Below, one piece after another: positions 1-64,000 of a stretch of 64,000 nucleotides of DNA (its first letter is position 1; the number at the start of each line of letters is the position of its first letter). The translations under genes and the position numbers were made by a program. Below the pieces are notes generated by a model, which saw only the letters and a program-made list of their open reading frames with translations, made no database searches and was not told the DNA's origin. This stretch comes from Streptomyces globisporus (GTDB lineage: Bacteria > Actinomycetota > Actinomycetes > Streptomycetales > Streptomycetaceae), in the NCBI GenBank assembly GCA_014649555.1, contig BMTG01000002.1:310001-374000 (forward strand), read 5' to 3'.

Positions 1-370
1 ACGGGGACGGGGTGAACTTGTCGAGCTTCTTCCGCATCAGCATCGCGTTGGTGCAGAGGAAGACGTATTTCTTCCGGGCGACGAGCTGGCGCACGATCTC
101 GTCGATCTGCGGGTGCATCAGCGGCTCGCCACCGGCGATGGACACCATGGGGGCCCCGGATTCCAGCACCGCGCCCACCGCCTGGGCGACCGGCATGCGC
201 TGCTTCAGGACACCGGCCGGGTGCTGGATCTTGCCGCATCCCTCGCAGGCGAGGTTGCAGGCGAACAACGGCTCCAGCTCGACGATCAGCGGGAACTTCT
301 CACGCTTGCGGAGCTTCTGTTCGAAGAGATACGTCGCAACCTTGATGGTCTGGCGGAGCGGCATGGCCAT
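1..370 (-). CDS. hpnH: HpnH, radical SAM adenosylhopane synthase (partial, N-terminal part)
   Basis: Joins the 5'-deoxyadenosyl group of SAM to diploptene to give adenosylhopane, the first step of C35 hopanoid side-chain synthesis. The visible 123 residues start at an ATG behind a strong AGGAGG that overlaps the stop of hpnG. The radical SAM cluster is seen as C38-N-L-A-C42-E-G-C45 (CX3CX2C), followed by the SAM-binding GGEP at about residues 80-83. The family is about 340 residues, so roughly two thirds lies beyond the left edge. It is the last gene visible of the hopanoid operon. Assignment rests on the motif, the sequence and the position right after hpnG; confidence is high. Confidence 0.95.
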   Translation of the reverse strand, partial: MAMPLRQTIKVATYLFEQKLRKREKFPLIVELEPLFACNLACEGCGKIQHPAGVLKQRMPVAQAVGAVLESGAPMVSIAGGEPLMHPQIDEIVRQLVARKKYVFLCTNAMLMRKKLDKFTPSP

Positions 371-375
371 CTAGC

Positions 376-1023
376 TCACCTCCTGGGGAGCAGTAAAGAT
401 CGGTGCCATTCGTAGAAAGCCGGAAGGACGGCACGAAGTACGCGGAACGCCGATATTCCACCGCGGACCGTGCCGATACGGACGAGCTCATGCTCAGGAG
501 CGTCCACGACCACCCGGACGGCCGCAACCGGGCGCGGTCCGTGACACAGGGCGGTACGCAGTGTCGCGGCGGACTCCATGTCGACCGCGATGGCCCCGCT
601 CGCCCGCAGCGCGGCCCGCTCGGGCCCCCGTACGACGTGGTCGGAGCCGGTCAGCGGGCCGGTGTGGACCCTGCGGCCGGGGAAGGCGCGGGTGAGGGCG
701 GCGACCAGGACGCCGGTGCCGGTGCAGGGGGTGGTGCCGTCCGCGTCCCGGGTCTCCTCGGCGACGACGAGGTCCCCGGGGTGCATCCCCGGGGCGAGCC
801 CGGCGCAGAAGCCGGAGGCGATCACGGCGGCGTCGGGGACCCCGCCGGGGCCCAGGAGGCGCGCCACGGCCGCCTCCGCCGCCCGCGGGCCCATCCCGGT
901 GCGCAGGACCCGGACCGGGCCCGGGGCGCCCCTGCCGCTGCGCAGGGCCATCTGCTCGATGCCGAGGGCGCAGGCGACCAGCAGGGGCGTCACGGGACTC
1001 CCGGACCCTCGCGGATCGCCCAT
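376..1023 (-). CDS. hpnG: HpnG, hopanoid-associated nucleoside phosphorylase
   Basis: Predicted to release adenine from adenosylhopane, giving ribosylhopane or its phosphate. The 215-residue protein has the nucleoside-phosphorylase fold features: an N-terminal strand TPLLVACALGIEQMAL, a glycine-rich turn, IASGFCAGLAPGMHPGDLVV, and VDMESAA near residue 150, where the glutamate binds the ribose. Its ATG overlaps the shc stop as TGATG, so translation is probably coupled. A GTG at 993 (VTPLLV), with GGGAG four bases upstream, is an alternative start that matches the usual family N-terminus better. hpnH follows after five bases. Confidence 0.9.
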   Translation of the reverse strand: MGDPRGSGSPVTPLLVACALGIEQMALRSGRGAPGPVRVLRTGMGPRAAEAAVARLLGPGGVPDAAVIASGFCAGLAPGMHPGDLVVAEETRDADGTTPCTGTGVLVAALTRAFPGRRVHTGPLTGSDHVVRGPERAALRASGAIAVDMESAATLRTALCHGPRPVAAVRVVVDAPEHELVRIGTVRGGISAFRVLRAVLPAFYEWHRSLLLPRR

Positions 1024-3023
1024 CAGGCCCCCTCGGCGGCGTCCGGGCGGTCCGCGAAGGGGTCGCCGTGCACATAGCGCCCGAGTGCGGTGAGGGGGAA
1101 GACCTGGCGATAGAGGTGGTAGTTGATCGAGAAGTCCCAGGGGAATCCGGTGCCGGTGAAATACGGCTCGTCCCAGGAGCCGTCGGCCTGCTGCGCCTCG
1201 GTGAGCCAGGTGACGCCCCGGGTGACGGAGGCGGTGTCCCGGCGTCCCGCGGCGAGGAGGGCGAGCAGCGCCCAGGCGGTCTGGGAGGCGGTGGACTCAC
1301 CGTGCCCGATCCACTTCTCCTCCTGGTAGGAGCGCAGGTCCTCGCCCCAGCCGCCGTCGTCGTTCTGGACGGACTCCAGCCAGTCGACGGCCCGGCGGAT
1401 CGCGGGGTGTCCCACGGGCAGTCCGGCGGTGATCAGGGCGGGCACCACGGACCCGGTGCCGTAGACGTAGTTGACGCCCCAGCGGCCGAACCAGGCGCCG
1501 CACGCCTCCTGTTCGGCGAGCAGCCACTCGATGCCCTCGCGGGTACGGGGGTGTTTCGCGAGCCCCTCGACGGCGAGCATCTCCACGACATGGCCGGTGA
1601 CGTCGGCCGACGGGGGGTCGATGACCTCGCCGAAGTCGCAGAAGGGCAGCCTGTTGGGGAAGGCGCTGGTGTTGTCGGCGTCGAACGCGCCCCAGGCCCC
1701 GTTGCGGGACTGCATCCCGAGGTTCCAGCGGACCCCGCGGGCGATGGCGGCCTCCAGCCGGGCGGGGTCGGGGTGCCGCACCCGGCGCAGCGCCAGGACG
1801 ACCTCGGCGGTGTCGTCGATGTCCGGGTAGTTGTCGTTGTGGAACTCGAACGCCCAGCCGCCCGGGGCCAGTTCGGGTTTGCGGACCGACCAGTCGCCGG
1901 GTCTGGTGATCTCCTCGGCCAGCATCCAGTCGGCTGCCTTCACCAGGGCGGGGTGGTCGGGTCTCAGCCCGGCGTCGGCGAGTGCGATGGTGGCCAGGCA
2001 GGTGTCCCAGACGGGCGACTGGCAGGCCTCGATCATGCGGGCGCCGTCCTCGCGGAGGACGGCGAACCGGTCGAGCGAGGCCAGGCCCGCTTTCATCACC
2101 GGGTGGTCGAGGTCGTAGCCGAGGAGGTGCAGGGCGATGACCGAGTAGACGGCCGGCGGCTGGATCCCGCCCCAGCAGCCGTCGTTCTCCTGGCGTTCGA
2201 TGATCCAGCGGGCGGCCACGTTCATCGCGATACGGCGCAGCGGGCGCGGGGCGACCTTGTGGTAGAGGTGCAGCCCTTTGTCGAGGCGCTGGAAGAGTCC
2301 GTCCCAACTGGTGGGCGGGGCAAGCTTCCTGGGCGGGTTGGGGTGGTCCGGGTCGGTGTGCAGCTCGTCCAGGGCGAAGGGCGCGGGCCGTACGGGGCGC
2401 TTCGCGGAGACGATGGTGAGCGGCACGATGGTCTGCCGGGCCCAGCAGCCGAAGTCGTAGATGTTGAGCGGGACCCACTTGGGGAAGAACATCAGCTCGG
2501 GCGGGAGTTCGGGGAGGTCGTCCCATTTCCACCAGCCGAACAGGGCCAGCCAGATGCGGGTGAAGACGCGGGCGGCGGCGATGCCGCCCTGGTCCCGGAT
2601 CCAGCCGGAGGCGCGGGCCATGTGCGGTTCGTCGGGGCGGTCCCCGGCCAGCCGCAGGGCGACGTACGCCTCGATCGTGGCGGAGAGGTCGCCGGGTCCG
2701 CCGTAGAAGGTGTTCCAGGTGCCGTCGCCGAGCTGTTCGCCGCGGATGAAGAGGGCGGCGGCCCGGGTGGTCTCCGGGTCCTGGATACCGAGGAACTGGC
2801 GCAGGAGCAGGTCCTCGGCGTCCATCGTGACGTTGGTGGCGAGGTCGCCCTTCCACCAGCCCTGCTCGTCCTGTCTGCCGAGGAGGTGCTCCACGGAGCG
2901 TTCCGCGGCCTGCCGCGCGACGTCGGTGACATCGTTGGCGGCGGTTCTCGTGTCGGTCGGATCGTCGGCGGGGACCCCGGTGATGTTCGCGGCCCCGGTC
3001 GATCCGTCGGTCGTCGCTGTCAT
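1023..3023 (-). CDS. shc: Squalene-hopene cyclase
   Basis: Cyclises squalene to the pentacyclic hopene or hopanol at the membrane. The 666-residue length is typical. The catalytic acid motif DIDDTA is at residues 391-396, and several QW repeats are visible (QDEQGWW near 51, QENDGCWGG near 278, QSRNGAWGAF, QNDDGGWGE, QQADGSWDE near the C-terminus). The ATG follows AAGGGGAAGCTC, a good ribosome binding site. The gene is separated from the upstream polyprenyl synthase by 107 bases holding a 12-bp-arm hairpin, so it may not be expressed exactly like the genes before it. It overlaps hpnG by one base. Confidence 0.97.
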   Translation of the reverse strand: MTATTDGSTGAANITGVPADDPTDTRTAANDVTDVARQAAERSVEHLLGRQDEQGWWKGDLATNVTMDAEDLLLRQFLGIQDPETTRAAALFIRGEQLGDGTWNTFYGGPGDLSATIEAYVALRLAGDRPDEPHMARASGWIRDQGGIAAARVFTRIWLALFGWWKWDDLPELPPELMFFPKWVPLNIYDFGCWARQTIVPLTIVSAKRPVRPAPFALDELHTDPDHPNPPRKLAPPTSWDGLFQRLDKGLHLYHKVAPRPLRRIAMNVAARWIIERQENDGCWGGIQPPAVYSVIALHLLGYDLDHPVMKAGLASLDRFAVLREDGARMIEACQSPVWDTCLATIALADAGLRPDHPALVKAADWMLAEEITRPGDWSVRKPELAPGGWAFEFHNDNYPDIDDTAEVVLALRRVRHPDPARLEAAIARGVRWNLGMQSRNGAWGAFDADNTSAFPNRLPFCDFGEVIDPPSADVTGHVVEMLAVEGLAKHPRTREGIEWLLAEQEACGAWFGRWGVNYVYGTGSVVPALITAGLPVGHPAIRRAVDWLESVQNDDGGWGEDLRSYQEEKWIGHGESTASQTAWALLALLAAGRRDTASVTRGVTWLTEAQQADGSWDEPYFTGTGFPWDFSINYHLYRQVFPLTALGRYVHGDPFADRPDAAEGA

Positions 3024-3130
3024 GAGCTTCCCCTTACGTGCAGTCGGTTCTCTGCTGTGCTGGGGTCTCCGTCGGCCGGCGCCCCGGTGAGGGCGCCGGC
3101 CGGCGACTGCGAGTCATATGGAGGAAGTGA
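3024..3130 (-). terminator. Strong hairpin between polyprenyl synthase and shc
   Basis: Within this gap, positions 3073-3102 form a perfect 12-bp stem (CGGCCGGCGCCC and its complement) around a six-base loop CGGTGA. It has no U tract. Lying inside what otherwise looks like one operon, it could be a partial terminator, an RNA processing or stability element, or the 3' end of a first transcript. The shc ribosome binding site AAGGGG lies downstream of it. Confidence 0.6.
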
Positions 3131-4234
3131 TCATCTCTTGCGTACCACCACGAAATCGGCGAGCTCGGTGAGCTGCTCCCGCACCCGGTGGGGCATGTCG
3201 ACGGCGTGCAGCGCCTCGATGGCGATGGCGTGCTGACGACGGGCTTCCTGGGCGGTCCACTCGCGGCCGCCCGCTTCCTCGATGAGCGCCGCGCGGGCGG
3301 CGAACTCCTCTTCGGAGAAGCTGTCGAAGTCGTTGCTCTTGGCGTCGGCTGCGAGCAGTTCGCCGAGGCGCTCGGAGGCCTCGCCGCCCGCGGCGAGCGC
3401 GGCGACGACCGGCAGGGACTTCTTGCGCTGGCGCAGGTCGCTCCAGGTCTGCTTGCCGGTGGACTCCGGGTCGCCCCAGATGCCGAGCAGATCGTCGACG
3501 GCCTGGAAGGCGAGGCCGAGGTGGTAGCCGTACGCCTCCAGGGTGTCGGCGGTACGGTCGTCGGCGCCGCCGAGCACCGCGCCGATGGAGACGGCGCAGG
3601 CCAGCAGGGCGCCGGTCTTGTTGCCCTCCATCTCCAGGCACTCCTCGACGGTGACCCGCTCGCGGTGCTCGTAGGAGATGTCCTGGGCCTGCCCGTCGAT
3701 GAGCTTGCGGGTGGCGGTGGTCAGCCGGCGGGCCGCGCGGCCCGCCTCGACCGTGCCGAGCTCCAGCAGCAGGTCGTAGGCGAGGGCGAAGAGCGCGTCG
3801 CCGACCAGGATCGCCTGGGCGGGGCCGTGCACCTTCCATACGGTGTCGCGGTGGCGGCGCTGTTCGTCGCCGTCCATCAGGTCGTCGTGCAGCAGCGAGA
3901 AGTTGTGCACGAGTTCGACGGCCACGGCACCGGGAATGCCGGCCTCGGCCGGGGCGCCCGCCGCCTCGGCGGACAGCAGGGCGAGCGCGGGGCGTACGGC
4001 CTTGCCGCCGTCGCCGTCCGAGGGCCGGCCCTCGGCGTCGATCCAGCCGAAGTGGTACGCGGCGACGGTGTCCATGGGCGGCGCGAGCCGGTCCACGGCA
4101 GCCCGCAGGACCGGCGCTGACAGGGCTCGTCCGCGCTCCAGAAGCGCGGTGACGTCCGCGGTGTCAGCCACGGTGTCGAAAGCCGGATTCGCCGGGGTCA
4201 CAGACTCTCCTCTTGTTCCGGTGGTACTGCTCAT
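3131..4234 (-). CDS. Polyprenyl diphosphate synthase (farnesyl/geranylgeranyl type) of the hopanoid operon
   Basis: Condenses isopentenyl diphosphate with allylic diphosphates. The first aspartate-rich motif is DDLMD at residues 117-121 and the second is the VDDLLGIWGD region near residue 255; GGKAVRPAL near 75-84 binds the diphosphate. At 367 residues it fits short-chain actinobacterial synthases. The ATG at 4234 overlaps the hpnE stop as ATGA, which decides the start over in-frame upstream methionines. Its place in the operon suggests it supplies farnesyl diphosphate to HpnC/HpnD. Exact chain length cannot be read reliably from sequence alone. Confidence 0.93.
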   Translation of the reverse strand: MSSTTGTRGESVTPANPAFDTVADTADVTALLERGRALSAPVLRAAVDRLAPPMDTVAAYHFGWIDAEGRPSDGDGGKAVRPALALLSAEAAGAPAEAGIPGAVAVELVHNFSLLHDDLMDGDEQRRHRDTVWKVHGPAQAILVGDALFALAYDLLLELGTVEAGRAARRLTTATRKLIDGQAQDISYEHRERVTVEECLEMEGNKTGALLACAVSIGAVLGGADDRTADTLEAYGYHLGLAFQAVDDLLGIWGDPESTGKQTWSDLRQRKKSLPVVAALAAGGEASERLGELLAADAKSNDFDSFSEEEFAARAALIEEAGGREWTAQEARRQHAIAIEALHAVDMPHRVREQLTELADFVVVRKR

Positions 4235-5616
4235 GCCGCCTCCTGCAGCGGATGTCCTGGGGGGCGGCCGAGGTCGTGGAGGGCCGCGTCGGCGGCGGCG
4301 GCGCCGCTGCGCACGGCACCCTCCATCGTCGCGGGCCAGCCGGTGTCGGTCCAGGCTCCGGCCAGCTGGAGGCCGGGCAGCCGGGTGCGGGGGCCGGGGC
4401 GCAGCCGCCCGACGCCCGGGGCGGGCGCGAAGGTGGCGGTGCGCTCCCGGGTGACGAAGAAGTCGCGGATGCCCGCGCCACGGGCGGCGGGCAGGAGGCG
4501 CTCCAGCTCGGGCAGGTAGCGGGAGCGCAGTTCGGCGACGGGAAGGTCGATCTCGGCCTGGGCGGCCGACTGCGAGACGGCCAGATACTGCCCGGGGCCC
4601 TTGAGACCCGAGGAGTGGGTGCGGTCGAAGACCCACTGGACCGGGGAGCCGATCGCGGCGAAGAACGGCCTGCGCAGCACCTTGCGGTCGTAGATGACGT
4701 GCACGTTGAGGATCGGAGCGCATGCGATGTCGAGCAGCAGCTCCGGCTCGTCCAGCGCGCCCGCGGGCAGCAGGTCGTGGGTCTCGGTCTGCGGCACGGC
4801 CAGCACGACGGTGTCGGCGGTGATCCGCTCCCCCGCGCTCTCGACGCTCCAGCGGCCGTCCTCGGTGCGGGTGAGGGAGCCGACCTTGGCGCGCAGCTCG
4901 GTGCGGACGCCCGCGGTGTCCAGGGCCTTGCGGGCGAGGGTGTCGTGCAGGTCGCCGAGCGGGACGGTGGCCCAGCCGATGTCGGCGGCGCCGGGGTCGG
5001 AGAGCAGGCCGGTCTTGAAGACCTTCGCCGCGAGCGCCATGGAGGCGTCCGGGGCGGTGGCGTTCAGGGTGGCGACGCCGACGAGGTCCCAGAGCGCCTC
5101 GATGGCGCGCTCGGACTGGCCGTGCCGGCGCAGCCAGGTGGCGAAGTCGATCCGGTCCAGCTCGGGGTCGGCGGGGTCGAGGCGGCCGAGCGCGAGGGCG
5201 GCCCTGCCCACGGCCGCCTTCTCGGCGAGCGAGAGGTGCGGATAGGCGGCGAGGCCGCCCGCCAGGTGCAGCGGTACGGGCAGGGCGGTGCGGCGGATCC
5301 GTCCCAGGCGCGGCCCGGCGGCCCGGCCGACGTCCAGCACGGGCACGTCGAGGCGGTCCTGGAGCGGGGCCAGGTGCGCGGCGTCGATGCGGTCGAGGAA
5401 CCAGCGGTAGCCGGTGCAGCAGCGCAGGTAGACGTGCTGGCCGTTGTCGACGGTGAGGTCGCCGCGCTGGAAGGAGAAGGCGAGGCCGCCGAGACGGGGC
5501 CGGCCCTCCAGGAGGGTCACGTCGAGTCCGGCGTCGGCAAGGCGGAGCGCCGCCGTCACCCCGGCGAGGCCACCGCCGACGACGACCCCGACGGGGCGCG
5601 GGCTCTCGTCGCTCAT
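4231..5616 (-). CDS. hpnE: HpnE, FAD-dependent hydroxysqualene dehydroxylase
   Basis: Removes the hydroxyl from hydroxysqualene to give squalene, the third step of the HpnCDE route. The 461-residue protein begins MSDESPRP and has the Rossmann dinucleotide motif GGGLAG at residues 14-19, followed by the FAD-binding LLEGRPRLGG. The start at 5616 has GGGAGGGG upstream. An in-frame GTG at 5727 would add 37 residues, but that stretch has poorer third-position GC and precedes the Rossmann core. The start overlaps the stop of a 40-codon ORF (5613-5735) as ATGA. The end overlaps the polyprenyl synthase start. Confidence 0.93.
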   Translation of the reverse strand: MSDESPRPVGVVVGGGLAGVTAALRLADAGLDVTLLEGRPRLGGLAFSFQRGDLTVDNGQHVYLRCCTGYRWFLDRIDAAHLAPLQDRLDVPVLDVGRAAGPRLGRIRRTALPVPLHLAGGLAAYPHLSLAEKAAVGRAALALGRLDPADPELDRIDFATWLRRHGQSERAIEALWDLVGVATLNATAPDASMALAAKVFKTGLLSDPGAADIGWATVPLGDLHDTLARKALDTAGVRTELRAKVGSLTRTEDGRWSVESAGERITADTVVLAVPQTETHDLLPAGALDEPELLLDIACAPILNVHVIYDRKVLRRPFFAAIGSPVQWVFDRTHSSGLKGPGQYLAVSQSAAQAEIDLPVAELRSRYLPELERLLPAARGAGIRDFFVTRERTATFAPAPGVGRLRPGPRTRLPGLQLAGAWTDTGWPATMEGAVRSGAAAADAALHDLGRPPGHPLQEAA

Positions 5617-5735
5617 GCCTGCCCCTCCCGCCGGGTCGTGGCGCTCTGCCGGGTCCTCACCCTGCAGATCGTCGCAGTCAGTGACGCGTCGGGCCACCGG
5701 AAGGTTGTCCCGGGGCCGGAGGCGCACAGCCGCAT
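5613..5735 (-). CDS. Possible 40-residue protein bridging hpnD and hpnE
   Basis: An ATG overlapping the hpnD stop (TGATG) opens a 40-codon frame (MRLCASGPG...) whose stop overlaps the hpnE start as ATGA. It therefore fills the 118-base gap exactly and is coupled at both ends. Thirty-six of its 40 codons end in G or C (90%), against about 78% for the competing hpnE extension frame. It is basic, has two cysteines and no recognisable domain. It may be a real small protein, a coupling relay that carries ribosomes to hpnE, or chance in GC-rich DNA. Confidence 0.4.
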   Translation of the reverse strand: MRLCASGPGTTFRWPDASLTATICRVRTRQSATTRREGQA

Positions 5736-6688
5736 CAGGCTCGCCCCCTGGCGGTGAGCCGCGAGATGTGGCGGGCGTCGAGACCGGACAGGCCGCGCAC
5801 CGCGACGTAGGCCTTCTCGTGGCCGGGCAGGGAGACCCGGCCGCGCAGGACGGCTTCGGGGTCGCGCTCGATCCGGTCGAGGAGGCGGCGGTAGATCCCG
5901 GCCATCGCGGCGACGCAGGCGCCGCTGCGGCGGTCGAGCATCGGCAGCAGCCGGTAGCCCTCGGCGAACAGGGCGCGGGCGCGGCGGACCTCGAAGTGGA
6001 TGAGGCCGGCGAAGTCGGACCCGGGGGGCGGGGTGGTCCGGTGGAACCCTGCCGAGCAGCCGAATTTGGCCAGGTCGTCGGCGGGCAGGTAGGTGCGCCC
6101 GTTGCCCGCGTCCTCGCGGACGTCGCGCAGGATGTTGGTGAGCTGGAGGGCGAGGCCGAGAGTGTCGGCGTACTCCGCGGCGCGCTCGGCCCCGCGGGCG
6201 CCCGGGGCGGTGCCGAAGACTCCGAGGCTGAGGCGTCCGATGGCTCCGGCGACGCAACGGCAGTAGGTCTTCAGGTCGTCCCAGGTCTCGTAGGTCGCAC
6301 CCCGTACGTCCATCAGGACGCCGTCGATCAGCTCGTCGAGTCCGCCGAGCGGGAGCGGGAAGCGGCGGGCGGCGTCGGCGAGGGCGACGGCCACCGGGTC
6401 GGTGTCGTCCTCCTCGACCTTGCCGTGCCGCACCCGGTCGAGCAGCTCGCGGGTGCTCTCCAGCCGGGTCCGCTTGGTCCCCGCGTCCAGCTCCCCGTCG
6501 CCGATGTCGTCGACCCGACGGGAGAAGGCGTACAGCGCCGACATGGCCTGCCGCTTCTCGTTCGGCAGCAGCCGGATGCCGTAGGCGAAGTTACGGGCCT
6601 GCTGTCCGGTGACGGCTTCGCAGTAACTGTATGCGGCCTGCACCGGCGGCGACATGTTTGTCGTCTGTCCCTCCACGGTCCGGCTCAC
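5735..6688 (-). CDS. hpnD: HpnD, presqualene diphosphate synthase
   Basis: Condenses two farnesyl diphosphates head to head to presqualene diphosphate. The 317-residue protein has the first aspartate-rich motif DDIGD at residues 60-64 (after ALYAFSRRV) and the second in LRDVREDAGNGRTYLP. The start at 6688 overlaps the hpnC stop as ATGA; a second ATG 11 codons in (MSPPVQ) is possible. Its closest relative in the window is hpnC, with which it forms the typical paired trans-isoprenyl synthases of the HpnCDE squalene pathway. Confidence 0.94.
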   Translation of the reverse strand: MSRTVEGQTTNMSPPVQAAYSYCEAVTGQQARNFAYGIRLLPNEKRQAMSALYAFSRRVDDIGDGELDAGTKRTRLESTRELLDRVRHGKVEEDDTDPVAVALADAARRFPLPLGGLDELIDGVLMDVRGATYETWDDLKTYCRCVAGAIGRLSLGVFGTAPGARGAERAAEYADTLGLALQLTNILRDVREDAGNGRTYLPADDLAKFGCSAGFHRTTPPPGSDFAGLIHFEVRRARALFAEGYRLLPMLDRRSGACVAAMAGIYRRLLDRIERDPEAVLRGRVSLPGHEKAYVAVRGLSGLDARHISRLTARGRA

Positions 6689-7596
6689 CTCTCTCCACGC
6701 GCTCTTCGCAAGACGGTTCCCACTTCACGCAGCAGGCTGGGCTTGGTGGCCTTGGGCGGTCCGGGCAGGACGTCGAACCCGGCGGCCGAGATCGCCGTGA
6801 GCGCGCTGCGGCCGCCCCCGACGAAGCCGGCGAGGAGCAGTTTCAGCCTGCCGTCGACGCTGCCCACCAGCGGGGGGCCCTCGTCCAGCAGGTCGCTCGC
6901 GCGCTGGGCCTCGTACGCGATCAGGGCGCGGACGGAGGCTCCGGCGGAGGGCGCGGCCAGGTCGGCTTCGGTGACCCGGAAGCGCTCCATGTCCTCGGCG
7001 GGCAGATAGATCCGGTCGCGTTCCAGGTCCTCGGCGACGTCCTGGAGGTGCTCGACGATCTGGAGTGCGGTGCAGACCGCGTCGGAGCGGCGGACGCGTT
7101 CGGGGCTGGTGGTGCCGGTGAGGGCGAGGACCAGGCGGCCGACGGGGTTCGCGGAGAGCTCGCAGTAGGCGGCGAGCTCGGCGTAGGTGCCGTAGCGGCG
7201 GACCTTCTGGTCCTGGCGGTTCGCCTCGATCAGGCCGAGGAAGGGTTCGGGGGTGAGCGCGCGGCGCCGCGCGGTGGGGCGCAGGTTGCGCAGCAGGGGG
7301 TGGTGCGGCTCCTCGCCGGTGGTGGCGAAGACCCGGCGGAGGTCGGCCTCCAGGGCGTCGAGCATGGCAAGGCGGTCGTCGCTCTGCTCCGGCTCCAGGC
7401 CGAGGTGGCGGGCGTCCGCGCCGCCGGGGGCGAGGTCGCCGTCGCCGATGTCGTCGACGAGCCGGGCGAATCCGTAGACCGCCATCAGGTCCCCGCGCCA
7501 GGCGCGGGGCAGGAAGAAGGGCGCCACGGGGAAGTTCTCGTCCGCGGCCTTGCCGAGGGTGGCGTCGCCGGTGCGCGCCGCGGGGGGCGAGGTCAC
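6685..7596 (-). CDS. hpnC: HpnC, hydroxysqualene synthase
   Basis: Converts presqualene diphosphate to hydroxysqualene. The 303-residue protein carries DDIGD at residues 48-52 and the second acidic motif in LQDVAEDLERDRIYLP. It starts with GTG at 7596, a start that overlaps the stop of an upstream 20-codon ORF. It is the first enzyme gene of the hopanoid operon, so the operon promoter should lie between about 7656 and 7900. Assignment between hpnC and hpnD follows the usual gene order and sequence features. Confidence 0.93.
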   Translation of the reverse strand: MTSPPAARTGDATLGKAADENFPVAPFFLPRAWRGDLMAVYGFARLVDDIGDGDLAPGGADARHLGLEPEQSDDRLAMLDALEADLRRVFATTGEEPHHPLLRNLRPTARRRALTPEPFLGLIEANRQDQKVRRYGTYAELAAYCELSANPVGRLVLALTGTTSPERVRRSDAVCTALQIVEHLQDVAEDLERDRIYLPAEDMERFRVTEADLAAPSAGASVRALIAYEAQRASDLLDEGPPLVGSVDGRLKLLLAGFVGGGRSALTAISAAGFDVLPGPPKATKPSLLREVGTVLRRARGER

Positions 7597-7655
7597 TGCG
7601 GACCACCCGGCGCGGGGACGGCGAAACCACGTCGGAGCTGGAGATCTTCCGTCAT
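7593..7655 (-). CDS. 20-codon upstream ORF coupled to hpnC
   Basis: ATG at 7655 opens MTEDLQLRRGFAVPAPGGPQ, and its TGA overlaps the GTG start of hpnC. GGGAG lies 11 bases upstream. Third-position GC is only 13 of 20, so it does not look like an old coding region. It may be a leader that delivers ribosomes to hpnC, which has no good ribosome binding site of its own. It could also be coincidental. Confidence 0.35.
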   Translation of the reverse strand: MTEDLQLRRGFAVPAPGGPQ

Positions 7656-7974
7656 TGCCGTCACATCTCCCGTTCTACACTGCTGACCCAAAACAACCCT
7701 TTTCGGACACGCCGCTCAGTCTTCCGAGTGCACTGCGGCAGAGCGTCGGTGGAGCGGCGTATCGCCCTACTTGCCATGAATCAGCACCGCTCCAGCTTAC
7801 GTTGTACAGCTCACAGGGGGTCGGCGGGGTGGAGCGCCCGCGACCTCGTCCCGGCCGTCCCCGTCAACCTTCCCCGCGCACGGATGACTTGACGTCATCC
7901 GCCGGGAGGAGATCGGCCCCGGACCCCTACTGCGGAGGGCCTGCCCGGCAACGGGCACCGCGCAGGCACCGCAC
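7656..7974. other. Intergenic region upstream of the hopanoid operon
   Basis: No protein-coding gene is supported here. On the minus strand it must hold the hopanoid operon promoter. A TAGAAC at 7672-7677 resembles a -10 box, but no -35 at normal spacing is convincing. An inverted repeat GGATGACttgacGTCATCC lies at 7882-7900, and an exporter terminator follows at 7975-8004. Confidence 0.5.
7882..7900. promoter_or_regulatory. 19-base inverted repeat, candidate operator
   Basis: GGATGAC and GTCATCC flank the five-base centre TTGAC. It lies about 230 bases upstream of the hpnC leader ORF and about 80 bases beyond the exporter terminator. It may be a protein-binding site for hopanoid regulation. 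No regulator gene is adjacent. Confidence 0.3.
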
Positions 7975-8004
7975 GGCCCCCACCGGACGGATCCGGCGGG
8001 GGCC
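7975..8004 (-). terminator. Terminator hairpin after the ABC exporter genes
   Basis: GGCCCCC-A-CCGG, then ACGGAT, then CCGG-C-GGGGGCC. The 11-bp stem with one A.C mismatch starts 17 bases past the exporter ATPase stop. There is no U tract, as is common in Streptomyces. Confidence 0.75.
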
Positions 8005-8020
8005 ACGGGATGGGCTCGGG

Positions 8021-8806
8021 CTACTTGCCCGTCTCGCGCTCGTACGCCTTGAGGACTTCCTCGGTGGGGCCGTCCATCAGCAGCTCGCCCTTCTCCAGCC
8101 ACAGCGCGCGGTCGCAGGTGTCCCTGATCGACTTGTTGTTGTGGCTGACCAGGAAGACCGTGCCCGCCTCCTTGCGCAGCTCGCGGATCCGCTCCTCGGA
8201 GCGGATGCGGAACTTGCGGTCACCGGTGGCCAGCGCCTCGTCGATCATGAGGACGTCGTGATTCTTGGCCGCGGCGATCGAGAAGCGCAGCCGCGCCGCC
8301 ATGCCGGAGGAGTACGTCCGCATCGGCAGCGTGATGAAGTCGCCCTTCTCGTTGATGCCGGAGAAGTCGACGATCTCCTGGTACCGGGAGCGGATCTCGG
8401 CCTGCGTCATCCCCATGGCCAGACCGCCGAGCACCACGTTGCGCTCGCCGGTGAGGTCGCTCATCAGGGCCGCGTTCACGCCGAGCAGCGAGGGCTGGCC
8501 GTCGGTGTAGACATGGCCGGATTCGGTCGGCAGCAGACCGGCGATGGCCCGCAGCAGCGTCGACTTGCCGGAGCCGTTGGTGCCGATGAGGCCGATGGCC
8601 TCGCCGCGGTAGGCGGTGAAGGAGACACCGCGTACGGCGTGCACCTTCCGGACGCCCCGCGGTTCGCCCTTGCCGCGCCGCACCATGCGGCTCAGCGCGG
8701 CGGTGGCGCTGCCCCGGCCGCCGCCCGCGCCGTTGACCCGGTACACGATGTGCACGTCGTCGGCGATCACCGTGGGGATGCGCCCCTGCGCGTTGTCGTC
8801 AGCCAC
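8021..8806 (-). CDS. ABC-2 polysaccharide/teichoic-acid-type exporter, ATP-binding subunit
   Basis: Powers export of a lipid-linked glycopolymer or glycoconjugate. The 261-residue protein has Walker A GTNGSGKST at 75-83, signature YSSGMAARLRFS, Walker B LMIDEAL and the H-loop SHNN. The long segment before Walker A and the YSSGM signature are typical of the TagH/RfbE/KpsT group rather than of drug exporters. Its start overlaps the permease gene by eight bases. It is the last gene of the minus-strand cluster beginning at 15071 and is closed by the hairpin at 7975-8004. Confidence 0.92.
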   Translation of the reverse strand: MADDNAQGRIPTVIADDVHIVYRVNGAGGGRGSATAALSRMVRRGKGEPRGVRKVHAVRGVSFTAYRGEAIGLIGTNGSGKSTLLRAIAGLLPTESGHVYTDGQPSLLGVNAALMSDLTGERNVVLGGLAMGMTQAEIRSRYQEIVDFSGINEKGDFITLPMRTYSSGMAARLRFSIAAAKNHDVLMIDEALATGDRKFRIRSEERIRELRKEAGTVFLVSHNNKSIRDTCDRALWLEKGELLMDGPTEEVLKAYERETGK

Positions 8807-9728
8807 GGCCGTACCGCTCCTCCGCCTTCCAGAAGTACACGAATCCCACGACGCCCAGCAGCACGGCCCAGCCCAGCCCGGCGGCCCAGACGTGGTCCGG
8901 CAGGTTCTCGGAGCCGTACCCGTCGATCATGGCGAAGCGGACCAGGTCCATGTAGATCGCCGCCGGGTTGTACTGGAGCACGTCCGCGATCCAGGCCGGC
9001 TTGTCCTTCAGCATCACCGGGATGGAGAACATGACGCCCGAGGCGTACATCCAGGTGCGCATGATGAACGGCATCAGCTGGGCGAGGTCGGGGGTCTTGG
9101 AGCCGAGCCGCGCCATGACGAGGGCCAGGCCGGTGTTGAAGACGAACTGGAGAAGCAGGGCGGGGATCACCAGGAGCCACGACAGCGAGGGGTAGCTGCC
9201 GAAGATCACGGCGACCGCGACCAGCACGATCATCGAGAAGAGCAGCTGCTGGAGCTGCTGGAGCGAGAAGGAGATGGGCAGCGAGGCCCGGGGGAAGTGG
9301 AGGGCGCGGACCAGGCCGAGGTTGCCGGCGATCGACCGGACACCCGCCATCACCGAGCTCTGGGTGAAGGTGAAGACGAAGACGCCGGTGACCAGGAACG
9401 GCACGAAGACGTCGTGGGGGATCCCCTCCCTGGTCCCCAGGATCAGGCCGAAGATCAGGTAGTAGACACAGGCGTTCAGCAGGGGTGTGACCACTTGCCA
9501 CAGCTGGCCCAGTTTGGCCTGGCTGTACTGGGCGGTCAGTTTCGCCCGGGAGAAGGCCAGGATGAAGTGGCGTCGGCCCCAGAGCTGTCGCATGTACGCG
9601 AACAGCCCCGGCCGGGCGCCGCTCACGGTCAGGCCGTACTTGGCGGCCAGCTGGGCCGCGTCGAGGCCCTCGTCGGCGGACGGCGGGGTCCCGAGGGCTA
9701 CCCCACCGTCGCGGGTCGTCTCACTCAC
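8799..9728 (-). CDS. ABC-2 polysaccharide/teichoic-acid-type exporter, permease subunit
   Basis: Membrane channel partner of the ATPase that follows it. The 309-residue protein has a cytosolic N-terminus, then about six hydrophobic segments (from DVFVPFLVTGVFVFTF through LGWAVLLGVVGFVYFW), as in TagG/KpsM proteins. FSRAKLTAQYSQAKLGQLWQ before the first membrane segment is the usual interface region. The start is GTG with a weak GAGAG upstream. It sits about 100 bases after the GT2 gene and probably belongs to the same transcription unit, so its cargo is likely the product of that cluster. Confidence 0.92.
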   Translation of the reverse strand: MSETTRDGGVALGTPPSADEGLDAAQLAAKYGLTVSGARPGLFAYMRQLWGRRHFILAFSRAKLTAQYSQAKLGQLWQVVTPLLNACVYYLIFGLILGTREGIPHDVFVPFLVTGVFVFTFTQSSVMAGVRSIAGNLGLVRALHFPRASLPISFSLQQLQQLLFSMIVLVAVAVIFGSYPSLSWLLVIPALLLQFVFNTGLALVMARLGSKTPDLAQLMPFIMRTWMYASGVMFSIPVMLKDKPAWIADVLQYNPAAIYMDLVRFAMIDGYGSENLPDHVWAAGLGWAVLLGVVGFVYFWKAEERYGRG

Positions 9729-9829
9729 AAGTTGAAACTCTCGTCTTCACGCGCAGCCAGTCGCGGGCGCGGCTCAGGCGGACAGGTTCCGGAAAGAAAA
9801 TACGCCTCATGCTCTCAGAGGTAAGCGTC

Positions 9830-10714
9830 TCAGATGACCGGAGGTCGGCCCAGCCTCGTCAGCCGCCACACCGTACGCCACTTCATCGGGCGCCGGATTC
9901 CGCAAGGGGTGGTCCAGCCTTCCCGGAATCCGCCGAACCATGCATTCAGCGCCGGCCGGGACGGGCGCCTGACCAGGGTCAGCAGCAGCCAGACCCCCAG
10001 GTAGAGGGGGACCAGCGGGGCGGGCAGGTTCCGGCGGGCCAGCCAGACCCGGTTGCGGGCGACCATGCGGTGGTAGACCGCGTGCCGGGACGGAGCGGTG
10101 GTGGGGTGGTTCAGCACCAGGTCGGCGCGGTAGTCGATCATCCAGCCCGCGTCCAGCGCCCGCCAGGCGAGGTCCGTCTCCTCGTGGGCGTAGAAGAAGT
10201 CCTCCGGCAGCGGGCCGACCTCGGCGATGACCCTGGTGCGTACGGCGTTGGCACCGCCCAGGAACGTCGTGACGCGCGAGGAGCGCATCGGGTCGGCGGC
10301 TCGCAGCCGGGGCACGTGCCGGCGCTGGGTGGCACCGGTGTCCGGGTCGGCGATGCGGAAGGAGACGATCCCGAGCTTCGGGTCCGCCTCGAAGGCCTGC
10401 CGGCACAGCTCGGCGGTGTCCCGGTTCGGGAGCAGCCCGTCGTCGTCCAGGAAGAGCAGCGCGTCCACGTCCGCCCCGCACGGGCCGAACGCCTCGATGC
10501 CGACGTTGCGGCCGCCTGGGATGCCCCGGTTCTCGGGCAGCTCCACCGTGCGCACCCCGGCGGGCACCTCGGGTACCGGGGCTCCGTTGCCGACCACCAC
10601 GACCTCGATCCGGTCACCGTGCTGGGCGGTGACCGAATCGAGGAGGGCGCGGAGCTCGTCCGGGCGGTTGCCCATGGTGATGATCACCGCACCCAGTTTC
10701 ATGGGAAGGGTCAC
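9830..10714 (-). CDS. Family 2 glycosyltransferase
   Basis: Transfers a sugar from a nucleotide sugar to an unknown acceptor at the inner face of the membrane. The 294-residue protein shows the GT-A core GAVIITMGNRPDELRALL, the metal-binding LFLDDDGLL and an acceptor-side FFYAHEETDLAWRA, as in rhamnosyl/galactofuranosyl-type GT2 enzymes; LVPLYLGVWLLLTLV is a possible membrane-associated segment. I chose the GTG at 10714, which overlaps the preceding stop as GTGA and has AGCAGG upstream; ATG at 10702 has no ribosome binding site. The sugar and acceptor cannot be read from sequence. Confidence 0.88.
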   Translation of the reverse strand: MTLPMKLGAVIITMGNRPDELRALLDSVTAQHGDRIEVVVVGNGAPVPEVPAGVRTVELPENRGIPGGRNVGIEAFGPCGADVDALLFLDDDGLLPNRDTAELCRQAFEADPKLGIVSFRIADPDTGATQRRHVPRLRAADPMRSSRVTTFLGGANAVRTRVIAEVGPLPEDFFYAHEETDLAWRALDAGWMIDYRADLVLNHPTTAPSRHAVYHRMVARNRVWLARRNLPAPLVPLYLGVWLLLTLVRRPSRPALNAWFGGFREGWTTPCGIRRPMKWRTVWRLTRLGRPPVI

Positions 10715-11490
10715 TTCAGCCTGCTGGACGCCAGGACGGACACCAGGTGCAGCAGGGTCTGCAGCAGCGCGATGCCGGCCATGACCGCCACGGTCAGGCG
10801 GGTGTAGAAGAGATCGCCCGCGATCGCGTCCACCACGGCGACCACGAGGATCACCAAAGACGCCTCGATGCCGAGGATCAGCCGGTGGAACTTGAGCGCG
10901 GCGGCGGCCTTGCGGGCCAGCGCCATGCCGGAGGAGCGCGGCTCGGAGGCCGCTTCCTTCACCGGCGGCAGCCCGCCCTGGTGACGGGCCACGCCCACCA
11001 GGTCCGTCTCGGCCTTGATCAGGATCGCGCCGAGCGCGGCGAGCGTCCCGAGGAACGCCCAGAGCCAGTCGATCCGCCCCTCGCCCCAGATGTCGGCGGC
11101 CCGCAGGCCGAGGCCCACCAGCACCGCCGCGTCGCACAGATAGGCCGCGACGCGGTCGAGGTAGACCCCGCTGAGCGAGTACTGCTTCTTCCAGCGGGCC
11201 AGTTCGCCGTCCACGCAGTCGAAGAGCAGGTAGAGCTGGACCATCACCACGCCGAGCACGGCGCCCCAGACGCCCGGCACCAGCAGCGCGGGGGCGGCCA
11301 GCGCGCCGGCCAGCGTCATGACGTACGTGACCTGGTTCGGCGTGACACGGGTGTTGACCAGGTAGCGGTCCACGCGCAGCGAGACCTCGCGCATGTACAT
11401 GCGCCCGGCCCAGTGCTCGCCGCTGCGCCGGTCCTTCACGCCCGGAGGGTGAACGACCGGACGGAGTTCAGCTACTGATGGTCGTCGCAT
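10711..11490 (-). CDS. CDP-alcohol phosphotransferase family membrane protein with altered last motif residue
   Basis: The family moves an alcohol-phosphate group from a CDP-alcohol to a second alcohol within the membrane. The 259-residue protein has several hydrophobic segments. Its signature reads D91-C-V-D94-G95-E-L-A98-R99, eight residues, G108-V-Y-L-D112-R-V-A-A116. The fourth aspartate of the family motif (D-X2-D-G-X2-A-R-X8-G-X3-D-X3-D), the proposed catalytic base, is alanine here; the next aspartate is D120. It overlaps the preceding dehydrogenase gene by 23 bases. It may be a divergent enzyme, act with the larger homologue at 13251-15071, or be non-catalytic. Confidence 0.85.
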   Translation of the reverse strand: MRRPSVAELRPVVHPPGVKDRRSGEHWAGRMYMREVSLRVDRYLVNTRVTPNQVTYVMTLAGALAAPALLVPGVWGAVLGVVMVQLYLLFDCVDGELARWKKQYSLSGVYLDRVAAYLCDAAVLVGLGLRAADIWGEGRIDWLWAFLGTLAALGAILIKAETDLVGVARHQGGLPPVKEAASEPRSSGMALARKAAAALKFHRLILGIEASLVILVVAVVDAIAGDLFYTRLTVAVMAGIALLQTLLHLVSVLASSRLK

Positions 11491-12529
11491 AGTCGGCGTA
11501 CGCGTCCCTGATCTGGTCGGTGGACAGGTTGAGGTGCTCCAGGACCGTGAAGCGTCCCGGACGCGTCTGCGGCGCGTAGTCGACGGCCTTGACGAACTCG
11601 TCGACGCTGAACCCGATCTCCTCCGGCAGGACCGGCAGACCGTGGCGGCGCAGTATCGATGCCATCAGGAGGGACTCCTGGCGGGCACCGCGCAGATGCA
11701 TGGCGAAGCAGGCGCCGAGGCCGACCTGTTCGCCGTGGCTGGCCGCGCGCTGGGGGTAGAGCAGGTCGAAGGCGTGGTTGATCTCGTGGCAGGCGCCGGA
11801 CGCCGGGCGCGAGTCGCCCGCGACCGACATCGAGATGCCCGTCAGCACGAGTCCTTCGGCCAGCACCTTCAGGAAGGCGTCGTCGCCGACGCCGCCCGGG
11901 TGGCGCAGCACGGCCTCGCCGGCCTGGCGGGCCATCGCGGCCGCGAGCCCGTCGATCTCCTCGCCGTTGACCTCGTGGGCCAGCTCCCAGTCGGCGACGC
12001 AGGAGATGTTCGAGACCGCGTCGCCGATGCCGGAGCGGACGTAGCGGGCGGGCGCCTCACGGATCACGTCGAGGTCGATGACCACGGCGATCGGGGTGGG
12101 GACCCCGTAGGAGCCGCGCCCGTTGTCGTTGTCCAGCGTGGCGACCGGCGAGCACAGGCCGTCGTGCGAGAGGTTCGTCGCGACGGCGACCATGGGCAGC
12201 CCGACCCGCGCCGCGGCGTACTTCGCCACGTCGATGATCTTGCCGCCGCCGAGGCCCACCACCGCGTCGTACCGGTTGCCCTTGATGCCGTCGGCGAGCT
12301 TCACCGCGGAGTCGATCGTGCCGTCGGCGACCGGATACCAGTCGGCACCGGGCAGGACCGGAGCGAGCCTCTCCTTCAGGGCGCGCCCCGAGCCGTCGCT
12401 GATCGCGATGGCGAGCTTGCCCGAGGAGGAGATCCGCTGATCGGCCAGGAGACCCGCCAGATCGTCCATGGCGCCGCGTCGGATGTCGACGACGACCGGG
12501 GACGGAATGAGCCGGGTCAGTACTGGCAC
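11468..12529 (-). CDS. sn-Glycerol-1-phosphate dehydrogenase-like enzyme (iron-containing alcohol dehydrogenase superfamily)
   Basis: Family members reduce dihydroxyacetone phosphate to sn-glycerol-1-phosphate with NAD(P)H and a bound metal. The 353-residue protein has the nucleotide-binding GLGGGKIIDVAKYAA (about 92-106). Metal ligands expected for the EgsA/AraM group are seen: D170 in SGIGDA, H248 in SRPASGACHE, and H265 in SHGEQ. The SRP-SG signature separates it from general alcohol dehydrogenases. It starts with GTG, overlapping the nucleotidyltransferase by 13 bases. Neighbours suggest that its product is nucleotidyl-activated and then transferred. Exact substrate is inferred. Confidence 0.82.
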   Translation of the reverse strand: MPVLTRLIPSPVVVDIRRGAMDDLAGLLADQRISSSGKLAIAISDGSGRALKERLAPVLPGADWYPVADGTIDSAVKLADGIKGNRYDAVVGLGGGKIIDVAKYAAARVGLPMVAVATNLSHDGLCSPVATLDNDNGRGSYGVPTPIAVVIDLDVIREAPARYVRSGIGDAVSNISCVADWELAHEVNGEEIDGLAAAMARQAGEAVLRHPGGVGDDAFLKVLAEGLVLTGISMSVAGDSRPASGACHEINHAFDLLYPQRAASHGEQVGLGACFAMHLRGARQESLLMASILRRHGLPVLPEEIGFSVDEFVKAVDYAPQTRPGRFTVLEHLNLSTDQIRDAYADYATTISS

Positions 12530-13254
12530 GCGATCTCCCGGCCCTTCTTCAGGTCCTCGTGGTTGTCGATCTCGACCCAGGTCACGGTGCCGATGGGGGC
12601 CACGTCGACGGTGAAGCCGCGGTTCACGAGCTCCTGGTAGCCGTCCTCGTAGTAGAGGTCGGGGTCGCGCTCGAAGGTGGTCTTCAGCGCGTCCGCCAGC
12701 TCCTCGGCGGCCTCGGCCTCGATGAGGGTGACGCCGATGTACTCACCGGTGGCGGTAGCCGGGTCCATCAGCTTGGTGATGCGCTGAACGCCCTTGCCCT
12801 CCTCGGTGATGACCTTCATCTCCTCGTCGGCGAGCACCTTCTCGGTGTCCAGGGCGAGGATGATCTTCTGGCCCTTGCCGCGGGCGTCCAGGAGGGTCTT
12901 CTCGACGGAGACCGGGTGCACGGTGTCGCCGTTGGCGAGGATCACGCCGCGCTTGATGACGTCACGGGCGCACCACAGGGAGTAGGCGTTGTTCCACTCC
13001 TCGGCCTTGTCGTTGTCGATCAGCGTGAGGCTGAGGCCGTAGGTGGCCTCCAGCTCGGCCTTGCGGGCGTAGACGGCCTCCTTGCGGTAGCCGACGACGA
13101 TCGCGACCTCGGTGAGTCCGACCTCGGCGAAATTGGCCAGCGTGAGGTCGAGGACCGTCTTGTCGCCGTCGACAGGGACGAGCGCCTTGGGGAGCGTGTC
13201 CGTGTAGGGGCGCAGACGTCGTCCTGCACCGGCTGCCAGTACGAGGCCGATCAT
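12517..13254 (-). CDS. Sugar/polyol-phosphate nucleotidyltransferase
   Basis: Activates a phosphorylated sugar or polyol with a nucleotide, probably CTP given its two CDP-alcohol phosphotransferase neighbours. The 245-residue protein has the N-terminal signature LAAGAGRRLRPYTDTLPKAL (about 6-25), with the conserved R and K, and the metal-binding ILANGDTVH near residue 100. It resembles the cytidylyltransferase half of IPCT-DIPPS enzymes. The ATG at 13254 overlaps the previous stop as ATGA, which fixes the start. The base and substrate are inferred from context. Confidence 0.87.
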   Translation of the reverse strand: MIGLVLAAGAGRRLRPYTDTLPKALVPVDGDKTVLDLTLANFAEVGLTEVAIVVGYRKEAVYARKAELEATYGLSLTLIDNDKAEEWNNAYSLWCARDVIKRGVILANGDTVHPVSVEKTLLDARGKGQKIILALDTEKVLADEEMKVITEEGKGVQRITKLMDPATATGEYIGVTLIEAEAAEELADALKTTFERDPDLYYEDGYQELVNRGFTVDVAPIGTVTWVEIDNHEDLKKGREIACQY

Positions 13255-15071
13255 GCGAGTTCTCCTTCGTCGTGTACGGCGGGCGCCGAGGAGGACACCC
13301 AGAAGCGGATGGACTCCACGAGCACCACCAGAGCCACGGCGACCGCGAGCGCGGTCAGGGCCGTGGTGAAACCTGCGGCGTGGGTGAGTACGGCGGCGAG
13401 GACGGCCACCAGCGCGGTACGGCCCTCGTGTCCACCGATCGTCCGCACCAGCCACTGGGGCGGCGCGCCGGTGCCTCCGCGGATGCGGTACACCGTGTCG
13501 TAGTGATGGTAGGCGACGGCCGAGATCAGCCCGAAGGCTGCCGGAACGGCGTGCGGGGCGTCGCTGCGGGCCGCCAGCACGAGGATCGTGACGTACTCCG
13601 CCGCCCGGAAGAACGGCGGCACCAGCCAGTCGAGCGCGCCCTTGAGCGGGCGGGCGACGGCGAGGCCGGAGAGGACGACGTACACCGCGGCGGCGGCGAC
13701 GGTGAGCCAGCTGCCGTAGGGGAGGAAGAGGGCCCCGCCGATCATGACGAGCGTGCCGAGCAGGGCGACGGCAGGAGCCGTGAACGCGCCCCGGAGTCCG
13801 GGGGCGACCGCCGCCACACCCTGGGCGAGGGGCCCGGAGTCGGCGAGGTCCGCGAGGGCCTGCGCGGCGCGGTCGGTACGGCTGGCCCGGCGGGTCAGCG
13901 AGCGCAGCAGGCGACCGGCGGTGGTGTAGCAGGCGGCCAGGGAGCAGCCGATGAGCAGGGCGTAGAAGACGATGCGCGGGGTGGTGAGCGCGGTGAGCAC
14001 CGCGATCATGGCCCAGCGCTCACCGATCGGCAGCACGATCATCCGGCGCGCCCAGACCGTCCAGCCGACGCTGTCGAGTTTGTCGGAGAGGGCGGCGGTG
14101 GGGCTGGTGTTGGCGACCGCGTCGTGGTTGGCCTCGTTGAACGAGAAGTCGACGACATGGCGGCAGGCCTGGAGGACCATCGCGCCGAGTGCCAGGACCC
14201 AGACGTCGTCACCGCCGCGTACGGCCCCGATGGCGAGCCCCGCGTAGTACGCGTACTCCTTGGCCCGGTCGAAGGTGGCGTCCAGCCAAGCGCCCATCGT
14301 GGAGTACTGCAGCGAGTAGCGGGCGAGCTGCCCGTCGGTGCAGTCCAGCACGAAGGAGAACAGCAGCAGGATCCCGGCGGCGACGTAGCCGCCGCGGGTT
14401 CCGGTGGCCGCCGCGCCCGCCGCGATGAGCGCGGTGATCAGGGACGCGGTGGTGACCTGGTTCGGGGTGAGGCCGCGGCGGGCGCACCAGCGGGCGATGT
14501 AGCGGGAGTACGGGCTGATGGCGAAGGTGGTGAAGAAGCCGTCGTGGGCCTTCACCGCGCTGCGCAGCCGGACCGCCTCGTCGTCGACCTCGGCGCGGGC
14601 GCTCTCGGCGGTCGCCCGCGCTCCGCCGTCGGTGGGGACGGTGGCGGTGAGCGATCCCAGCTCGGGGCGCTTGACGGCGGTGCCCTCGGCCTCCAGCGCC
14701 ACGGCGATCCGGCCGGGGACGGTGCGGTCATCGGGCGCCGGGTCGGTGTCCGGGGCGCCCGCGCCGGCGGCGGCCGTGGTGCGCCGGAGCGCACGCAGCA
14801 GGGCTCCGCGCGCCTCGGGCTGGGCGGTGAGGGCGCCGGGCACGGTGGCGGCGGCGAAGCGGGGGTCGGTCAGGCCGAGCCGCAGCGCGTGGACGTGGCC
14901 GACGAAACGCGGATCGACGAGGGCGACCCTGCGGCCGGCCGGGACGGCGGCGAGGAGGGTCGCGGCGTCATCGGCGTCGGCGGCGGTCTGCACGTCGAAG
15001 CCCAGGGACCGCAGATCGTCCGCGAGCGACGACCCGGGTACCGGCGTACCGGTGAGGATGGCGGTCGACAG
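13251..15071 (-). CDS. Large multidomain CDP-alcohol phosphotransferase (probable DUF5941 C-terminus), likely CTG start
   Basis: About 606 residues. The N-terminal ~175 residues look like a soluble nucleotide-sugar-type domain (VALVDPRFVGHVHALRL); then a full CDP-alcohol phosphotransferase motif, D-C-T-D-G-Q-L-A-R with G-A-W-L-D-A-T-F-D, keeps all four aspartates (about D243, D246, D264, D268); then a long membrane region. The ribosome binding site AAGGAG at 15081-15086 is nine bases before an in-frame CTG at 15071, and the frame STAILTGTPVPGSS from it looks coding. The first GTG, at 14993, lacks any ribosome binding site. It is the first gene of the minus-strand cluster and overlaps the nucleotidyltransferase start. 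Confidence 0.85.
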   Translation of the reverse strand: MSTAILTGTPVPGSSLADDLRSLGFDVQTAADADDAATLLAAVPAGRRVALVDPRFVGHVHALRLGLTDPRFAAATVPGALTAQPEARGALLRALRRTTAAAGAGAPDTDPAPDDRTVPGRIAVALEAEGTAVKRPELGSLTATVPTDGGARATAESARAEVDDEAVRLRSAVKAHDGFFTTFAISPYSRYIARWCARRGLTPNQVTTASLITALIAAGAAATGTRGGYVAAGILLLFSFVLDCTDGQLARYSLQYSTMGAWLDATFDRAKEYAYYAGLAIGAVRGGDDVWVLALGAMVLQACRHVVDFSFNEANHDAVANTSPTAALSDKLDSVGWTVWARRMIVLPIGERWAMIAVLTALTTPRIVFYALLIGCSLAACYTTAGRLLRSLTRRASRTDRAAQALADLADSGPLAQGVAAVAPGLRGAFTAPAVALLGTLVMIGGALFLPYGSWLTVAAAAVYVVLSGLAVARPLKGALDWLVPPFFRAAEYVTILVLAARSDAPHAVPAAFGLISAVAYHHYDTVYRIRGGTGAPPQWLVRTIGGHEGRTALVAVLAAVLTHAAGFTTALTALAVAVALVVLVESIRFWVSSSAPAVHDEGELA

Positions 15072-15179
15072 ACGAACTCACTCCTTGGCACTGACGTGGA
15101 CGACACACGGCGGCACGGCCACATGGCGGGCCGGAGGCGTGTCGGCTGAGGCTATCGGATGAACGGAAGACCGAGTTCA

Positions 15180-15206
15180 CCACCCGTTTGTGCGCTGTTC
15201 GGGTGG
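15180..15206. promoter_or_regulatory. Inverted repeat in the divergent region before the GalE-like gene
   Basis: CCACCCG and CGGGTGG are separated by 13 bases. The repeat lies between the divergent minus-strand polyol-phosphate cluster and the GalE-like gene, where one regulator could control both. No nearby regulator gene is seen. Confidence 0.3.
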
Positions 15207-15297
15207 ACCTGCACAGTCCGGCGCCGTTCGCGATCATCATCATCGATCGGGGGCCCGGCCCACAAACCCGCGGAGCGGGCGGCGGGAACGCTGCGCT

Positions 15298-15303
15298 TAG
15301 GCT
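15298..15303 (+). promoter_or_regulatory. -10 box of a probable leaderless transcript (GalE-like gene)
   Basis: TAGGCT ends seven bases before the ATG, so transcription would begin at or next to the start codon. No ribosome binding site is present. The -35 region is not recognisable. Confidence 0.5.
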
Positions 15304-15310
15304 GGCGGTC

Positions 15311-16300
15311 ATGACATGGCTGATCACAGGCGGGGCGGGTTACATCGGGGCACACGTGGCACGGGCCATGGTCGCGGCGGGCGAGCGGGTCGTGGTGCTC
15401 GACGACCGCTCCAGCGGCATCGCCGAGCGGCTGCCGGACGCCGTCACGCTGGTGGAGGGCTCCGCCTCCGACCGGGCCCTGCTCGACCGGGTGCTGGCCG
15501 ATCACGCGGTGAGCGGGGTGGTGCATCTCGCGGCGAAGAAGCAGGTCGGCGAGTCCGTGGAGAAGCCGCTGCTGTACTACCGGGAGAACGTCGCGGGACT
15601 GGCCGTCCTGCTGGAGGCCGTGGTCGCGGCGGGGGTGCGGCGCTTCCTCTTCTCGTCCTCGGCGGCCGTGTACGGCGTACCGGACGTGGACCTCATCACG
15701 GAGGAGACGCCCTGCCTCCCCATCAACCCGTACGGCGAGACGAAGCTCACCGGTGAGTGGCTGGTGCGGGCCACCGGCAAGGCGCACGGGCTCTCGACGG
15801 CCTGCCTGCGGTACTTCAACGTGGCGGGAGCGGCGGCGCCGGAGCTCGCGGACACCGGGGTCTTCAACATCGTGCCGATGATGTTCGAGCGGCTGACGCA
15901 CGGCGAGGCGCCCCGGATCTTCGGCGACGACTACCCGACACCGGACGGCACCTGCATCCGTGACTACATCCACGTCGCCGATCTGGCGGAGGCGCACCTC
16001 GCGGTCGCGCGCCGGCTGGACGAGGCGGGCGAGGGCGATCTGACGCTGAACGTCGGCCGGGGCGAGGGCGTCTCGGTCCGGGAGCTGGCGGACGTGATCG
16101 GCGAGGTGACGGGAAGCGATCTGAAGCCGGTGGTCGAGCCGCGCCGGGCCGGTGACGCGCCGAAGGCGGTGGCGTCGGCCGCGCGGATCACCGCGGAGCT
16201 GGGCTGGACGGCCCGGCGGAATGTGCGCGAGATGGTCGAGTCGGCCTGGGAGGGCTGGTGCCTGCAGCGCCCCGAGGCCCGCGCGCAGGGGCGCTCCTGA
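15311..16300 (+). CDS. UDP-glucose 4-epimerase-like SDR (GalE family)
   Basis: Interconverts UDP-glucose and UDP-galactose, or a related nucleotide-sugar pair. The 329-residue length is normal. The NAD-binding GGAGYIG is at 7-13, serines FSSS near 114-117 and the catalytic Y141-G-E-T-K145, followed by the family-typical YFNVAGA. The ATG at 15311 has no ribosome binding site but a TAGGCT -10 box seven bases upstream, so the mRNA is probably leaderless. It is divergent from the polyol-phosphate/glycosyltransferase cluster and could supply its sugar. Substrate is not fixed by sequence. Confidence 0.9.
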   Translation: MTWLITGGAGYIGAHVARAMVAAGERVVVLDDRSSGIAERLPDAVTLVEGSASDRALLDRVLADHAVSGVVHLAAKKQVGESVEKPLLYYRENVAGLAVLLEAVVAAGVRRFLFSSSAAVYGVPDVDLITEETPCLPINPYGETKLTGEWLVRATGKAHGLSTACLRYFNVAGAAAPELADTGVFNIVPMMFERLTHGEAPRIFGDDYPTPDGTCIRDYIHVADLAEAHLAVARRLDEAGEGDLTLNVGRGEGVSVRELADVIGEVTGSDLKPVVEPRRAGDAPKAVASAARITAELGWTARRNVREMVESAWEGWCLQRPEARAQGRS

Positions 16301-16335
16301 CCGCCTCCGCGAGGCGCGTGATCGATCGTGTCAAC

Positions 16336-16370
16336 GCTCTGACCTGCGGAACGTTTCCGCAGGTCAGAGC
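16336..16370 (+). terminator. Strong hairpin after the GalE-like gene
   Basis: A perfect 16-bp stem (GCTCTGACCTGCGGAA and its complement) with a three-base loop CGT. No U tract follows. It separates the epimerase from the CDF transporter on the same strand. Confidence 0.85.
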
Positions 16371-16483
16371 ATATGACAACGGTGTTCAGTCCCGTGTTGC
16401 CCGATACCCCCCACCCGTAGTTCACTGGGCCTGGCCGGGGTGGTTCCGCCCCGGCACGTCCTACGGACCTGGAGGCGTTTCGC

Positions 16484-17425
16484 ATGGGGGCTGGCCACGA
16501 TCACGGGCATACGCACGGCGGGCCGCCCCCGACGGGAACGGCGGCCGCCGCGTACCGGGGAAGGCTCCGGATCGCCCTGGGGATCACCCTGAGCGTGATG
16601 GTCATGGAGATCGTCGGCGGGATCCTCTCCGACTCGCTCGCGCTGATCGCGGACGCCGCCCATATGGCCACCGACGCCCTGGGGCTCGGGATGGCGCTGC
16701 TCGCCATCCACTTCGCCAACCGCCCGGCCGCCCCGAACCGCACCTTCGGCCTCGCCCGCGCGGAGATCCTGGCCGCGCTCGCCAACTGTCTGCTGCTGCT
16801 CGGCGTGGGTGCCTACCTGATTTTTGAGGCGGTGGAGCGGTTCATCACCCCGGCCGAGACGAAGGGCGGGCTCGCCATCGCGTTCGCCGCGGTCGGCCTG
16901 GTGGCCAACGTCGTCTCCCTCTCGCTGCTGATGCGCGGGCAGAAGGAGAGCCTGAACGTGCGGGGCGCCTATCTGGAGGTGATGGCCGACACGCTGGGCT
17001 CGATCGCCGTGATCGTCTCGGCCGGGATCATCATGGCGACCGGCTGGCAGGCCGCCGACCCGATCGCCTCGCTGGTGATCGGCCTGATGATCGTCCCCCG
17101 GACGGTGAAGCTGCTGCGGGAGACCCTGAACGTGCTGCTGGAGGCCGCGCCCAAGGGGGTGGACATGGCGGAGGTACGGGCCCACATCACGGCCCTGCCC
17201 GGGGTGCTGGACGTCCATGATCTGCACGCCTGGACGATCACCTCGGGGATGCCGGTGCTCTCCGCCCATGTGGTGGTGCGCCAGGAGATGCTCGACTCGA
17301 TAGGGCACGAGAAGGTGCTGCACGAGCTGCAGGGCTGCCTCGGGGACCACTTCGACGTGGAACACTGCACCTTCCAGCTGGAGCCGAGCGGTCATGCGGA
17401 GCACGAGGCCCGTCTCTGCCACTGA
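16484..17425 (+). CDS. Cation diffusion facilitator (CDF) metal exporter
   Basis: Proton-coupled efflux of divalent metal, probably zinc. The 313-residue protein has a histidine-rich N-terminus (GHDHGHTHGG), six hydrophobic segments and a cytosolic C-terminal domain. The metal site shows H60-X3-D64 in the second membrane segment and E165-X3-D169 in the fifth, where classical zinc CDFs have H-X3-D; the E form is, from memory, common in actinobacterial members. GGAGG precedes the ATG. A hairpin at 17435-17453 closes the gene. No metal regulator lies next to it. Confidence 0.92.
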   Translation: MGAGHDHGHTHGGPPPTGTAAAAYRGRLRIALGITLSVMVMEIVGGILSDSLALIADAAHMATDALGLGMALLAIHFANRPAAPNRTFGLARAEILAALANCLLLLGVGAYLIFEAVERFITPAETKGGLAIAFAAVGLVANVVSLSLLMRGQKESLNVRGAYLEVMADTLGSIAVIVSAGIIMATGWQAADPIASLVIGLMIVPRTVKLLRETLNVLLEAAPKGVDMAEVRAHITALPGVLDVHDLHAWTITSGMPVLSAHVVVRQEMLDSIGHEKVLHELQGCLGDHFDVEHCTFQLEPSGHAEHEARLCH

Positions 17426-17434
17426 GCGAGGGGG

Positions 17435-17453
17435 CGGGGGTGCCGCACCCCCG
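17435..17453 (+). terminator. Terminator hairpin after the CDF gene
   Basis: CGGGGGTG, CCG, CACCCCCG: an eight-bp stem with a three-base loop, followed by the pyrimidine-rich GCTCCTTCCTC. Confidence 0.7.
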
Positions 17454-17539
17454 GCTCCTTCCTCACCTCCCGGGCTTCCGGGCCAGGTCCGTTCTTCCCC
17501 GGATCGGGCTCGGAGCCCTCTCACGCAAGGGTTTCCACG

Positions 17540-18064
17540 TTGACCGACCACATCGACCCCAGGTGGAGCACCCGTCCGGAGACCCCGGCGGACCGTGCGG
17601 CCGTGCACGGCGTCAACGCGGCCGCGTTCCCCACCCGGGACGAGGCGGACCTCGTGGACGCCCTGCGGGCCGACCCCGAGGCGTGGCTGCCGGAGCTGAG
17701 TTACGTCGCCGAGGCCCCGGACGGGTCCCTCGCGGCGTACGCGCTGCTGACCCGCTGCCGGGTCGACGACGCTCCGGCACTCGCCCTGGCCCCGGTGGCC
17801 ACGGTCCCCGCGTACCAGCGGCAGGGTGCGGGGCTGGCCGTGGTGCGGGCGGTGCTGGACGCCGCCCGGGTGCGTGGTGAGGCGCTGGTGCTGGTGCTCG
17901 GTCATCCCGAGTACTACCCGCGCTTCGGTTTCGGTCCGGCCTCGCGCTACGGGATCCGGCCAGGTTTCGAGGTGCCGGACGAGGCGATGATGGCGCTGGT
18001 ACTGGACGATTCGGTTCCTGTTCCGGCGGGCCTGATCCGTTATCCGGCGGCCTTCGGCGTCTGA
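17540..18064 (+). CDS. GNAT family N-acetyltransferase (YhbS-like)
   Basis: Transfers an acetyl group from acetyl-CoA to an unknown amine. The 174-residue protein has the central strand APVATVPAYQRQGAGLAVVRAVL, containing the Q/R-X2-G-X-G/A CoA-binding loop, and the YhbS-type tail GHPEYYPRFGFGPASRYGI. It starts at TTG with AAGGG upstream. It stands alone between two terminators or promoters, and nothing in the neighbourhood points to a substrate. Confidence 0.88.
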   Translation: MTDHIDPRWSTRPETPADRAAVHGVNAAAFPTRDEADLVDALRADPEAWLPELSYVAEAPDGSLAAYALLTRCRVDDAPALALAPVATVPAYQRQGAGLAVVRAVLDAARVRGEALVLVLGHPEYYPRFGFGPASRYGIRPGFEVPDEAMMALVLDDSVPVPAGLIRYPAAFGV

Positions 18065-18211
18065 CGGCCCGTCCGTCCCGCCGCGTTCGCAGGGCGTGGC
18101 GGGCCGGACATGCCCGGCCCCGGAGTGCGGACAAGGGGCTTTTGTACGGCAGACTTGACCGGACTCCAGGGGCCCGGCGCACGAGGCCGGGGACCAAAGC
18201 GAAGGATGGGT

Positions 18212-18805
18212 ATGCCGACCACACCAGCCACCGCGACGCACAGCTCGTCGAACGGCACCGCAGAAGCGATCATGCTCGAACTGGTCGACGAGAACGGCAC
18301 CACCATCGGCACCGCGGAGAAGCTGGCGGCCCACCAGGCCCCCGGGCAGCTGCACCGCGCGTTCTCCGTGTTCCTCTTCGACGAGCAGGGGCGGCTGCTG
18401 CTCCAGCGCCGGGCACTCGGCAAGTACCACTCCCCCGGCGTCTGGTCGAACACCTGCTGCGGACACCCCTACCCGGGCGAGTCCCCGTTCGCGGCCGCGG
18501 CCCGGCGTACGTACGAGGAGCTGGGCATCTCGCCGTCGCTGCTCGCCGAGGCGGGCACCGTGCGCTACAACCACCCGGACCCTACGTCGGGCCTGGTGGA
18601 GCAGGAGTTCAACCACCTGTTCGTGGGAATGGCGCAGGCGGCGCTGAAGCCGGACCCCGAGGAGGTCGGTGAGACCGCCTTCGTGACGGCGGCCGAGCTG
18701 GAGAAGCGGCACGCCGACGGGCCGTTCTCGGCGTGGTTCATGACGGTGCTGGACGCGGCGCGGCCGGCGATCCGTGAGCTGACGGGTCCCTCCGCGGGCT
18801 GGTGA
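18212..18805 (+). CDS. idi: Isopentenyl-diphosphate delta-isomerase, type I
   Basis: Interconverts isopentenyl and dimethylallyl diphosphate in the cytosol. The 197-residue protein has the Nudix-like fold with catalytic C83 in SNTCCGHPYPGE, the metal/acid site in ARRTYEELGI, Y119 in VRYNHPDP, and glutamates 130 and 132 in VEQEFNHLF. The start at 18212 has GAAGGA five bases upstream; an ATG six bases earlier is too close to it. It lies about 10 kb from the hopanoid operon, whose polyprenyl synthase uses its products. Confidence 0.96.
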   Translation: MPTTPATATHSSSNGTAEAIMLELVDENGTTIGTAEKLAAHQAPGQLHRAFSVFLFDEQGRLLLQRRALGKYHSPGVWSNTCCGHPYPGESPFAAAARRTYEELGISPSLLAEAGTVRYNHPDPTSGLVEQEFNHLFVGMAQAALKPDPEEVGETAFVTAAELEKRHADGPFSAWFMTVLDAARPAIRELTGPSAGW

Positions 18806-18856
18806 TCCTTCGCCCGGTCGCGTACGGGGGCGGCCGGACAGCCGTCTACGGGGCGG

Positions 18857-19312
18857 TCAGAGCTGCGTCTTCAACGGCAGCGCCGCCCAGATGATCTTCC
18901 CGCCGCTCGCGGTGTGCTCGACGTCGCAGGTGCCGCCCGCCTCCGCGGTGACCACCTTGACCAGCAGCAGGCCCCGGCCGCCGGTCTGCGCGTAGTCCGT
19001 CTCCAGGGCGGTGGGGCGGTAGGGGTGGTTGTCCTCGACCGAGACTCTGACCCAGTCGGCGCCGATGGCCACCTCGACAGCCAGCTCGGGCGAGAGCAGT
19101 GCCGCGTGCTTGACGGCGTTGGTGACCAGCTCCGAGACGATCAGCAGGAGCCCCTGGAGGATGTCGTCCTCGATCGGCACGCCCTGCCGGCCGAGCAGAT
19201 CGCGTACGGCGTGCCGGGCGCTGGGCACGGACGCCTCCACGGCGGGGGCGGTGAAGCGCCACACCCCCTCGTACGACACGGGGTCGGCAGGGGCACTCCC
19301 GAGGCTCTCCAT
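18857..19312 (-). CDS. RsbW/SpoIIAB-like ATP-binding protein (histidine-kinase-type ATPase)
   Basis: A stand-alone GHKL ATPase of the anti-sigma/serine-kinase kind that is abundant in Streptomyces. The 151-residue protein has the N box ELVTNAVKHA at 61-70, the G1 region VEDNHPYRPT near 92-101 and the G2 lid GGRGLLLVKVV at 111-121. The ATG at 19312 has only a weak GAGAG; an upstream in-frame extension is not codon-like. No sigma factor or anti-sigma antagonist is adjacent, so the partner is unknown. It may be the distal gene behind the HdeD-like gene. Confidence 0.88.
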   Translation of the reverse strand: MESLGSAPADPVSYEGVWRFTAPAVEASVPSARHAVRDLLGRQGVPIEDDILQGLLLIVSELVTNAVKHAALLSPELAVEVAIGADWVRVSVEDNHPYRPTALETDYAQTGGRGLLLVKVVTAEAGGTCDVEHTASGGKIIWAALPLKTQL

Positions 19313-19457
19313 CGTCCGGCACCAGCTCTCACTCGCACTGCACTGACCGTCGAGTAAAGAGTGTGGGAATGGCTTGGTCCGGACCGTGCCACAGACCGGA
19401 AGTAGCCAGGTATCGGCGCTCTTTGACCAAACCTGCAGGACACTGACGGCCGGGTGA

Positions 19458-20081
19458 CTACTTCTGCTCGTCTTCTGCTGGCGTGATCGGCTCGTCCGCG
19501 GTCGGGACCGTTTCATCGAGCCGCTCCGAGACCATGCTGACGATACGTCGGCCGCCGATGCCGATGGCGATCAGGCCGAGTCCGTCGAACAGCAGGGCCA
19601 GCGAGAAGAAGCAGCCGAGCACGTACAGGCTGCTGTGCGGCCAGTCGAACAGCACCAGCAGGCCCAGCAGCAGGCCGAAGGCCCCCTGCAGCAGCGTCCA
19701 CCCCATCTGCGGGCCGCGCACCACGACGCTGCCGACGAGCCGGAAGACCCCGCCGGTCAGGAAGAGCAGGGCGGCGAACATGGTCAGCGCCTCGGCCGTG
19801 CCCTCCGGGTGCTTGATGACGACGACGCCCGCGGCGATGTTCAGGGCCGCGACCACCACCCCCAGCCAGAAGTAGCTCGTGCCGCGCGACTCGATCGCGT
19901 GCAGCAGCCCGACCAGACCGCCGACGAGCAGCAGCCAGCCGAAGAGCAGCATCGAGGTGAGGGTGGCCACGCCGGTGTAGATGAGCCCGATGATGCCCGC
20001 GATCACCAGCAGCGTGCCGAGCAGCGCCAGCCAGCCGAAACTGCGGCTGAGCTTCCTGCCCTCGGCGGTGGGTCCGTTCAT
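19458..20081 (-). CDS. HdeD-like membrane protein (DUF308)
   Basis: A 207-residue protein with about six hydrophobic segments in three pairs and short polar loops, the pattern of the HdeD/DUF308 family, which is linked to acid resistance in enterobacteria. The C-terminal 35 residues are polar and acidic (ERLDETVPTADEP). GAGGAG lies seven bases before the ATG. It is divergent from the enoyl-CoA hydratase gene, with only 80 bases between them. Function in Streptomyces is unknown. Confidence 0.85.
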   Translation of the reverse strand: MNGPTAEGRKLSRSFGWLALLGTLLVIAGIIGLIYTGVATLTSMLLFGWLLLVGGLVGLLHAIESRGTSYFWLGVVVAALNIAAGVVVIKHPEGTAEALTMFAALLFLTGGVFRLVGSVVVRGPQMGWTLLQGAFGLLLGLLVLFDWPHSSLYVLGCFFSLALLFDGLGLIAIGIGGRRIVSMVSERLDETVPTADEPITPAEDEQK

Positions 20082-20148
20082 CGACAGCTCCTCACGGTGC
20101 GTGCCTGCCTGGCGACCCCTTCTTGATCATAGGTTCGAACCGTGGGGA

Positions 20149-20154
20149 TAGCAT
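20149..20154 (+). promoter_or_regulatory. -10 box of a probable leaderless transcript (enoyl-CoA hydratase)
   Basis: TAGCAT ends seven bases before the ATG at 20162, with no ribosome binding site between. TTGATC at 20123 is a possible -35, at a long 20-base spacing. Confidence 0.5.
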
Positions 20155-20161
20155 CCGGCGC

Positions 20162-20926
20162 ATGGACCGTACGGAACCCCGCCTGATCACGTCCGTCGAG
20201 CGCGGCGTCGCCACCGTCGTGATCACCAACCCCGCCAAGCGGAACGCGATGACCACCGCGATGTGGCGGAGCGTGCCGGAGCTGCTGGAGCGGCTGGCGG
20301 CCGATCCGCAGGTCCGGGTGCTGGTGCTGACCGGGGCCGGGGACACCTTCTGCGCCGGGGCCGACATCTCCACGCTGCGGGAGAGCGCGGGCACCGCCCA
20401 GGGCCTGGCGGTGGAGGCCGAGGAGGCGCTCGCCGCGTTCCCCCGGCCGACGCTGGCGGCGGTGCGCGGCTACTGCGTGGGCGGCGGTGGTCAGCTCGCG
20501 GCCGCCTGCGATCTGCGGTTCGCGGAGGAGGGGGCCTCCTTCGGGGTCACCCCGGCCAAGCTCGGCATCGTCTACCCGGCGTCCTCGACCCGGCGTCTCG
20601 TCGCCCTCGTCGGCCCGGGCACAGCGAAGCATCTGCTGTTCTCCGGCGAGCTGGTCGACACGGAACGGGCGCTGCGCACCGGCCTGGTCGACGAGGTGCT
20701 GCCGCCCGGCGGCCTGGACAAGCGCGTGGAGGAGTACGGACGGGTGCTGGCGTCCCGGTCGCAGCTGACCCAGACATCGGCGAAGGAGTTCGCCGCGGGC
20801 CGGACGGACCGGGACGCCCACTGGGCCGCCGAGGCGCGCGGCAGTACGGACACGGCGGAGGGCGTCGCCGCCTTCCTGGAGCGGCGCGCACCCCGCTTCA
20901 CCTACACCACGGCGCCCACGCGCTGA
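20162..20926 (+). CDS. Enoyl-CoA hydratase/isomerase family protein
   Basis: Crotonase-fold enzyme acting on a CoA thioester. The 254-residue protein has the N-terminal VATVVITNPAKRNAMTTAMW, the first oxyanion strand VLTGAGDTFCAGADIS and the second AAVRGYCVGGGGQLAAACDLRFA. In place of the usual paired glutamates it has KLGIVYPASS, so only part of the hydratase active site is kept; it could be an isomerase or hydrolase rather than a true hydratase. The mRNA is probably leaderless. It converges with the DJ-1 gene, five bases apart. Confidence 0.87.
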   Translation: MDRTEPRLITSVERGVATVVITNPAKRNAMTTAMWRSVPELLERLAADPQVRVLVLTGAGDTFCAGADISTLRESAGTAQGLAVEAEEALAAFPRPTLAAVRGYCVGGGGQLAAACDLRFAEEGASFGVTPAKLGIVYPASSTRRLVALVGPGTAKHLLFSGELVDTERALRTGLVDEVLPPGGLDKRVEEYGRVLASRSQLTQTSAKEFAAGRTDRDAHWAAEARGSTDTAEGVAAFLERRAPRFTYTTAPTR

Positions 20927-20931
20927 GCCCT

Positions 20932-21567
20932 TCAGCGGGGGGTGTGGCGGCTCCTGGTCCGCCACTCCTCGACGAGCGCCGCGGGGGCCTTCTCCGGCGA
21001 GCCGCAGTCGTAGGGCGGCTGCGGGTCGTACTCCGTCAGCAGCTGAACCGAGCGCGCCGTGTCGTCGCCCGCGATCCGGCCGAGCAGGGTCAGCCCCATG
21101 TCGATGCCCGAGGAGACCCCGGCGGCGGTGACGTACTTGCCGTCGAGGACGACGCGCTCCCCCGTGGGCTCGGCGCCGAATCCCTCCAGCAGTTCCAGCG
21201 CCAGCCAGTGGGAGGTGGCCCGCCGCCCCTTCAGGAGTCCGGCCGCCGCCAGAAGGAGCGAGCCGGTGCAGACCGAGGTGGTCCAGGTGGTGGCGGCGTC
21301 GACCGCGCGCAGCCAGCCGAGCAGGGCCTCGTTCTCCATCTGATCGCTCTGGCCGGGGCCGCCCGGCACGATCACCAGGTCGGGCGAGGTCACCTCGGCG
21401 AGCGTCTTCTCCGCGACGAGCCCGAGGCTGCCACTGTCGTTGCGGACGGGTCCGGTGTGCTCGGCGACGAAGACGGTCTCGGCGCCGGGCGCCCGGCTGA
21501 GGATCTCGTAGGGGCCCACCGCGTCCAGGGCGGTGAAGCGGTCGAAGAGCACGATGGCGATCTGCAC
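20932..21567 (-). CDS. DJ-1/PfpI family protein
   Basis: A 211-residue class I glutamine-amidotransferase-fold protein. The nucleophile C100 sits in TSVCTGSLLLAAAGLL, with the elbow typical of isonitrile-hydratase-like members, and DLVIVPGGPGQ precedes it. It starts at GTG with GGAAGG eight bases upstream. It lies 30 bases after the GlxA-type regulator and is probably co-transcribed with it. The regulator carries a similar domain, so the pair may sense and process the same small molecule. Substrate unknown. Confidence 0.88.
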   Translation of the reverse strand: MQIAIVLFDRFTALDAVGPYEILSRAPGAETVFVAEHTGPVRNDSGSLGLVAEKTLAEVTSPDLVIVPGGPGQSDQMENEALLGWLRAVDAATTWTTSVCTGSLLLAAAGLLKGRRATSHWLALELLEGFGAEPTGERVVLDGKYVTAAGVSSGIDMGLTLLGRIAGDDTARSVQLLTEYDPQPPYDCGSPEKAPAALVEEWRTRSRHTPR

Positions 21568-21596
21568 GGTTGCTGCCTTCCGGTGGACGGGTCGGG

Positions 21597-22577
21597 TCAG
21601 ATGGTGGTGGTACTGGACGTCGGCGTACGGAAGCGACGGCGGTACTCCGCCGGTGCCGTGGCGAGGGCCTTCACGAAGGCGCGGCGCATGGCTTCCGGTG
21701 TCCCGTAGCCGCTGGCACCGGCGATCCGCTCGACGGAGTCGGAGGTGTCCTCCAGGAGCCTGCGCGCGTGCTCCAGGCGTACGCGGTCCACGTACCGCCC
21801 CGGTGTCGTCCCGGTCTCCTCCCGGAACGCGCGGGCGAAGTGCCGGGGCGAGAGGCGGGCGCGGGCCGCGAGGGCGTCGACCGCGAGGTCCGCGTCCGGG
21901 TGCTGGGTGATCCAGTGCTGGACCTCGCGCAGCGGTTCGCGCTGTGCCGTCTGCGCACTGAGCTGGGCGCTGAACTGGGCCTGGTTGCCCGGACGGCGCA
22001 GGAAGACGACGAGGTGGCGGGCGATGGTCAGCGCGAGGTCCCGGCCGTGGTCCTCCTCCACCAGCGCGAGCGCCAGGTCGATACCGGCGGTGACGCCCGC
22101 CGAGGTGGCCAGGTGTCCGTCCCGTACGAAGATCGGGTCGGGGTCGACGTGGACGGCCGGATGGTCGCGCGCGAGCTGTTCGCAGTAGTTCCAGTGGGTC
22201 GTCACCCGGTGGCCGTCCAGGAGGCCCGCGTCGGCCAGCAGCAGAGCCCCGGTGCACACGGAGACCAGCCGCTCCGCCTGCCCGGCGCGGGCCCGCAGCC
22301 AGGCGGTCAGCTCCGGCTGGGACTCCCGGGTGCCGTGTCCGCCGGGGACCAGCAGCGTGTGCGGTACGGGTGCCTCGGCCAGACTGCTGTCGGGAACCAG
22401 GGTCAGTCCGCCGCTCGTGCGGACGGGGCCGCCGTCGAGCGAGGCGGTGCGCAGGTCGTAGGCGACGCCCGGCGCTCGGGAGGCCCCGGCGAAGACCTCC
22501 ATCGGACCGGTCACATCGAGGCTCTGGACGCCGTCGAAGAGGACGGCGAGCACGGTTCGCTGGGTCACGCCTGTCAT
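21597..22577 (-). CDS. GlxA family transcriptional regulator (DJ-1/PfpI domain plus AraC HTH)
   Basis: A 326-residue regulator. The N-terminal ~190 residues are a DJ-1/PfpI-like sensor with SVCTGALLLADAGLLDGH, followed by a C-terminal AraC/XylS domain with two helix-turn-helices (LAARARLSPRHFARAFREE and RIAGASGYGTPEAMRRAF). It precedes the DJ-1 enzyme gene on the same strand and is divergent from the SCO6745-family gene, so both are possible targets. Start ATG 22577; a GTG three codons in is also possible. Confidence 0.92.
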   Translation of the reverse strand: MTGVTQRTVLAVLFDGVQSLDVTGPMEVFAGASRAPGVAYDLRTASLDGGPVRTSGGLTLVPDSSLAEAPVPHTLLVPGGHGTRESQPELTAWLRARAGQAERLVSVCTGALLLADAGLLDGHRVTTHWNYCEQLARDHPAVHVDPDPIFVRDGHLATSAGVTAGIDLALALVEEDHGRDLALTIARHLVVFLRRPGNQAQFSAQLSAQTAQREPLREVQHWITQHPDADLAVDALAARARLSPRHFARAFREETGTTPGRYVDRVRLEHARRLLEDTSDSVERIAGASGYGTPEAMRRAFVKALATAPAEYRRRFRTPTSSTTTI

Positions 22578-22675
22578 CCTGGGCGACAGACGGCGATGGC
22601 TGCAATGACGAAGAACCCACCTTTTCTGCCACGACGCGGGCTGCCGTGTTCGGTGGTGCCCCGGGCTTCACGTCG

Positions 22676-22691
22676 TACCGACCAGTCGGTA
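22676..22691. promoter_or_regulatory. TetR-type palindromic operator before the SCO6745-family gene
   Basis: TACCGACCAGTCGGTA is a perfect 16-base palindrome, close to the ACCGACCGGTCGGT pattern bound by many TetR-family repressors. It touches the -10 box TAACGT (22690-22695), which is six bases before the ATG at 22702, giving a leaderless, repressible arrangement. No TetR gene is in the window. Confidence 0.55.
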
Positions 22692-22701
22692 ACGTGCGGG
22701 C

Positions 22702-23571
22702 ATGAGTACTCTCCCGGCCCGCGCGGAGCGCCGCTGCCACAACGCCGTCAACCCGCTGCACTCCTGCCTCTTCTTCTCCCCCGACCTGGGCGCGGAGATG
22801 GCGAAGATCGGCATCGGGGATCCCTCCGCCGCCTACTTCGCGACCCGCGCCGCCGCGTTCGGCACCGTGGGCGCGGGCACCGTCAGCGCCACCTTCTACA
22901 ACTTCAACCCCGTGCTGGTGGCCCGTCATGTGCCGGCCGTCTGGGAGACCGCCTCCCCCGAGGTGGTCCTCGAAGCCCGGCTGCGCGCGGCGGACTCGAC
23001 GCTGCGGCGGCTGCTCGGCGAGGAGGTCATCGCCTCCGACGAGATGGCGGAGGCGGCCCGGCTCGCGCTGCGCGCCACCGAGGCCTGCACCCCGCACGCC
23101 CGCCCGCTGTACGCCGCGCACGCGGACCTGCCGGTGCCCGAGGAGCCGCACCTGGCGTTCTGGCACGCCGCGACCCTGCTCCGCGAGCACCGGGGCGATG
23201 CCCACCTCGCCGCCCTGCTCGCGGCGGGCCTCGACCCGCTGGAGTCGCTCGTCAGCCACACGGCCACCGGCAAGGGCATGGCCATCCGCTGGATCCTGTC
23301 CTCCCGGGGCTGGCGCCGCACCGACTGGGAGGCGGCGTCCGAGCGGCTGCGGGAGCGCGGCCTGCTGGAGGCCGGCGAGGAACTGGCGCTGACCGAGGCC
23401 GGCACCGGGCTGCGCGCCGAGGTCGAGGAGGCGACGGACCGGATGGACATCGCGCCGTACGAACACCTGGGCGCGGAAGGCGTGGAGCGGCTCACCGAAC
23501 TCGCCCGCGGCCTGCTCTTCACGGCCGCGGCGGCGGGCGCGTTCCCGGCCTCGGCGACCGGCCGGGGCTGA
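22702..23571 (+). CDS. SCO6745-family protein (helix-turn-helix type)
   Basis: A 289-residue protein similar, from memory, to the family named after S. coelicolor SCO6745. It begins MSTLPARAERRCHNAVNPLH, has FYNFNP near residue 65 and a winged-helix-like C-terminal part (LVSHTATGKGMAIRWILSSR through GLLEAGEELALTEAG). No enzyme motif is visible. It has no ribosome binding site; a TAACGT -10 box six bases upstream suggests a leaderless mRNA, and a palindromic operator overlaps the promoter. It may be an autoregulator or a ligand-binding protein. Confidence 0.8.
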   Translation: MSTLPARAERRCHNAVNPLHSCLFFSPDLGAEMAKIGIGDPSAAYFATRAAAFGTVGAGTVSATFYNFNPVLVARHVPAVWETASPEVVLEARLRAADSTLRRLLGEEVIASDEMAEAARLALRATEACTPHARPLYAAHADLPVPEEPHLAFWHAATLLREHRGDAHLAALLAAGLDPLESLVSHTATGKGMAIRWILSSRGWRRTDWEAASERLRERGLLEAGEELALTEAGTGLRAEVEEATDRMDIAPYEHLGAEGVERLTELARGLLFTAAAAGAFPASATGRG

Positions 23572-23771
23572 CCGGGGCCGGCCCCGGCACCGCCCGGGAC
23601 CCCGCGCACCACGTCGGGGGCTCCCGGGCGTGTTGCCCGAGGTCACGCGACACGGCCCCCGGCCACGCGGCACAATGCAGGCCGGGGGATGCCCCCGGCA
23701 AGCAACAACGTGCTCATCACGACCCGAGCACGGCCAGCACAGCCAGTACGAGAAGGCGAGTCGGGAAAACC

Positions 23772-26207
23772 GTGACGACGTCCATCGAAGGCAGGATCGC
23801 CGAGGAGCTCGGCGTACGGGAGCGACAGGTCAGGGCGGCGGTCGAGCTGCTCGACGGCGGATCGACCGTGCCGTTCATCGCGCGCTACCGCAAGGAGGCG
23901 ACCGAATCCCTCGACGATGCGCAGCTGCGCACGCTGGAGGAACGGCTGCGCTATCTGCGGGAGCTGGAGGAGCGGCGTACGGCGATCCTCGATTCCGTAC
24001 GTGAACAGGGCAAGCTCGACGCGGCGCTGGAGGCGAGCATCCGGGCGGCCGAGACCAAGGCGCGCCTGGAGGACATCTACCTGCCATTCAAGCCAAAGCG
24101 GCGCACGAAGGCGCAGATCGCCCGGGAGGCGGGGCTCGAACCGCTGGCGGACGGCCTCCTCGGGGACCCGTCGGTCGATCCGCTCGCCGCTGCCGCCGCG
24201 TTCGTGGACGGCGACAAGGGTGTGGCGGACGCGGCTGCCGCCCTGGAGGGCGCACGGGCGATCCTCACCGAGCGGTTCTCCGAGGACGCCGACCTGACCG
24301 GCGAGCTGCGTGAGCGCATGTGGACGCGCGGCCGGCTGGCGGCGAAGGTGCGCGACGGCCAGGAGGAGGAGGGCGCGAAGTTCGCCGACTACTTCGACTT
24401 CGCGGAGCCCTTCACCGCGCTGCCCTCGCACCGGGTGCTCGCGATGCTGCGCGGCGAGAAGGAGAACGTGCTCGACCTGGTCCTGGAGCCGGAGGAGCCG
24501 GAAGCCGCCGAGCGGCCGGGCCCGTCCGCGTACGAGAGCATGATCGCCCGCCGTTTCGAGATCGCCGACCGGGGCCGTCCGGGCGACAAGTGGCTGGGCG
24601 ACACGGTGCGTTGGGCCTGGCGGACGCGGATCCAGGTGCACCTGGGGATCGACCTGCGGCTCCGGCTGCGTACGGCGGCGGAGGACGAGGCGGTGCGGGT
24701 CTTCGCCTCGAACCTGCGTGATCTGCTGCTCGCAGCCCCGGCCGGGACGCGTGCCACGCTGGGCCTGGACCCCGGTTTCCGTACGGGGGTGAAGGTCGCG
24801 GTCGTCGACGCCACCGGCAAGGTGGTGGCCACCGATGTGATCCACCCGCACGTGCCCGCCAACAAGTGGGACCAGGCGCTGGCGAAGCTCGCGCATCTCG
24901 CGAAGGAGCACGCGGTCGACCTGATCGCGATCGGCAACGGCACGGCGTCCCGCGAGACGGACAAGCTCGCCGGTGAACTGATCGACAAGCACCCGGAGTT
25001 GAAGCTCACCAAGGTGATGGTCTCGGAGGCGGGCGCCTCGGTGTACTCCGCCTCCGCGTTCGCCTCGCAGGAACTGCCCGACATGGACGTGTCGTTGCGC
25101 GGTGCGGTGTCCATCGCGCGGCGGCTCCAGGACCCGCTGGCGGAGCTGGTGAAGATCGATCCGAAGTCGATCGGCGTCGGCCAGTACCAGCACGACCTGT
25201 CCGAGGTGAAGCTCTCGCGGTCCCTGGACGCGGTCGTCGAGGACTGTGTGAACGGCGTCGGTGTGGACGTCAACACCGCCTCCGCACCGCTGCTTTCGCG
25301 GGTCTCGGGGATCAGCTCGGGGCTCGCCGAGAACATCGTGACGCACCGCGACGCCAACGGCCCCTTCCGCTCCCGCAAGGCGCTCAAGGACGTGGCGCGG
25401 CTCGGCCCGAAGGCGTACGAGCAGTGCGCGGGCTTCCTGCGGATCCGGGGTGGCGACGACCCGCTGGACGCCTCCAGCGTGCACCCGGAGGCGTACCCCG
25501 TGGTGCGACGGATGGGGAAGACCGCGGGCGGCGAGGTCGCTTCGCTGATCGGCAACGCGGAGGCGCTGCGGGCGCTGCGCGCGGCGGACTTCGTGGACGA
25601 CATGTTCGGGCTGCCGACCGTCACGGACATCCTCAAGGAGCTGGAGAAGCCGGGGCGCGACCCCCGGCCCGCGTTCCGTACGGCGACCTTCAAGGAGGGC
25701 GTCGAGAAGCTCGGCGACCTGGAGCCGGGCATGGTGCTGGAGGGCGTCGTGACGAACGTCGCGGCGTTCGGCGCGTTCGTGGACATCGGCGTCCATCAGG
25801 ACGGGCTGGTGCATGTGTCGGCGCTGTCGAAGACGTTCGTGAAGGACCCGCGCGACGTGGTGAAGCCCGGGGACATCGTGAAGGTCAAGGTCATGGACGT
25901 CGATGTCCCGCGCAAGCGGATCTCGCTGACGCTGCGCCTCGACGACGAGCCCGGCGGTTCCGGCGGCGGGCAGCAGGGCCGCGGCGAGCGGGGTGGCCGT
26001 CCGCCGAAGCAGCGCCAGGGCCAGGGCCAGGGCTCCGGGGGCGGCCAGGGCCGTCAGGGCGGCGGTGGCCGGGACCGGCGCGGTGGCGGTGGCGGGTCGC
26101 GGCAGGGCGGCCAGGGCGCTCCGGCTCCGGCCAACAGCGCGATGGCGGACGCGCTGCGGCGGGCCGGGCTGGCCGACCCGAAGCAGGGCGGCGGCCGGGG
26201 GCGCTGA
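23772..26207 (+). CDS. tex: Tex family S1 RNA-binding transcription accessory protein
   Basis: Binds nucleic acids and transcription complexes. The 811-residue protein has, in order, a helical N-terminus (IAEELGVRERQVRAAVELL), a YqgF/RNase-H-like domain (LGLDPGFRTGVKVAVVD near 333), helix-hairpin-helix elements (VDVNTASAPLLSRVSG near 505) and an S1 domain (about 655-725, GMVLEGVVTNVAAFGAFVDI). The last ~85 residues are a low-complexity Gly/Arg/Gln tail with RGG-like steps, ending in MADALRRAGLADPK. Start GTG 23772, with weak ribosome binding. A hairpin at 26214-26235 closes it. Confidence 0.96.
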   Translation: MTTSIEGRIAEELGVRERQVRAAVELLDGGSTVPFIARYRKEATESLDDAQLRTLEERLRYLRELEERRTAILDSVREQGKLDAALEASIRAAETKARLEDIYLPFKPKRRTKAQIAREAGLEPLADGLLGDPSVDPLAAAAAFVDGDKGVADAAAALEGARAILTERFSEDADLTGELRERMWTRGRLAAKVRDGQEEEGAKFADYFDFAEPFTALPSHRVLAMLRGEKENVLDLVLEPEEPEAAERPGPSAYESMIARRFEIADRGRPGDKWLGDTVRWAWRTRIQVHLGIDLRLRLRTAAEDEAVRVFASNLRDLLLAAPAGTRATLGLDPGFRTGVKVAVVDATGKVVATDVIHPHVPANKWDQALAKLAHLAKEHAVDLIAIGNGTASRETDKLAGELIDKHPELKLTKVMVSEAGASVYSASAFASQELPDMDVSLRGAVSIARRLQDPLAELVKIDPKSIGVGQYQHDLSEVKLSRSLDAVVEDCVNGVGVDVNTASAPLLSRVSGISSGLAENIVTHRDANGPFRSRKALKDVARLGPKAYEQCAGFLRIRGGDDPLDASSVHPEAYPVVRRMGKTAGGEVASLIGNAEALRALRAADFVDDMFGLPTVTDILKELEKPGRDPRPAFRTATFKEGVEKLGDLEPGMVLEGVVTNVAAFGAFVDIGVHQDGLVHVSALSKTFVKDPRDVVKPGDIVKVKVMDVDVPRKRISLTLRLDDEPGGSGGGQQGRGERGGRPPKQRQGQGQGSGGGQGRQGGGGRDRRGGGGGSRQGGQGAPAPANSAMADALRRAGLADPKQGGGRGR

Positions 26208-26213
26208 GCCCGG

Positions 26214-26235
26214 TGGTCTCCGCCCACGGGGACCA
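26214..26235 (+). terminator. Terminator hairpin after tex
   Basis: TGGTCTCC, GCCCAC, GGGGACCA: an eight-bp stem with one G.U pair and a six-base loop, starting six bases past the stop. The rest of the 218-base gap up to the convergent methyltransferase gene shows no supported gene. Confidence 0.65.
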
Positions 26236-26425
26236 TCGCCGGGGCCGTCGGCGCCGGGACGGGCCGTGGTCCGGTGATGGTCCGGTCATGGACGTGGTGA
26301 CGCGGTGCCCGTACTCGCGGCGGTTCTTGCGCTCGGCAAGGGCCGCCGCGACACCGTGGCTGATGTCCACCGGCGACGCAGGCGGCTGACGGTGCGCGGC
26401 GGGGCGGCGGACGGGCGCCGGCGCC

Positions 26426-27193
26426 CTATGGCTCGTGGCGTCGGCGCGCGAGGTGGAGCGTAATCTCGGCTTCCATCTCGACCACGTCGGGCAGCACCCG
26501 TCCGATCCGCCTGAACAGCTCTTCGCGTTGCACGGGGGCCAGCACGAGATAGGCCGAGATCGTGGAGAGGTGACCGAGGTAGTCGCTCGCGCTCAGCGCA
26601 TAGCGCCGTTCGACGACCGACTGCCGCACGTCGGTGAACCACGGGGACTGCTGGAGTTCGGTCCCCGGCCACTGCAGGGCGTGTTCCGGGGGCGTTCCGT
26701 CGGGGGACGGGATCTCGTCGGTGTCGAGGAACGGCGCCCGCACCGTGCGTACGGCTTCCTCGACAGCCGGGTCGGCCGGCCGCAGCGGCCCGCCGAACGA
26801 GGCGAAGACGCCACCGGGCCGCACCAGTTCGGCCATGCGCGGCCACCTGCCCTCCGGCTGGGTCCAGTGCAGCGAGGCCGCCGCGTAGACGAGGTCGTAC
26901 GTCTCCTCCGGCCGCAGCTCCTCGAACGCGGCCTGCTCCGTGCGGACGCCCGCCGGTACGTGCGTGCGCAGCTCGGCGAGCATGGCGGCGTCGGGGTCGG
27001 TGGCGGTGACCGCGGCCACCTGCTGGGCGAACAGGCGCGTCGCCTTGCCCGTTCCCGCGCCGATCTCCAGAGCGGTCTGAACCGGGTGCCCCGCGTAGGC
27101 CATCACCCGGTCGAGGAGTATCGGCGGATATCCGGGCCGAAACCGCTCGTACGCCTCCGCTATGGCTCCGAAACTCACTGCGCGACGGGTCAT
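26426..27193 (-). CDS. Class I SAM-dependent methyltransferase
   Basis: A 255-residue soluble methyltransferase. Motif I is ALEIGAGTGKATRLFA (about 41-56), the acidic residue of motif II is in ATDPDAAM, and YDLVYAAASLHW is the post-II region typical of the Methyltransf_11 type. It follows the ABC-F gene by 34 bases on the same strand and may be co-transcribed with it, though no functional link is evident. Substrate unknown. Confidence 0.88.
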   Translation of the reverse strand: MTRRAVSFGAIAEAYERFRPGYPPILLDRVMAYAGHPVQTALEIGAGTGKATRLFAQQVAAVTATDPDAAMLAELRTHVPAGVRTEQAAFEELRPEETYDLVYAAASLHWTQPEGRWPRMAELVRPGGVFASFGGPLRPADPAVEEAVRTVRAPFLDTDEIPSPDGTPPEHALQWPGTELQQSPWFTDVRQSVVERRYALSASDYLGHLSTISAYLVLAPVQREELFRRIGRVLPDVVEMEAEITLHLARRRHEP

Positions 27194-27227
27194 ACCGGCA
27201 AGCCTGGCATCAGCTCCCTGGTTCCGC

Positions 27228-28865
27228 TCAGACTTCCTTGATCTGGCCGTCCGCCACTTCGACGCGGCGCGTGGTGCGGACCGCCTCCAGCATCCGGCGG
27301 TCGTGCGTGACCAGCAGCAGGGTGCCCGTGTACGTCTCCAGGGCCGCCTCCAACTGCTCGATGGCGGGCAGATCCAGGTGGTTCGTCGGCTCGTCGAGCA
27401 CCAGGAGGTTCACACCCCGGCCCTGGAGCAGGGCGAGGGCTGCGCGGGTGCGCTCCCCGGGGGAGAGGCTGGTGGCCGGGCGCATCACATGGTCGGCGCG
27501 CAGGCCGAACTTGGCGAGCAGGGTGCGGACTTCGGCCGGTTCCGTGTCGGGCACGGCCGCGCAGAACGCGTTTAGCAGCGACTGCGCCCCGAGGAACAGC
27601 TTGCGGGCCTGGTCCACCTCGCCGACCACGACCCCCGAACCGAGCGTGGCGTTCCCGGAGTCCAGCGGCAGCCGCTCCAACAGGGCGGCCAGCAAAGTGG
27701 ACTTGCCCGCGCCGTTGGCCCCGGTGATGGCGACCCGGTCCGCCCAGTCGATCTGGAGCGAGGCGGGGCCGAAGGTGAAGTCGCCCCGCGCGACGCGGGC
27801 TTCGCGCAGGGTGGCGACGACGGATCCGGAGCGCGGGGCGGAGGCGATCTCCATCCGCAGCTCCCACTCCTTGCGGGGCTCCTCGACCACGTCGAGGCGT
27901 TCGATCATGCGCTGGGTCTGGCGGGCCTTCGCGGCCTGCTTCTCGCTGGCCTCGCTGCGGGCGTTGCGGCCGAGCTTGTCGCCGTCGGTGGCCTTGCGGC
28001 GGGCGTTCTTGACGCCCTTGTCCATCCAGGAGCGCTGCATGTGGCCGCGCGATTCGAGGGATGCCTTCTTGTCGGCGTACTCCTCGTAGTCCTCGCGGGC
28101 GTGCCGGCGGGCGGTCTCGCGCTCCTCCAGGTAGGCGGCGTAGCCACCGCCGTACAGGTTGATCTGCTGCTGGGCGAGGTCCAGCTCCAGCACCTTGGTG
28201 ACCGTGCGCATCAGGAACTCACGGTCGTGGCTGATGACGACGGTGCCCGCGCGCAGGCCGGAGACGAAGCGCTCCAGGCGCTCCAGGCCGTCCAGGTCGA
28301 GGTCGTTGGTGGGCTCGTCGAGCAGGAAGACGTCGTAGCGGGAGAGGAGCAGGGACGCGAGTCCGGCGCGGGCCGCCTGTCCACCGGAGAGCGCGGTCAT
28401 GGGCCGGTCGAGGCCCACGGCCAGGCCCAGCTCTGCGGCGACCTGCTCGGCCCGCTCCTCCAGGTCGGCGCCCCCGAGGGCGAGCCAGCGCTCCAAGGCG
28501 TCGGAGTACGCGTCGTCCGCGCCCGGGGCTCCCGCGACCAGGGCCTCCGTCGCCTCGTCCATGACGCGCTGGGCGTCGGCGACGCCGGTGCGGCGGGCCA
28601 GGAACGCGGCCACGGTCTCGCCGTCCCGGCGCTCGGGCTCCTGCGGGAGGTGGCCGACGGTGGCGGTGGGCGGGGAGAGCCGCAGCTCGCCCTCCTCCGG
28701 CCGGTCGAGCCCGGCGAGGAGACGGAGCAGGGAGGACTTGCCCGCCCCGTTGACTCCGACGAGACCGATCACGTCACCGGGGGCGACGACGAGGTCGAGC
28801 CCGGCGAAGAGCGTGCGGTCGCCGTGTCCGGCGGCGAGGTCCTTGGCGACGAGGGTGGCAGTCAT
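27228..28865 (-). CDS. ABC-F family ATPase (ribosome-associated type)
   Basis: A 545-residue protein with two ATP-binding domains and no membrane segments, the layout of ribosome-acting ABC-F proteins. Walker A motifs are GVNGAGKSS and GANGAGKST, signatures LSGGQAARAGLAS and LSPGERTRAAL, and the linker (YEEYADKKASLESRGHMQRS) is long and charged. A TAGGAT ten bases upstream of the ATG may be its -10 box, so the leader is very short. It is distinct from the ABC-F protein at 53452. Whether it protects ribosomes or regulates translation is not clear. Confidence 0.9.
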   Translation of the reverse strand: MTATLVAKDLAAGHGDRTLFAGLDLVVAPGDVIGLVGVNGAGKSSLLRLLAGLDRPEEGELRLSPPTATVGHLPQEPERRDGETVAAFLARRTGVADAQRVMDEATEALVAGAPGADDAYSDALERWLALGGADLEERAEQVAAELGLAVGLDRPMTALSGGQAARAGLASLLLSRYDVFLLDEPTNDLDLDGLERLERFVSGLRAGTVVISHDREFLMRTVTKVLELDLAQQQINLYGGGYAAYLEERETARRHAREDYEEYADKKASLESRGHMQRSWMDKGVKNARRKATDGDKLGRNARSEASEKQAAKARQTQRMIERLDVVEEPRKEWELRMEIASAPRSGSVVATLREARVARGDFTFGPASLQIDWADRVAITGANGAGKSTLLAALLERLPLDSGNATLGSGVVVGEVDQARKLFLGAQSLLNAFCAAVPDTEPAEVRTLLAKFGLRADHVMRPATSLSPGERTRAALALLQGRGVNLLVLDEPTNHLDLPAIEQLEAALETYTGTLLLVTHDRRMLEAVRTTRRVEVADGQIKEV

Positions 28866-28968
28866 CAGGGTGCCGATCCTAGTCGCCGGTGCTCGATGCC
28901 CTTGCCGGGCGATGCCACGGTGGCCGATGCCCACGGCGGCCCGGCCCCGTCGGTCGGCGCGCAGACCA

Positions 28969-29036
28969 GGAGCCCGGGTTCCGGGGTCGTGGCCCCGGGA
29001 GCCCGGGTTCCGGGGTCGTGGCCCCGGGAGCCCGGG
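28969..29036. repeat. 29-bp tandem repeat, 2.3 copies
   Basis: The unit begins GGAGCCCGGGTTCCGGGG and ends TCGTGGCCCCG. Copies lie at 28969-28997 and 28998-29026, identical, with a partial copy at 29027-29036. Each unit can fold (CCGGGG...CCCCGG). It sits just past the carbonic anhydrase stop and may serve as its terminator. Confidence 0.85.
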
Positions 29037-29045
29037 CCACCGGCG

Positions 29046-29780
29046 TCAGCCCACCCGGTGGACCAGCTGGGTGCTCAGTTCGTACCGCGCCCCCACGATC
29101 GCCAGCTCCCCGGCGGCCACCTTCGCCGCGAGATCCCTCTCGCGCGCCAGCCGCGAGCGGACCAGCCGGACCTGGGCGCTGACCGTGGCGTCCACCCGGG
29201 CGTCGCCGTGCTGCCCGTGCACGATCGCGGGCCTGATCTGGTCGGCCACGTACTGGATGTGGGCGGGCAGGCTCTCCCCGGTCTCCTCCGCGTGGACCGC
29301 CGCGGCGACCGCGCCGCACGACTGGTGTCCCAGGACCACGACCAGCGGGATGCCCAGTTCGAGGACGCCGTAGGCGATGCTGCCGAGGACCGCCTCGTCC
29401 AGCACCTCGCCGGCCGAGCGGACGGTCATCAGGTCGCCGAGCCCTTGGTCGAAGACCAGCTCCGGGGGGACGCGGGAGTCGATACAGCCGAGTATCAGCG
29501 CGAACGGCGACTGGCCGGACACCAGGGCGCTGCGCACCCTGGCGGTCTCGTGGGGATGCCGTTGGTGGAGCGTGCGCCAGCGGTGGTTTCCGACGGCGAG
29601 TTCCTTCAGCGCAGCGGCCGGGGTCGCGGGCCTCGCCGCGTTCACTGACCGGGTGCGCGGGGCGGCGCCCACGGGCGAGGAGCCCGCGGCGAGCACGCCC
29701 GCCGCCGCGGTGGCGGCGGAGGCGCGGAGCAGGGTGCGGCGCGTGGTCGGCGCCGTGCGGGGGGTTCGGGTGATTCTCAC
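29046..29780 (-). CDS. Exported beta-class carbonic anhydrase with Tat-like signal
   Basis: Hydrates carbon dioxide to bicarbonate. The 244-residue protein starts with a twin-arginine signal (TTRRTLLRAS, then an alanine-rich stretch up to about residue 40), so it is probably exported folded with its zinc. The zinc site of beta carbonic anhydrases is visible: CIDSRVPPE (Cys, Asp, Arg) and GHQSCGAV (His, Cys). Start is GTG. Export is less usual for beta-type enzymes than cytosolic location. The 29-bp repeats follow it. Confidence 0.92.
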   Translation of the reverse strand: MRITRTPRTAPTTRRTLLRASAATAAAGVLAAGSSPVGAAPRTRSVNAARPATPAAALKELAVGNHRWRTLHQRHPHETARVRSALVSGQSPFALILGCIDSRVPPELVFDQGLGDLMTVRSAGEVLDEAVLGSIAYGVLELGIPLVVVLGHQSCGAVAAAVHAEETGESLPAHIQYVADQIRPAIVHGQHGDARVDATVSAQVRLVRSRLARERDLAAKVAAGELAIVGARYELSTQLVHRVG

Positions 29781-29893
29781 GCGCGGACGTTAACCCCCTT
29801 GCTGAGAGGGGGAGTTGACTGCGGACAACCCTTGGCCGGACCTTGACCATCTCTTGGGCGGGCGAGGGCGGAGAAGGGCACACCCGGGGGCCA

Positions 29894-29924
29894 CCGGCCC
29901 GGTGGACACGTCCCACCGGGCCGG
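29894..29924 (-). terminator. Terminator hairpin after the GH64 gene
   Basis: A perfect 12-bp stem (CCGGCCCGGTGG and its complement) with the seven-base loop ACACGTC, beginning about 12 bases beyond the glucanase stop at 29937. Confidence 0.8.
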
Positions 29925-29936
29925 GAAGCGGAACGG

Positions 29937-31133
29937 TCAGCTGAAGCCGTTGAGCGTGATCAGTGCCTCCTGCGGATTGCCGTCGTGGACGAGCGACTCA
30001 TGGGCGCCCACATCGTCGAAGGCGAAGCCGTAGGCCTTGCCGTCGACCATCTGCGCGTGGATGAGGCGGGAGTAGTGGTTGGTCACGGAGTCCTTGTAGA
30101 AGTTGGCCGCGTTGTTGTCGGGGTGGTTCGTACCGTTCAGCAGGGTGGAGCGGTTGAAGCCCGCGCACAGCGTGCGGGAGATGGGGCCGCGCACCAGGTC
30201 GTTGGGCGCGTCCAGGTGCTTGTAGCAGCCGAAGACGCTGTCCGAGTCCGGCTTCTGGAACGAGGTCACGACGGCGCCGGAGCCGTTGGTGAAGTTCATG
30301 ACGTTGCCGGAGACCCGGCCGTAGTACTTGGTGTTCGGCTCGTGCGCGAACGGGGTCACCGTCAGGACGGAGCTGCTGTAGCGGCTCCAGACCCGGTTGA
30401 CGTAGTCGTTCATGATCCCGGACGGCAGGCTGCCGTTCCCGACGCCGTGCCCCGGGGACAGGGCGCGCAGCACCGTTCCGTCGGACCGGGTCTGGATGAG
30501 GCCGGACCAGCCGCCGGACTGGTTCCTGAGGTTGTTGAACACCGCGTTGTAGCCACCCGGCTTGAGCTTGCCGGTGCTCTTGACGGCCCCGCCCTGCGCC
30601 CTGACGCCGACGGAGTAGGGGGCGGAGAACATGTCGACCTGGGTGCTGTTGATCCACAGGCCCGCGTCGTTGAGCGTGTACTCAGTCCAGTTGAACAGGA
30701 TGTTCCTGTTCGGGTCGCTCGGGTTCTGCACAGCGGGCTGCACGAGGCCGCCGGTGGTGACCTTGAAGACGAGCTTCTGACCGTACGAGAAGTAGACGCG
30801 GCCGGAGAACTTCGGCATCCGGATCGTCACCGACTGACCGTTCCGCGGACCGGCGATCGACGCGTCCGGGGCCGGGGTGGGCGGGTTGCCTCCGGCCGGC
30901 CAGGGGTGGAAGGTGCCGTTCGCGTCCGCCCAGCCCTGGCGGCCGGTGGAGAGCTCCGTTCCGAGGTTGTAGACGTAGATCTGGTCGGCGCGTCCGGAGT
31001 CGTTCTTGATGGTCAGCGGGATGGTGGCGGGTACCGCCGCCTCGGCCGGTGTCTGGCCGAGTCCGGTGGTCAGCCCCAGGGCGAGGGCCAGGGCGGCGGT
31101 CAGCGCGCCGAGACTTCTTCGTAAAGCGGGCAT
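29937..31133 (-). CDS. Secreted glycoside hydrolase family 64 beta-1,3-glucanase
   Basis: Cleaves beta-1,3-glucan, for example fungal wall glucan, outside the cell. The 398-residue protein has a Sec signal (MPALRRSLGALTAALALALG... cut near AEA-AVPATI) and then the GH64 N-terminal VPATIPLTIKNDSGRADQIY, with VYFSYGQKLVF and the C-terminal HYSRLIHAQMVDGKAYGFAF. The start at 31133 has GAGGAG; upstream in-frame methionines lack one. Promoter and a CebR-like operator lie at 31194-31235, implying induction by sugars through a LacI-type repressor. Confidence 0.93.
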   Translation of the reverse strand: MPALRRSLGALTAALALALGLTTGLGQTPAEAAVPATIPLTIKNDSGRADQIYVYNLGTELSTGRQGWADANGTFHPWPAGGNPPTPAPDASIAGPRNGQSVTIRMPKFSGRVYFSYGQKLVFKVTTGGLVQPAVQNPSDPNRNILFNWTEYTLNDAGLWINSTQVDMFSAPYSVGVRAQGGAVKSTGKLKPGGYNAVFNNLRNQSGGWSGLIQTRSDGTVLRALSPGHGVGNGSLPSGIMNDYVNRVWSRYSSSVLTVTPFAHEPNTKYYGRVSGNVMNFTNGSGAVVTSFQKPDSDSVFGCYKHLDAPNDLVRGPISRTLCAGFNRSTLLNGTNHPDNNAANFYKDSVTNHYSRLIHAQMVDGKAYGFAFDDVGAHESLVHDGNPQEALITLNGFS

Positions 31134-31193
31134 GCTCGTTCTCCTCATCGGGCGGATGCGTGGGTGGAACGGGGGGCACATCACCTGCGAGCT

Positions 31194-31207
31194 TGAGAGC
31201 GCTCTCA
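31194..31207. promoter_or_regulatory. CebR/LacI-type operator of the glucanase gene
   Basis: TGAGAGCGCTCTCA is a perfect 14-base palindrome, two symmetrical changes away from the known CebR box TGGGAGCGCTCCCA. It lies directly downstream of the -10 box of the GH64 promoter, the position expected for repression. Confidence 0.65.
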
Positions 31208-31235
31208 GAATCCTGCGGGGAGCGACCGCTGTCAA
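31207..31235 (-). promoter_or_regulatory. Promoter of the GH64 glucanase gene
   Basis: On the minus strand TTGACA (31230-31235), 17 bases, then GATTCT (31207-31212). The -35 is a full consensus match. The transcript would start inside the palindromic operator and have a leader of about 65 bases. Confidence 0.6.
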
Positions 31236-31301
31236 CGAACCTGTCTCAACTTGTTGAACCTGCGGGGCGCTGCTCCTCGCGGCGCGGGCTGCCCCTCTCC
31301 T

Positions 31302-31347
31302 CCTGGCCCGGGGATTCCGGTTGCCCTGGCCCCGGGATTCCGGTTTC
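31302..31347. repeat. 23-bp direct repeat, two copies
   Basis: Copies at 31302-31324 and 31325-31347 match at 21 of 23 positions and share CCTGGCCC and ATTCCGGTT. The core CCCGGG-ATTCCGG resembles the 29-bp repeat at 28969. It lies between the glucanase promoter and the oxidase gene. Confidence 0.75.
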
Positions 31348-31401
31348 GGTTAGCGTCCGGGCAGCGACGGGCCGGGGCCGAGGCAAGTCGAGGGAAGGGG
31401 A

Positions 31402-32334
31402 GTGACCGTGGTGGCGGATGTGATCGTGGTGGGCGGCGGGGTCGTGGGGCTCACCACCGCCGTGACGCTGGCGGAGCGCGGGCTGCGGGTGCAGGTCTGG
31501 TCGCGCGACCCGGCCGGGACCACCACGTCGGCGGTGGCGGGGGCCCTGTGGTGGCCGTACCGGATCGAGCCGGCCGAGCGGGTGGGCGACTGGTCGCTGG
31601 AGACGCTGGCGGTGTACGAGGAGCTGGCGGGTGCCCCGGAGGAGACCGGCGTACGGCAGGTTGCGGGGCTGCACCGGTGGGAGCGGTTCGCGGCGCTGGG
31701 CGAGTGGGCGGCCGGGCTGAAGGACGCCGTGGAGGTGCCGGAAGGGCTGCGGGTGACGCTGCCGCTGCTGGACATGCCGGTCCATCTGGAGTGGCTGGAG
31801 CGGCGGCTCGTGGCGGCGGGCGGTGCGATGGAGCGACGGGCCGTGACGGGGTTCGGCGAGGCGGCGGCGGTGAGCCCGGTGGTGGTGAACTGCACGGGGC
31901 TCGGGGCGCGTGAGCTGGTCCCCGACGCCGGGGTGCGTCCGGTGCGGGGGCAGTTGGTCGCGGTGGAGAACCCGGGGATCGAGGAGTGGTACACGGAAGC
32001 GGATCCGGCGTCGGCCGCGACGACGTACTTCTTCCCGCAGCCCGGGCGGCTGGTGCTGGGCGGTACGGCGGAGGCGGACGACCCGCGCACGGAGCCCGAC
32101 CCGGACACGGCACGGGAGATCGTGGCGCGGTGCGCGCGCATCCGGCCGGAGATCGCCGCCGCCCGGGTGCTCGGGCACCGGGTGGGGCTGCGCCCGGCGC
32201 GGGAGGCGGGGGTCCGGATCGAGGCGGAGACCCTGCCGGGCGGCGGCCTCCTGGTGCACAACTACGGGCACGGCGGCGCGGGCGTGACGGTGGCCTGGGG
32301 CTGCGCACGCGCGGCGGCGGCGCTGGTGGGGTGA
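31402..32334 (+). CDS. FAD-dependent D-amino-acid-oxidase-like oxidoreductase
   Basis: Predicted to oxidise D-amino acids to keto acids with release of hydrogen peroxide. The 310-residue protein has the FAD-binding VIVVGGGVVGLTTAVTL at the N-terminus, AGALWWPYRIEP as in DAAO family members, the conserved NCTGLGARELV and the C-terminal HNYGHGGAGVTVAWGCA. The start is GTG, either 31402 or three codons later; GGGAAGGGGA is upstream. It faces away from the secreted glucanase. Substrate preference cannot be read. Confidence 0.9.
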   Translation: MTVVADVIVVGGGVVGLTTAVTLAERGLRVQVWSRDPAGTTTSAVAGALWWPYRIEPAERVGDWSLETLAVYEELAGAPEETGVRQVAGLHRWERFAALGEWAAGLKDAVEVPEGLRVTLPLLDMPVHLEWLERRLVAAGGAMERRAVTGFGEAAAVSPVVVNCTGLGARELVPDAGVRPVRGQLVAVENPGIEEWYTEADPASAATTYFFPQPGRLVLGGTAEADDPRTEPDPDTAREIVARCARIRPEIAAARVLGHRVGLRPAREAGVRIEAETLPGGGLLVHNYGHGGAGVTVAWGCARAAAALVG

Positions 32335-32356
32335 CGGGGCACGGGCACGCCCCTGG

Positions 32357-32376
32357 GGCCCGCCGTTACGCGGGCC
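32357..32376. terminator. Terminator hairpin after the D-amino-acid-oxidase-like gene
   Basis: GGCCCGC, CGTTAC, GCGGGCC: a seven-bp perfect stem, 22 bases past the oxidase stop and between convergent genes. Confidence 0.6.
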
Positions 32377-32442
32377 GCCCCGGCCCGGCCCGCCGGTGCA
32401 CGGCCCCCGGCCGCCCGACCGGGCTCGGCGCGCACACGCCGC

Positions 32443-32471
32443 AGCCCGCGACCGGCGTCCGGTCGCGGGCT
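32443..32471. terminator. Strong bidirectional hairpin between convergent oxidase and BCCT genes
   Basis: A perfect 13-bp stem (AGCCCGCGACCGG and its complement) with loop CGT, about 50 bases past the BCCT stop. It can stop transcription from both sides. Confidence 0.85.
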
Positions 32472-32521
32472 CCTGGGCGGCTGTGCGGTCACGCGGTCAC
32501 GCAGCGCCGCGCGGCCGCCGG

Positions 32522-34324
32522 TCAGTCGGAGGGGCGGTCCTCCTTCGGGTCCGAAGGCCGCTTCCCGGTGGAGACCGACGTGGCCGTCGAACCCGATCCA
32601 CCGGACTCGTGCATGTGGCGCTCGTCCGTGACCGGCGTGGTCCCGGGGCCGATCCGGATCTCGAAGTCGCCGTCGTACTTGGCGTGGCCCTCGATCACCG
32701 CGGACTCGACCGCTTCCACGCCGAACTCCTGGCGGACGATCTGCGGGTCCCTGCGCAGGTCCCGCATCAGGGCCACGCACATGCCGATCATCACGATGGT
32801 GAAGGGCGCGGCCACCAGGATGGTGAGGTTCTGGAGCCCTTGGAGGGCGTTCTCCTTGCCCTCGCCGATCAGCAGCATGATCGCGGCCACGGCCCCCGTC
32901 ACGACACCCCAGAAGATGACGACCCACTTGCCGGGCTCGAGGACGCCCTTCTGCGAGAGGGTGCCCATGACGATCGAGGCGGCGTCGGCTCCGGAGACGA
33001 AGAAGATGCCGACCAGGATCATCACGAGGATGCAGGTGACCGTGGCGATCGGGAACTCCTGGAGGACGCCGAACAGCTGCGCCTCGGGGGTGTCGGCGCC
33101 CTGGAGCTTTCCGGCCTCGTCCAGCTTCATGGCCGAGCCGCCGAAGACGGCGAACCAGACCAGGCTGACGGTGCTGGGCACCAGGATGACGCCGCCGACG
33201 AACTGACGGATCGTCCGGCCGCGGCTGATGCGGGCGATGAACATGCCGACGAAGGGCGTCCAGGAGATCCACCAGGCCCAGTAGAAGACCGTCCAGCTGC
33301 CGAGCCAGTCCGCGACGCCCTCGCCGCTGGACGCCTCGGTGCGCCCGACGAGCTGTCCGAGGTCGCTGAGGTAGGCGCCGAGGGAGGTGGGCAGCAGGTC
33401 GAGCACGATGATCGTGGGGCCGGCGATGAAGACGAACACCACCAGGACCAGGGCCAGCACCATGTTGGTGTTGGACAGCCACTGGATGCCCTTCTCGACA
33501 CCGGAGACGGCGGAGAGGACGAAGCAGACGGTCAGCACGGCGATGATGGCGACGAGCAGGCCGGTGCCGGTCTTCTCCATCCAGTTCAGCTCCTCGAAGC
33601 CGCTGCCGATCTGGAGCGCGCCGAGGCCCAGCGAGGCGGCCGAGCCGAACAGGGTGGCGAAGATGGCCAGGATGTCGATGAAGCGGCCGAAGCCGCCGTA
33701 GGCGTGCCGCTTGCCGATCAGCGGCTCGAAGACCGCGCTGATCGTCTGCCGCCTGCGCATCCGGTACGCGCTGTAGGCGATGGCGAGGCCGACCACCGCG
33801 TAGATCGCCCAGGGGTGCAGCGTCCAGTGGAAGAGGGTCGTGGCCATCGCCGTTCCCATGGCGTCGGCCGCGTCCGCCGGGTCGGTGCCGGGCGGCGGGG
33901 TACGGAAGTGGGCCAGCGGTTCGCTCACGCCGTAGAACATCAGCCCGATGCCCATACCGGCGCTGAACATCATGGCGACCCAGGAGACGGTCCGGAACTC
34001 CGGCTCCTCCCCCTCCTGGCCGAGGCAGATCTTGCCGTAGCGGCTGACGGCCAGCCACAGCGCGAAGACGACGAAGCCGGAGGCGGCGAGCATGAAGGCC
34101 CAGCCGCCGTTGTGGATCAGCCCTTCGAGCAGCGTGCTGGAAACGCTCTCCAGGGAGTCGGTCGCGGTCGCTCCCCACACGACGAAGGCGAGGGTGAGGA
34201 CCGCCGTGACACCGAACACCACTCGGTCGGTGGTGGGGGTCCTGGTACTGACCGGTTCGGGGGGAAGGTCAGCCGTGACCGCCAGCCCCTCCCGCCCCTC
34301 CGCTGTCTGGTCGTCCTGGGACAC
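32522..34324 (-). CDS. BCCT family betaine/choline/carnitine transporter
   Basis: Takes up a quaternary ammonium compound such as glycine betaine or choline, for osmoprotection or as carbon source. The roughly 600-residue protein has twelve hydrophobic segments and the family signature WAWWISWTPFVGMFIARISR, plus GMGIGLMFYGVSEP in the early membrane region; the glycine-containing GMGIGLM form suggests sodium or proton coupling. A polar C-terminal tail of about 60 residues ends the protein. GTG 34324 has AAAGGTG six bases upstream; GTG 34333 is too close to it. It lies 73 bases after the M14 peptidase on the same strand. Confidence 0.94.
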   Translation of the reverse strand: MSQDDQTAEGREGLAVTADLPPEPVSTRTPTTDRVVFGVTAVLTLAFVVWGATATDSLESVSSTLLEGLIHNGGWAFMLAASGFVVFALWLAVSRYGKICLGQEGEEPEFRTVSWVAMMFSAGMGIGLMFYGVSEPLAHFRTPPPGTDPADAADAMGTAMATTLFHWTLHPWAIYAVVGLAIAYSAYRMRRRQTISAVFEPLIGKRHAYGGFGRFIDILAIFATLFGSAASLGLGALQIGSGFEELNWMEKTGTGLLVAIIAVLTVCFVLSAVSGVEKGIQWLSNTNMVLALVLVVFVFIAGPTIIVLDLLPTSLGAYLSDLGQLVGRTEASSGEGVADWLGSWTVFYWAWWISWTPFVGMFIARISRGRTIRQFVGGVILVPSTVSLVWFAVFGGSAMKLDEAGKLQGADTPEAQLFGVLQEFPIATVTCILVMILVGIFFVSGADAASIVMGTLSQKGVLEPGKWVVIFWGVVTGAVAAIMLLIGEGKENALQGLQNLTILVAAPFTIVMIGMCVALMRDLRRDPQIVRQEFGVEAVESAVIEGHAKYDGDFEIRIGPGTTPVTDERHMHESGGSGSTATSVSTGKRPSDPKEDRPSD

Positions 34325-34397
34325 AAATGGCACCTTTCACCGAGTCTGAAAAACGCTCTCCGTAGGCAGTACCACACCTGCCCCGGATCTCGAAGGA

Positions 34398-35783
34398 TCA
34401 ACAAGCGGTTCGAGCTTGACCGTTTGTGAGGTGATATGTCGCTCGCTGATCGAGGAGCAGGGGAATCATGTTCCGAGCGGACTGGCGCAAGGGCACGAAT
34501 GCGCCATCTCGCTCCGGCCGGGCCCTGACCCCGTGCAGGGCCAGCTCGTCCTTCACATCCGCGTACTGGGCCGCGTCCAGCCGGTAGCCGCACGGCGGGT
34601 CGACCAGGATCTCGGACGGCTCGGCCGGGTCGTTGTCGGCGCCGCCCAGATAGACGGGTCCCCGGTCGGCGAGACCGGCCAGACGCGAGAGGGCGGTGGC
34701 CGTCCGGAGCCGGGCGCGCTGCTCGTCGGTGAAGTCGAAGAGGCCGCCGAGCGCGGTCCTCTGGGAGTCGACCCTGCGCCGGTGGTTGAGCGCCGGATCG
34801 GCCTTCTCCGCGTCGCTCAGCGCGTCGACCCGGGACTCGATGAGCAGGCCGGCGGCGTGCTTGAGCCCGGAGGTGTTGCGCAGGATGCGTTCCTGGCCGT
34901 CCCCGGCGACCTGCTTGATCGGCTCCCCGGTGGCGGGGTCGGTCCAGATGCCGTAATGCCCGCTGCTGTAGCCGTCGGCCGTCGCGGCGGGGCGGACATA
35001 GCGCTCGGAGAGGGTGCGTGAGGCGTCGTGGACCCCGTCGTGGACGTTCAGGTTCCGCGGCCACAGGGTGAACAGGTCCTTGTCGTAGTACGGCGGGGTC
35101 GCCCCGTACTCGTGCAAGTCGTAGATCACCTCGGGCCGTTCGTCGCGGACCACGGCGGCGACCGTCCGCGCCTCGGCGGTCTCCAGGGCGATGTGGTCGC
35201 GGTTGATGTCGACCCCGTCGGCGTTGCCGCGGGTGTCGGCGGCGCGCCCGTCGGGGTTGGCCGTCGGCAGCACCAGCAGGGTCGTACGGGCCAGGAACGC
35301 GCGGGTCGCCCGGTCCTCGGCGAACGCCAGGTCGCGGATGGTGGTCAGACAGGCCTCGCGCCCGGCGGGTTCGTCCCCGTGCTGGCTGCAGATCAGCAGG
35401 ACGGTCGTGGCGCCGGGCCGCTCCTGGCCGACGCGTACGAGCCGCAGGGCGCGGCCCTGGCCGGTCGTACCGACGCGGTCCACGGAGACCCGGTCGCTCC
35501 CCCGGTCCACCGCGGCGAGGAAGTCCCGCTCCTCCGCCTCGCCGGTCCAGCGGGCCCCCTCGCTCGTCTCGAACCCGGTGCGGGGCGGGCGGTGCGCGGC
35601 CTCGGCGGGTGCGATGGCGAACGGCAGGGCGAGTGCGGCGAGCGTCGCCGCGACGGCCGTCCGGCGCATCGTCCGCGCGGCGCGGCGCGGGGCGGCGGAC
35701 TCCGGCCGGGCGGGTCCTGCGACCGGTGCGAGCCACGGGTGCGGGCTGAGCAGGTGGAGTGCGCGAGCGACACGACGGGTCAT
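34398..35783 (-). CDS. Exported M14 family zinc metallocarboxypeptidase
   Basis: Removes C-terminal residues from peptides outside the membrane. The 461-residue protein shows the zinc site H-G-D-E in [11 protein letters not shown] (HXXE), the substrate-binding [21 protein letters not shown] region and the third zinc ligand in YDLHEYG. The ATG at 35783 has CGGAGG ten bases upstream, giving a long basic n-region before the hydrophobic signal [18 protein letters not shown]; an internal ATG at that signal (about 35672) has no ribosome binding site. Divergent from the M1 peptidase. Confidence 0.88.
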
Positions 35784-36046
35784 CAGCTGCTGCCTCCGGA
35801 ACGGGTGGGGGCGGGCGCCGTGACGCCCGTCGGTCTGTCGGCGATGTGCGGACGTTACCCCGGTCAACTCCTGGGCAACAGGGGGCGATCACCGCCGTCC
35901 GCAGGTTCGCGCGTCCTGCCGTCCGTGTCGACGGAATGGCGATCGTGTGACAGAAGCACCCGGAATGCTCCGTCCCGCCCCGACGGCTGCATAGCCTCGT
36001 GACGACCGGTCGGAAGATCATCCGTCCCGACTATGTGGAGCTTGTT

Positions 36047-37597
36047 GTGCACCGCAGATTCATCGTCCCCAGCGCACTGGCGGCCACCCTTCTGCTGGCG
36101 ATCCCGGCAGCTGCCTCACCGGGCACCGTGGGCGCCCCGGGTATCGGCGACCCCTACTACCCGGCCAGCGGCAACGGTGGCTACGACATCTCCCACTACG
36201 ACCTGCGGCTGAAGTACCAGCCCACGACGGACCTGCTGGAGGGCACGGCGACGATCCTCGCCACCGCCACGCAGGAGCTGTCCCGCTTCAACCTCGACTT
36301 CGGGCTCGACGTCTCCGAGGTGCGGGTGAACGGCAGGAAGGCCCGCTTCGCGACGAGCGGCGACCACGAGCTGGAGGTCACCCCGGCGGAGCCCCTGGCG
36401 AAGGGCAAGGCCGTCTCCGTCGTCGTCCGGTACGCCGGGAAGCCCTCCGAGCTGAAGATCAACGGCTGGACCGCCTGGGCGCGGACCCCGGACGGCGGTG
36501 TCGCCGCGCAGGAGCCGGAGTCGGCGGTGTGGTGGTACCCGAGCAACGACCACCCGCTGGACAAGGCCACGTACGACATCTCGGTCTCGGTCCCCGACGG
36601 CACCCAGGCGATCAGCAACGGGGTGCTCCAGTCGCGGAGCTCGAAGCTCGGCTGGACGCGCTTCAACTGGCGCTCCGACAAGCCGCAGGCGACCTATCTG
36701 ACGACGCTCGCCGTCGGCAAGTTCGACATCACGACCGACTGGACCGCCGACGGCCTGCCGGTGCTGAACGCCTACAGCAAGGACCTCGGCCCCAACGCCG
36801 GTGCGGCCCGCGCGAGCATCGAGCGGACCACCGAGGTCGCCGAGTGGCTGACCGAGGTGTTCGGCCCGTACCCGTACAAGGCGCTCGGCGGATACGTGCC
36901 CAACGTGACCAGCGGCTTCGCCCTGGAGACCCAGACCCGGCCGTTCTACAGCCCGAAGCAGTTCGCGAACGGTGCGAACGTGTCGGTCGTCGTCCACGAG
37001 ATCGCGCACCAGTGGTACGGCAACAGCGTGTCGGTCGACGGCTGGAAGGACATCTGGATCAACGAGGGCTTCGCCCGCTACAGCCAGTGGCTCTGGTCGG
37101 AGAAGGAGGGCGAGGGCACCGCGCAGGAGCTGGCGGACTACACGTACGCCCAGCACCCGGCCGACGACCCGTTCTGGGAGGTGAAGCCGGGCGATCCGGG
37201 TCCGGACAACCAGTTCGACATCGCCGTCTACGACCGGGGCGCGCTGGCGCTCCAGGCGCTGCGCAACGAGGTCGGCGAGGAGGTGTTCTTCGAGCTGCTG
37301 AAGGGCTGGCCGGCCGAGCACGCGCACGGCAACGCGAACGTGGGCGACTTCGTCCGGTACGCGGAGCGGGTCTCGGGCCGACCGCTCGCGGCGCTGTTCG
37401 ACACCTGGCTGTACGAGCCGTCTCGACCGGCGGCCCCGGCCGCGGCCGATGCGGGTCTCGCAGAGGCGGCCCTGTCGGCACGGTCGGCGGCGTGGGTCGA
37501 GCGGCCGGCGTCCTGGAAGAAGATCGCGGCGACGAACACCGTCCACGACCACGGCGACCGCACGGACCGGGGTCACGCGGGTCACGAGCACCGCTGA
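36047..37597 (+). CDS. Secreted M1 family zinc metallopeptidase
   Basis: Aminopeptidase-type enzyme of the gluzincin group. The 516-residue protein has a Sec signal (about residues 1-24, LAATLLLAIPAAA) and the zinc site H317-E-I-A-H321 in VVVHEIAHQWYG, with E340 in WINEGFARYSQW. The GAMEN exopeptidase motif is replaced by FALETQ. It is shorter than full M1 aminopeptidases and ends with a histidine-rich tail (HDHGDRTDRGHAGHEHR). Start GTG with GGAG six bases upstream. A strong hairpin at 37626 follows. Confidence 0.94.
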   Translation: MHRRFIVPSALAATLLLAIPAAASPGTVGAPGIGDPYYPASGNGGYDISHYDLRLKYQPTTDLLEGTATILATATQELSRFNLDFGLDVSEVRVNGRKARFATSGDHELEVTPAEPLAKGKAVSVVVRYAGKPSELKINGWTAWARTPDGGVAAQEPESAVWWYPSNDHPLDKATYDISVSVPDGTQAISNGVLQSRSSKLGWTRFNWRSDKPQATYLTTLAVGKFDITTDWTADGLPVLNAYSKDLGPNAGAARASIERTTEVAEWLTEVFGPYPYKALGGYVPNVTSGFALETQTRPFYSPKQFANGANVSVVVHEIAHQWYGNSVSVDGWKDIWINEGFARYSQWLWSEKEGEGTAQELADYTYAQHPADDPFWEVKPGDPGPDNQFDIAVYDRGALALQALRNEVGEEVFFELLKGWPAEHAHGNANVGDFVRYAERVSGRPLAALFDTWLYEPSRPAAPAAADAGLAEAALSARSAAWVERPASWKKIAATNTVHDHGDRTDRGHAGHEHR

Positions 37598-37625
37598 CGG
37601 TCGTACGCCCAGGAGCGCAGCAAAC

Positions 37626-37668
37626 GGGGCCGTCGCAGCGGCGGCAGTTCAGCCGCTCCGACGGCCCC
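37626..37668. terminator. Bidirectional terminator between convergent M1 peptidase and MpaB genes
   Basis: GGGGCCGTCG-c-AGCGGC, loop, GCCGCT-c-CGACGGCCCC: about 16 paired bases with one symmetrical mismatch and a nine-base loop. Confidence 0.85.
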
Positions 37669-37710
37669 TCGGCTTCCGCGCACGGACGTACGCCGGGGGG
37701 GCGGGGCCGC

Positions 37711-38685
37711 TCAGCCGTGGGGCGCAGCCGTACGGCGGGCCGCCCGGGCCGCCCGCGCCCGGGGCAGATAGCGCAGCCGCTCCGGCAGGACGGGGACGAC
37801 GACCCGCAGGACCGCACACATCCGGCGCAGCCGCTTCTCCTGCTCGGCGCTCCACGGCAGGCCGACGGCCGCGCGGGCGTCGGGCGGCATGAGCCCGATG
37901 GTGACGAAGCGCCGGAAACGGGCCAGTGGCGGCAGCAGCACCGGCCACAGCGCACGCAGGACCGCCCGCAGTGGCCAAGGGCCCCGGTCCGGCGGCGGTA
38001 CGGGCTGGTCGACGTCGACCAGTTCACGCACCACGGTGGTCGCCTCGATCTCCCCGGCGAGCATCTTCTCCCAGTACGGCCAGAACTCCTCGATGGACTG
38101 GGGCATGTCCCGGTCGTGGATGCCGAGGATCCGGCCGACCTGGAGCCACTCGGCGTACAGGGCACGCTCCTGGGCCGGGGCCATGGGCCGGATCAGATAG
38201 CGGGCCGCGTGCTGGTACACAGGGAAGCCGGTGGCGTGCACCCAGGCGTAGTTGGCGGGCGTCAGGGCGTGGTAGGGGCGGCCCCGGGTGTCGGTGCCCT
38301 GGATGGTGCGGTGCAGCACGCGCAGCCTGCGGCCCTCCTCGGCCGCCTCCGCACCGCCGTACACCCAGAGCTGGAGCGAGCGCAGCGAGCGCTCGCCGCG
38401 CCCCCAGGGGTCCGTGCGGAAGACGGAGTGCTCGTCGACTCCGGCGCCGACGGCCGGGTGGGCGACCTGGAGGGTGAGGGCGGCGGGCAGCATCAGCAGG
38501 GCGCGGATGTCGCCGGACAGGCTCCAGAGGACTCCCCCGGGCGGGGGCGGCTCGGGGTCGGCGCCGCGGCCGCGCGCGGGCGGCTCCGGGTCCGAGTCCC
38601 GGCCCGAGGGCGGTTCGGGTTCCGCGCCTGGCGCTGCCTCCGGTCCGCGGGCCCGGGGGCCCTTCACGTCCTTCGCGCTGCTCAT
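37711..38685 (-). CDS. MpaB-family (DUF2236) heme oxygenase-like protein
   Basis: Belongs to the family of latex-clearing protein and mycophenolic acid oxygenase MpaB, often haem-containing. The 324-residue protein has a proline/glutamate-rich N-terminal ~50 residues, then LQVAHPAVGAGVDEHSVF and NYAWVHATGF, whose histidines are the conserved putative ligands, and EFWPYWEKML. The ATG at 38685 has GGGAG seven bases upstream. Substrate unknown. Confidence 0.87.
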   Translation of the reverse strand: MSSAKDVKGPRARGPEAAPGAEPEPPSGRDSDPEPPARGRGADPEPPPPGGVLWSLSGDIRALLMLPAALTLQVAHPAVGAGVDEHSVFRTDPWGRGERSLRSLQLWVYGGAEAAEEGRRLRVLHRTIQGTDTRGRPYHALTPANYAWVHATGFPVYQHAARYLIRPMAPAQERALYAEWLQVGRILGIHDRDMPQSIEEFWPYWEKMLAGEIEATTVVRELVDVDQPVPPPDRGPWPLRAVLRALWPVLLPPLARFRRFVTIGLMPPDARAAVGLPWSAEQEKRLRRMCAVLRVVVPVLPERLRYLPRARAARAARRTAAPHG

Positions 38686-38799
38686 CCGGTGCTCCCGCGA
38701 TCCCGGCGGGCCTGCCCTGCGCTGCCCGTCCCCTTCCCCTCCATGATCCCTCGCGGACGGGAGAGCCGTGATGGCGGGGCCCGGTCCCCGGCGTACGCC

Positions 38800-39276
38800 T
38801 CAGTCGTGGTCGTACACCGTCACCGGCACGCCGGCGGATATGAGACGTCGCTCGATCAGCGGCTCGATCCGGGACCACCTGCCGCCCGCGAGCCCGCAGC
38901 CGATCCGGGGCATGTGGACCGAGGCCCCCAGCTCGCCCGCCTCGGCGGCCACCGCGCCGAGCGCCGTGTCGATGGCCTCGTACCGCACGGGCACCCCCTT
39001 GCTGCCGGTGCGCATACCGCGCTGGCCGACCATGTTGGCCACCCAGAGATAGGGGCCCACCTGCACGAACTGCGCCGCGCCCAGGGCGAAGTCGTTGGCC
39101 GCGCGCTCCCGGTGCCAGCGGCGGTAGGCGGCCTCGGGCTCGGGCCAGCGGCGGGAGAGGGCGAGCACGAAGCCCTTCCCCCAGCCGCCGAGGTCGTTGC
39201 AGACGTGGACGATCAGCTTGACCCCCTTGCCCTGCGGGGCGGTGGCGTCCCCTCGTACGTAAGTGATCTCCGACAT
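38800..39276 (-). CDS. Macro-domain (ADP-ribose-binding) protein
   Basis: A 158-residue single macro domain, similar to Appr-1''-phosphate processing or ADP-ribosyl-hydrolase proteins. Conserved features are the N-terminal ITYVRGDATAP, the ADP-ribose-contacting VHVCNDLGGWGKGFVLALS and the loop HMPRIGCGLAGGRWSRIEPL. The VRGDAT and NDLG...GKG pattern points to the TARG1-like group, which removes ADP-ribose from proteins or nucleic acids. It is divergent from the MerR gene. No ADP-ribosyltransferase partner is visible. Confidence 0.9.
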   Translation of the reverse strand: MSEITYVRGDATAPQGKGVKLIVHVCNDLGGWGKGFVLALSRRWPEPEAAYRRWHRERAANDFALGAAQFVQVGPYLWVANMVGQRGMRTGSKGVPVRYEAIDTALGAVAAEAGELGASVHMPRIGCGLAGGRWSRIEPLIERRLISAGVPVTVYDHD

Positions 39277-39362
39277 GGCCTCACCGTACGGGCCGACACT
39301 GACAACGGGGCCCGGGGTGGACGGCGGCGCGATGGTGCCGGAGACTTTTGCAGGAGTGGTGA

Positions 39363-39377
39363 GACAGCGGAACTGTC
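39363..39377. promoter_or_regulatory. Inverted repeat before the MerR gene
   Basis: GACAG, CGGAA, CTGTC lies 31 bases before the MerR start and between it and the divergent macro-domain gene. It could be the MerR autoregulatory site, but no promoter with the long MerR-type spacing is clear. Confidence 0.3.
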
Positions 39378-39408
39378 CGATATCGGGATTCGACGGCGGG
39401 GAGCAGAG

Positions 39409-40140
39409 ATGGCGACGGGGACCGACGAGCCGACGCTCACGGTGGACGAGCTGGCGGCCCGCGCCGGGGTCACCGTGCGTACCGTGCGGTTCTACAGCAC
39501 CCGGGGCCTGTTGCCGCCCCCGGTCATCGGTCCACGCCGGGTCGGACACTACGGGCCCGACCATCTCTCGCGGCTCGCGCTGATCGAGGAGCTCCAGCAG
39601 CAGGGCATGACGCTCGCCGCGATCGAACGCTATCTGGTGCAGCTGCCGCCCGACCTCAGCGCCCACGATCTGGCCATCCACCGGGCGCTGGTGGCGTCCT
39701 GGGCGCCGGACACGGCCGAGGACATGACGCGGGCGGAGCTGGAGAAGCGGGCGGGGCGGGCGCTCACCGAGCCGGATGTGGACCGGCTGGCGGCGATGGG
39801 GGTGCTGGTCCGGCCCGAGGGGGACGGCACGGCGTACCGGGTGGATCTCGGGCTGCTGCGGCTCGGGGTGGAGCTGCTGGACGTGCCGATCGCCCACGAG
39901 ACGATCCTCGCCGCGCGGACCGTCCTGCTGGAGCACACCCGGTCGGCGGCGCAGGAGATGACCCGGCTCTTCCGGGACGAGGTGTGGAATCCGTACCGGG
40001 AGCGCGAGGGCGATCCGGAGCATGTGGCCGCGATGAAGTCGCTGTCGGCCCATATGCAACCGATCGTCGTCCAGGCCTTGGTGACGGCCTTTCAGCGGTC
40101 TCTCAAGGAAGAGCTGCGGGCCGCGTTCACCACCGAGTGA
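39409..40140 (+). CDS. MerR family transcriptional regulator
   Basis: A 243-residue regulator with the N-terminal winged helix LTVDELAARAGVTVRTVRFY (about 10-29) and the RGLLPPP and GPRRVGHYGPDHLSRL segments typical of MerR proteins. The effector part is long (about 150 residues) and lacks metal-binding cysteines, so it likely senses an organic molecule. GGGGAGCAGAG precedes the ATG. It converges with the beta-oxidation operon, a possible target, as MerR-type regulators of acyl-CoA degradation are known; this link is inferred. Confidence 0.9.
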   Translation: MATGTDEPTLTVDELAARAGVTVRTVRFYSTRGLLPPPVIGPRRVGHYGPDHLSRLALIEELQQQGMTLAAIERYLVQLPPDLSAHDLAIHRALVASWAPDTAEDMTRAELEKRAGRALTEPDVDRLAAMGVLVRPEGDGTAYRVDLGLLRLGVELLDVPIAHETILAARTVLLEHTRSAAQEMTRLFRDEVWNPYREREGDPEHVAAMKSLSAHMQPIVVQALVTAFQRSLKEELRAAFTTE

Positions 40141-40164
40141 CGGTGAACACGGCCCGGAACAGGC

Positions 40165-42342
40165 TCAGTCGTGGAAGGTCTCGCCCTTCTCCGCCTTCTC
40201 CACGAGCAGCGCGGGCGGCAGGAACCGGTCGCCGTAGCGGTCGGCCAGCTCCCGGGCGCGGGCGACGAATCCGGGCAGGCCGCCTTCGTACCCGTTGATG
40301 TACTGGAGGACGCCGCCGGTCCACGGCGGGAAGCCGATGCCCATGATGGAGCCGATGTTGGCGTCCGCGACGGAGATGAGCACGTTCTCCTCCAGGCAGC
40401 GGACGCTGTCCAGCGCCTCGGAGAAGAGCATCCGCTCCTTCATGTCCTCGAAGGGGACGTCCCCTTCGGCCTTGCTGGTGAAGTGCTCGCGCAGGCCCGG
40501 CCAGAGACCGGTGCGCTTGCCCTCCTCGTCGTAGTCGTAGAAGCCCGCTCCCCCGCTGCGCCCCGGGCGGCCGAACTCGTCGACCATGCGGTCGATGACC
40601 TCGTCGGAGGGGTGGCCGGGCCAGGTGCCGCCGGCCTCCTCCACCGCGCGCCTGGTCTCGTTGCGGATCTTGCGGGGCAGGGTCAGGGTCAGCTCGTCCA
40701 TCAGGGAGAGGACCTTGGCCGGGTAGCCGGACTGGGCGGCGGCCTGCTCGATCGAGGCGGGCTCGACGCCCTCGCCGACCATCGCCACGCCCTCATTGAT
40801 GAACTGTCCGATGACACGCGAGGTGAAGAAGCCGCGCGAGTCGTTGACGACGATCGGCGTCTTCTTGATGCGCCGTACGAGGTCGAAGGCGCGGGCGAGT
40901 GCCTCGTCGCCGGTGCGCTCACCCTTGATGATCTCGACCAGCGGCATCTTGTCGACCGGTGAGAAGAAGTGCAGGCCGATGAAGTCGACGGGGCGCGAGA
41001 CGCCCTCGGCGAGGACCGTGATGGGGAGGGTGGAGGTGTTGGAGCAGAGCAGGGCGTCCGGCTCGATGACGTCCTGGACCTCCTGGAACACCTTGTGCTT
41101 GAGGGCGGTGTCCTCGAAGACCGCCTCGATGACCGCGTCGCACCCGGCGAGGTCGGCCACGTCGCCGGTCGGGGTGATCCGGGCCAGCAGTTCGTCGCGC
41201 TTGGCCTCCGTCGTACGGCCCCGGGAGAGCGCCTTGGCGAGCAGCTTCTCGCTGTACGCCTTGCCCTTGGCCGCCGCCTCGGTGGAGACGTCCTTGAGGA
41301 CGACGTCGATGCCGGCCTTGGCGCAGGAGTAGGCGATGCCCGCGCCCATCATGCCCGCGCCGAGGACGGCGACCTTGCGGACGGGGCGCTCGGGGATGTC
41401 CTTGGGGCGGTTGGCACCGGAGTTGACGGCCTGGAGGTCGAAGAAGAACGCCTGGATCATGTTCTTGGAGACCTGGCCGGTGACCAGCTCGGTGAAGTAC
41501 CGGGCCTCGATGGTCAGCGCGGTCTCGAAGTCGACCTGGGAGCCCTCGACGGCCGCCGCGAGGATGTTGCGCGGTGCGGGCATGGGCGCGCCCGCGAGCT
41601 GCTTCTTCAGGTTGGCCGGGAACGCGGGGAGGTTGGCGGCGAACTTCGGGTTGGACGGGGTGCCGCCGGGGATCCTGTAGCCCTTGACGTCCCAGGGCTG
41701 CTGGGACTCGGGGTTGGCGTCGATGAAGGCGCGGGCCTTCAGAATCATCTCCTCGCGGGTGGCGGCGACTTCGTGGACGAGACCGTTCTCCAGCGCCCGC
41801 TGCGGGGTGTACTGGGTGCCCTGGAGCAGCACCTTGAGCAGGGCGTCGGCGATGCCCATGAGGCGTACGGTCCGGGTGACACCGCCACCGGCCGGGAGCA
41901 GCCCGAGGGTGACCTCGGGCAGGCCGATGCGGGAGCCGGGGGTGTCGAGGGCGACGCGGTGGTGGGAAGCGAGCGCGATCTCGTAACCACCGCCGAGGGC
42001 GGCGCCGTTGATGGCGGCGACGACGGGCTTGCCGAGGGTCTCGATGCGGCGCAGCGAGTTCTTGATCGCGGTGCCGGTGTCGAAGGCGGCCTGGGCGTTC
42101 TCCGGGCCGGCCTTGATCATGTCCTTGAGGTCGCCGCCCGCGAAGAAGGTCTTCTTGGCGGAGGTGTAGATGATGCCGCGGATGGAGTCCTTCTCGGCCT
42201 CTGCGCGGTCCGCGACGGCCGCGATCGAGTCCTTGAAGGCCTGGTTCATCGTGTTGGCCGACTGGTCGGGGTCGTCGAGGACGAGGGTGACGACGCCGGT
42301 CTCGTCCTGTTCCCAGCGGATGGTGGTGCTCTCGGTCGTCAT
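40165..42342 (-). CDS. FadB-type multifunctional enoyl-CoA hydratase/3-hydroxyacyl-CoA dehydrogenase
   Basis: Carries out the hydration and second oxidation of beta-oxidation. The 725-residue protein has an N-terminal crotonase domain (about 1-290) with KPVVAAINGAALGGGYEIAL and GLPEVTLGLLPAGGG, then the NAD domain AVLGAGMMGAGIAYS near 335 and the dehydrogenase C-terminal domains (FIGLHFFSPVDKMPLVEII, FFTSRV). The ATG at 42342 has GGAGAG upstream. It follows the thiolase by 44 bases and is the last gene of the four-gene operon. Both active-site glutamates appear present. Confidence 0.95.
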   Translation of the reverse strand: MTTESTTIRWEQDETGVVTLVLDDPDQSANTMNQAFKDSIAAVADRAEAEKDSIRGIIYTSAKKTFFAGGDLKDMIKAGPENAQAAFDTGTAIKNSLRRIETLGKPVVAAINGAALGGGYEIALASHHRVALDTPGSRIGLPEVTLGLLPAGGGVTRTVRLMGIADALLKVLLQGTQYTPQRALENGLVHEVAATREEMILKARAFIDANPESQQPWDVKGYRIPGGTPSNPKFAANLPAFPANLKKQLAGAPMPAPRNILAAAVEGSQVDFETALTIEARYFTELVTGQVSKNMIQAFFFDLQAVNSGANRPKDIPERPVRKVAVLGAGMMGAGIAYSCAKAGIDVVLKDVSTEAAAKGKAYSEKLLAKALSRGRTTEAKRDELLARITPTGDVADLAGCDAVIEAVFEDTALKHKVFQEVQDVIEPDALLCSNTSTLPITVLAEGVSRPVDFIGLHFFSPVDKMPLVEIIKGERTGDEALARAFDLVRRIKKTPIVVNDSRGFFTSRVIGQFINEGVAMVGEGVEPASIEQAAAQSGYPAKVLSLMDELTLTLPRKIRNETRRAVEEAGGTWPGHPSDEVIDRMVDEFGRPGRSGGAGFYDYDEEGKRTGLWPGLREHFTSKAEGDVPFEDMKERMLFSEALDSVRCLEENVLISVADANIGSIMGIGFPPWTGGVLQYINGYEGGLPGFVARARELADRYGDRFLPPALLVEKAEKGETFHD

Positions 42343-42386
42343 GTCGGTGTTCTCTCCGTAAGCAGGGGTGGCTGGCCAGGAACAGG

Positions 42387-43601
<1,215 letters not shown>

Positions 43602-43646
43602 GACAGCTGCCTTTCGAGGGTGGTTGAGGGGAGGCCGAGGAGGTCG

Positions 43647-44789
43647 TCAGGCGAGCAGCGAGCGGCCGATGATCTCCTTCATGATCTCGGTCGTGCCGCC
43701 GTAGATGGTCTGGATACGGCCGTCGGTGAACGCCTTGGCGACCTTGTACTCGCTCATGTAGCCGTAGCCGCCGTGGAGTTGGAGGCAGCGGTCGGCGACG
43801 CGCTTCTGCAGTTCGGTGGCCCACCACTTGGCCATGGAGGCGTGGACGGCGTCGAGGACACCGTCGGAGTGGTCGACGATGCACCGGTCGAGGAAGGTCC
43901 GGGTGACGGCGCACTCGGTGGCCATCTCGGCGATCTCGAAGCGGATGTGCTGGAGCTTGGCGAGCGGACGCCCGAAGGCCTCGCGCTCCTTGACGTACTG
44001 GGTGGTGATCTCCAGCAGGTGTTCGGCGGCGGCGATCCCGGCGACCGCTATGCCCATGCGCTCCTGGGCCAGGTTGGTCATCAGATGGATGAACGCGCCG
44101 TCGAGTTCGCCGAGGAGGTTCTCCTTGGGAACGCGGACGTCGTCGAAGAACAACTCGGCGGTGTCCTGGGACTTCTGGCCGATCTTGTCGAGGTTGCGGC
44201 CGCGCTCGAAGCCCTCGGCGCCGCGCTCGACGACGATGAGGGAGAGTCCCTTCGCGCCGCCCTCGGGGGTGGTCTTCGCGACGACGACGACGAGGTCGGC
44301 GAGGATGCCGTTGGAGATGAAGGTCTTGGAACCGTTGAGCAGCCAGTGGTCGCCCTTGTCCTCGGCGGTGGTGCGGATGCCCTGGAGGTCGGAGCCCGCG
44401 CCCGGCTCGGTCATGGCGATGGCGGTGATGGTCTCGCCGGAGCAGAAGCCGGGGAGCCAGCGGCGCTTCTGCTCGTCGGTGGCGAGGCCCGTGAGGTAGG
44501 GGCCGATGATGTCGTTGTGCAGGCCGATCGCGAGCCCGGCGGCCCCGGCGCGGGTGAACTCCTCGGCGAGGACCGCGCTGTAGCGGAAGTCGTCGCTGCC
44601 GCCACCCCCGTACTCCTCCGGGACGGCCAGGCCCAGCAGCCCCGCCCGCCCGGCGGCGAGCCACGCCTCGCGGGAGACGATGCCGTCCTGCTCCCACTGC
44701 TCGTAGTACGGGAGGACCTCCTTGGCCAGGAAGGCCCGGACGGTCTCGCGGAACGCGTCGTGCTCCTCGGTGAAGATCTGCCGTTGCAC
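43647..44789 (-). CDS. Acyl-CoA dehydrogenase
   Basis: FAD enzyme that introduces the alpha-beta double bond. The 380-residue protein has TAIAMTEPGAGSDLQGI (FAD/substrate-binding), WLLNGSKTFISNG, and the C-terminal LQLHGGYGYMSEYKVAKAF with the catalytic-loop region QTIYGGTTEIMKEIIGRSL; the glutamate of GGTTEI is the likely catalytic base position. It starts at GTG with AGGAG overlapping the stop of the CaiB gene, so the two are coupled. Confidence 0.95.
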   Translation of the reverse strand: MQRQIFTEEHDAFRETVRAFLAKEVLPYYEQWEQDGIVSREAWLAAGRAGLLGLAVPEEYGGGGSDDFRYSAVLAEEFTRAGAAGLAIGLHNDIIGPYLTGLATDEQKRRWLPGFCSGETITAIAMTEPGAGSDLQGIRTTAEDKGDHWLLNGSKTFISNGILADLVVVVAKTTPEGGAKGLSLIVVERGAEGFERGRNLDKIGQKSQDTAELFFDDVRVPKENLLGELDGAFIHLMTNLAQERMGIAVAGIAAAEHLLEITTQYVKEREAFGRPLAKLQHIRFEIAEMATECAVTRTFLDRCIVDHSDGVLDAVHASMAKWWATELQKRVADRCLQLHGGYGYMSEYKVAKAFTDGRIQTIYGGTTEIMKEIIGRSLLA

Positions 44790-44797
44790 GGGGTCTC

Positions 44798-45937
44798 CTA
44801 GTCTCGGGGGGTGGGCCGGAGCCCCGGTACGTCCCAGTCGGCCGCCACGGCCTCCGTGTCCGCGCCGGGCAGCGCGGGCCCGGTGCGTACGGAGACGGGG
44901 GTGGCCGAGAAGCGCGGGGCGGGGGCGGGCTGGGTCCGGCCGCCGTGCTCGACGAAGGTGGAGCGGGCGGCGAGGTGGGGGTGGTGCGGGGCCTCGGTGA
45001 GCGAGAGGACGGGGGCCACGCAGGCGTCGGTGCCGGCGAAGACCTCGGTCCACTCGGCGCGCGTACGGGTCAGGAAGCGCTCGGTGACGGTGGCGCGCAG
45101 TTCGTCCCAGCGGGCGAGGTCCCACCGGTCGGGGAAGGCGTCCGCGATACCGAGGAGCCGGACGAACTCGGCGTAGAACTGGCCTTCCAGCGGGCCGACC
45201 GCCATGTGGCCGCCGTCGGACGTGGCGTAGGTGCCGTAGAACGGGCAGCCGCCGTCGAGGAGGTTCGCGCCGCGCCGGTCCTGCCAGCTTCCGGCGGCGA
45301 GCATGCCGTGGATCATCGTGGCGAGGTGGGCGGCGCCGTCCACGATGGCGGCGTCGACGACCTGCCCCTCGCCGTGGGTGCGGGCGTGCTGGAGGGCGGC
45401 GAGGACGCCGATGACGAGGTAGAGCGAGCCGCCCGCGTAGTCGCCGACCAGGTTGGCGGGGACGGTGGGCGGTTCGTCCGGCCTGCCGATCATGGACAGG
45501 GTGCCGGTGAGCGCGATGTAGGCGATGTCGTGGCCCGCACGGTCGGCGAGCGGCCCGTCCTGGCCCCAGCCGGTCATCCGCCCGTAGACGAGCTGCGGAT
45601 TGCGGGCGAGGCAGGCCTCCGGTCCGACGCCGAGGCGTTCGGCGACGCCGGGGCGGTAGCCCTCGACGAGGATGTCGGCGCGTTCGACGAGGTCCAGAAC
45701 GCGGGCCGGTCCCTCGTCGCTCTTGAGGTCCAGGACGACGGAGCGCTTGTTGCGGTTGGTGAGGTCGTACGCGGGATCGATGCCGAGCCCCGCGCCGCCG
45801 GGCCGGTCGACACGGACGACGTCGGCCCCGAGGTCCGCCAGCAGCATCGCGGCGAACGGTCCGGGGCCGATGCCCGCCAGCTCGACGACCCGGACACCGG
45901 TCAGCGGACCGTGCCCGGGTGTTGGGCCTTTCGCCAT
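44798..45937 (-). CDS. CaiB/BaiF family CoA transferase, probably alpha-methylacyl-CoA racemase
   Basis: A 379-residue class III CoA-transferase-fold protein. GVRVVELAGIGPGPFAAMLLADLGADVVRVDRP opens the fold. H in RAGHDIAY and D in NLVGDYAGGSLYL match the catalytic His and Asp of alpha-methylacyl-CoA racemases. As first gene of a beta-oxidation operon it would set the 2-methyl configuration of branched acyl-CoAs for the following dehydrogenase, which suits an organism rich in branched fatty acids. Start ATG 45937. Transferase activity remains possible. Confidence 0.9.
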   Translation of the reverse strand: MAKGPTPGHGPLTGVRVVELAGIGPGPFAAMLLADLGADVVRVDRPGGAGLGIDPAYDLTNRNKRSVVLDLKSDEGPARVLDLVERADILVEGYRPGVAERLGVGPEACLARNPQLVYGRMTGWGQDGPLADRAGHDIAYIALTGTLSMIGRPDEPPTVPANLVGDYAGGSLYLVIGVLAALQHARTHGEGQVVDAAIVDGAAHLATMIHGMLAAGSWQDRRGANLLDGGCPFYGTYATSDGGHMAVGPLEGQFYAEFVRLLGIADAFPDRWDLARWDELRATVTERFLTRTRAEWTEVFAGTDACVAPVLSLTEAPHHPHLAARSTFVEHGGRTQPAPAPRFSATPVSVRTGPALPGADTEAVAADWDVPGLRPTPRD

Positions 45938-45955
45938 CTGTGAGCCCCCAGGAGT

Positions 45956-45976
45956 GTGACACAACCGATGTAACAC
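45956..45976. promoter_or_regulatory. Imperfect palindromic operator of the beta-oxidation operon
   Basis: GTGnnACAnC-C-GnTGTnnCAC pairs at seven of ten positions. It begins 18 bases before the CaiB start and covers the predicted transcription start, so a repressor bound here would block the operon. Confidence 0.45.
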
Positions 45977-45981
45977 CTGTG

Positions 45982-46010
45982 ATGCTAAGAACGTCCCCGG
46001 CTCCGCACAA
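45982..46010 (-). promoter_or_regulatory. Promoter of the beta-oxidation operon
   Basis: On the minus strand TTGTGC (46005-46010), 17 bases, then TAGCAT (45982-45987). The predicted start near 45975 falls in the imperfect palindrome. Confidence 0.5.
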
Positions 46011-46146
46011 CCCCTCGGGCCGAGCAAGCGCTTAGCTCCTCGCTCCGATCCTCTCGCACGCGGCCCGCCCGGCCGCACGGCGCCACGGCGCTCTCCGCTA
46101 CCCTCTGCCTGCCACGTCGGCACCCGTCTCCCAGCCGGAGGTACTC

Positions 46147-47337
46147 GTGAACAGGCAGAACGACGCGACACGCCCCTTGGACGTGGTCCTCTTCGGTGCC
46201 ACCGGCTTCGTGGGGGCGCTCACGGCCGAGTACCTGGCGGCCCACGCCCCCGCCACTCTCCGCTGGGCGCTGGCCGGGCGCAGCAGGACCAAGCTGGCGA
46301 AGCTGCGCGAGCGGCTAACGGCGATCGCCCCGGCCTGCGCGGAGCTGCCACTGCTGGAGACCGACGCGGACGACGCCGACGCACTGGCCGAACTGGCCGC
46401 CTCCACGCGGGTGGTGGCCACGACCGTGGGGCCGTACCTGCGATACGGCGAGAAGCTCGTCGCCGCCTGCGCGGAGGCCGGGACGGACTACGCGGACCTC
46501 ACCGGCGAGGCGGAGTTCATCGACCGGATGTACCTGGAGCACGACGCCCGGGCCCGTGAGACGGGGGCGCGCATCGTGCACGCCTGCGGCTTCGACTCCG
46601 TACCGCACGACCTCGGGGCGTACTTCACCGTCAAGCAGCTGCCCGAGGACGTCCCCCTGGCGGTCGACGGCTTCGTCCGCACCAACGCGGTGTTCTCCGG
46701 CGGGACGTTCGCCTCGGCGCTGACCGCCATGGGCCGGGGCCCGCAGATGCTGGCCGCCGCCCGGGAGCGCCGGCTGCACGAGCCGCGCCTGGTCGGCCGA
46801 CGGGTCAGCACCCCGGCGGGCTCACCGCACTTCAGCGGGGAGACCGGCACCTGGGCGCTGCCGCTGCCGACGGTCGACCCGACGATCGTGGGCCGCTCGG
46901 CGCGGGCCCTGGAGCGGTACGGACCCGACTTCCGCTACCGCCATTTCGCCTCGGTCAAGACGCTGCCCATGGCCCTCGGCGCCCCGGTGGCGATCGGCGG
47001 GCTGGTCGCGGCCGCGCAGGTGGAAGGCGTACGGGAATGGCTGATGAGCCGTTACGAGCCGGGGCAGGGGCCGGACGAGGAGCGCCGCGGGCGGAGCTGG
47101 TTCACCGTCCGCTTCGTCGGCGGGGGCGGCGGGCGACGCGTCTTCACCGAGGTGTCCGGCGGCGACCCGGGCTACGGCGAGACGGCGAAGATCCTCGCCG
47201 AGTCGGCGGTGTGCCTGGCCCTGGACGAGCTGCCGGAGAGCTCCGGGCAGGTCACCACGGCGGTGGCGATGGGCGACGCGCTCCTGGACCGGCTGACGGC
47301 GGCGGGGCTGCGGTTCCGGGTGGCGGCGGTGCGGTAG
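46147..47337 (+). CDS. Saccharopine dehydrogenase-like NAD(P)-dependent oxidoreductase (trans-acting enoyl reductase type)
   Basis: A 396-residue protein with the N-terminal Rossmann motif VVLFGATGFVGALTAEYLA and the family feature CAEAGTDYADLTGEAEFI, followed by GARIVHACGFDSVPHDLGAY. In mycobacteria relatives are trans-acting enoyl reductases for polyketide-derived lipids; in Streptomyces the substrate is unknown. GTG start with GGAGG six bases upstream. It is divergent from the beta-oxidation operon, so a lipid-related role is plausible but inferred. Confidence 0.88.
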   Translation: MNRQNDATRPLDVVLFGATGFVGALTAEYLAAHAPATLRWALAGRSRTKLAKLRERLTAIAPACAELPLLETDADDADALAELAASTRVVATTVGPYLRYGEKLVAACAEAGTDYADLTGEAEFIDRMYLEHDARARETGARIVHACGFDSVPHDLGAYFTVKQLPEDVPLAVDGFVRTNAVFSGGTFASALTAMGRGPQMLAAARERRLHEPRLVGRRVSTPAGSPHFSGETGTWALPLPTVDPTIVGRSARALERYGPDFRYRHFASVKTLPMALGAPVAIGGLVAAAQVEGVREWLMSRYEPGQGPDEERRGRSWFTVRFVGGGGGRRVFTEVSGGDPGYGETAKILAESAVCLALDELPESSGQVTTAVAMGDALLDRLTAAGLRFRVAAVR

Positions 47338-47350
47338 CCGTGCGGCCGGA

Positions 47351-47494
47351 CTAGAAGATCCAGCCGGCCAGCGTGTAGAGCATCGCGCCCAGCCAGACCA
47401 GGCCGACGGCGCTGCCGAGGAGCATGCCGAGGGCCATGCGGCGCTGGGCGGGGTCGAAGGGCGCGGGGCGGACGGCTGTGCGAGAGGCGTTCAT
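47351..47494 (-). CDS. 47-residue single-span membrane protein
   Basis: ATG at 47494 reads MNASRTAVRPAPFDPAQRRM and then LGMLLGSAVGLVWLGAML, a clear membrane segment, ending YTLAGWIF and a TAG stop. Codons are strongly G/C-ending, as in real neighbouring genes. It converges with the reductase gene, 13 bases apart. Short proteins of this form occur widely in Streptomyces, but I cannot name the family or role. Confidence 0.6.
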   Translation of the reverse strand: MNASRTAVRPAPFDPAQRRMALGMLLGSAVGLVWLGAMLYTLAGWIF

Positions 47495-47584
47495 GCGTTC
47501 AGCCTGCCCAGCTGTACGGATCTATGCCATCCGTACGGGTACTCAGTTGCAGGACTGTTCCACGCTGTTCCACGCCCGGGACGA

Positions 47585-48022
47585 TCATGTGCGGGGTGGC
47601 AGCCGCCCGCGCACCCACGCGGGGTCCGGGTTGACGTGCGGCCGGTCCGCGACGACGACGGTCGGCACGGTCTCGTCCCCGCCGGTGGCAGCCCGTACAG
47701 CGGCCGCGCCCGCCGGGTCGCGCCAGATGTCCACCCAGTGCAGCCGGGAGGCGTCGCGGCCCAGCCGGAGGCGCAGCCGCAGGCAGTACGTGCAGCCCGG
47801 CCGCCAGTAGACGACCGGGCGGCCGTCCACGGCGCTGCGGCGCGCGGCCTCGGCAGCCGGGACCGGCGCCGGGAAGACCAGGGGCGAGTGGATGACGGCC
47901 AACAGCACGAACAGCACCGGGAAGACCGCCGTCATGGCGGTGTCGCCGCCGAGGGCGGACCCCGTCGCGGCGAACGCGCCAATGAGCAGGAACAGGGCCG
48001 GCAGCCTCCACGCGCGTCTCAT
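47585..48022 (-). CDS. Membrane-anchored glutaredoxin/mycoredoxin-like protein
   Basis: A 145-residue protein with two hydrophobic segments in the first 50 residues (ALFLLIGAFAATGSAL, AVFPVLFVLLAVIHSP) and a C-terminal redoxin domain with the active site YWRPGCTYCLRLRLRL (CXXC) and cis-proline TVPTVVV. The CTYC site and the WXPG-C-X-X-C context resemble actinobacterial mycoredoxins, which use mycothiol. Anchoring in the membrane is unusual for that group. The endonuclease V gene lies just upstream, 22 bases away, on the same strand. Confidence 0.87.
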   Translation of the reverse strand: MRRAWRLPALFLLIGAFAATGSALGGDTAMTAVFPVLFVLLAVIHSPLVFPAPVPAAEAARRSAVDGRPVVYWRPGCTYCLRLRLRLGRDASRLHWVDIWRDPAGAAAVRAATGGDETVPTVVVADRPHVNPDPAWVRGRLPPRT

Positions 48023-48044
48023 GACACCGCACGCTACGGCTTCG

Positions 48045-48737
48045 TCAGGCGGTCGCTTCCCGCAGGGTCTGCCGGCACAGGGCGTCCGCCCTGCGGGTGC
48101 TCTCGGGCTGGCGGTAGCGGCCGGCGAGGCGGAGCGTGTGGGCGCAGGCGTTGTCGAGGCTGATGCGGTGGCCCACCGAGACGAACACCGGGCTGGTGTT
48201 CTCCCGGGTGCGCAGCGCGCGGCCGACCACCTCGTCGCCGTCCAGCAGCGGGGAGGAGTCACCGCGCAGGGGGCCGGGCGCCTCGTAGGTGAACGTGAAC
48301 GGGTTCTTGCCGACGCCGATCACCGGCAGTCCGGTGAGCACGCCCAGGTGGCTGGCGAGTCCGAAGCGGCGCGGGTGCGCGAGGCCGTAGCCGTCGCAGA
48401 CGACGAGACCGGGGCCGACGCTCAGCTCCTCCAGTGCCTCGAGCACCGTCGGGATCTCCCGGAAGGCCAGCAGCCCGGGCATGTACGGGAAGGCGATCGT
48501 GCCGACGGCGGTGGCCTCCTCGACCGTCTCCAGCGTCGCGGCGTCCAGCACCACGGCCGCCGCGACGACGACGTCCTTCTCGTCGTCGTAGGCCACGTCC
48601 ACTCCGGTGACCAGGCCGGTTCCGGGTTCCGGCCCCGCCTCGTCCAGGATCACCCGGTCGCGCAGCCGGTCCTGGATCGCCCGGCCCTCGGCTTCGTCGG
48701 CGGGGGTCTCGTGGGCGGGGGCGGGGGAGCTCGTCAT
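48045..48737 (-). CDS. nfi: Endonuclease V
   Basis: Cuts DNA (or RNA) near deaminated bases such as inosine. The 230-residue protein has the N-terminal metal aspartate in TGVDVAYDDE, the PYMPGLLAFRE wedge region with its conserved tyrosine-proline and glutamate, the metal aspartate in VVCDGYGLAHPRRFGLASHLG and the lysine of IGVGKNPF. The ATG at 48737 lacks a ribosome binding site; TAAGCT seven bases upstream suggests a leaderless mRNA. Confidence 0.95.
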   Translation of the reverse strand: MTSSPAPAHETPADEAEGRAIQDRLRDRVILDEAGPEPGTGLVTGVDVAYDDEKDVVVAAAVVLDAATLETVEEATAVGTIAFPYMPGLLAFREIPTVLEALEELSVGPGLVVCDGYGLAHPRRFGLASHLGVLTGLPVIGVGKNPFTFTYEAPGPLRGDSSPLLDGDEVVGRALRTRENTSPVFVSVGHRISLDNACAHTLRLAGRYRQPESTRRADALCRQTLREATA

Positions 48738-48744
48738 ACCGGGA

Positions 48745-48750
48745 AGCTTA
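48745..48750 (-). promoter_or_regulatory. -10 box of a probable leaderless transcript (endonuclease V)
   Basis: On the minus strand TAAGCT is followed by seven bases and then the ATG at 48737. No ribosome binding site is seen. Confidence 0.5.
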
Positions 48751-48833
48751 TGCGGTGACGAGGCCGGTCCCGTTCCCGGTGGGCCGCGAGGCCGCAGGTG
48801 GGGCCGGGGGTACCGGTCGACGAGCGTGATCTT

Positions 48834-48839
48834 CATACT
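48834..48839 (+). promoter_or_regulatory. -10 box of a probable leaderless transcript (LRV-repeat gene)
   Basis: CATACT is followed by six bases and the ATG at 48846. It is divergent from the endonuclease V promoter, with about 100 bases between the two starts. Confidence 0.45.
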
Positions 48840-48845
48840 GGCGCG

Positions 48846-50246
48846 ATGAAGAGAGCGGACCTCGAACGTCTCGACGGCCTGGCGCGCAATCCGGCCGCCC
48901 CGGAATCGGTGCTCCTGCGGATCCTGACCGGCGCCGAGGGGCCGGTGCGCGGTTCCGTGTTCGAGCGGGACGGCGTCCCGGAGTCGGTGTGCGATGTCGC
49001 CGTGTCCCACCCCGACCGGGAGGTCCGCGGCTATCTGGCGGTGGGCCGGGGCGCCTCCGGTGCGCAGCGGGCCCGGCTCGCCGCGGACCCGGATCCGTGG
49101 GTACGCAGCCGGGTGGCGGCGGGCCCGGAGGTCCACGGCCGCTGGCGGAAGGCCGATCCCCTGCCGGACGAGGTGTGCGCGGCTCTCGCCCGGGACGAGG
49201 ACCGGCAGGTACGGGCCTGGCTCGGCATGTTCGTCCCGGTTCCGGAGGAGGTGCGGGCGCTGCTGCTCGCGGATCCGGAGGCGAAGGTGCGGGAGTCCGC
49301 CCTGTACCACTGGCGGCGTGCGCCGATCGAGGCGGTGCGGCCGCTCCTGGACGACCCCGACCCGACGGTGCGGCGGGCGGCCGCCCAAGTCGCGGGCGTC
49401 GTCCTCGGCTCCCCCGCCGAGATCCTGGAACAGGTCGCCGCCGCGGAGTCCGGCTGGGGGCGGCGGGAGATCGTCGTGGGCGCCTTGCTCACCGACGACC
49501 TCGCGGACCGGCTGTACGCCACCGGCGACAAGGACATACGCGCGGGGCTCGCCGCCAACCGGGGGCTTCCCGACCGGCTGGTCACCGCCCTCGCCTCGGA
49601 CGCCTCCCCGGCGGTCCGGCTCGCGGTGTCCCTGCGGCCGGAGCTGACCGAGGAGCGGCGGGCGGCGATCGACTGGCACGTCGGGCCGGAGGACCGCATC
49701 CTCCCCCCGGCGTGGGTGATGCAGTCGCTCACCGATTCCGTGCTCATGCGGGCCTGCGCCGAGTCCGCGCACCCGGGAATGCGGCGCTTCGCCGCGTACA
49801 GCCCCCATCTGCCCGGCGATCTGGTGGCGAGGCTCGCCGCCGACGAGGACTTCGTGGTGCGGATGCTGCTGTGCGAGAACCATCCGGCGGCCCCCGGGGA
49901 CCTGCTGCTGGAGACGCTGCTCGCATCGCCCTTCATCACCCGGTTCGACCAGCTGCCCCAACCGCAGTTCCCGCGCGCCGGGCTGGCGCGGTTCGCGGAG
50001 AGCGAGGATCCGGGGGCGCGGTTGCTGGTGGCGCGGGATCCGGAGGCCCCGGCGGAGCTGATCGAGCGGCTGAGCCATGATCCGTCCGCGGGTGTCCGCT
50101 GCGTCGTGGCCCGGGACGCCCGGCTGCCGGTGGGCCGGCTGCTCGAACTGCTCGACGAGCCGGAGACCGTGGGGGCTGCGGCGGAGGGACCCGCCCTTCC
50201 GCTGACGGCCATGGAGGCCATCCTCGCGGCGGCCGGGATCCCGTAG
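48846..50246 (+). CDS. LRV/HEAT-like repeat protein
   Basis: A 466-residue soluble protein made of about a dozen helical repeats, each with a pattern such as NPAAPESVLLRIL, LARDEDRQVRAWLG or DPDPTVRRAAAQVAG, where a short loop with D or P is followed by an R-rich helix. This matches leucine-rich-repeat-variant and HEAT-type scaffolds. No catalytic motif is visible. It is probably a protein-interaction scaffold. The downstream YciI gene starts ten bases after its stop. Confidence 0.82.
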   Translation: MKRADLERLDGLARNPAAPESVLLRILTGAEGPVRGSVFERDGVPESVCDVAVSHPDREVRGYLAVGRGASGAQRARLAADPDPWVRSRVAAGPEVHGRWRKADPLPDEVCAALARDEDRQVRAWLGMFVPVPEEVRALLLADPEAKVRESALYHWRRAPIEAVRPLLDDPDPTVRRAAAQVAGVVLGSPAEILEQVAAAESGWGRREIVVGALLTDDLADRLYATGDKDIRAGLAANRGLPDRLVTALASDASPAVRLAVSLRPELTEERRAAIDWHVGPEDRILPPAWVMQSLTDSVLMRACAESAHPGMRRFAAYSPHLPGDLVARLAADEDFVVRMLLCENHPAAPGDLLLETLLASPFITRFDQLPQPQFPRAGLARFAESEDPGARLLVARDPEAPAELIERLSHDPSAGVRCVVARDARLPVGRLLELLDEPETVGAAAEGPALPLTAMEAILAAAGIP

Positions 50247-50249
50247 CCT
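50244..50249 (+). promoter_or_regulatory. -10 box overlapping the LRV stop codon (YciI)
   Basis: TAGCCT overlaps the TAG stop of the upstream gene and ends seven bases before the ATG at 50257, giving a probable leaderless transcript. Confidence 0.45.
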
Positions 50250-50256
50250 GACGATC

Positions 50257-50553
50257 ATGTTCGTACTCGAATTGACCTACACGGCCCCGGTCGAGCGCGT
50301 CGACGCGCTGATGGCGGAGCACATCACCTGGCTCGACGAGCAGTACGCGGCGGGCGTCTTCATCGCCTCGGGACGCAAGAACCCCCGGGACGGCGGTGTG
50401 ATCCTGGCCGTCGGGGAGGGCCGGGCGGCGATCGAGAAGATCGCGGCGGCCGACCCGTTCGCCGCGCACGACGTGTGCGCGTACCGGATCACCGAGTTCA
50501 TCGCCACCAAGACGGCGCCCGCGCTCGCGCCGTACCGGCAGCAACTGCCGTAA
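50257..50553 (+). CDS. YciI family protein
   Basis: A 98-residue ferredoxin-like-fold protein. FVLELTYTAPVERVDALMAEHITWLDEQ at the N-terminus, GGVILAVGEG and AADPFAAHDV, with the conserved histidine and aspartate thought to form the YciI active site, are all visible. The reaction of the family is not established. It has its own probable leaderless promoter within the end of the LRV gene. Confidence 0.92.
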   Translation: MFVLELTYTAPVERVDALMAEHITWLDEQYAAGVFIASGRKNPRDGGVILAVGEGRAAIEKIAAADPFAAHDVCAYRITEFIATKTAPALAPYRQQLP

Positions 50554-50616
50554 CGGGCGGAGGCTCGCGGTGGCCGCCACCGATGAGTTTCCCGGGCGGG
50601 GCCGGTCTGTACGGCT

Positions 50617-51483
50617 ATGGAGACCTACACCCTGACCACAGCCGGCGCCGACCTCGTGTACGACGTCCGCGGACCGCTGCCCGCCGCCGACGGCCGCCCG
50701 CCGTTGTTCCTGATCGGGCATCCCATGGACGCGAGCGGCTTCGTCGCGCTGGCGGCACGCTTCCCCGACCGGACCGTCATCACGTACGACCTGCGGGGGC
50801 TCGGCCGCTCCACCCGTGCGGACGGGCGGGTGGACTACACGCCCGAGACCCTGGCCGACGACGTGCACGCCGTCATCACGAAGCTCGGCGCCGGACCGGT
50901 CGAGATGTTCGCCAGCAGCGGCGGGGCGGTCACCGCTCTCGCCCTCGTGGCGCGCCACCCCGACGACATCACCACCCTCGTCGCGCACGAACCCCCGCTC
51001 ATCACGATCACCCCGGACGGCCCGGCGGCCGTCCGGGCCCGGGCCGGGGTCCGGGACGCGTACGAGAAGCGGGGGTGGGGCGCCGGGATGGCCGCGTTCG
51101 TGGCCATGACCTCGTGGGAGGGCGAGTTCACCGACGCGTACTTCGCGCAGCCCACGCCCGATCCCGCCGCTTTCGGGATGCCCACCGAGGACGACGGCTC
51201 CCGTGACGACCCGCTGCTGTCCGACCGGTCCTGGGCGGTCAGCGACCACCGGCCGGACGTCGACGCCATCGCCGCCGCGCCCACCCGTGTGGTGATCGCC
51301 GTCGGCGAGGAGTCCCGGGCGGTGCAGACCGGGCGGACCTCCGAGGCGGCCGCCGAACTGCTCGGGCAGCGGGTGACCGTCTTCCCGAGCCATCACGGCG
51401 GCTTCCTCGACGGGGAGTTCGGCTATCCCGGGCAGCCCGACGCGTTCGCGGCGCGGCTGCGGGAGGTGCTGGACGCCTCGTAG
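50617..51483 (+). CDS. Alpha/beta hydrolase
   Basis: A 288-residue hydrolase. The oxyanion region LIGHPMDASGF follows strand 3, and the nucleophile elbow is MFASSGGAVTALAL, where the usual GXSXG has alanine in the first glycine position. A catalytic aspartate is likely around RVVIAVGEES and the histidine in SHHGGFLD near the C-terminus. It lies 63 bases after yciI. Substrate unknown. Confidence 0.9.
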   Translation: METYTLTTAGADLVYDVRGPLPAADGRPPLFLIGHPMDASGFVALAARFPDRTVITYDLRGLGRSTRADGRVDYTPETLADDVHAVITKLGAGPVEMFASSGGAVTALALVARHPDDITTLVAHEPPLITITPDGPAAVRARAGVRDAYEKRGWGAGMAAFVAMTSWEGEFTDAYFAQPTPDPAAFGMPTEDDGSRDDPLLSDRSWAVSDHRPDVDAIAAAPTRVVIAVGEESRAVQTGRTSEAAAELLGQRVTVFPSHHGGFLDGEFGYPGQPDAFAARLREVLDAS

Positions 51484-51489
51484 AGCTGC

Positions 51490-52608
51490 CTAGAACCCGA
51501 GCCGGGCGACCCGCCCCTTCTCGCCCGCCGCCCAGCAGCCGAGGTCGGCGGTGCAGGCGACGGTGTCGTACGACCCGGGGTCGACCGTCCGCCAGGTGCG
51601 CCCGCCGTCCAGGGTGAGGTCGGTGCCCGTGGGGCCGACGGCCAGGGCGGCGGTGCGGCTGTACGGGAGCCAGGTGACGCCGGAGCGGTAGGCGGGCGGC
51701 GGGGTGGCGGACTGCCGCCAGCTCCGGCCGCCGTCCCCGGTGACGGCGGACGCCTGCGGGGACGCCTGGTCGGCGCGGTAGTCGCCGCCGACGGCGATGC
51801 CGTGGGCCCGGTCGCGGAAGGCCACGGCGAAGACGCCGCGGGCCGGGTCGCCCGCCGGGAGGGTCGAGGCGCTCGCCGTCCAGGTCAGGCCCCGGTCCCG
51901 GGAGTGCAGGACCCGGGCGGTCTCCGCTCCCCCGGTGGTCAGCCAGACGTCCTTGGCGCCGGAGCTGACCAGGCACTGGCCGCTCGCCGCGAACCCCGCC
52001 TCGCCGGGCAGGGCGGCGGGCATCCCGGCATCGGGCAGGACCCGCCAGGAACGGCCGCCGTCCGCCGTGGACAGGACCCGGAACTTTCCGTCCACCGGGT
52101 CGCCCGCGGCAAGACCGTGCCGGCTGTCGAAGAACGTCAGGCAGTTGAAGAAGGCGCGGGGATCGGTGTTGCGGAAGGACTCGGTCCAGGTCGCTCCGCC
52201 GTCCTCGGTGCGCAGGACCCGCGATGCCTCGCCCTCGCCGATGGCCAGGGCGACGGCCCGCCGGCCGTCGAACGCCTCGATGTCCCGCAGCTCCAGCTCG
52301 GCGGCGCCCGGCGGTGACACGTCACGCCAGGTGCGGCCGCCGTCCGAGGTGCGCAGGACCGTGCCCTTCGACCCGGCGACCCAGGCGGTGGTGCGGCTGA
52401 CGGCGGCGAGCCCCCGGAAGCGGACGTCGGTGCCGGTGTCGGTGAGCCGCCAGCCGGGCAGGAGCCCCCGGACGGCGGCCTCCTGGGAGGCCGACTCCGC
52501 CTCCGTGCCCTGCGCCGCGTGGGCGCCCGGTGCGACCAGTGCGGCCGCCAGGGCCGCCCCTCCGGTCACCAGTGCCATCAGCCGTCTCGTCTTCCCCATG
52601 GCCTTCAT
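51490..52608 (-). CDS. Exported BNR/Asp-box repeat protein (WD40/YVTN or HCF136-like propeller)
   Basis: A 372-residue protein with a Sec signal (LMALVTGGAALAAALVAPGAHA) and about six Asp-box repeats of the S-X-D-G-G-X-T-W kind: TSDGGRTW, TEDGGATW, TADGGRSW, SRDRGLTW, TGDGGRSW and LDGGRTW. This is a beta-propeller of the photosystem II stability factor or sialidase-like type. No sialidase catalytic residues were recognised. Converges with the hydrolase, seven bases apart. Function unknown; may bind wall components. Confidence 0.85.
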   Translation of the reverse strand: MKAMGKTRRLMALVTGGAALAAALVAPGAHAAQGTEAESASQEAAVRGLLPGWRLTDTGTDVRFRGLAAVSRTTAWVAGSKGTVLRTSDGGRTWRDVSPPGAAELELRDIEAFDGRRAVALAIGEGEASRVLRTEDGGATWTESFRNTDPRAFFNCLTFFDSRHGLAAGDPVDGKFRVLSTADGGRSWRVLPDAGMPAALPGEAGFAASGQCLVSSGAKDVWLTTGGAETARVLHSRDRGLTWTASASTLPAGDPARGVFAVAFRDRAHGIAVGGDYRADQASPQASAVTGDGGRSWRQSATPPPAYRSGVTWLPYSRTAALAVGPTGTDLTLDGGRTWRTVDPGSYDTVACTADLGCWAAGEKGRVARLGF

Positions 52609-52816
52609 GGCGCTGGAAGCTAGCCCACGGGTCGGAACCCGTCCAGGGTGCGTCGCCGTCGAACGGGCAGGAGAGCGGGGGTACGCGGGGATACGGGCAG
52701 GAGCCGGACGGAACCGGTGACGCAGCTCACGCCGCGCGCCGGTGCACGAATCAAGGAGTTCCGTCGTCTACTCCAGTGCCGGGAGCCGTTCACCCAGCCG
52801 CGAGAGGGAGCAGGTC

Positions 52817-53233
52817 TTGTCCAGCGTTATCGAGCAGTCCGTGCAGGCTCGCATGGTCGCGTCCGCACCGCGGATGGAGACCCTGCCCGCCATGCTCAGT
52901 TACGACCGCCAGTACCCCTTCGCCGTCCGCATGGCGTTCCCGGCCCCGGCGACCCTGGAAGGCACCGAGGTGTCCTGGGAGTTCTCCCGCGAGCTGCTGA
53001 CCACCGGGGTGGACTCCCCCGCCGGGCAGGGCGACGTACGCGTCCGGCCGTTCGGGTACGAGCGGACCGTGCTGGAGTTCCACGCCCCCGAGGGCATCGC
53101 GATGGTCCATGTGCGCACCGAGGAGCTGCGGCTCTTCCTCCAGCGGGCGCAGGAGCTGGTTCCGGTGGGCGACGAGCACCGGTATCTGGACCTGGACCGG
53201 GGTCTGACCGACCTGCTCGACGGCCCCTGCTGA
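52817..53233 (+). CDS. ssgD: SsgA-like sporulation/cell-division regulator (possibly SsgD)
   Basis: A 138-residue SsgA-like protein, a family found in sporulating actinomycetes that guides septum and wall synthesis. The family features are YDRQYPFAVRMAFPAP, EVSWEFSRELLTTGV, GDVRVRPF and the C-terminal HRYLDLDRGLTDLL. The TTG start at 52817 has GGAG six bases upstream; an upstream ATG at 52742 has none. The symbol ssgD rests on remembered synteny with SCO6722, not on a search; other SsgA-like paralogues are possible. Confidence 0.85.
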   Translation: MSSVIEQSVQARMVASAPRMETLPAMLSYDRQYPFAVRMAFPAPATLEGTEVSWEFSRELLTTGVDSPAGQGDVRVRPFGYERTVLEFHAPEGIAMVHVRTEELRLFLQRAQELVPVGDEHRYLDLDRGLTDLLDGPC

Positions 53234-53319
53234 CGCCCCGGCCGTAAATCCGGTTGCCTGTCCCGCGACCCGGCCCTACCTTCGGAGACGTTCCTGTTGT
53301 CGTCGATCGGAGTAGGACG

Positions 53320-53331
53320 TTGCTGATCTGA
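53320..53331 (+). promoter_or_regulatory. Three-codon leader ORF (Met-Leu-Ile) and attenuator-like leader of the ABC-F gene
   Basis: TTG CTG ATC TGA follows GGAG at seven-base spacing. An eight-bp stem pairs 53328-53335 (CTGAGGTC, covering the mini-ORF stop) with 53394-53401 (GATCTCAG, one G.U pair). A ribosome stalled on the mini-ORF would cover the 5' arm and open this stem. The layout fits drug-induced attenuation known for other ABC-F resistance genes. Confidence 0.45.
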
Positions 53332-53451
53332 GGTCCTGTGCACACCGTGCAGCGCCCCGCCATGCCCTGTCGTGGCCCGGAGCGCCCGTGTGCGATCTCA
53401 GCTTCCTTCAGCCGTCCTCGCTCATCCCCCGACGTACAACGAGAGTTCCGT

Positions 53452-55083
53452 ATGTCATCCACCGACACCCATGTCAGCTGTACCTCCCTCTCCTTCTCCT
53501 GGCCCGACGGCACCGAGGTCCTCACCGGCTTCGATCTGGCCGTGGGCCCCGGCCGCACCGGGCTCATCGGGCTCAACGGCTGCGGCAAGTCCACCCTGTT
53601 GCGGCTGATCGCCGGTGAACTGACCCCGGCCTCCGGGACGGTCAGGATCCGTGGCCGGCTCGGCCATCTCCCGCAGTCCGTGGTCCTGGACACCGCGCTG
53701 CGGGTCGACGAGGTGCTCGGGATCGCGGAGCGGCGCGCGGCGCTCGACGCCGTGGAGTCGGGCGATGTCCGGGCGGAGCACTTCGCGGTGATCGGCGACG
53801 ACTGGGACATCGAGGAGAGGTCCCTCGCCACGCTGGACGGGCTGGGCCTCGGGCACATCGGGCTCGACCGCACCGTCGGGGAGATGTCCGGCGGCGAGTG
53901 CGTCCTGCTGCGGCTGGCCGCGCTGCTGCTGGAGCGGCCCGGGGTACTCCTGCTGGACGAGCCGACGAACAATCTGGACGCGTACGCCCGCCGGCGGCTG
54001 TACGACGCGGTCGAGGCCTGGACGGGGGCGCTGCTCGTCGTCAGCCACGACCGGGAGCTGCTGGAGCGGGTGGACCGGATCGCGGATCTGCGCGAGGGGT
54101 CGGTCACCTGGTACGGCGGGAATCTGTCGGCGTACGAGGAGGCGCTCGCCGTCGAGCAGGAGGCGGCGCGGCGCATGGTGCGGGCCGCCGAGTCCGACGT
54201 GCAGCGGCAGAAACGCGAACTGTCCGCCGCCCACGTCACGTTGGCCCGCCGCAAGCGGTACGGGCAGAAGATGTGGGACACCAAGCGGGAGCCCAAGGTC
54301 ATCATGGGGCAGCGCAAGCGCGCCGCCCAGGTGTCGGCGGGCAAGCACCGCATCCTGCACACCGAGCGGCTGGCGGCGGCGGAAGAGCGCCTGGACGAGG
54401 CGGAGTCCGCGGTCCGGGAGGACGAGGAGATCCGGATCGAGCTGCCGGACACCCGGGTCCACCCGGGCAGCGAGGTGCTGCTGCTGCGCGACCCGGTTCC
54501 GCCGTACGGCCCGCCGCTGCACGGGGAGTTGATGGTGCGGGGTCCCGAGCGGATCGCGCTGACCGGGCGCAACGGGGCGGGCAAGACGGCGCTGCTGCGG
54601 ACGATCGCGGGCGAGCTGGAACCCCTGTCGGGAGAGGCGAGCCCGCTGGTCGCGACGGGGTTCCTGCCGCAGCGGCTGGACGTGCTGGACGAGGCATCGT
54701 CGGTGGCGCGGAACGTGGCGCGGGCGGCGCCCGATCGTACGGACAACGCCGTGCGGGCCCGGCTGGCGCGCTTCCTGTTCAAGGGGGCGGCGGCGGACCG
54801 CCCGGCCTCGACCCTGTCGGGCGGAGAGCGGTTCCGGGCGACGCTGGCGATGCTGCTGCTGGCCGATCCGGCGCCCCGGCTGCTCCTGCTCGACGAGCCG
54901 ACGAACAGCCTCGACCTGGCGAGCGTACGGCGGCTGACCGAGGCGCTGGAGGCGTACGAGGGGGCGCTGATCGTGGCCGGCCACGACGTGCCGTTCCTGG
55001 AGTCGATCGGGATCACCCGGTGGCTCCGGCTGGACGGCGGGCTGCGGGACACGACGGCGGAGGCGGTGCGCGAGGGCGGGTGA
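53452..55083 (+). CDS. ABC-F family ATPase, probable antibiotic-resistance type
   Basis: A 543-residue twin-ATPase protein without membrane segments. Walker A is GLNGCGKST at 40-48 and GRNGAGKTA near 371; signatures MSGGECVLLRLA and LSGGERFRATLA. The interdomain linker has the basic RRKRYGQKMWDTKREPKVIM, typical of long-linker members that protect the ribosome from antibiotics. ATG 53452 has GAGAG seven bases upstream; a 218-base leader holds a Met-Leu-Ile mini-ORF. It is followed after 67 bases by a UvrA-like gene, another resistance-associated family. Drug specificity is unknown. Confidence 0.9.
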   Translation: MSSTDTHVSCTSLSFSWPDGTEVLTGFDLAVGPGRTGLIGLNGCGKSTLLRLIAGELTPASGTVRIRGRLGHLPQSVVLDTALRVDEVLGIAERRAALDAVESGDVRAEHFAVIGDDWDIEERSLATLDGLGLGHIGLDRTVGEMSGGECVLLRLAALLLERPGVLLLDEPTNNLDAYARRRLYDAVEAWTGALLVVSHDRELLERVDRIADLREGSVTWYGGNLSAYEEALAVEQEAARRMVRAAESDVQRQKRELSAAHVTLARRKRYGQKMWDTKREPKVIMGQRKRAAQVSAGKHRILHTERLAAAEERLDEAESAVREDEEIRIELPDTRVHPGSEVLLLRDPVPPYGPPLHGELMVRGPERIALTGRNGAGKTALLRTIAGELEPLSGEASPLVATGFLPQRLDVLDEASSVARNVARAAPDRTDNAVRARLARFLFKGAAADRPASTLSGGERFRATLAMLLLADPAPRLLLLDEPTNSLDLASVRRLTEALEAYEGALIVAGHDVPFLESIGITRWLRLDGGLRDTTAEAVREGG

Positions 55084-55137
55084 CCACGGCGGTGAATCCG
55101 TGGGGAAAAGGCGACAGAATCTGTCTGGTATCCCGCC

Positions 55138-55143
55138 TAGCGT
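55138..55143 (+). promoter_or_regulatory. -10 box of a probable leaderless transcript (UvrA-like gene)
   Basis: TAGCGT ends seven bases before the ATG at 55151 and there is no ribosome binding site, so the gene may be transcribed on its own as well as from the ABC-F gene. Confidence 0.45.
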
Positions 55144-55150
55144 CGCCCTC

Positions 55151-57478
55151 ATGGATCGCTTTTCCCAGCGCGGTGCGGAGCCGGACGCCCTCGGCTCCGC
55201 CCACCGCGACATCGTCATCACCGGCGCGCGCGAGAACAATCTGCGCGACGTCTCCCTCCGGATTCCCAAGGGCCGCATCACCGTCTTCACCGGCGTGTCC
55301 GGTTCGGGCAAGTCATCGGTCGTCTTCGACACGATCGCCGTGGAGTCGCAGCGGCAACTGAACGAGACGTTCACCTCGTTCCTGCGCAACCGGCTGCCCA
55401 AGTACGAGCGGCCGCACGTCGAGTCCGTCGAGGACCTGTCGGTGGCCATCGTGATCGACCAGAAGCCGCTGGGCGGGAACGTCCGCTCGACGGTGGGAAC
55501 GGCTACCGACATCTGGTCGGTGATCCGGGTGCTGTTCTCCCGGTGCGGGGCCCCGAGCGCGGGCGGGGCGACCGCGTACTCGTTCAACGATCCCGCCGGG
55601 ATGTGCCCGGAGTGCGACGGGGTGGGGCGCACGGTCCACCTGGATCTCGACCGGGCGATCGACTGGTCGAAGTCGCTGAACGAGGGTGCGCTGCTGCTGC
55701 CCGGTCTGTCTGTGGGCAGTTGGGAGTGGAATCTGTACGGCGGATCGGGACGGTTCGACAACGACCTGCCGCTGGCCGAGTTCGGCGAGGAGGAACGCCG
55801 GCTCCTGCTGCACGGTTCGGGGTTCACCGTCCGCCTCGACCTGCGGACCGGGTCGGCCGACATGAAGTTCGAGGGGGTCGTGACCCGCTTCGAGCGCCTG
55901 TATCTCAAGCGCGACACCACCTCCCTCTCCGAGAAGCGCCGCGAGGCGGCCGCCCGGTTCACCGTGGAGCGGGTCTGCGGATCCTGCGGTGGAGCACGGC
56001 TGAACGCGGCGGCGCTCGCCACCCGGATCGACGGGCTCTCCCCCGCCGACTACGGGCGGATGGAGGTCGCCGACCTCGTCGGCGTACTGGCGCGGATCGA
56101 CGATCCGGTGGGCGGGCCGATCGCCGCCGCGGCCCGGGAACGGCTGGAGCGGCTCGTCGGCATCGGGCTCGGCTATCTGAGTCTGGACCGGGAGACCACG
56201 ACCCTGTCGGGAGGCGAGGGCCAGCGCCTCAAGATGGTGCGGCACCTGGGCAGTTCGCTCACCGGGCTGACGTTCGTCTTCGACGAGCCCAGCGTCGGCC
56301 TTCATCCGCGCGACGTGGGCAGGCTGGGCGATCTGCTGGTGCGGCTGCGCGACAAGGGCAACACGGTGCTGGTCGTCGAGCACGACCCTGATGTGATGGC
56401 GGTCGCCGACCATGTCGTCGACATGGGGCCGCGGGCCGGCGCCGACGGCGGCCACATCGTCTTCGAGGGGCCGTTCGCGCGGCTGCGCGAGGCCGATACG
56501 CTCACCGGCCGGTCGCTGCGCCGCCGGACGCCGGTGAAGGGGGCCGTCCGCTCCCCCACCGGTCAACTCCCGGTGTACGGGGCGGATCTGCACAACCTCA
56601 AGGGACTGGACGTGTCGTTCCCCGCCGGGGTGCTGACCGCGGTGACGGGGGTGGCCGGGTCCGGGAAGTCGACCCTGGTGTCACGGGTGTTCACGGCGGC
56701 GTACCCGGACGCGGTGGTGATCGACCAGAGCGCGATCACGGCTTCGTCCCGCTCCACCCCCGCCTCGTACATCGGCGCACTGGACGCCATCCGCAAGGTG
56801 TTCGCCCGGGAGAACGGCGTGGACGCGGGGCTGTTCAGCTTCAACTCCGCCGGCGCCTGCGCGGGTTGCTCGGGCCGCGGCGAGATCTCGACGGACCTGG
56901 CGTTCATGGACCCGGTCACCACCACCTGTCCGGAGTGCGAGGGCCGCCGGTTCCACGACGACGTACTGAAGCACCGGGTCGGCGGCCGGTCGATCGTGGA
57001 CGTACTGAACATGACGGCGGCGCGGGCGGCCGGGCTCTTCGAGGATCCGGTGCTGCTGCGGAAGCTGCGGACCCTCGACGCGGTCGGGCTCACTTACCTC
57101 ACCCTGGGCCAGCCACTCTCCTCACTGTCGGGCGGCGAGCGTCAGCGGATCAAGCTCGCCACCCAGCTGCACCGCACCTCCAGCGTGTACGTGCTGGACG
57201 AGCCGACCACCGGACTGCACCTGGCGGACACCGGCACGCTGGTGGAGCTGCTGGACCGGCTGGTCGACGCGGGGAACACCGTGATCTGCGTGGAGCACAA
57301 CCTGGAGGTGGTCAAGCGGGCCGACTGGGTGATCGACCTCGGTCCGGACGGCGGCAAGGGCGGCGGGGAGCTGGTCTTCGCGGGGACGCCCACCGAGCTG
57401 CTCGCGCATCCGACGTCCGTCACGGGCCGGTATCTGCGCCGGGACCCAGGGGTGGAATCACCGGATCCGGAAAGCTGA
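55151..57478 (+). CDS. UvrA-like ATPase (short, drug-resistance-associated class)
   Basis: A 775-residue protein, shorter than repair UvrA (about 950). Two ABC ATPase modules are visible: Walker A GVSGSGKSS and GVAGSGKST, signatures TLSGGEGQRLKM and SLSGGERQRIKL. Zinc-type CXXC pairs occur in CPECDGVGR, CGSCGGARL, CAGCSGRGE and CPECEGRR. The length suggests that the UvrB-binding insert is lacking. Related proteins (DrrC type) confer resistance to DNA-binding drugs, here next to an ABC-F ATPase. A strong terminator follows at 57557. Confidence 0.92.
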   Translation: MDRFSQRGAEPDALGSAHRDIVITGARENNLRDVSLRIPKGRITVFTGVSGSGKSSVVFDTIAVESQRQLNETFTSFLRNRLPKYERPHVESVEDLSVAIVIDQKPLGGNVRSTVGTATDIWSVIRVLFSRCGAPSAGGATAYSFNDPAGMCPECDGVGRTVHLDLDRAIDWSKSLNEGALLLPGLSVGSWEWNLYGGSGRFDNDLPLAEFGEEERRLLLHGSGFTVRLDLRTGSADMKFEGVVTRFERLYLKRDTTSLSEKRREAAARFTVERVCGSCGGARLNAAALATRIDGLSPADYGRMEVADLVGVLARIDDPVGGPIAAAARERLERLVGIGLGYLSLDRETTTLSGGEGQRLKMVRHLGSSLTGLTFVFDEPSVGLHPRDVGRLGDLLVRLRDKGNTVLVVEHDPDVMAVADHVVDMGPRAGADGGHIVFEGPFARLREADTLTGRSLRRRTPVKGAVRSPTGQLPVYGADLHNLKGLDVSFPAGVLTAVTGVAGSGKSTLVSRVFTAAYPDAVVIDQSAITASSRSTPASYIGALDAIRKVFARENGVDAGLFSFNSAGACAGCSGRGEISTDLAFMDPVTTTCPECEGRRFHDDVLKHRVGGRSIVDVLNMTAARAAGLFEDPVLLRKLRTLDAVGLTYLTLGQPLSSLSGGERQRIKLATQLHRTSSVYVLDEPTTGLHLADTGTLVELLDRLVDAGNTVICVEHNLEVVKRADWVIDLGPDGGKGGGELVFAGTPTELLAHPTSVTGRYLRRDPGVESPDPES

Positions 57479-57556
57479 AAGCCGCCGGGACAGGGGCCTG
57501 GGAGGGCCCCGAAGCACCCCTCACGCACCCGTTCACCTGGGGGTGTGACCCTGTGT

Positions 57557-57581
57557 AGCCCGCCACTGCCGGTGGCGGGCT
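57557..57581 (+). terminator. Rho-independent-like terminator after the UvrA-like gene
   Basis: AGCCCGCCAC, TGCCG, GTGGCGGGCT: a perfect ten-bp stem, five-base loop, followed by TGGCTTT. Confidence 0.85.
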
Positions 57582-57610
57582 TGGCTTTGGCCTTACGGTC
57601 GCCTTAACCT
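57581..57610 (+). promoter_or_regulatory. Candidate promoter of the acyl-ACP desaturase
   Basis: TTGGCT (57581-57586), 18 bases, then TAACCT (57605-57610). The two operator copies follow immediately, over the expected transcription start. Confidence 0.45.
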
Positions 57611-57636
57611 ACGGTCTCGTAACCTACGAAGCCGTA
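57610..57636. promoter_or_regulatory. Two tandem TACG-N4-CGTA operators before the desaturase
   Basis: TACG-GTCT-CGTA at 57610-57621 and TACG-AAGC-CGTA at 57625-57636, spaced 15 bases start to start. A weaker half site TACG lies at 57594. The second copy extends to ACCTACG-AAGC-CGTAGGT. This is a strong candidate site for a repressor of desaturation. Confidence 0.65.
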
Positions 57637-57665
57637 GGTACTTCTCCCGTCCCCAGGAGCTCCCC

Positions 57666-58640
57666 GTGACGATCACCTCTCCCCACCTCGGCAGTTCGAA
57701 GGCGTGGACCGACGCCCAGCTGCTGTACGCGCTGGAAGAGGTGGTGGAGAAGGAGCTCAACCGCCATCTCAAGGTCGCCAAGGACTGGATGCCGCACGAG
57801 TACGTCCCGTTCTCCGACGGCCGGAACTTCCCCGGCATCTTCGACGACGGCGAGGCCTGGGCCGCGGACCAGTCCAAGGTCACCGACATCGGCAAGATCG
57901 CTCTCGTGGTGAACCTCCTCACCGAGGACAACCTCCCCAGTTACCACCACGAGATCGCCTCCCTCTTCGGCCGCGACGGCGCGTGGGGCACCTGGGTGCA
58001 CCGCTGGACCGCCGAGGAGGGCCGCCACGGCATCGTGATGCGCGACTACCTGCTCACCTCGCGCGCCGTGGACCCGGACAAGCTGGAGCAGTTCCGCATG
58101 GCGCACATGGCGGAGGGCTTCGAGTCGGACAACCGGCACTCGATGCTGCACTCCGTCGCGTACGTCGCCTTCCAGGAGCTGGCCACCCGCGTCTCGCACC
58201 GCAACACCGGCCACCAGTCCGGCGACCCGGTCTGCGACCGGATGCTGGCCCGGATCGCGACCGACGAGAACCTCCACATGGTCTTCTACCGGAACCTCCT
58301 GGGCGCCGCCTTCGAGCTGGCCCCGGACCTGACCATGCAGGCCGTGCGGGACGTCGTCGTCGACTTCCGGATGCCCGGACACGGCATGCCCGGCTTCGAG
58401 CGGGCCGCCGCGCAGATGGCGATCGGCGAGATCTACAACATGCGCATCCACCACGACGACGTGATCCAGCCCGTGCTGCGCTTCCTGAAGGTCATGAGCA
58501 TCGACGGGCTCGGCCCGGAAGGTGCGAAGGCGCAGGAGGAGCTCGGTCTGTACATGGACGGCCTTGACAGCGAGGCGTCGAAGTTCGACGAGAAGCTCGC
58601 CGCCCGCAAGGCCCGGATGGCGGCGCGCGACCGCGCCTGA
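57666..58640 (+). CDS. Acyl-[acyl-carrier-protein] desaturase
   Basis: Soluble di-iron enzyme that introduces a double bond into acyl-ACP. The 324-residue protein shows the iron ligands E117-E-G-R-H121 (EEGRH) and DENLH near residue 203, plus E90-region TEDNLPSYHHE and the bundle helices. GTG start with AGGAG six bases upstream. It stands alone between terminators, behind two tandem palindromes that suggest control by a TetR-type lipid regulator. The unsaturated fatty acids it makes would counter the ordering effect of the hopanoids made by the left-hand operon. Confidence 0.96.
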   Translation: MTITSPHLGSSKAWTDAQLLYALEEVVEKELNRHLKVAKDWMPHEYVPFSDGRNFPGIFDDGEAWAADQSKVTDIGKIALVVNLLTEDNLPSYHHEIASLFGRDGAWGTWVHRWTAEEGRHGIVMRDYLLTSRAVDPDKLEQFRMAHMAEGFESDNRHSMLHSVAYVAFQELATRVSHRNTGHQSGDPVCDRMLARIATDENLHMVFYRNLLGAAFELAPDLTMQAVRDVVVDFRMPGHGMPGFERAAAQMAIGEIYNMRIHHDDVIQPVLRFLKVMSIDGLGPEGAKAQEELGLYMDGLDSEASKFDEKLAARKARMAARDRA

Positions 58641-58663
58641 TCCTCCCGGTCGGGGCGCGCTCC

Positions 58664-58681
58664 GGGTCCGCGCCCGGACCC
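58664..58681. terminator. Hairpin between convergent desaturase and HEAT-repeat genes
   Basis: GGGTCCG, CGCC, CGGACCC: a seven-bp perfect stem, 23 bases after the desaturase stop. Confidence 0.55.
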
Positions 58682-58682
58682 C

Positions 58683-61600
58683 TCACTCCTCGGCGGTGGC
58701 CTCCGCGTACGCCACATCCCGTACGTCGTCACAGGGGTGCTGGCGGAGCATCCGCAGCTGGGTGCGCCACGGTCCGGTCCACCCGGTCCGCAGACCGCAC
58801 GCCACGGTCAGTTCGGCGGCGAGCAGGCCCTCGGCGGGATCTCCCGTCGCCGCCAGCCGTGCGACGACGAGCAGCAGGGCGTCCGGATCGCCGATCTCCG
58901 CTCCCCGGTATCCGACGACCCGCCTGCCGACGGTCGCCGCCGTCCTGGCGGCGAGCGCCGGGCGGCCGGCGTGCAGGGCGGCGAGCTCGACCAGCCCGGT
59001 GTGCAGCGGGTCCGGGTCCGCCGCCAGGTCCAGGGAGCGCGCGAGCAGGGCGACGGCGTCCGGCATGAGGTCGCGCTGGGTGGCCAGGGTGCGGCCCGCC
59101 TCGGCGAGCACGGCCGCCACCTGCCGGTTGTTCGGCCCCGTCCGCAGCGACAACGTCCTGGCCAGATGGCCGATCCGGCGGCGGGCGGGCCGGTCCCGTT
59201 CCGCCCCCGCGTCGTCGGCCGTCTCGCCCGTGGCCAGCAGGGACAGGGCGCGGATCAGAGCCCGGTTCGTGTCCGGGACGGTCAGGGACGCGTTCACGAG
59301 GGCGTCGGCGGCCGAGCGCCACCTCCCCCGCCGGTCCAGATCGGTGACCGCCTCGACCAGGGCCGCCGCTGCGTGCGGGGCCCACGGCAGCCAGGGGACG
59401 AGCGCGGTGTGGGCGAGGGCGGCCAGGGTGTCGTCGCCGGTGCGGCACAGGTCCTGGATCAGCCGGGCGTAGCGCGGCCGCAGGGCCGGGTCCAGCTCCG
59501 TCGGGTGGGCCCGCAACACCGCGACCCGCAGCGCGCGTTCGCCGCCCGCCGCGTGCTCGGCCACCTCCCACATGCGTACGTCGCCGAGCAACGGCGTCCC
59601 CGCGGTCACACAGGCGGCCCGTACGTCGACGTGCTGGTCCGGCTGCCCGTACGCGTCGGCGAGAAGGGCGGCCGCCTCCGCGCGGGACAGCAGCTCGGCG
59701 GCGAGGCGCACCACCTCCTTGCGGCTGGTGACCTTGCCGGTGCCGGGAGCCGTACGGGCGGCGAGCAGCGGGGCCAGCCGGGAGGGCCGGGTGTGCGCGG
59801 CGGCCCGGCCCGCCGCGTACATCGCGACGCGCGCCCGGTCGTCACCGGCGTGGGCGAGCAGGTCGGGCAGGGCGTCGGCGGGCCGGTCGGTGTGGGTGAG
59901 GGCGGCGAGCGCGGCCTCGGCGATCACCACGTCCTCGTCGCTGGTCCAGGGCCGTACGGCGTCGGCTCCCCGCCCGGGTATGCGGGCGAGCCGGCCCAGG
60001 GCGGCGGTGCGCAGGTGCAGCGGCAGCTTCTCGTCCGCGACCGTGCGCTCCACCGCGCCCTGGGCGGCACGCTGCCGGCCGGGCGTCCAGCGCTCCGCCC
60101 CGGCGACCTCCACCGTCCAGGGCGCGCCGGGCGCCAGGAACCGGCCCCGGGGCGGTGTCCCGTCGAGGCAGGCCTCCAGCAGGTCCGTCCGCCGGTGCGT
60201 CACGACGCGCCGGACCTCCGGGAGCGCGACGGCCGACGGATGCCGGGCGAGCAGCCGCTCGACCCGCTCGTCGCGGCCGGCCGGGGCCCGGAGCCAGAGG
60301 GTCACGGCGCTCCGGGCAGCCGAGGGCTCGCCGTAGTTCACGGCCTGCCACAGCAGCTCCTGGAGGCCGGGCATGGCGTCGGCGCGACGGCCCACGGCGC
60401 GGGCGAGAGCCAGGGCGAGTCCGTAGTCGGAGCGTTCCGCACCCGCTTCCAGCCAGGGCCGCAGCGCTTCGAACACGGTGTGCTCCTGACCCCTGCGCAG
60501 GGTCCGGTCCAGCCGGCCGAAGTCGGCGCTGCCGCTGCTGCCGGTGATGCGGACCAGGGTGCGCAGCGCCCAGTTGAGCAGATCGCGCTGGCCGGTCACC
60601 GCGTGCTCGCGCAGCACGCCGACGGCCAGGCGGCCCAGGGCGGACCGAGTGGCCGGAGACGAGTCTCGGGCCTCCACGGCGTCGGCGGCGACGCGGTCGA
60701 GCAGAGGTTCCACCGCGTCGGTGAAGAGAGCGGGTTTCACCCCGGCGAGGGCGGTGAGGGCGGCGGAGCGGACGGGGTCCTGCTCGTTGCGCAGCCGCAG
60801 CAGCTCCTCCAGCACGGCGACGACCGCCGGGTCTCCGGAGCGGCCGGCGCTGCCGACGAGCAGCGACCAGGCCGTGGCGCGGTTGTCGGCGACGGGCCCA
60901 CGGGTGGCGGCCAGCAGCGGTCCGCTCCCCTCCTCGAAGGGGAGATAGGACGTGGCGAGCAGGACGGCCGCGTCGCCCCCGCGGTCACGGGCCCGCTCCG
61001 CCAGCCGCCGGGCGACGGGGGCGACCCGGTTGCGGGGCAGCGCGGCCAGCAGCCCGGTGTCGACGGTGGTCCCCGAGGCTCCCTCGCCCCGGCCGTCGGT
61101 GACCGCCTCGTGGAGTGCGGCACGGCGGCCCGGCGGCAGGGCGCACAGGAGCGCGGCCAGCTGGTCCGGCGCGCTGCGGCCCAGTTCGACGAGGAGCGCG
61201 TCGGGCAGGGCGCGGACGAGGCGGCGCAGCTGGGTTCCGCTCAGCGCCCGGTGCAGATGCGTGCAGACGTCCGGCCTGATGGCGAGGCGGGCGACCCGGT
61301 CCGGGTCGGCGGCGACGAGACGCCCGAAGGGGCCGTGCAGGGCGGTCGGGAGGCGCTTGGGGCCGAACTGTTCGAGGAGGTCGAGCACCCGATCGGGAAG
61401 GGCGGGGAGGGCGGCGGCGATGCCCCGGGGGTGCCCGTCGTCCTGCCACCAGGCGTCCCGCGCCGTCGCGGGGAGTCCGGCCAGCTCCTCCTCGGCGGAG
61501 TCCAGAAGCGGTCCCGGGTGGTGGTGGCCGAGCGAGGACCAGCAGTCCGTCGAGCGGCGCAGCTCCGGCAGCAGGGCCGCGACCGTGGTGGCCGAGCAGC

Positions 61601-62054
61601 CGGGCAGCAGGCGGGCGGCCTCGATGTCGCCGTACATGTCGCGAGCCGTGATGACCAGCCGGTCCGCGAGCGCGGTGCGGCGGTCGACGACGATCGCCCG
61701 CACGAGGTGGCGGCGCACGGCGGCGGGCGCGTCGGCGAAGGCCTTCTCGTACGCCGAGTCCGGCACCCCGAGCGTCCGGGCCGCGCGCAGGGCGTGCCCG
61801 CGTACGACGGCGTCCTCGTCGGCGAGACACGCGCCGATCCACTCGGCGTCCCCGCCGACCGCGGCGGCGATGACCGCGATCCGCCGCTCGTACGGGTCGC
61901 CGTCCGCCAGTTCGACGAGGACGGCACGCAACGCCCCCTGGGCGGCCAGTCGGCGTGCCCGCACGGCCAGTTCGCCCCTGCGCTCCGTATGGGGCAGCGG
62001 TTCGAGCGCGTCGAGGAGAGCGGCGGCGAGGGCGAGCGGCGATGCGTCGGTCAT
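58683..62054 (-). CDS. Giant HEAT-repeat-like protein of unknown function
   Basis: A 1123-residue soluble protein made almost wholly of short helical repeats (for example DEDAVVRGHALRAARTLG, DPVRSAALTALAGV, LPLHLRTAALGRLARI), from end to end, with no signal peptide, membrane segment or recognised enzyme motif. Leucine and alanine content is very high. The start is ATG 62054. Such solenoids act as scaffolds; here no partner gene is adjacent except the divergent-like WhiB gene upstream on the same strand, 69 bases away. A second repeat protein lies at 48846. Confidence 0.85.
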   Translation of the reverse strand: MTDASPLALAAALLDALEPLPHTERRGELAVRARRLAAQGALRAVLVELADGDPYERRIAVIAAAVGGDAEWIGACLADEDAVVRGHALRAARTLGVPDSAYEKAFADAPAAVRRHLVRAIVVDRRTALADRLVITARDMYGDIEAARLLPGCSATTVAALLPELRRSTDCWSSLGHHHPGPLLDSAEEELAGLPATARDAWWQDDGHPRGIAAALPALPDRVLDLLEQFGPKRLPTALHGPFGRLVAADPDRVARLAIRPDVCTHLHRALSGTQLRRLVRALPDALLVELGRSAPDQLAALLCALPPGRRAALHEAVTDGRGEGASGTTVDTGLLAALPRNRVAPVARRLAERARDRGGDAAVLLATSYLPFEEGSGPLLAATRGPVADNRATAWSLLVGSAGRSGDPAVVAVLEELLRLRNEQDPVRSAALTALAGVKPALFTDAVEPLLDRVAADAVEARDSSPATRSALGRLAVGVLREHAVTGQRDLLNWALRTLVRITGSSGSADFGRLDRTLRRGQEHTVFEALRPWLEAGAERSDYGLALALARAVGRRADAMPGLQELLWQAVNYGEPSAARSAVTLWLRAPAGRDERVERLLARHPSAVALPEVRRVVTHRRTDLLEACLDGTPPRGRFLAPGAPWTVEVAGAERWTPGRQRAAQGAVERTVADEKLPLHLRTAALGRLARIPGRGADAVRPWTSDEDVVIAEAALAALTHTDRPADALPDLLAHAGDDRARVAMYAAGRAAAHTRPSRLAPLLAARTAPGTGKVTSRKEVVRLAAELLSRAEAAALLADAYGQPDQHVDVRAACVTAGTPLLGDVRMWEVAEHAAGGERALRVAVLRAHPTELDPALRPRYARLIQDLCRTGDDTLAALAHTALVPWLPWAPHAAAALVEAVTDLDRRGRWRSAADALVNASLTVPDTNRALIRALSLLATGETADDAGAERDRPARRRIGHLARTLSLRTGPNNRQVAAVLAEAGRTLATQRDLMPDAVALLARSLDLAADPDPLHTGLVELAALHAGRPALAARTAATVGRRVVGYRGAEIGDPDALLLVVARLAATGDPAEGLLAAELTVACGLRTGWTGPWRTQLRMLRQHPCDDVRDVAYAEATAEE

Positions 62055-62123
62055 GGCCCGATTGTGCCGGGATCCGGCCGAACGCCCCAGGGGTTTACGG
62101 GGCGTTCGTGCAGAGCGGGACGG

Positions 62124-62378
62124 TCAGCCCCGGTCGCGTCCTTCTCGGCGCAGCCGCTCGCGCTCCTTCTCCGAGAGCCCGCCCCAGACGCCGAACCGCT
62201 CGTCGTTGGCGAGTGCGTACTCCAGGCAGGCCAGCCGCCCTTCGCAGGCGTTGCAGAGCTGCTTGGCCTCGCGGGTCGAACTGCCCGGGGCCGGGAAGAA
62301 GAACTCGGGCCCGGCCTGCGCGCACAACGCGGTCTCCTGCCAGGCGAGTGCGTCGTCGGTCACGGTGTTGATCAGCAT
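62124..62378 (-). CDS. WhiB family iron-sulfur transcriptional regulator
   Basis: An 84-residue Wbl protein with the four cysteines that bind a [4Fe-4S] cluster: ALCAQAG, then C-X2-C-X5-C in QLCNACEGRLACLEYA, followed by the G-V-W-G-G turn and the basic tail KERERLRREGRDRG. ATG 62378 was chosen (MLINTVTDDALAWQ); it lacks a strong ribosome binding site and a GTG five codons in is possible. Wbl proteins act with the principal sigma factor in development and stress. Which Wbl paralogue this is cannot be told from sequence alone. Confidence 0.93.
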   Translation of the reverse strand: MLINTVTDDALAWQETALCAQAGPEFFFPAPGSSTREAKQLCNACEGRLACLEYALANDERFGVWGGLSEKERERLRREGRDRG

Positions 62379-62463
62379 GGAGCACACGCTGCCCGGTGGA
62401 GATAAACAACCGATCAACGACTCATCAATCCGGCCACGGCGGCCCGCTCCTCGCGTTCAGGCG

Positions 62464-63258
62464 CTACTGCCTCGGATCGGGCTTCATGACCGCGAAAACC
62501 GCCCCGTACGGGTCGGCGATGTTGGCCATCTTGCCGACGCCGGGCACCTCCATGGCGGCCAGCGTCTCCCTGCCGCCCAGCCGCCTCGCCTCGGCCACGA
62601 CGGCGTCGACGTCGGCCACGGCGAAATACGGCAGCCAGTGGGGGCCGCGGGCGGCCTCGGACGGGACGTCGCCCATCCGGACCAGACCGCCGAAGGAGGC
62701 GTCCGGTCCTGCACCCGCGGGGTGGACCGTGGTGTAGGTGTAGTCGGAACCCTCCACCTTCATCTCGTCGGTCCCCCACCCGAAGACGCTTCCGAAGAAC
62801 GCGGCCGCCGCCGGGACGTCGGTGGTGTAGAGCTCGGCCCACAGGAACGTGTTCGGCTCCTGGATCACGCCGAAGCCTGGGTGCTCCTTCGGCTGCCACA
62901 CTCCGAAGTACGCGCCGGCCGGGTCGGTGAAGCCGCCCATGCGGCCGAAGTCGAGGACGTCCATCGCGTCGAACGCGGCGCTGCCGCCCGCCTCGGAGAT
63001 CGCCCGTGCGGTGGCGTCGACGTCGGGCGACTGGAAGGACACCGACCAGGCGCTCGGAGCTTCCTCCTCGGACACCGTCATCACCCCGCCGACGTACCGC
63101 CCGTCGAGGGTGAGCATCCCGTAGCCCCCCACCTCGGGGCCGCCGGGGATCAGGTCCCAGCCGAACAGCCCCCGGTAGAAGGCGGTGGCCCCGTCGAGAT
63201 CGGGGGTGCCGAGATCGACCCAGTTGGGTGCTCCGTCGAGGAAGGTGGGGCTGATCAT
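62464..63258 (-). CDS. Tandem VOC (glyoxalase/bleomycin-resistance fold) protein
   Basis: A 264-residue protein of two vicinal-oxygen-chelate modules: NWVDLGTPDLDGATAFYRGLFGWDL at the N-terminus and LWAELYTTDVPAAAAFFGSVFGWGT near 143. The family includes glyoxalases, dioxygenases and drug-binding proteins; here the histidines and glutamates at the metal positions are only partly kept, so binding rather than catalysis is possible. GAGGAG six bases before ATG 63258. Confidence 0.9.
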   Translation of the reverse strand: MISPTFLDGAPNWVDLGTPDLDGATAFYRGLFGWDLIPGGPEVGGYGMLTLDGRYVGGVMTVSEEEAPSAWSVSFQSPDVDATARAISEAGGSAAFDAMDVLDFGRMGGFTDPAGAYFGVWQPKEHPGFGVIQEPNTFLWAELYTTDVPAAAAFFGSVFGWGTDEMKVEGSDYTYTTVHPAGAGPDASFGGLVRMGDVPSEAARGPHWLPYFAVADVDAVVAEARRLGGRETLAAMEVPGVGKMANIADPYGAVFAVMKPDPRQ

Positions 63259-63583
63259 GGCGTACTCCTCAGTCGATCCGGGGGTCCTGCTCGTCGGGTG
63301 CTGTCGGGTGATTCCCTCCCTTTCGAGTCTTGCACCGGGCACTGACAGCCGCAGTCCGTACGGGGCCGACCGGGGCGCGGTCCACCGGCGGTGGCCGCGT
63401 CCGCCGTGCGGCCCAGGGTAGGCAGCGCGTGGCTGCCCGGGCGAAGCGTTGGACCGGCGCGTCGCGCGGCGGTCGAAGCGGACCCGACCGTGGGTGTCTG
63501 CGGGGCGTGGCACGATGGCGGGAAGGCCGGAGGAGCGGGGCCCCGGGGCGGGTGAGACACCTTCCGGGAACAGAAGGACGTAC
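63259..63583. other. Intergenic region between divergent VOC and helix-hairpin-helix genes
   Basis: No coding region is supported. It must hold two divergent promoters, but none matches a consensus well. Small inverted repeats lie at 63382-63394 (CCACC-GGC-GGTGG) and 63393-63413 (GGCCGC...GCGGCC); they may be a folded leader or operator. Confidence 0.5.
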
Positions 63584-64000
63584 ATGAACCAGAGTGGGGC
63601 GGCGGGCGGCTCGGCCGACGGGACACTCGCGCGCGGGGCCGCCGGAAGCCCGGTTCCCACCGGCGGCGCGGCCCGTGAGCTGCTCGCGCGGGCGGAGCTG
63701 CTGCTGGAGAGCGCCCGTGCCGTGCCGGCGGACCGGGCTAACGCCGTGGCCACCGTACGTTCCGTTCTCGATCCGCTCCTCGACTCCCTGGTGGACGGGG
63801 AGTTGGCCCACATCCCCGTCTCCCGGCTCAAGGACGTCACGGAGGGGCGGCTGCGTCTCGGGGCGCTGGAACAGGCCGGGTTCGGCACGGTGGGGCAGGT
63901 CCACGGCACGGACCGCTACGCGCTGCGGCAGATCCCCGGGGTCGGGGCACACACCGCCGACCAGGCTCTGGCCGCCGCCGGGCAGATCGCCCACGCGGTG
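63584..64000 (+). CDS. Helix-hairpin-helix protein, N-terminal part (runs off the window)
   Basis: An open frame starting ATG 63584 with AAGGA six bases upstream stays open to the window end (139 codons). After a Gly/Ala-rich start, ARELLARAELLLESARAV is helical, and LEQAGFGTVGQVHGTDRYALRQIPGVGAHTA is a helix-hairpin-helix DNA-binding pattern. It may be the N-terminus of a DNA helicase or nuclease; the rest lies outside the window, so the identity is uncertain. Confidence 0.7.
   Translation, partial: MNQSGAAGGSADGTLARGAAGSPVPTGGAARELLARAELLLESARAVPADRANAVATVRSVLDPLLDSLVDGELAHIPVSRLKDVTEGRLRLGALEQAGFGTVGQVHGTDRYALRQIPGVGAHTADQALAAAGQIAHAV

Follow-up and report, generated by a model that had tools for sequence, protein, structure and literature searches.

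How a bacterium builds glycerol-based teichoic acids when the usual precursor enzyme is missing is a question raised by a small gene cluster of Streptomyces globisporus. A polyglycerolphosphate lipoteichoic acid (LTA) exists in Streptomyces, with LtaS reported as missing (PMC3196553), and no match to TIGR01518 (TagD) at E<=1e-20 has been found in 150 sampled Streptomyces genomes; together these two points place the source of CDP-glycerol in question, and the cluster constitutes a concrete candidate answer. It lies in a window of 64,000 nt, meaning the whole stretch of DNA analysed (assembly GCA_014649555.1, contig BMTG01000002.1, positions 310,001 to 374,000 of the forward strand), with the following genes and downstream neighbours:

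AP1, 13251..15071, minus strand: CDP-alcohol phosphotransferase (PF01066 and PF19365, DUF5941)
NTP, 12517..13254, minus strand: COG1213/LicC/IPCT-like nucleotidyltransferase (PF00483)
DH, 11468..12529, minus strand: EgsA/AraM glycerol-1-phosphate dehydrogenase (G1PDH)-like protein (PF13685/PF00465)
AP2, 10711..11490, minus strand: CDP-alcohol phosphotransferase relative (PF01066)
GT2, 9830..10714 (start approximate), minus strand: family 2 glycosyltransferase (PF00535)
Wzm, 8799..9728, minus strand: Wzm/TagG-like ABC-2 permease (PF01061)
Wzt, 8021..8806, minus strand: Wzt/TagH-like ATPase (PF00005)
Squalene-hopene cyclase, 1023-3023: downstream flank
Polyprenyl synthase, within 3131-4723: downstream flank
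Amine-oxidase-type flavoprotein, 4231-5727: downstream flank

Gene content and conservation of the cluster

All of the genes named in the initial annotation of this DNA were located where it had placed them, on the minus strand, and Pfam matches uphold the functions it gave at the family level. The overlapping ends that it described are found between cluster neighbours, the exception being GT2 and Wzm. Its account of the flanks also stands, with hopanoid-type genes downstream, HpnD and HpnC among them, and a GalE-like epimerase upstream. A Pfam scan detected no TagF-type polymerase (PF04464) among the seven cluster genes, and six copies occur elsewhere in the same genome.

The seven-gene set occurs throughout Streptomyces and in many relatives, DH being present in 150/150 sampled Streptomyces genomes. 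The order is identical in all 80 loci kept as the best of 488 encoding a relative, with GT2 absent from one; given this selection, the set represents the closest relatives only, namely single loci from Kitasatospora (L042), Streptomycetaceae (L072) and Streptosporangium (L092), the remainder being Streptomyces. A lack of conserved order outside close relatives had been named at the outset as grounds for abandoning the cluster reading. The order AP1..NTP-DH-AP2-GT2 is kept in 17 of 29 non-Streptomyces loci, five of these 17 having a degenerate AP1 (counts exclude L103 and L104, where DH is absent from the locus, and L142-L144, second copies from Streptomyces). In a scripted count NTP adjoins DH in 27 of the 29, the exceptions being L136, a gene-picker artefact, and L139, which lacks NTP; GT2 immediately follows AP2 in 20. 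The NTP-DH pair also occurs without AP1, AP2 or GT2, in L133 beside a GlfT2-like gene and in L134 beside TagF-like genes. Gene calls in neighbour loci derive from a simple open-frame picker, so that starts and lengths are rough.

The cluster enzymes and their solved relatives

The metal ligands of DH (D170, H248 and H265) are exactly as initially annotated. Among 113 relatives, D170 is kept in 110, with Glu in the other three, while both His residues and the GGG cofactor motif (G94-G96) are kept in all 113. Solved relatives of DH are 3ce9, 4rgq/4rgv, 4rfl, 5fb3 and 9h4x, the best matches being G1PDHs plus 3ce9, whose deposit names it a glycerol dehydrogenase. DH has in common with these proteins S-x-P-x-SG, (H/N)DG and all three metal ligands. 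The residue preceding the second metal ligand, the first His, is Cys in 95/113 and Asp in 18/113 members of the DH clade, and Glu in two aligned solved relatives. Against the G1PDH equivalog NF002022, DH scores 234.1 bits, under the cut-off of 413; it is therefore labelled G1PDH-like rather than assigned to that equivalog, and another ketose phosphate may be its substrate. DH thus resembles the AraM/EgsA G1PDHs in sequence, metal ligands and cofactor glycines, but misses their curated cut-off and has as its partner a cytidylyltransferase instead of PcrB, the Bacillus user of G1P.

The best solved relatives of NTP are 1jyk, a CTP:phosphocholine cytidylyltransferase, followed by 4jd0, and it resembles LicC and IPCT. 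Two motifs read off alignments with solved relatives, LAAGxGxRLxPxTxxxPK and N-x-AYS, each occur in 81/81 sequences (the window plus 80 relatives, the best 80 of 488), and in 31/31 and 28/31 other loci, respectively; the pattern W.EIDN..DL occurs in 81/81 Streptomyces-type rows and just 2/31 others. NTP gives no match to PF01467 (CTP_transf_like), the TagD family. NTP is probably a CTP:glycerol-1-phosphate cytidylyltransferase. TIGR01518 gives no score above 68 bits in 40 genomes with DH, and three genomes without DH reach 109-165 bits. The TagD look-alike of Streptomyces gives a higher score against a heptose adenylyltransferase domain.

AP1 consists of a degenerate cytidylyltransferase-like domain (residues ~1-163), a CDP-alcohol phosphotransferase (~176-395) and DUF5941 (~400-606), a C-terminal domain of unknown function overlooked in the initial annotation. 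No LAAGxGxRL signature is visible by eye in its N-terminal domain. The previously noted four-Asp motif, DxxDGxxARx8GxxxDxxxD, is present in all 71 sequences compared (that of the window and those of 70 relatives) and mostly kept in other lineages, with losses in L119, L121, L125, L127 and L141. The start given for the gene, at 15071, is a CTG codon, which the initial annotation had not pointed out; CTG stands there in all 74 loci (of the 80) whose match reaches residue 1, and an in-frame stop lies three codons upstream in 73 of these, which indicates that the start is probably right though not ATG, GTG or TTG.

AP2 does not have four motif Asp residues, a feature that had passed unremarked. 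The fourth, the proposed catalytic base, is Ala in the window; the position is Ala in 63/81 and His in 18/81 sequences (the window plus 80 relatives, the best 80 of 488), and outside Streptomyces His in 20/21 and Ala in 1/21. The nearest solved structures to AP1 and AP2 are AF2299 (4o6m), to which AP2 also gives a fold match, and IPCT-DIPPS (4mnd). AP1 shares with both of these proteins a cytidylyltransferase-type domain fused to a CDP-alcohol phosphotransferase, together with sequence and fold matches. The present cluster differs in encoding the apparently active NTP by a gene of its own and in the addition of DUF5941, an exporter and GT2.

Teichoic acid context and exporter paralogy

The link to hopanoid-rich membranes that had been suggested from the flanking genes proved to be local to Streptomyces, the wider context being that of teichoic acids. 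This was examined in 80 genomes chosen from 296, of which 40 carry DH (8/28 Streptomyces and 32/44 others) and 40 do not; left out of the DH-bearing group were five genomes less than 90% complete, as well as G354 and, to keep the set at 80, G355, G368, G377, G459, G467 and G553. HpnC exceeds its cut-off in 8/8 Streptomyces, 4/32 other genomes with DH and 8/40 without, and no hopanoid families occur among shared neighbours in 34 clustered loci, as far as representatives were scanned. Neighbours of the 29 non-Streptomyces DH loci include LCP-type genes (17 loci), Wzm plus Wzt (12), GDPD (7), polymerase-type clusters c12, c16 and c23 (9) and IspD/TarI-plus-SDR genes (9). The names of these clusters derive from Pfam scans of one or two representatives per cluster, those of c12 and c23 matching PF04464 and those of c16 only GT2. 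Additional PF04464 matches lie inside L117, L123, L124, L126, L128, L132, L134 and L138. The TarI-like genes in nine loci indicate that some polymers may be ribitol-based.

At E<1e-50, PF04464 is found in 39/40 genomes with DH, G376 being a DH-bearing genome without a match, against 4/40 without DH, a difference that partly follows phylogeny and is uncorrected for kinship. Among 61 Streptomyces, 56 have a strong match; the other five have none at E<=1e-50, yet all carry DH, so the cluster cannot feed TagF alone. Two of the four DH-lacking genomes with strong PF04464 matches (G319 and G320) have no TIGR01518 match above 40 bits, which indicates that still other CDP-polyol sources exist.

The exporter has a paralogue in the TagF locus of the same genome (L154), where Wzt is 76% and Wzm 63% identical and the genes adjoin a TetR gene. 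The cluster Wzt scores 173.6 bits against NCBIfam TagH (cut-off 320) and misses the galactan exporter cut-off; the paralogue is likewise under both. Pfam matches in Wzt comprise ATPase-type domains only, with none to a C-terminal carbohydrate-binding domain. A published arrangement resembling L154, tagR-tagG-tagH, has been described in S. roseosporus, where loss of tagG gave phenotypes that the authors took as wall teichoic acid deficiency (PMC10269677). This exporter belongs to the same TagGH family as that of the cluster, but by gene order it matches the L154 paralogue rather than the cluster. A 2026 report places a Streptomyces synteny including crtB, tagH, tagG and araM under teichoic acids (PMC13118837), and by gene names it is the same locus; the available part of that source gives names only, without TagD absence, wider gene order, the AP2 motif, stereochemistry or mechanism.

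A proposed pathway and its alternatives

Comparison with the wall teichoic acid pathway of Bacillus subtilis (TagO/A/B/D/F/GH and LCP) reveals a CDP-polyol precursor, a TagGH-like exporter, TagF-like polymerases elsewhere in the genome and, in relatives, LCP genes beside the cluster. It differs in having no TagD over cut-off, with a G1PDH-like dehydrogenase and COG1213-type cytidylyltransferase instead, and in having two integral-membrane relatives of CDP-alcohol phosphotransferases; we know of no Tag counterpart for these. The glycerol stereochemistry predicted for the product is also opposite to the sn-glycerol-3-phosphate of B. subtilis (PMC7086022).

The cluster is probably a teichoic-acid-type glycopolymer module. 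With modest confidence, the whole is best explained as a mirror-image glycerol teichoic acid route. DH would reduce dihydroxyacetone phosphate to sn-glycerol-1-phosphate, which NTP would convert with CTP to CDP-glycerol of sn-1 configuration, the chances of this specific chemistry being about even. AP1 and AP2 would transfer the phosphoglycerol unit to an acceptor in the membrane, probably a sugar linked to an isoprenoid or glycolipid; GT2 would glycosylate the product, and Wzm/Wzt, the TagGH paralogue, would export it for wall attachment or retention on lipid. Where a genome encodes TagF-like polymerases, the CDP-glycerol probably also feeds chain growth, replacing TagD; given racemic CDP-glycerol in vitro, Actinobacillus TagF-like capsule polymerases accept both of its glycerol enantiomers (PMC8262930). 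AP2, with three motif Asp residues kept, may act on a nucleophile, for instance an isoprenyl phosphate, that can dispense with a base, in an initiation resembling that of a phosphoglycosyl-transferase. Tentatively, actinobacterial teichoic acids, whether of the wall, lipid-linked or both, could arise from sn-glycerol-1-phosphate via CDP-(sn-1)-glycerol made by a G1P dehydrogenase of archaeal type together with a LicC-like cytidylyltransferase, with AP2 as a new, base-free kind of CDP-alcohol phosphotransferase that starts the polymer. Gene content, order, conservation, context, exporter paralogy and the lack of TagD or PcrB matches over cut-off in the searched genomes are observed, while all substrates, the stereochemistry, the acceptor and how AP1 and AP2 share the work are inferred. 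The CDP-polyol route, G1PDH-like first step and exported, probably anionic polymer of the initial annotation are retained, without its hopanoid context.

Supply of the main chain may not be the role of the cluster, which could instead make the primer of teichoic acids (their linkage unit or lipid anchor), or LTA. This somewhat doubtful alternative draws on the cluster's own GT2, membrane phosphotransferases and exporter, the retention of DH in the five Streptomyces that have no strong TagF gene, the reported lack of LtaS (PMC3196553), the presence of tagO in S. coelicolor (PMC7300013) and the lack of a PF03808 (WecG/TagA) match in all 8 Streptomyces and in 17 of 32 other DH-bearing genomes. 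A PF03808 gene is, however, present in 15/32 of the latter, and the NTP-DH pairs of L133 and L134 stand without AP1, AP2 or GT2. It is rather unlikely that DH reduces another keto-sugar phosphate and that the cluster supplies a wall polymer with a CDP-polyol other than CDP-glycerol. The low DH score (234 bits against 413), the Cys or Asp in place of Glu before the second metal ligand and the varied substrates accepted by COG1213 cytidylyltransferases, phosphoglycerate included (PMC12275187), would suit such a substrate, but the best solved matches and shared motifs and ligands of DH point to G1PDHs, and structurally known Streptomyces polymers include polyglycerolphosphate (PMC3196553).

Three further products are much less probable. 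The adjoining hpn genes in the window and crtB in the Streptomyces syntenic region (PMC13118837) suggest a lipid of hopanoid-rich membranes, a reading made very improbable by the HpnC counts outside Streptomyces (4/32 with DH, 8/40 without). A soluble solute of the phosphodiester type, for example di-inositol phosphate or glycerophosphoinositol, would fit AF2299 and IPCT-DIPPS as nearest solved structures to AP1 and AP2, and is similarly improbable considering the exporter, GT2 and teichoic acid neighbours. Least credible is an archaeal-type ether lipid as in the AraM-PcrB system of Bacillus, in keeping with the family membership of DH: PcrB exceeds its cut-off in 0/80 genomes, with three weak matches, all in genomes without DH, and positive B. 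subtilis and archaeal controls, and the seven genes include no prenyltransferase.

If borne out, the mirror-image glycerol route would explain how Streptomyces builds teichoic acids without the usual enzyme, TagD, and it predicts a mirror-image wall polymer. Bacterial G1P dehydrogenases would gain a role besides archaeal-type lipids, and AP2 reveals a CDP-alcohol phosphotransferase subfamily without the catalytic Asp. The step concerned is central to the cell envelope of bacteria that are major producers of antibiotics.

Organization and conservation of the seven-gene cluster

The accessible text of PMC13118837 already names this syntenic region of Streptomyces. In the window, itself from a Streptomyces, it comprises seven genes, all on the minus strand and with short overlaps between most neighbours, assigned with Pfam and NCBIfam:

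13251-15071, minus strand: AP1, CDP-alcohol phosphotransferase-type
12517-13254, minus strand: NTP, COG1213/LicC/IPCT-like nucleotidyltransferase
11468-12529, minus strand: DH, EgsA/AraM-like (G1PDH-like) dehydrogenase
10711-11490, minus strand: AP2, CDP-alcohol phosphotransferase-type
about 9830-10714, minus strand: GT2, family 2 glycosyltransferase
8799-9728, minus strand: Wzm, permease of a TagGH-like ABC exporter
8021-8806, minus strand: Wzt, ATPase of the same exporter

The gene family names of the initial annotation match these results and its DH ligands (D170, H248, H265) are correct; among the matches listed, none of the seven genes reached a curated NCBIfam cut-off for its named function. 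In all 74 relatives' loci whose match extends to the first residue, AP1 starts with CTG, and 73 of them have an in-frame stop three codons before it. AAGGAG immediately precedes this codon in the window (15069-15071, minus strand); the start is apparently conserved genus-wide. Three long open frames on the minus strand (16364-18712, 20078-20965 and 23643-25814) are putative genes without a Pfam match at E<=1e-6.

Among the best 80 of 488 loci, with S. globisporus, S. parvus and S. anulatus among the nearest named relatives, the seven-gene order is identical in all 80; GT2 has no match in one (L083), and in 14 the match to some cluster gene covers less than 85% of that gene, some of these cases lying at contig ends. 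Orthologues of G1PDH in Actinobacteria are described in the accessible part of Coleman et al. (PMC6431249). DH was found in 150 of 150 Streptomyces genomes sampled and, at E<1e-60, in 72 of 296 genomes of the class (28 Streptomyces and 44 from eight further families), the next match, leaving aside fragments in G362, being 8e-22. The search for gene order beyond close relatives bore out the cluster: the order AP1..NTP-DH-AP2-GT2 holds in 17 of 29 non-Streptomyces DH loci (12 with four-Asp AP1, 5 with degenerate AP1), which include two loci from outside the class (L101, L102). NTP adjoins DH in 27 of these 29, AP2 immediately follows DH in 20, AP2 and GT2 are neighbours in 20, and Wzm and Wzt both lie within the locus in 12.

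Phosphotransferase variants and mosaic alleles

In five loci of one lineage (L119, L121, L125, L127, L141) the AP1 catalytic motif has been lost while AP2 retains three Asp and the His, so AP2 is unlikely to be a non-functional relic. In L129 (9355-11868) and L130 (9377-11854), the gene after NTP-DH encodes a four-Asp CDP-alcohol phosphotransferase of a third type, to which the AP1 and AP2 profiles gave no match. In L155 (7787-9155 for the pair), a cytidylyltransferase-like gene (PF01467) overlaps one for a further putative CDP-alcohol phosphotransferase, whose top score was on the archaetidylinositol-phosphate synthase model, below cut-off. Among close relatives with similar flanking genes (L033, L034 vs L035-L037), Ala+Asp and His+Glu forms of AP2 (10711-11490) alternate, as if exchanged in the manner of serotype alleles. 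DH (11468-12529) is approximately 83% identical to that of L059, L067, L068, L076, L082, L084 and L099, and 90-93% identical in other loci whose remaining genes are equally similar to the window, a pattern that, judged from the sequences, is mosaic inheritance within the cluster.

Proposed pathway and association with teichoic acid genes

Most likely, DH would convert DHAP to sn-glycerol-1-phosphate, NTP would convert this to CDP-glycerol, AP1 and AP2 would transfer phosphoglycerol from CDP-glycerol to a membrane acceptor, GT2 would glycosylate and Wzm/Wzt would export. The accessible text of Coleman et al. (PMC6431249) cites earlier work proposing that GGGPS enzymes of Firmicutes act in teichoic acid synthesis; a proposal of DH supplying teichoic acid synthesis was not found in the openly accessible literature that was searched. 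Of the genes that recur near DH in the 29 non-Streptomyces loci, LCP-type genes occur in 17, IspD/TarI-plus-SDR genes and polymerase-type clusters c12/c16/c23 in 9 each, and GDPD in 7. Across 80 selected genomes, the TagF-type polymerase family PF04464 was detected at E<1e-50 in 39 of 40 genomes with DH vs 4 of 40 without, and as any match at E<=0.001 in 39 vs 13. Within family f76, a strong match is present in all four DH-containing genomes and no match in the one lacking DH; in f7 the DH-containing genome has a strong match, while of three genomes lacking DH one has none and two have only weaker ones (E about 1e-28 and 1e-31). Of the two DH-containing genomes in f81, one has a strong match and the other none, and the genome lacking DH has weak matches only; f94, with strong matches in both kinds of genome, is a counter-example to co-occurrence.

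The link to hopanoid-rich membranes considered in the initial annotation is unlikely, as HpnC does not follow DH outside Streptomyces in the genomes searched. No PcrB was found over the cut-off in the 80 genomes. The cut-off for TagD, the canonical CDP-glycerol synthase, was reached in none of the 80 genomes, the closest being three lacking DH (109-165 bits) vs at most 68 bits in all those with DH; at E<=1e-20 TagD was detected in 0 of 150 Streptomyces. Because a WecG/TagA-family gene is missing from many DH-containing genomes (8 of 8 Streptomyces and 17 of 32 others), the cluster is a candidate for part of the linkage-unit machinery; the gene is absent from 27 of 40 genomes lacking DH too. 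PF04464 at E<=1e-50 is absent from five of 61 Streptomyces, all of which have DH, and thus the cluster probably makes a product of its own. In L133 (5457-11253), a GlfT2-like galactofuranosyltransferase gene and Wzm/Wzt adjoin NTP-DH, a hint that the same CDP-polyol may be used in a galactan-type polymer.

Exporter paralogue and predicted polymer stereochemistry

The genome from which the window comes also encodes an exporter paralogue (ATPase 76%, permease 63% identity), adjoining a gene for a TetR regulator as well as several TagF-like genes. The main teichoic acid locus of this genome, in L153 and L154 (contig C9), encodes four GT2-PF04464 proteins confirmed with Pfam, one more PF04464 copy, TetR, TagG and TagH. 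As far as the published account of S. roseosporus is accessible, this arrangement agrees with its tagR-tagG-tagH, and a tagG mutant was obtainable (PMC10269677); a second exporter like Wzm/Wzt could be the reason.

In B. subtilis, wall teichoic acid (WTA) contains sn-glycerol-3-phosphate, and lipoteichoic acid (LTA) sn-glycerol-1-phosphate derived from phosphatidylglycerol (PMC7086022, accessible part), and TagF-like capsule polymerases accept both enantiomers in vitro (PMC8262930, accessible part). The accessible text of PMC3196553 gives almost identical LTA and WTA structures for Streptomyces hygroscopicus and reports LtaS as absent from Streptomyces. Cytoplasmic CDP-(sn-1)-glycerol, if true, would account for a single polymer common to LTA and WTA.
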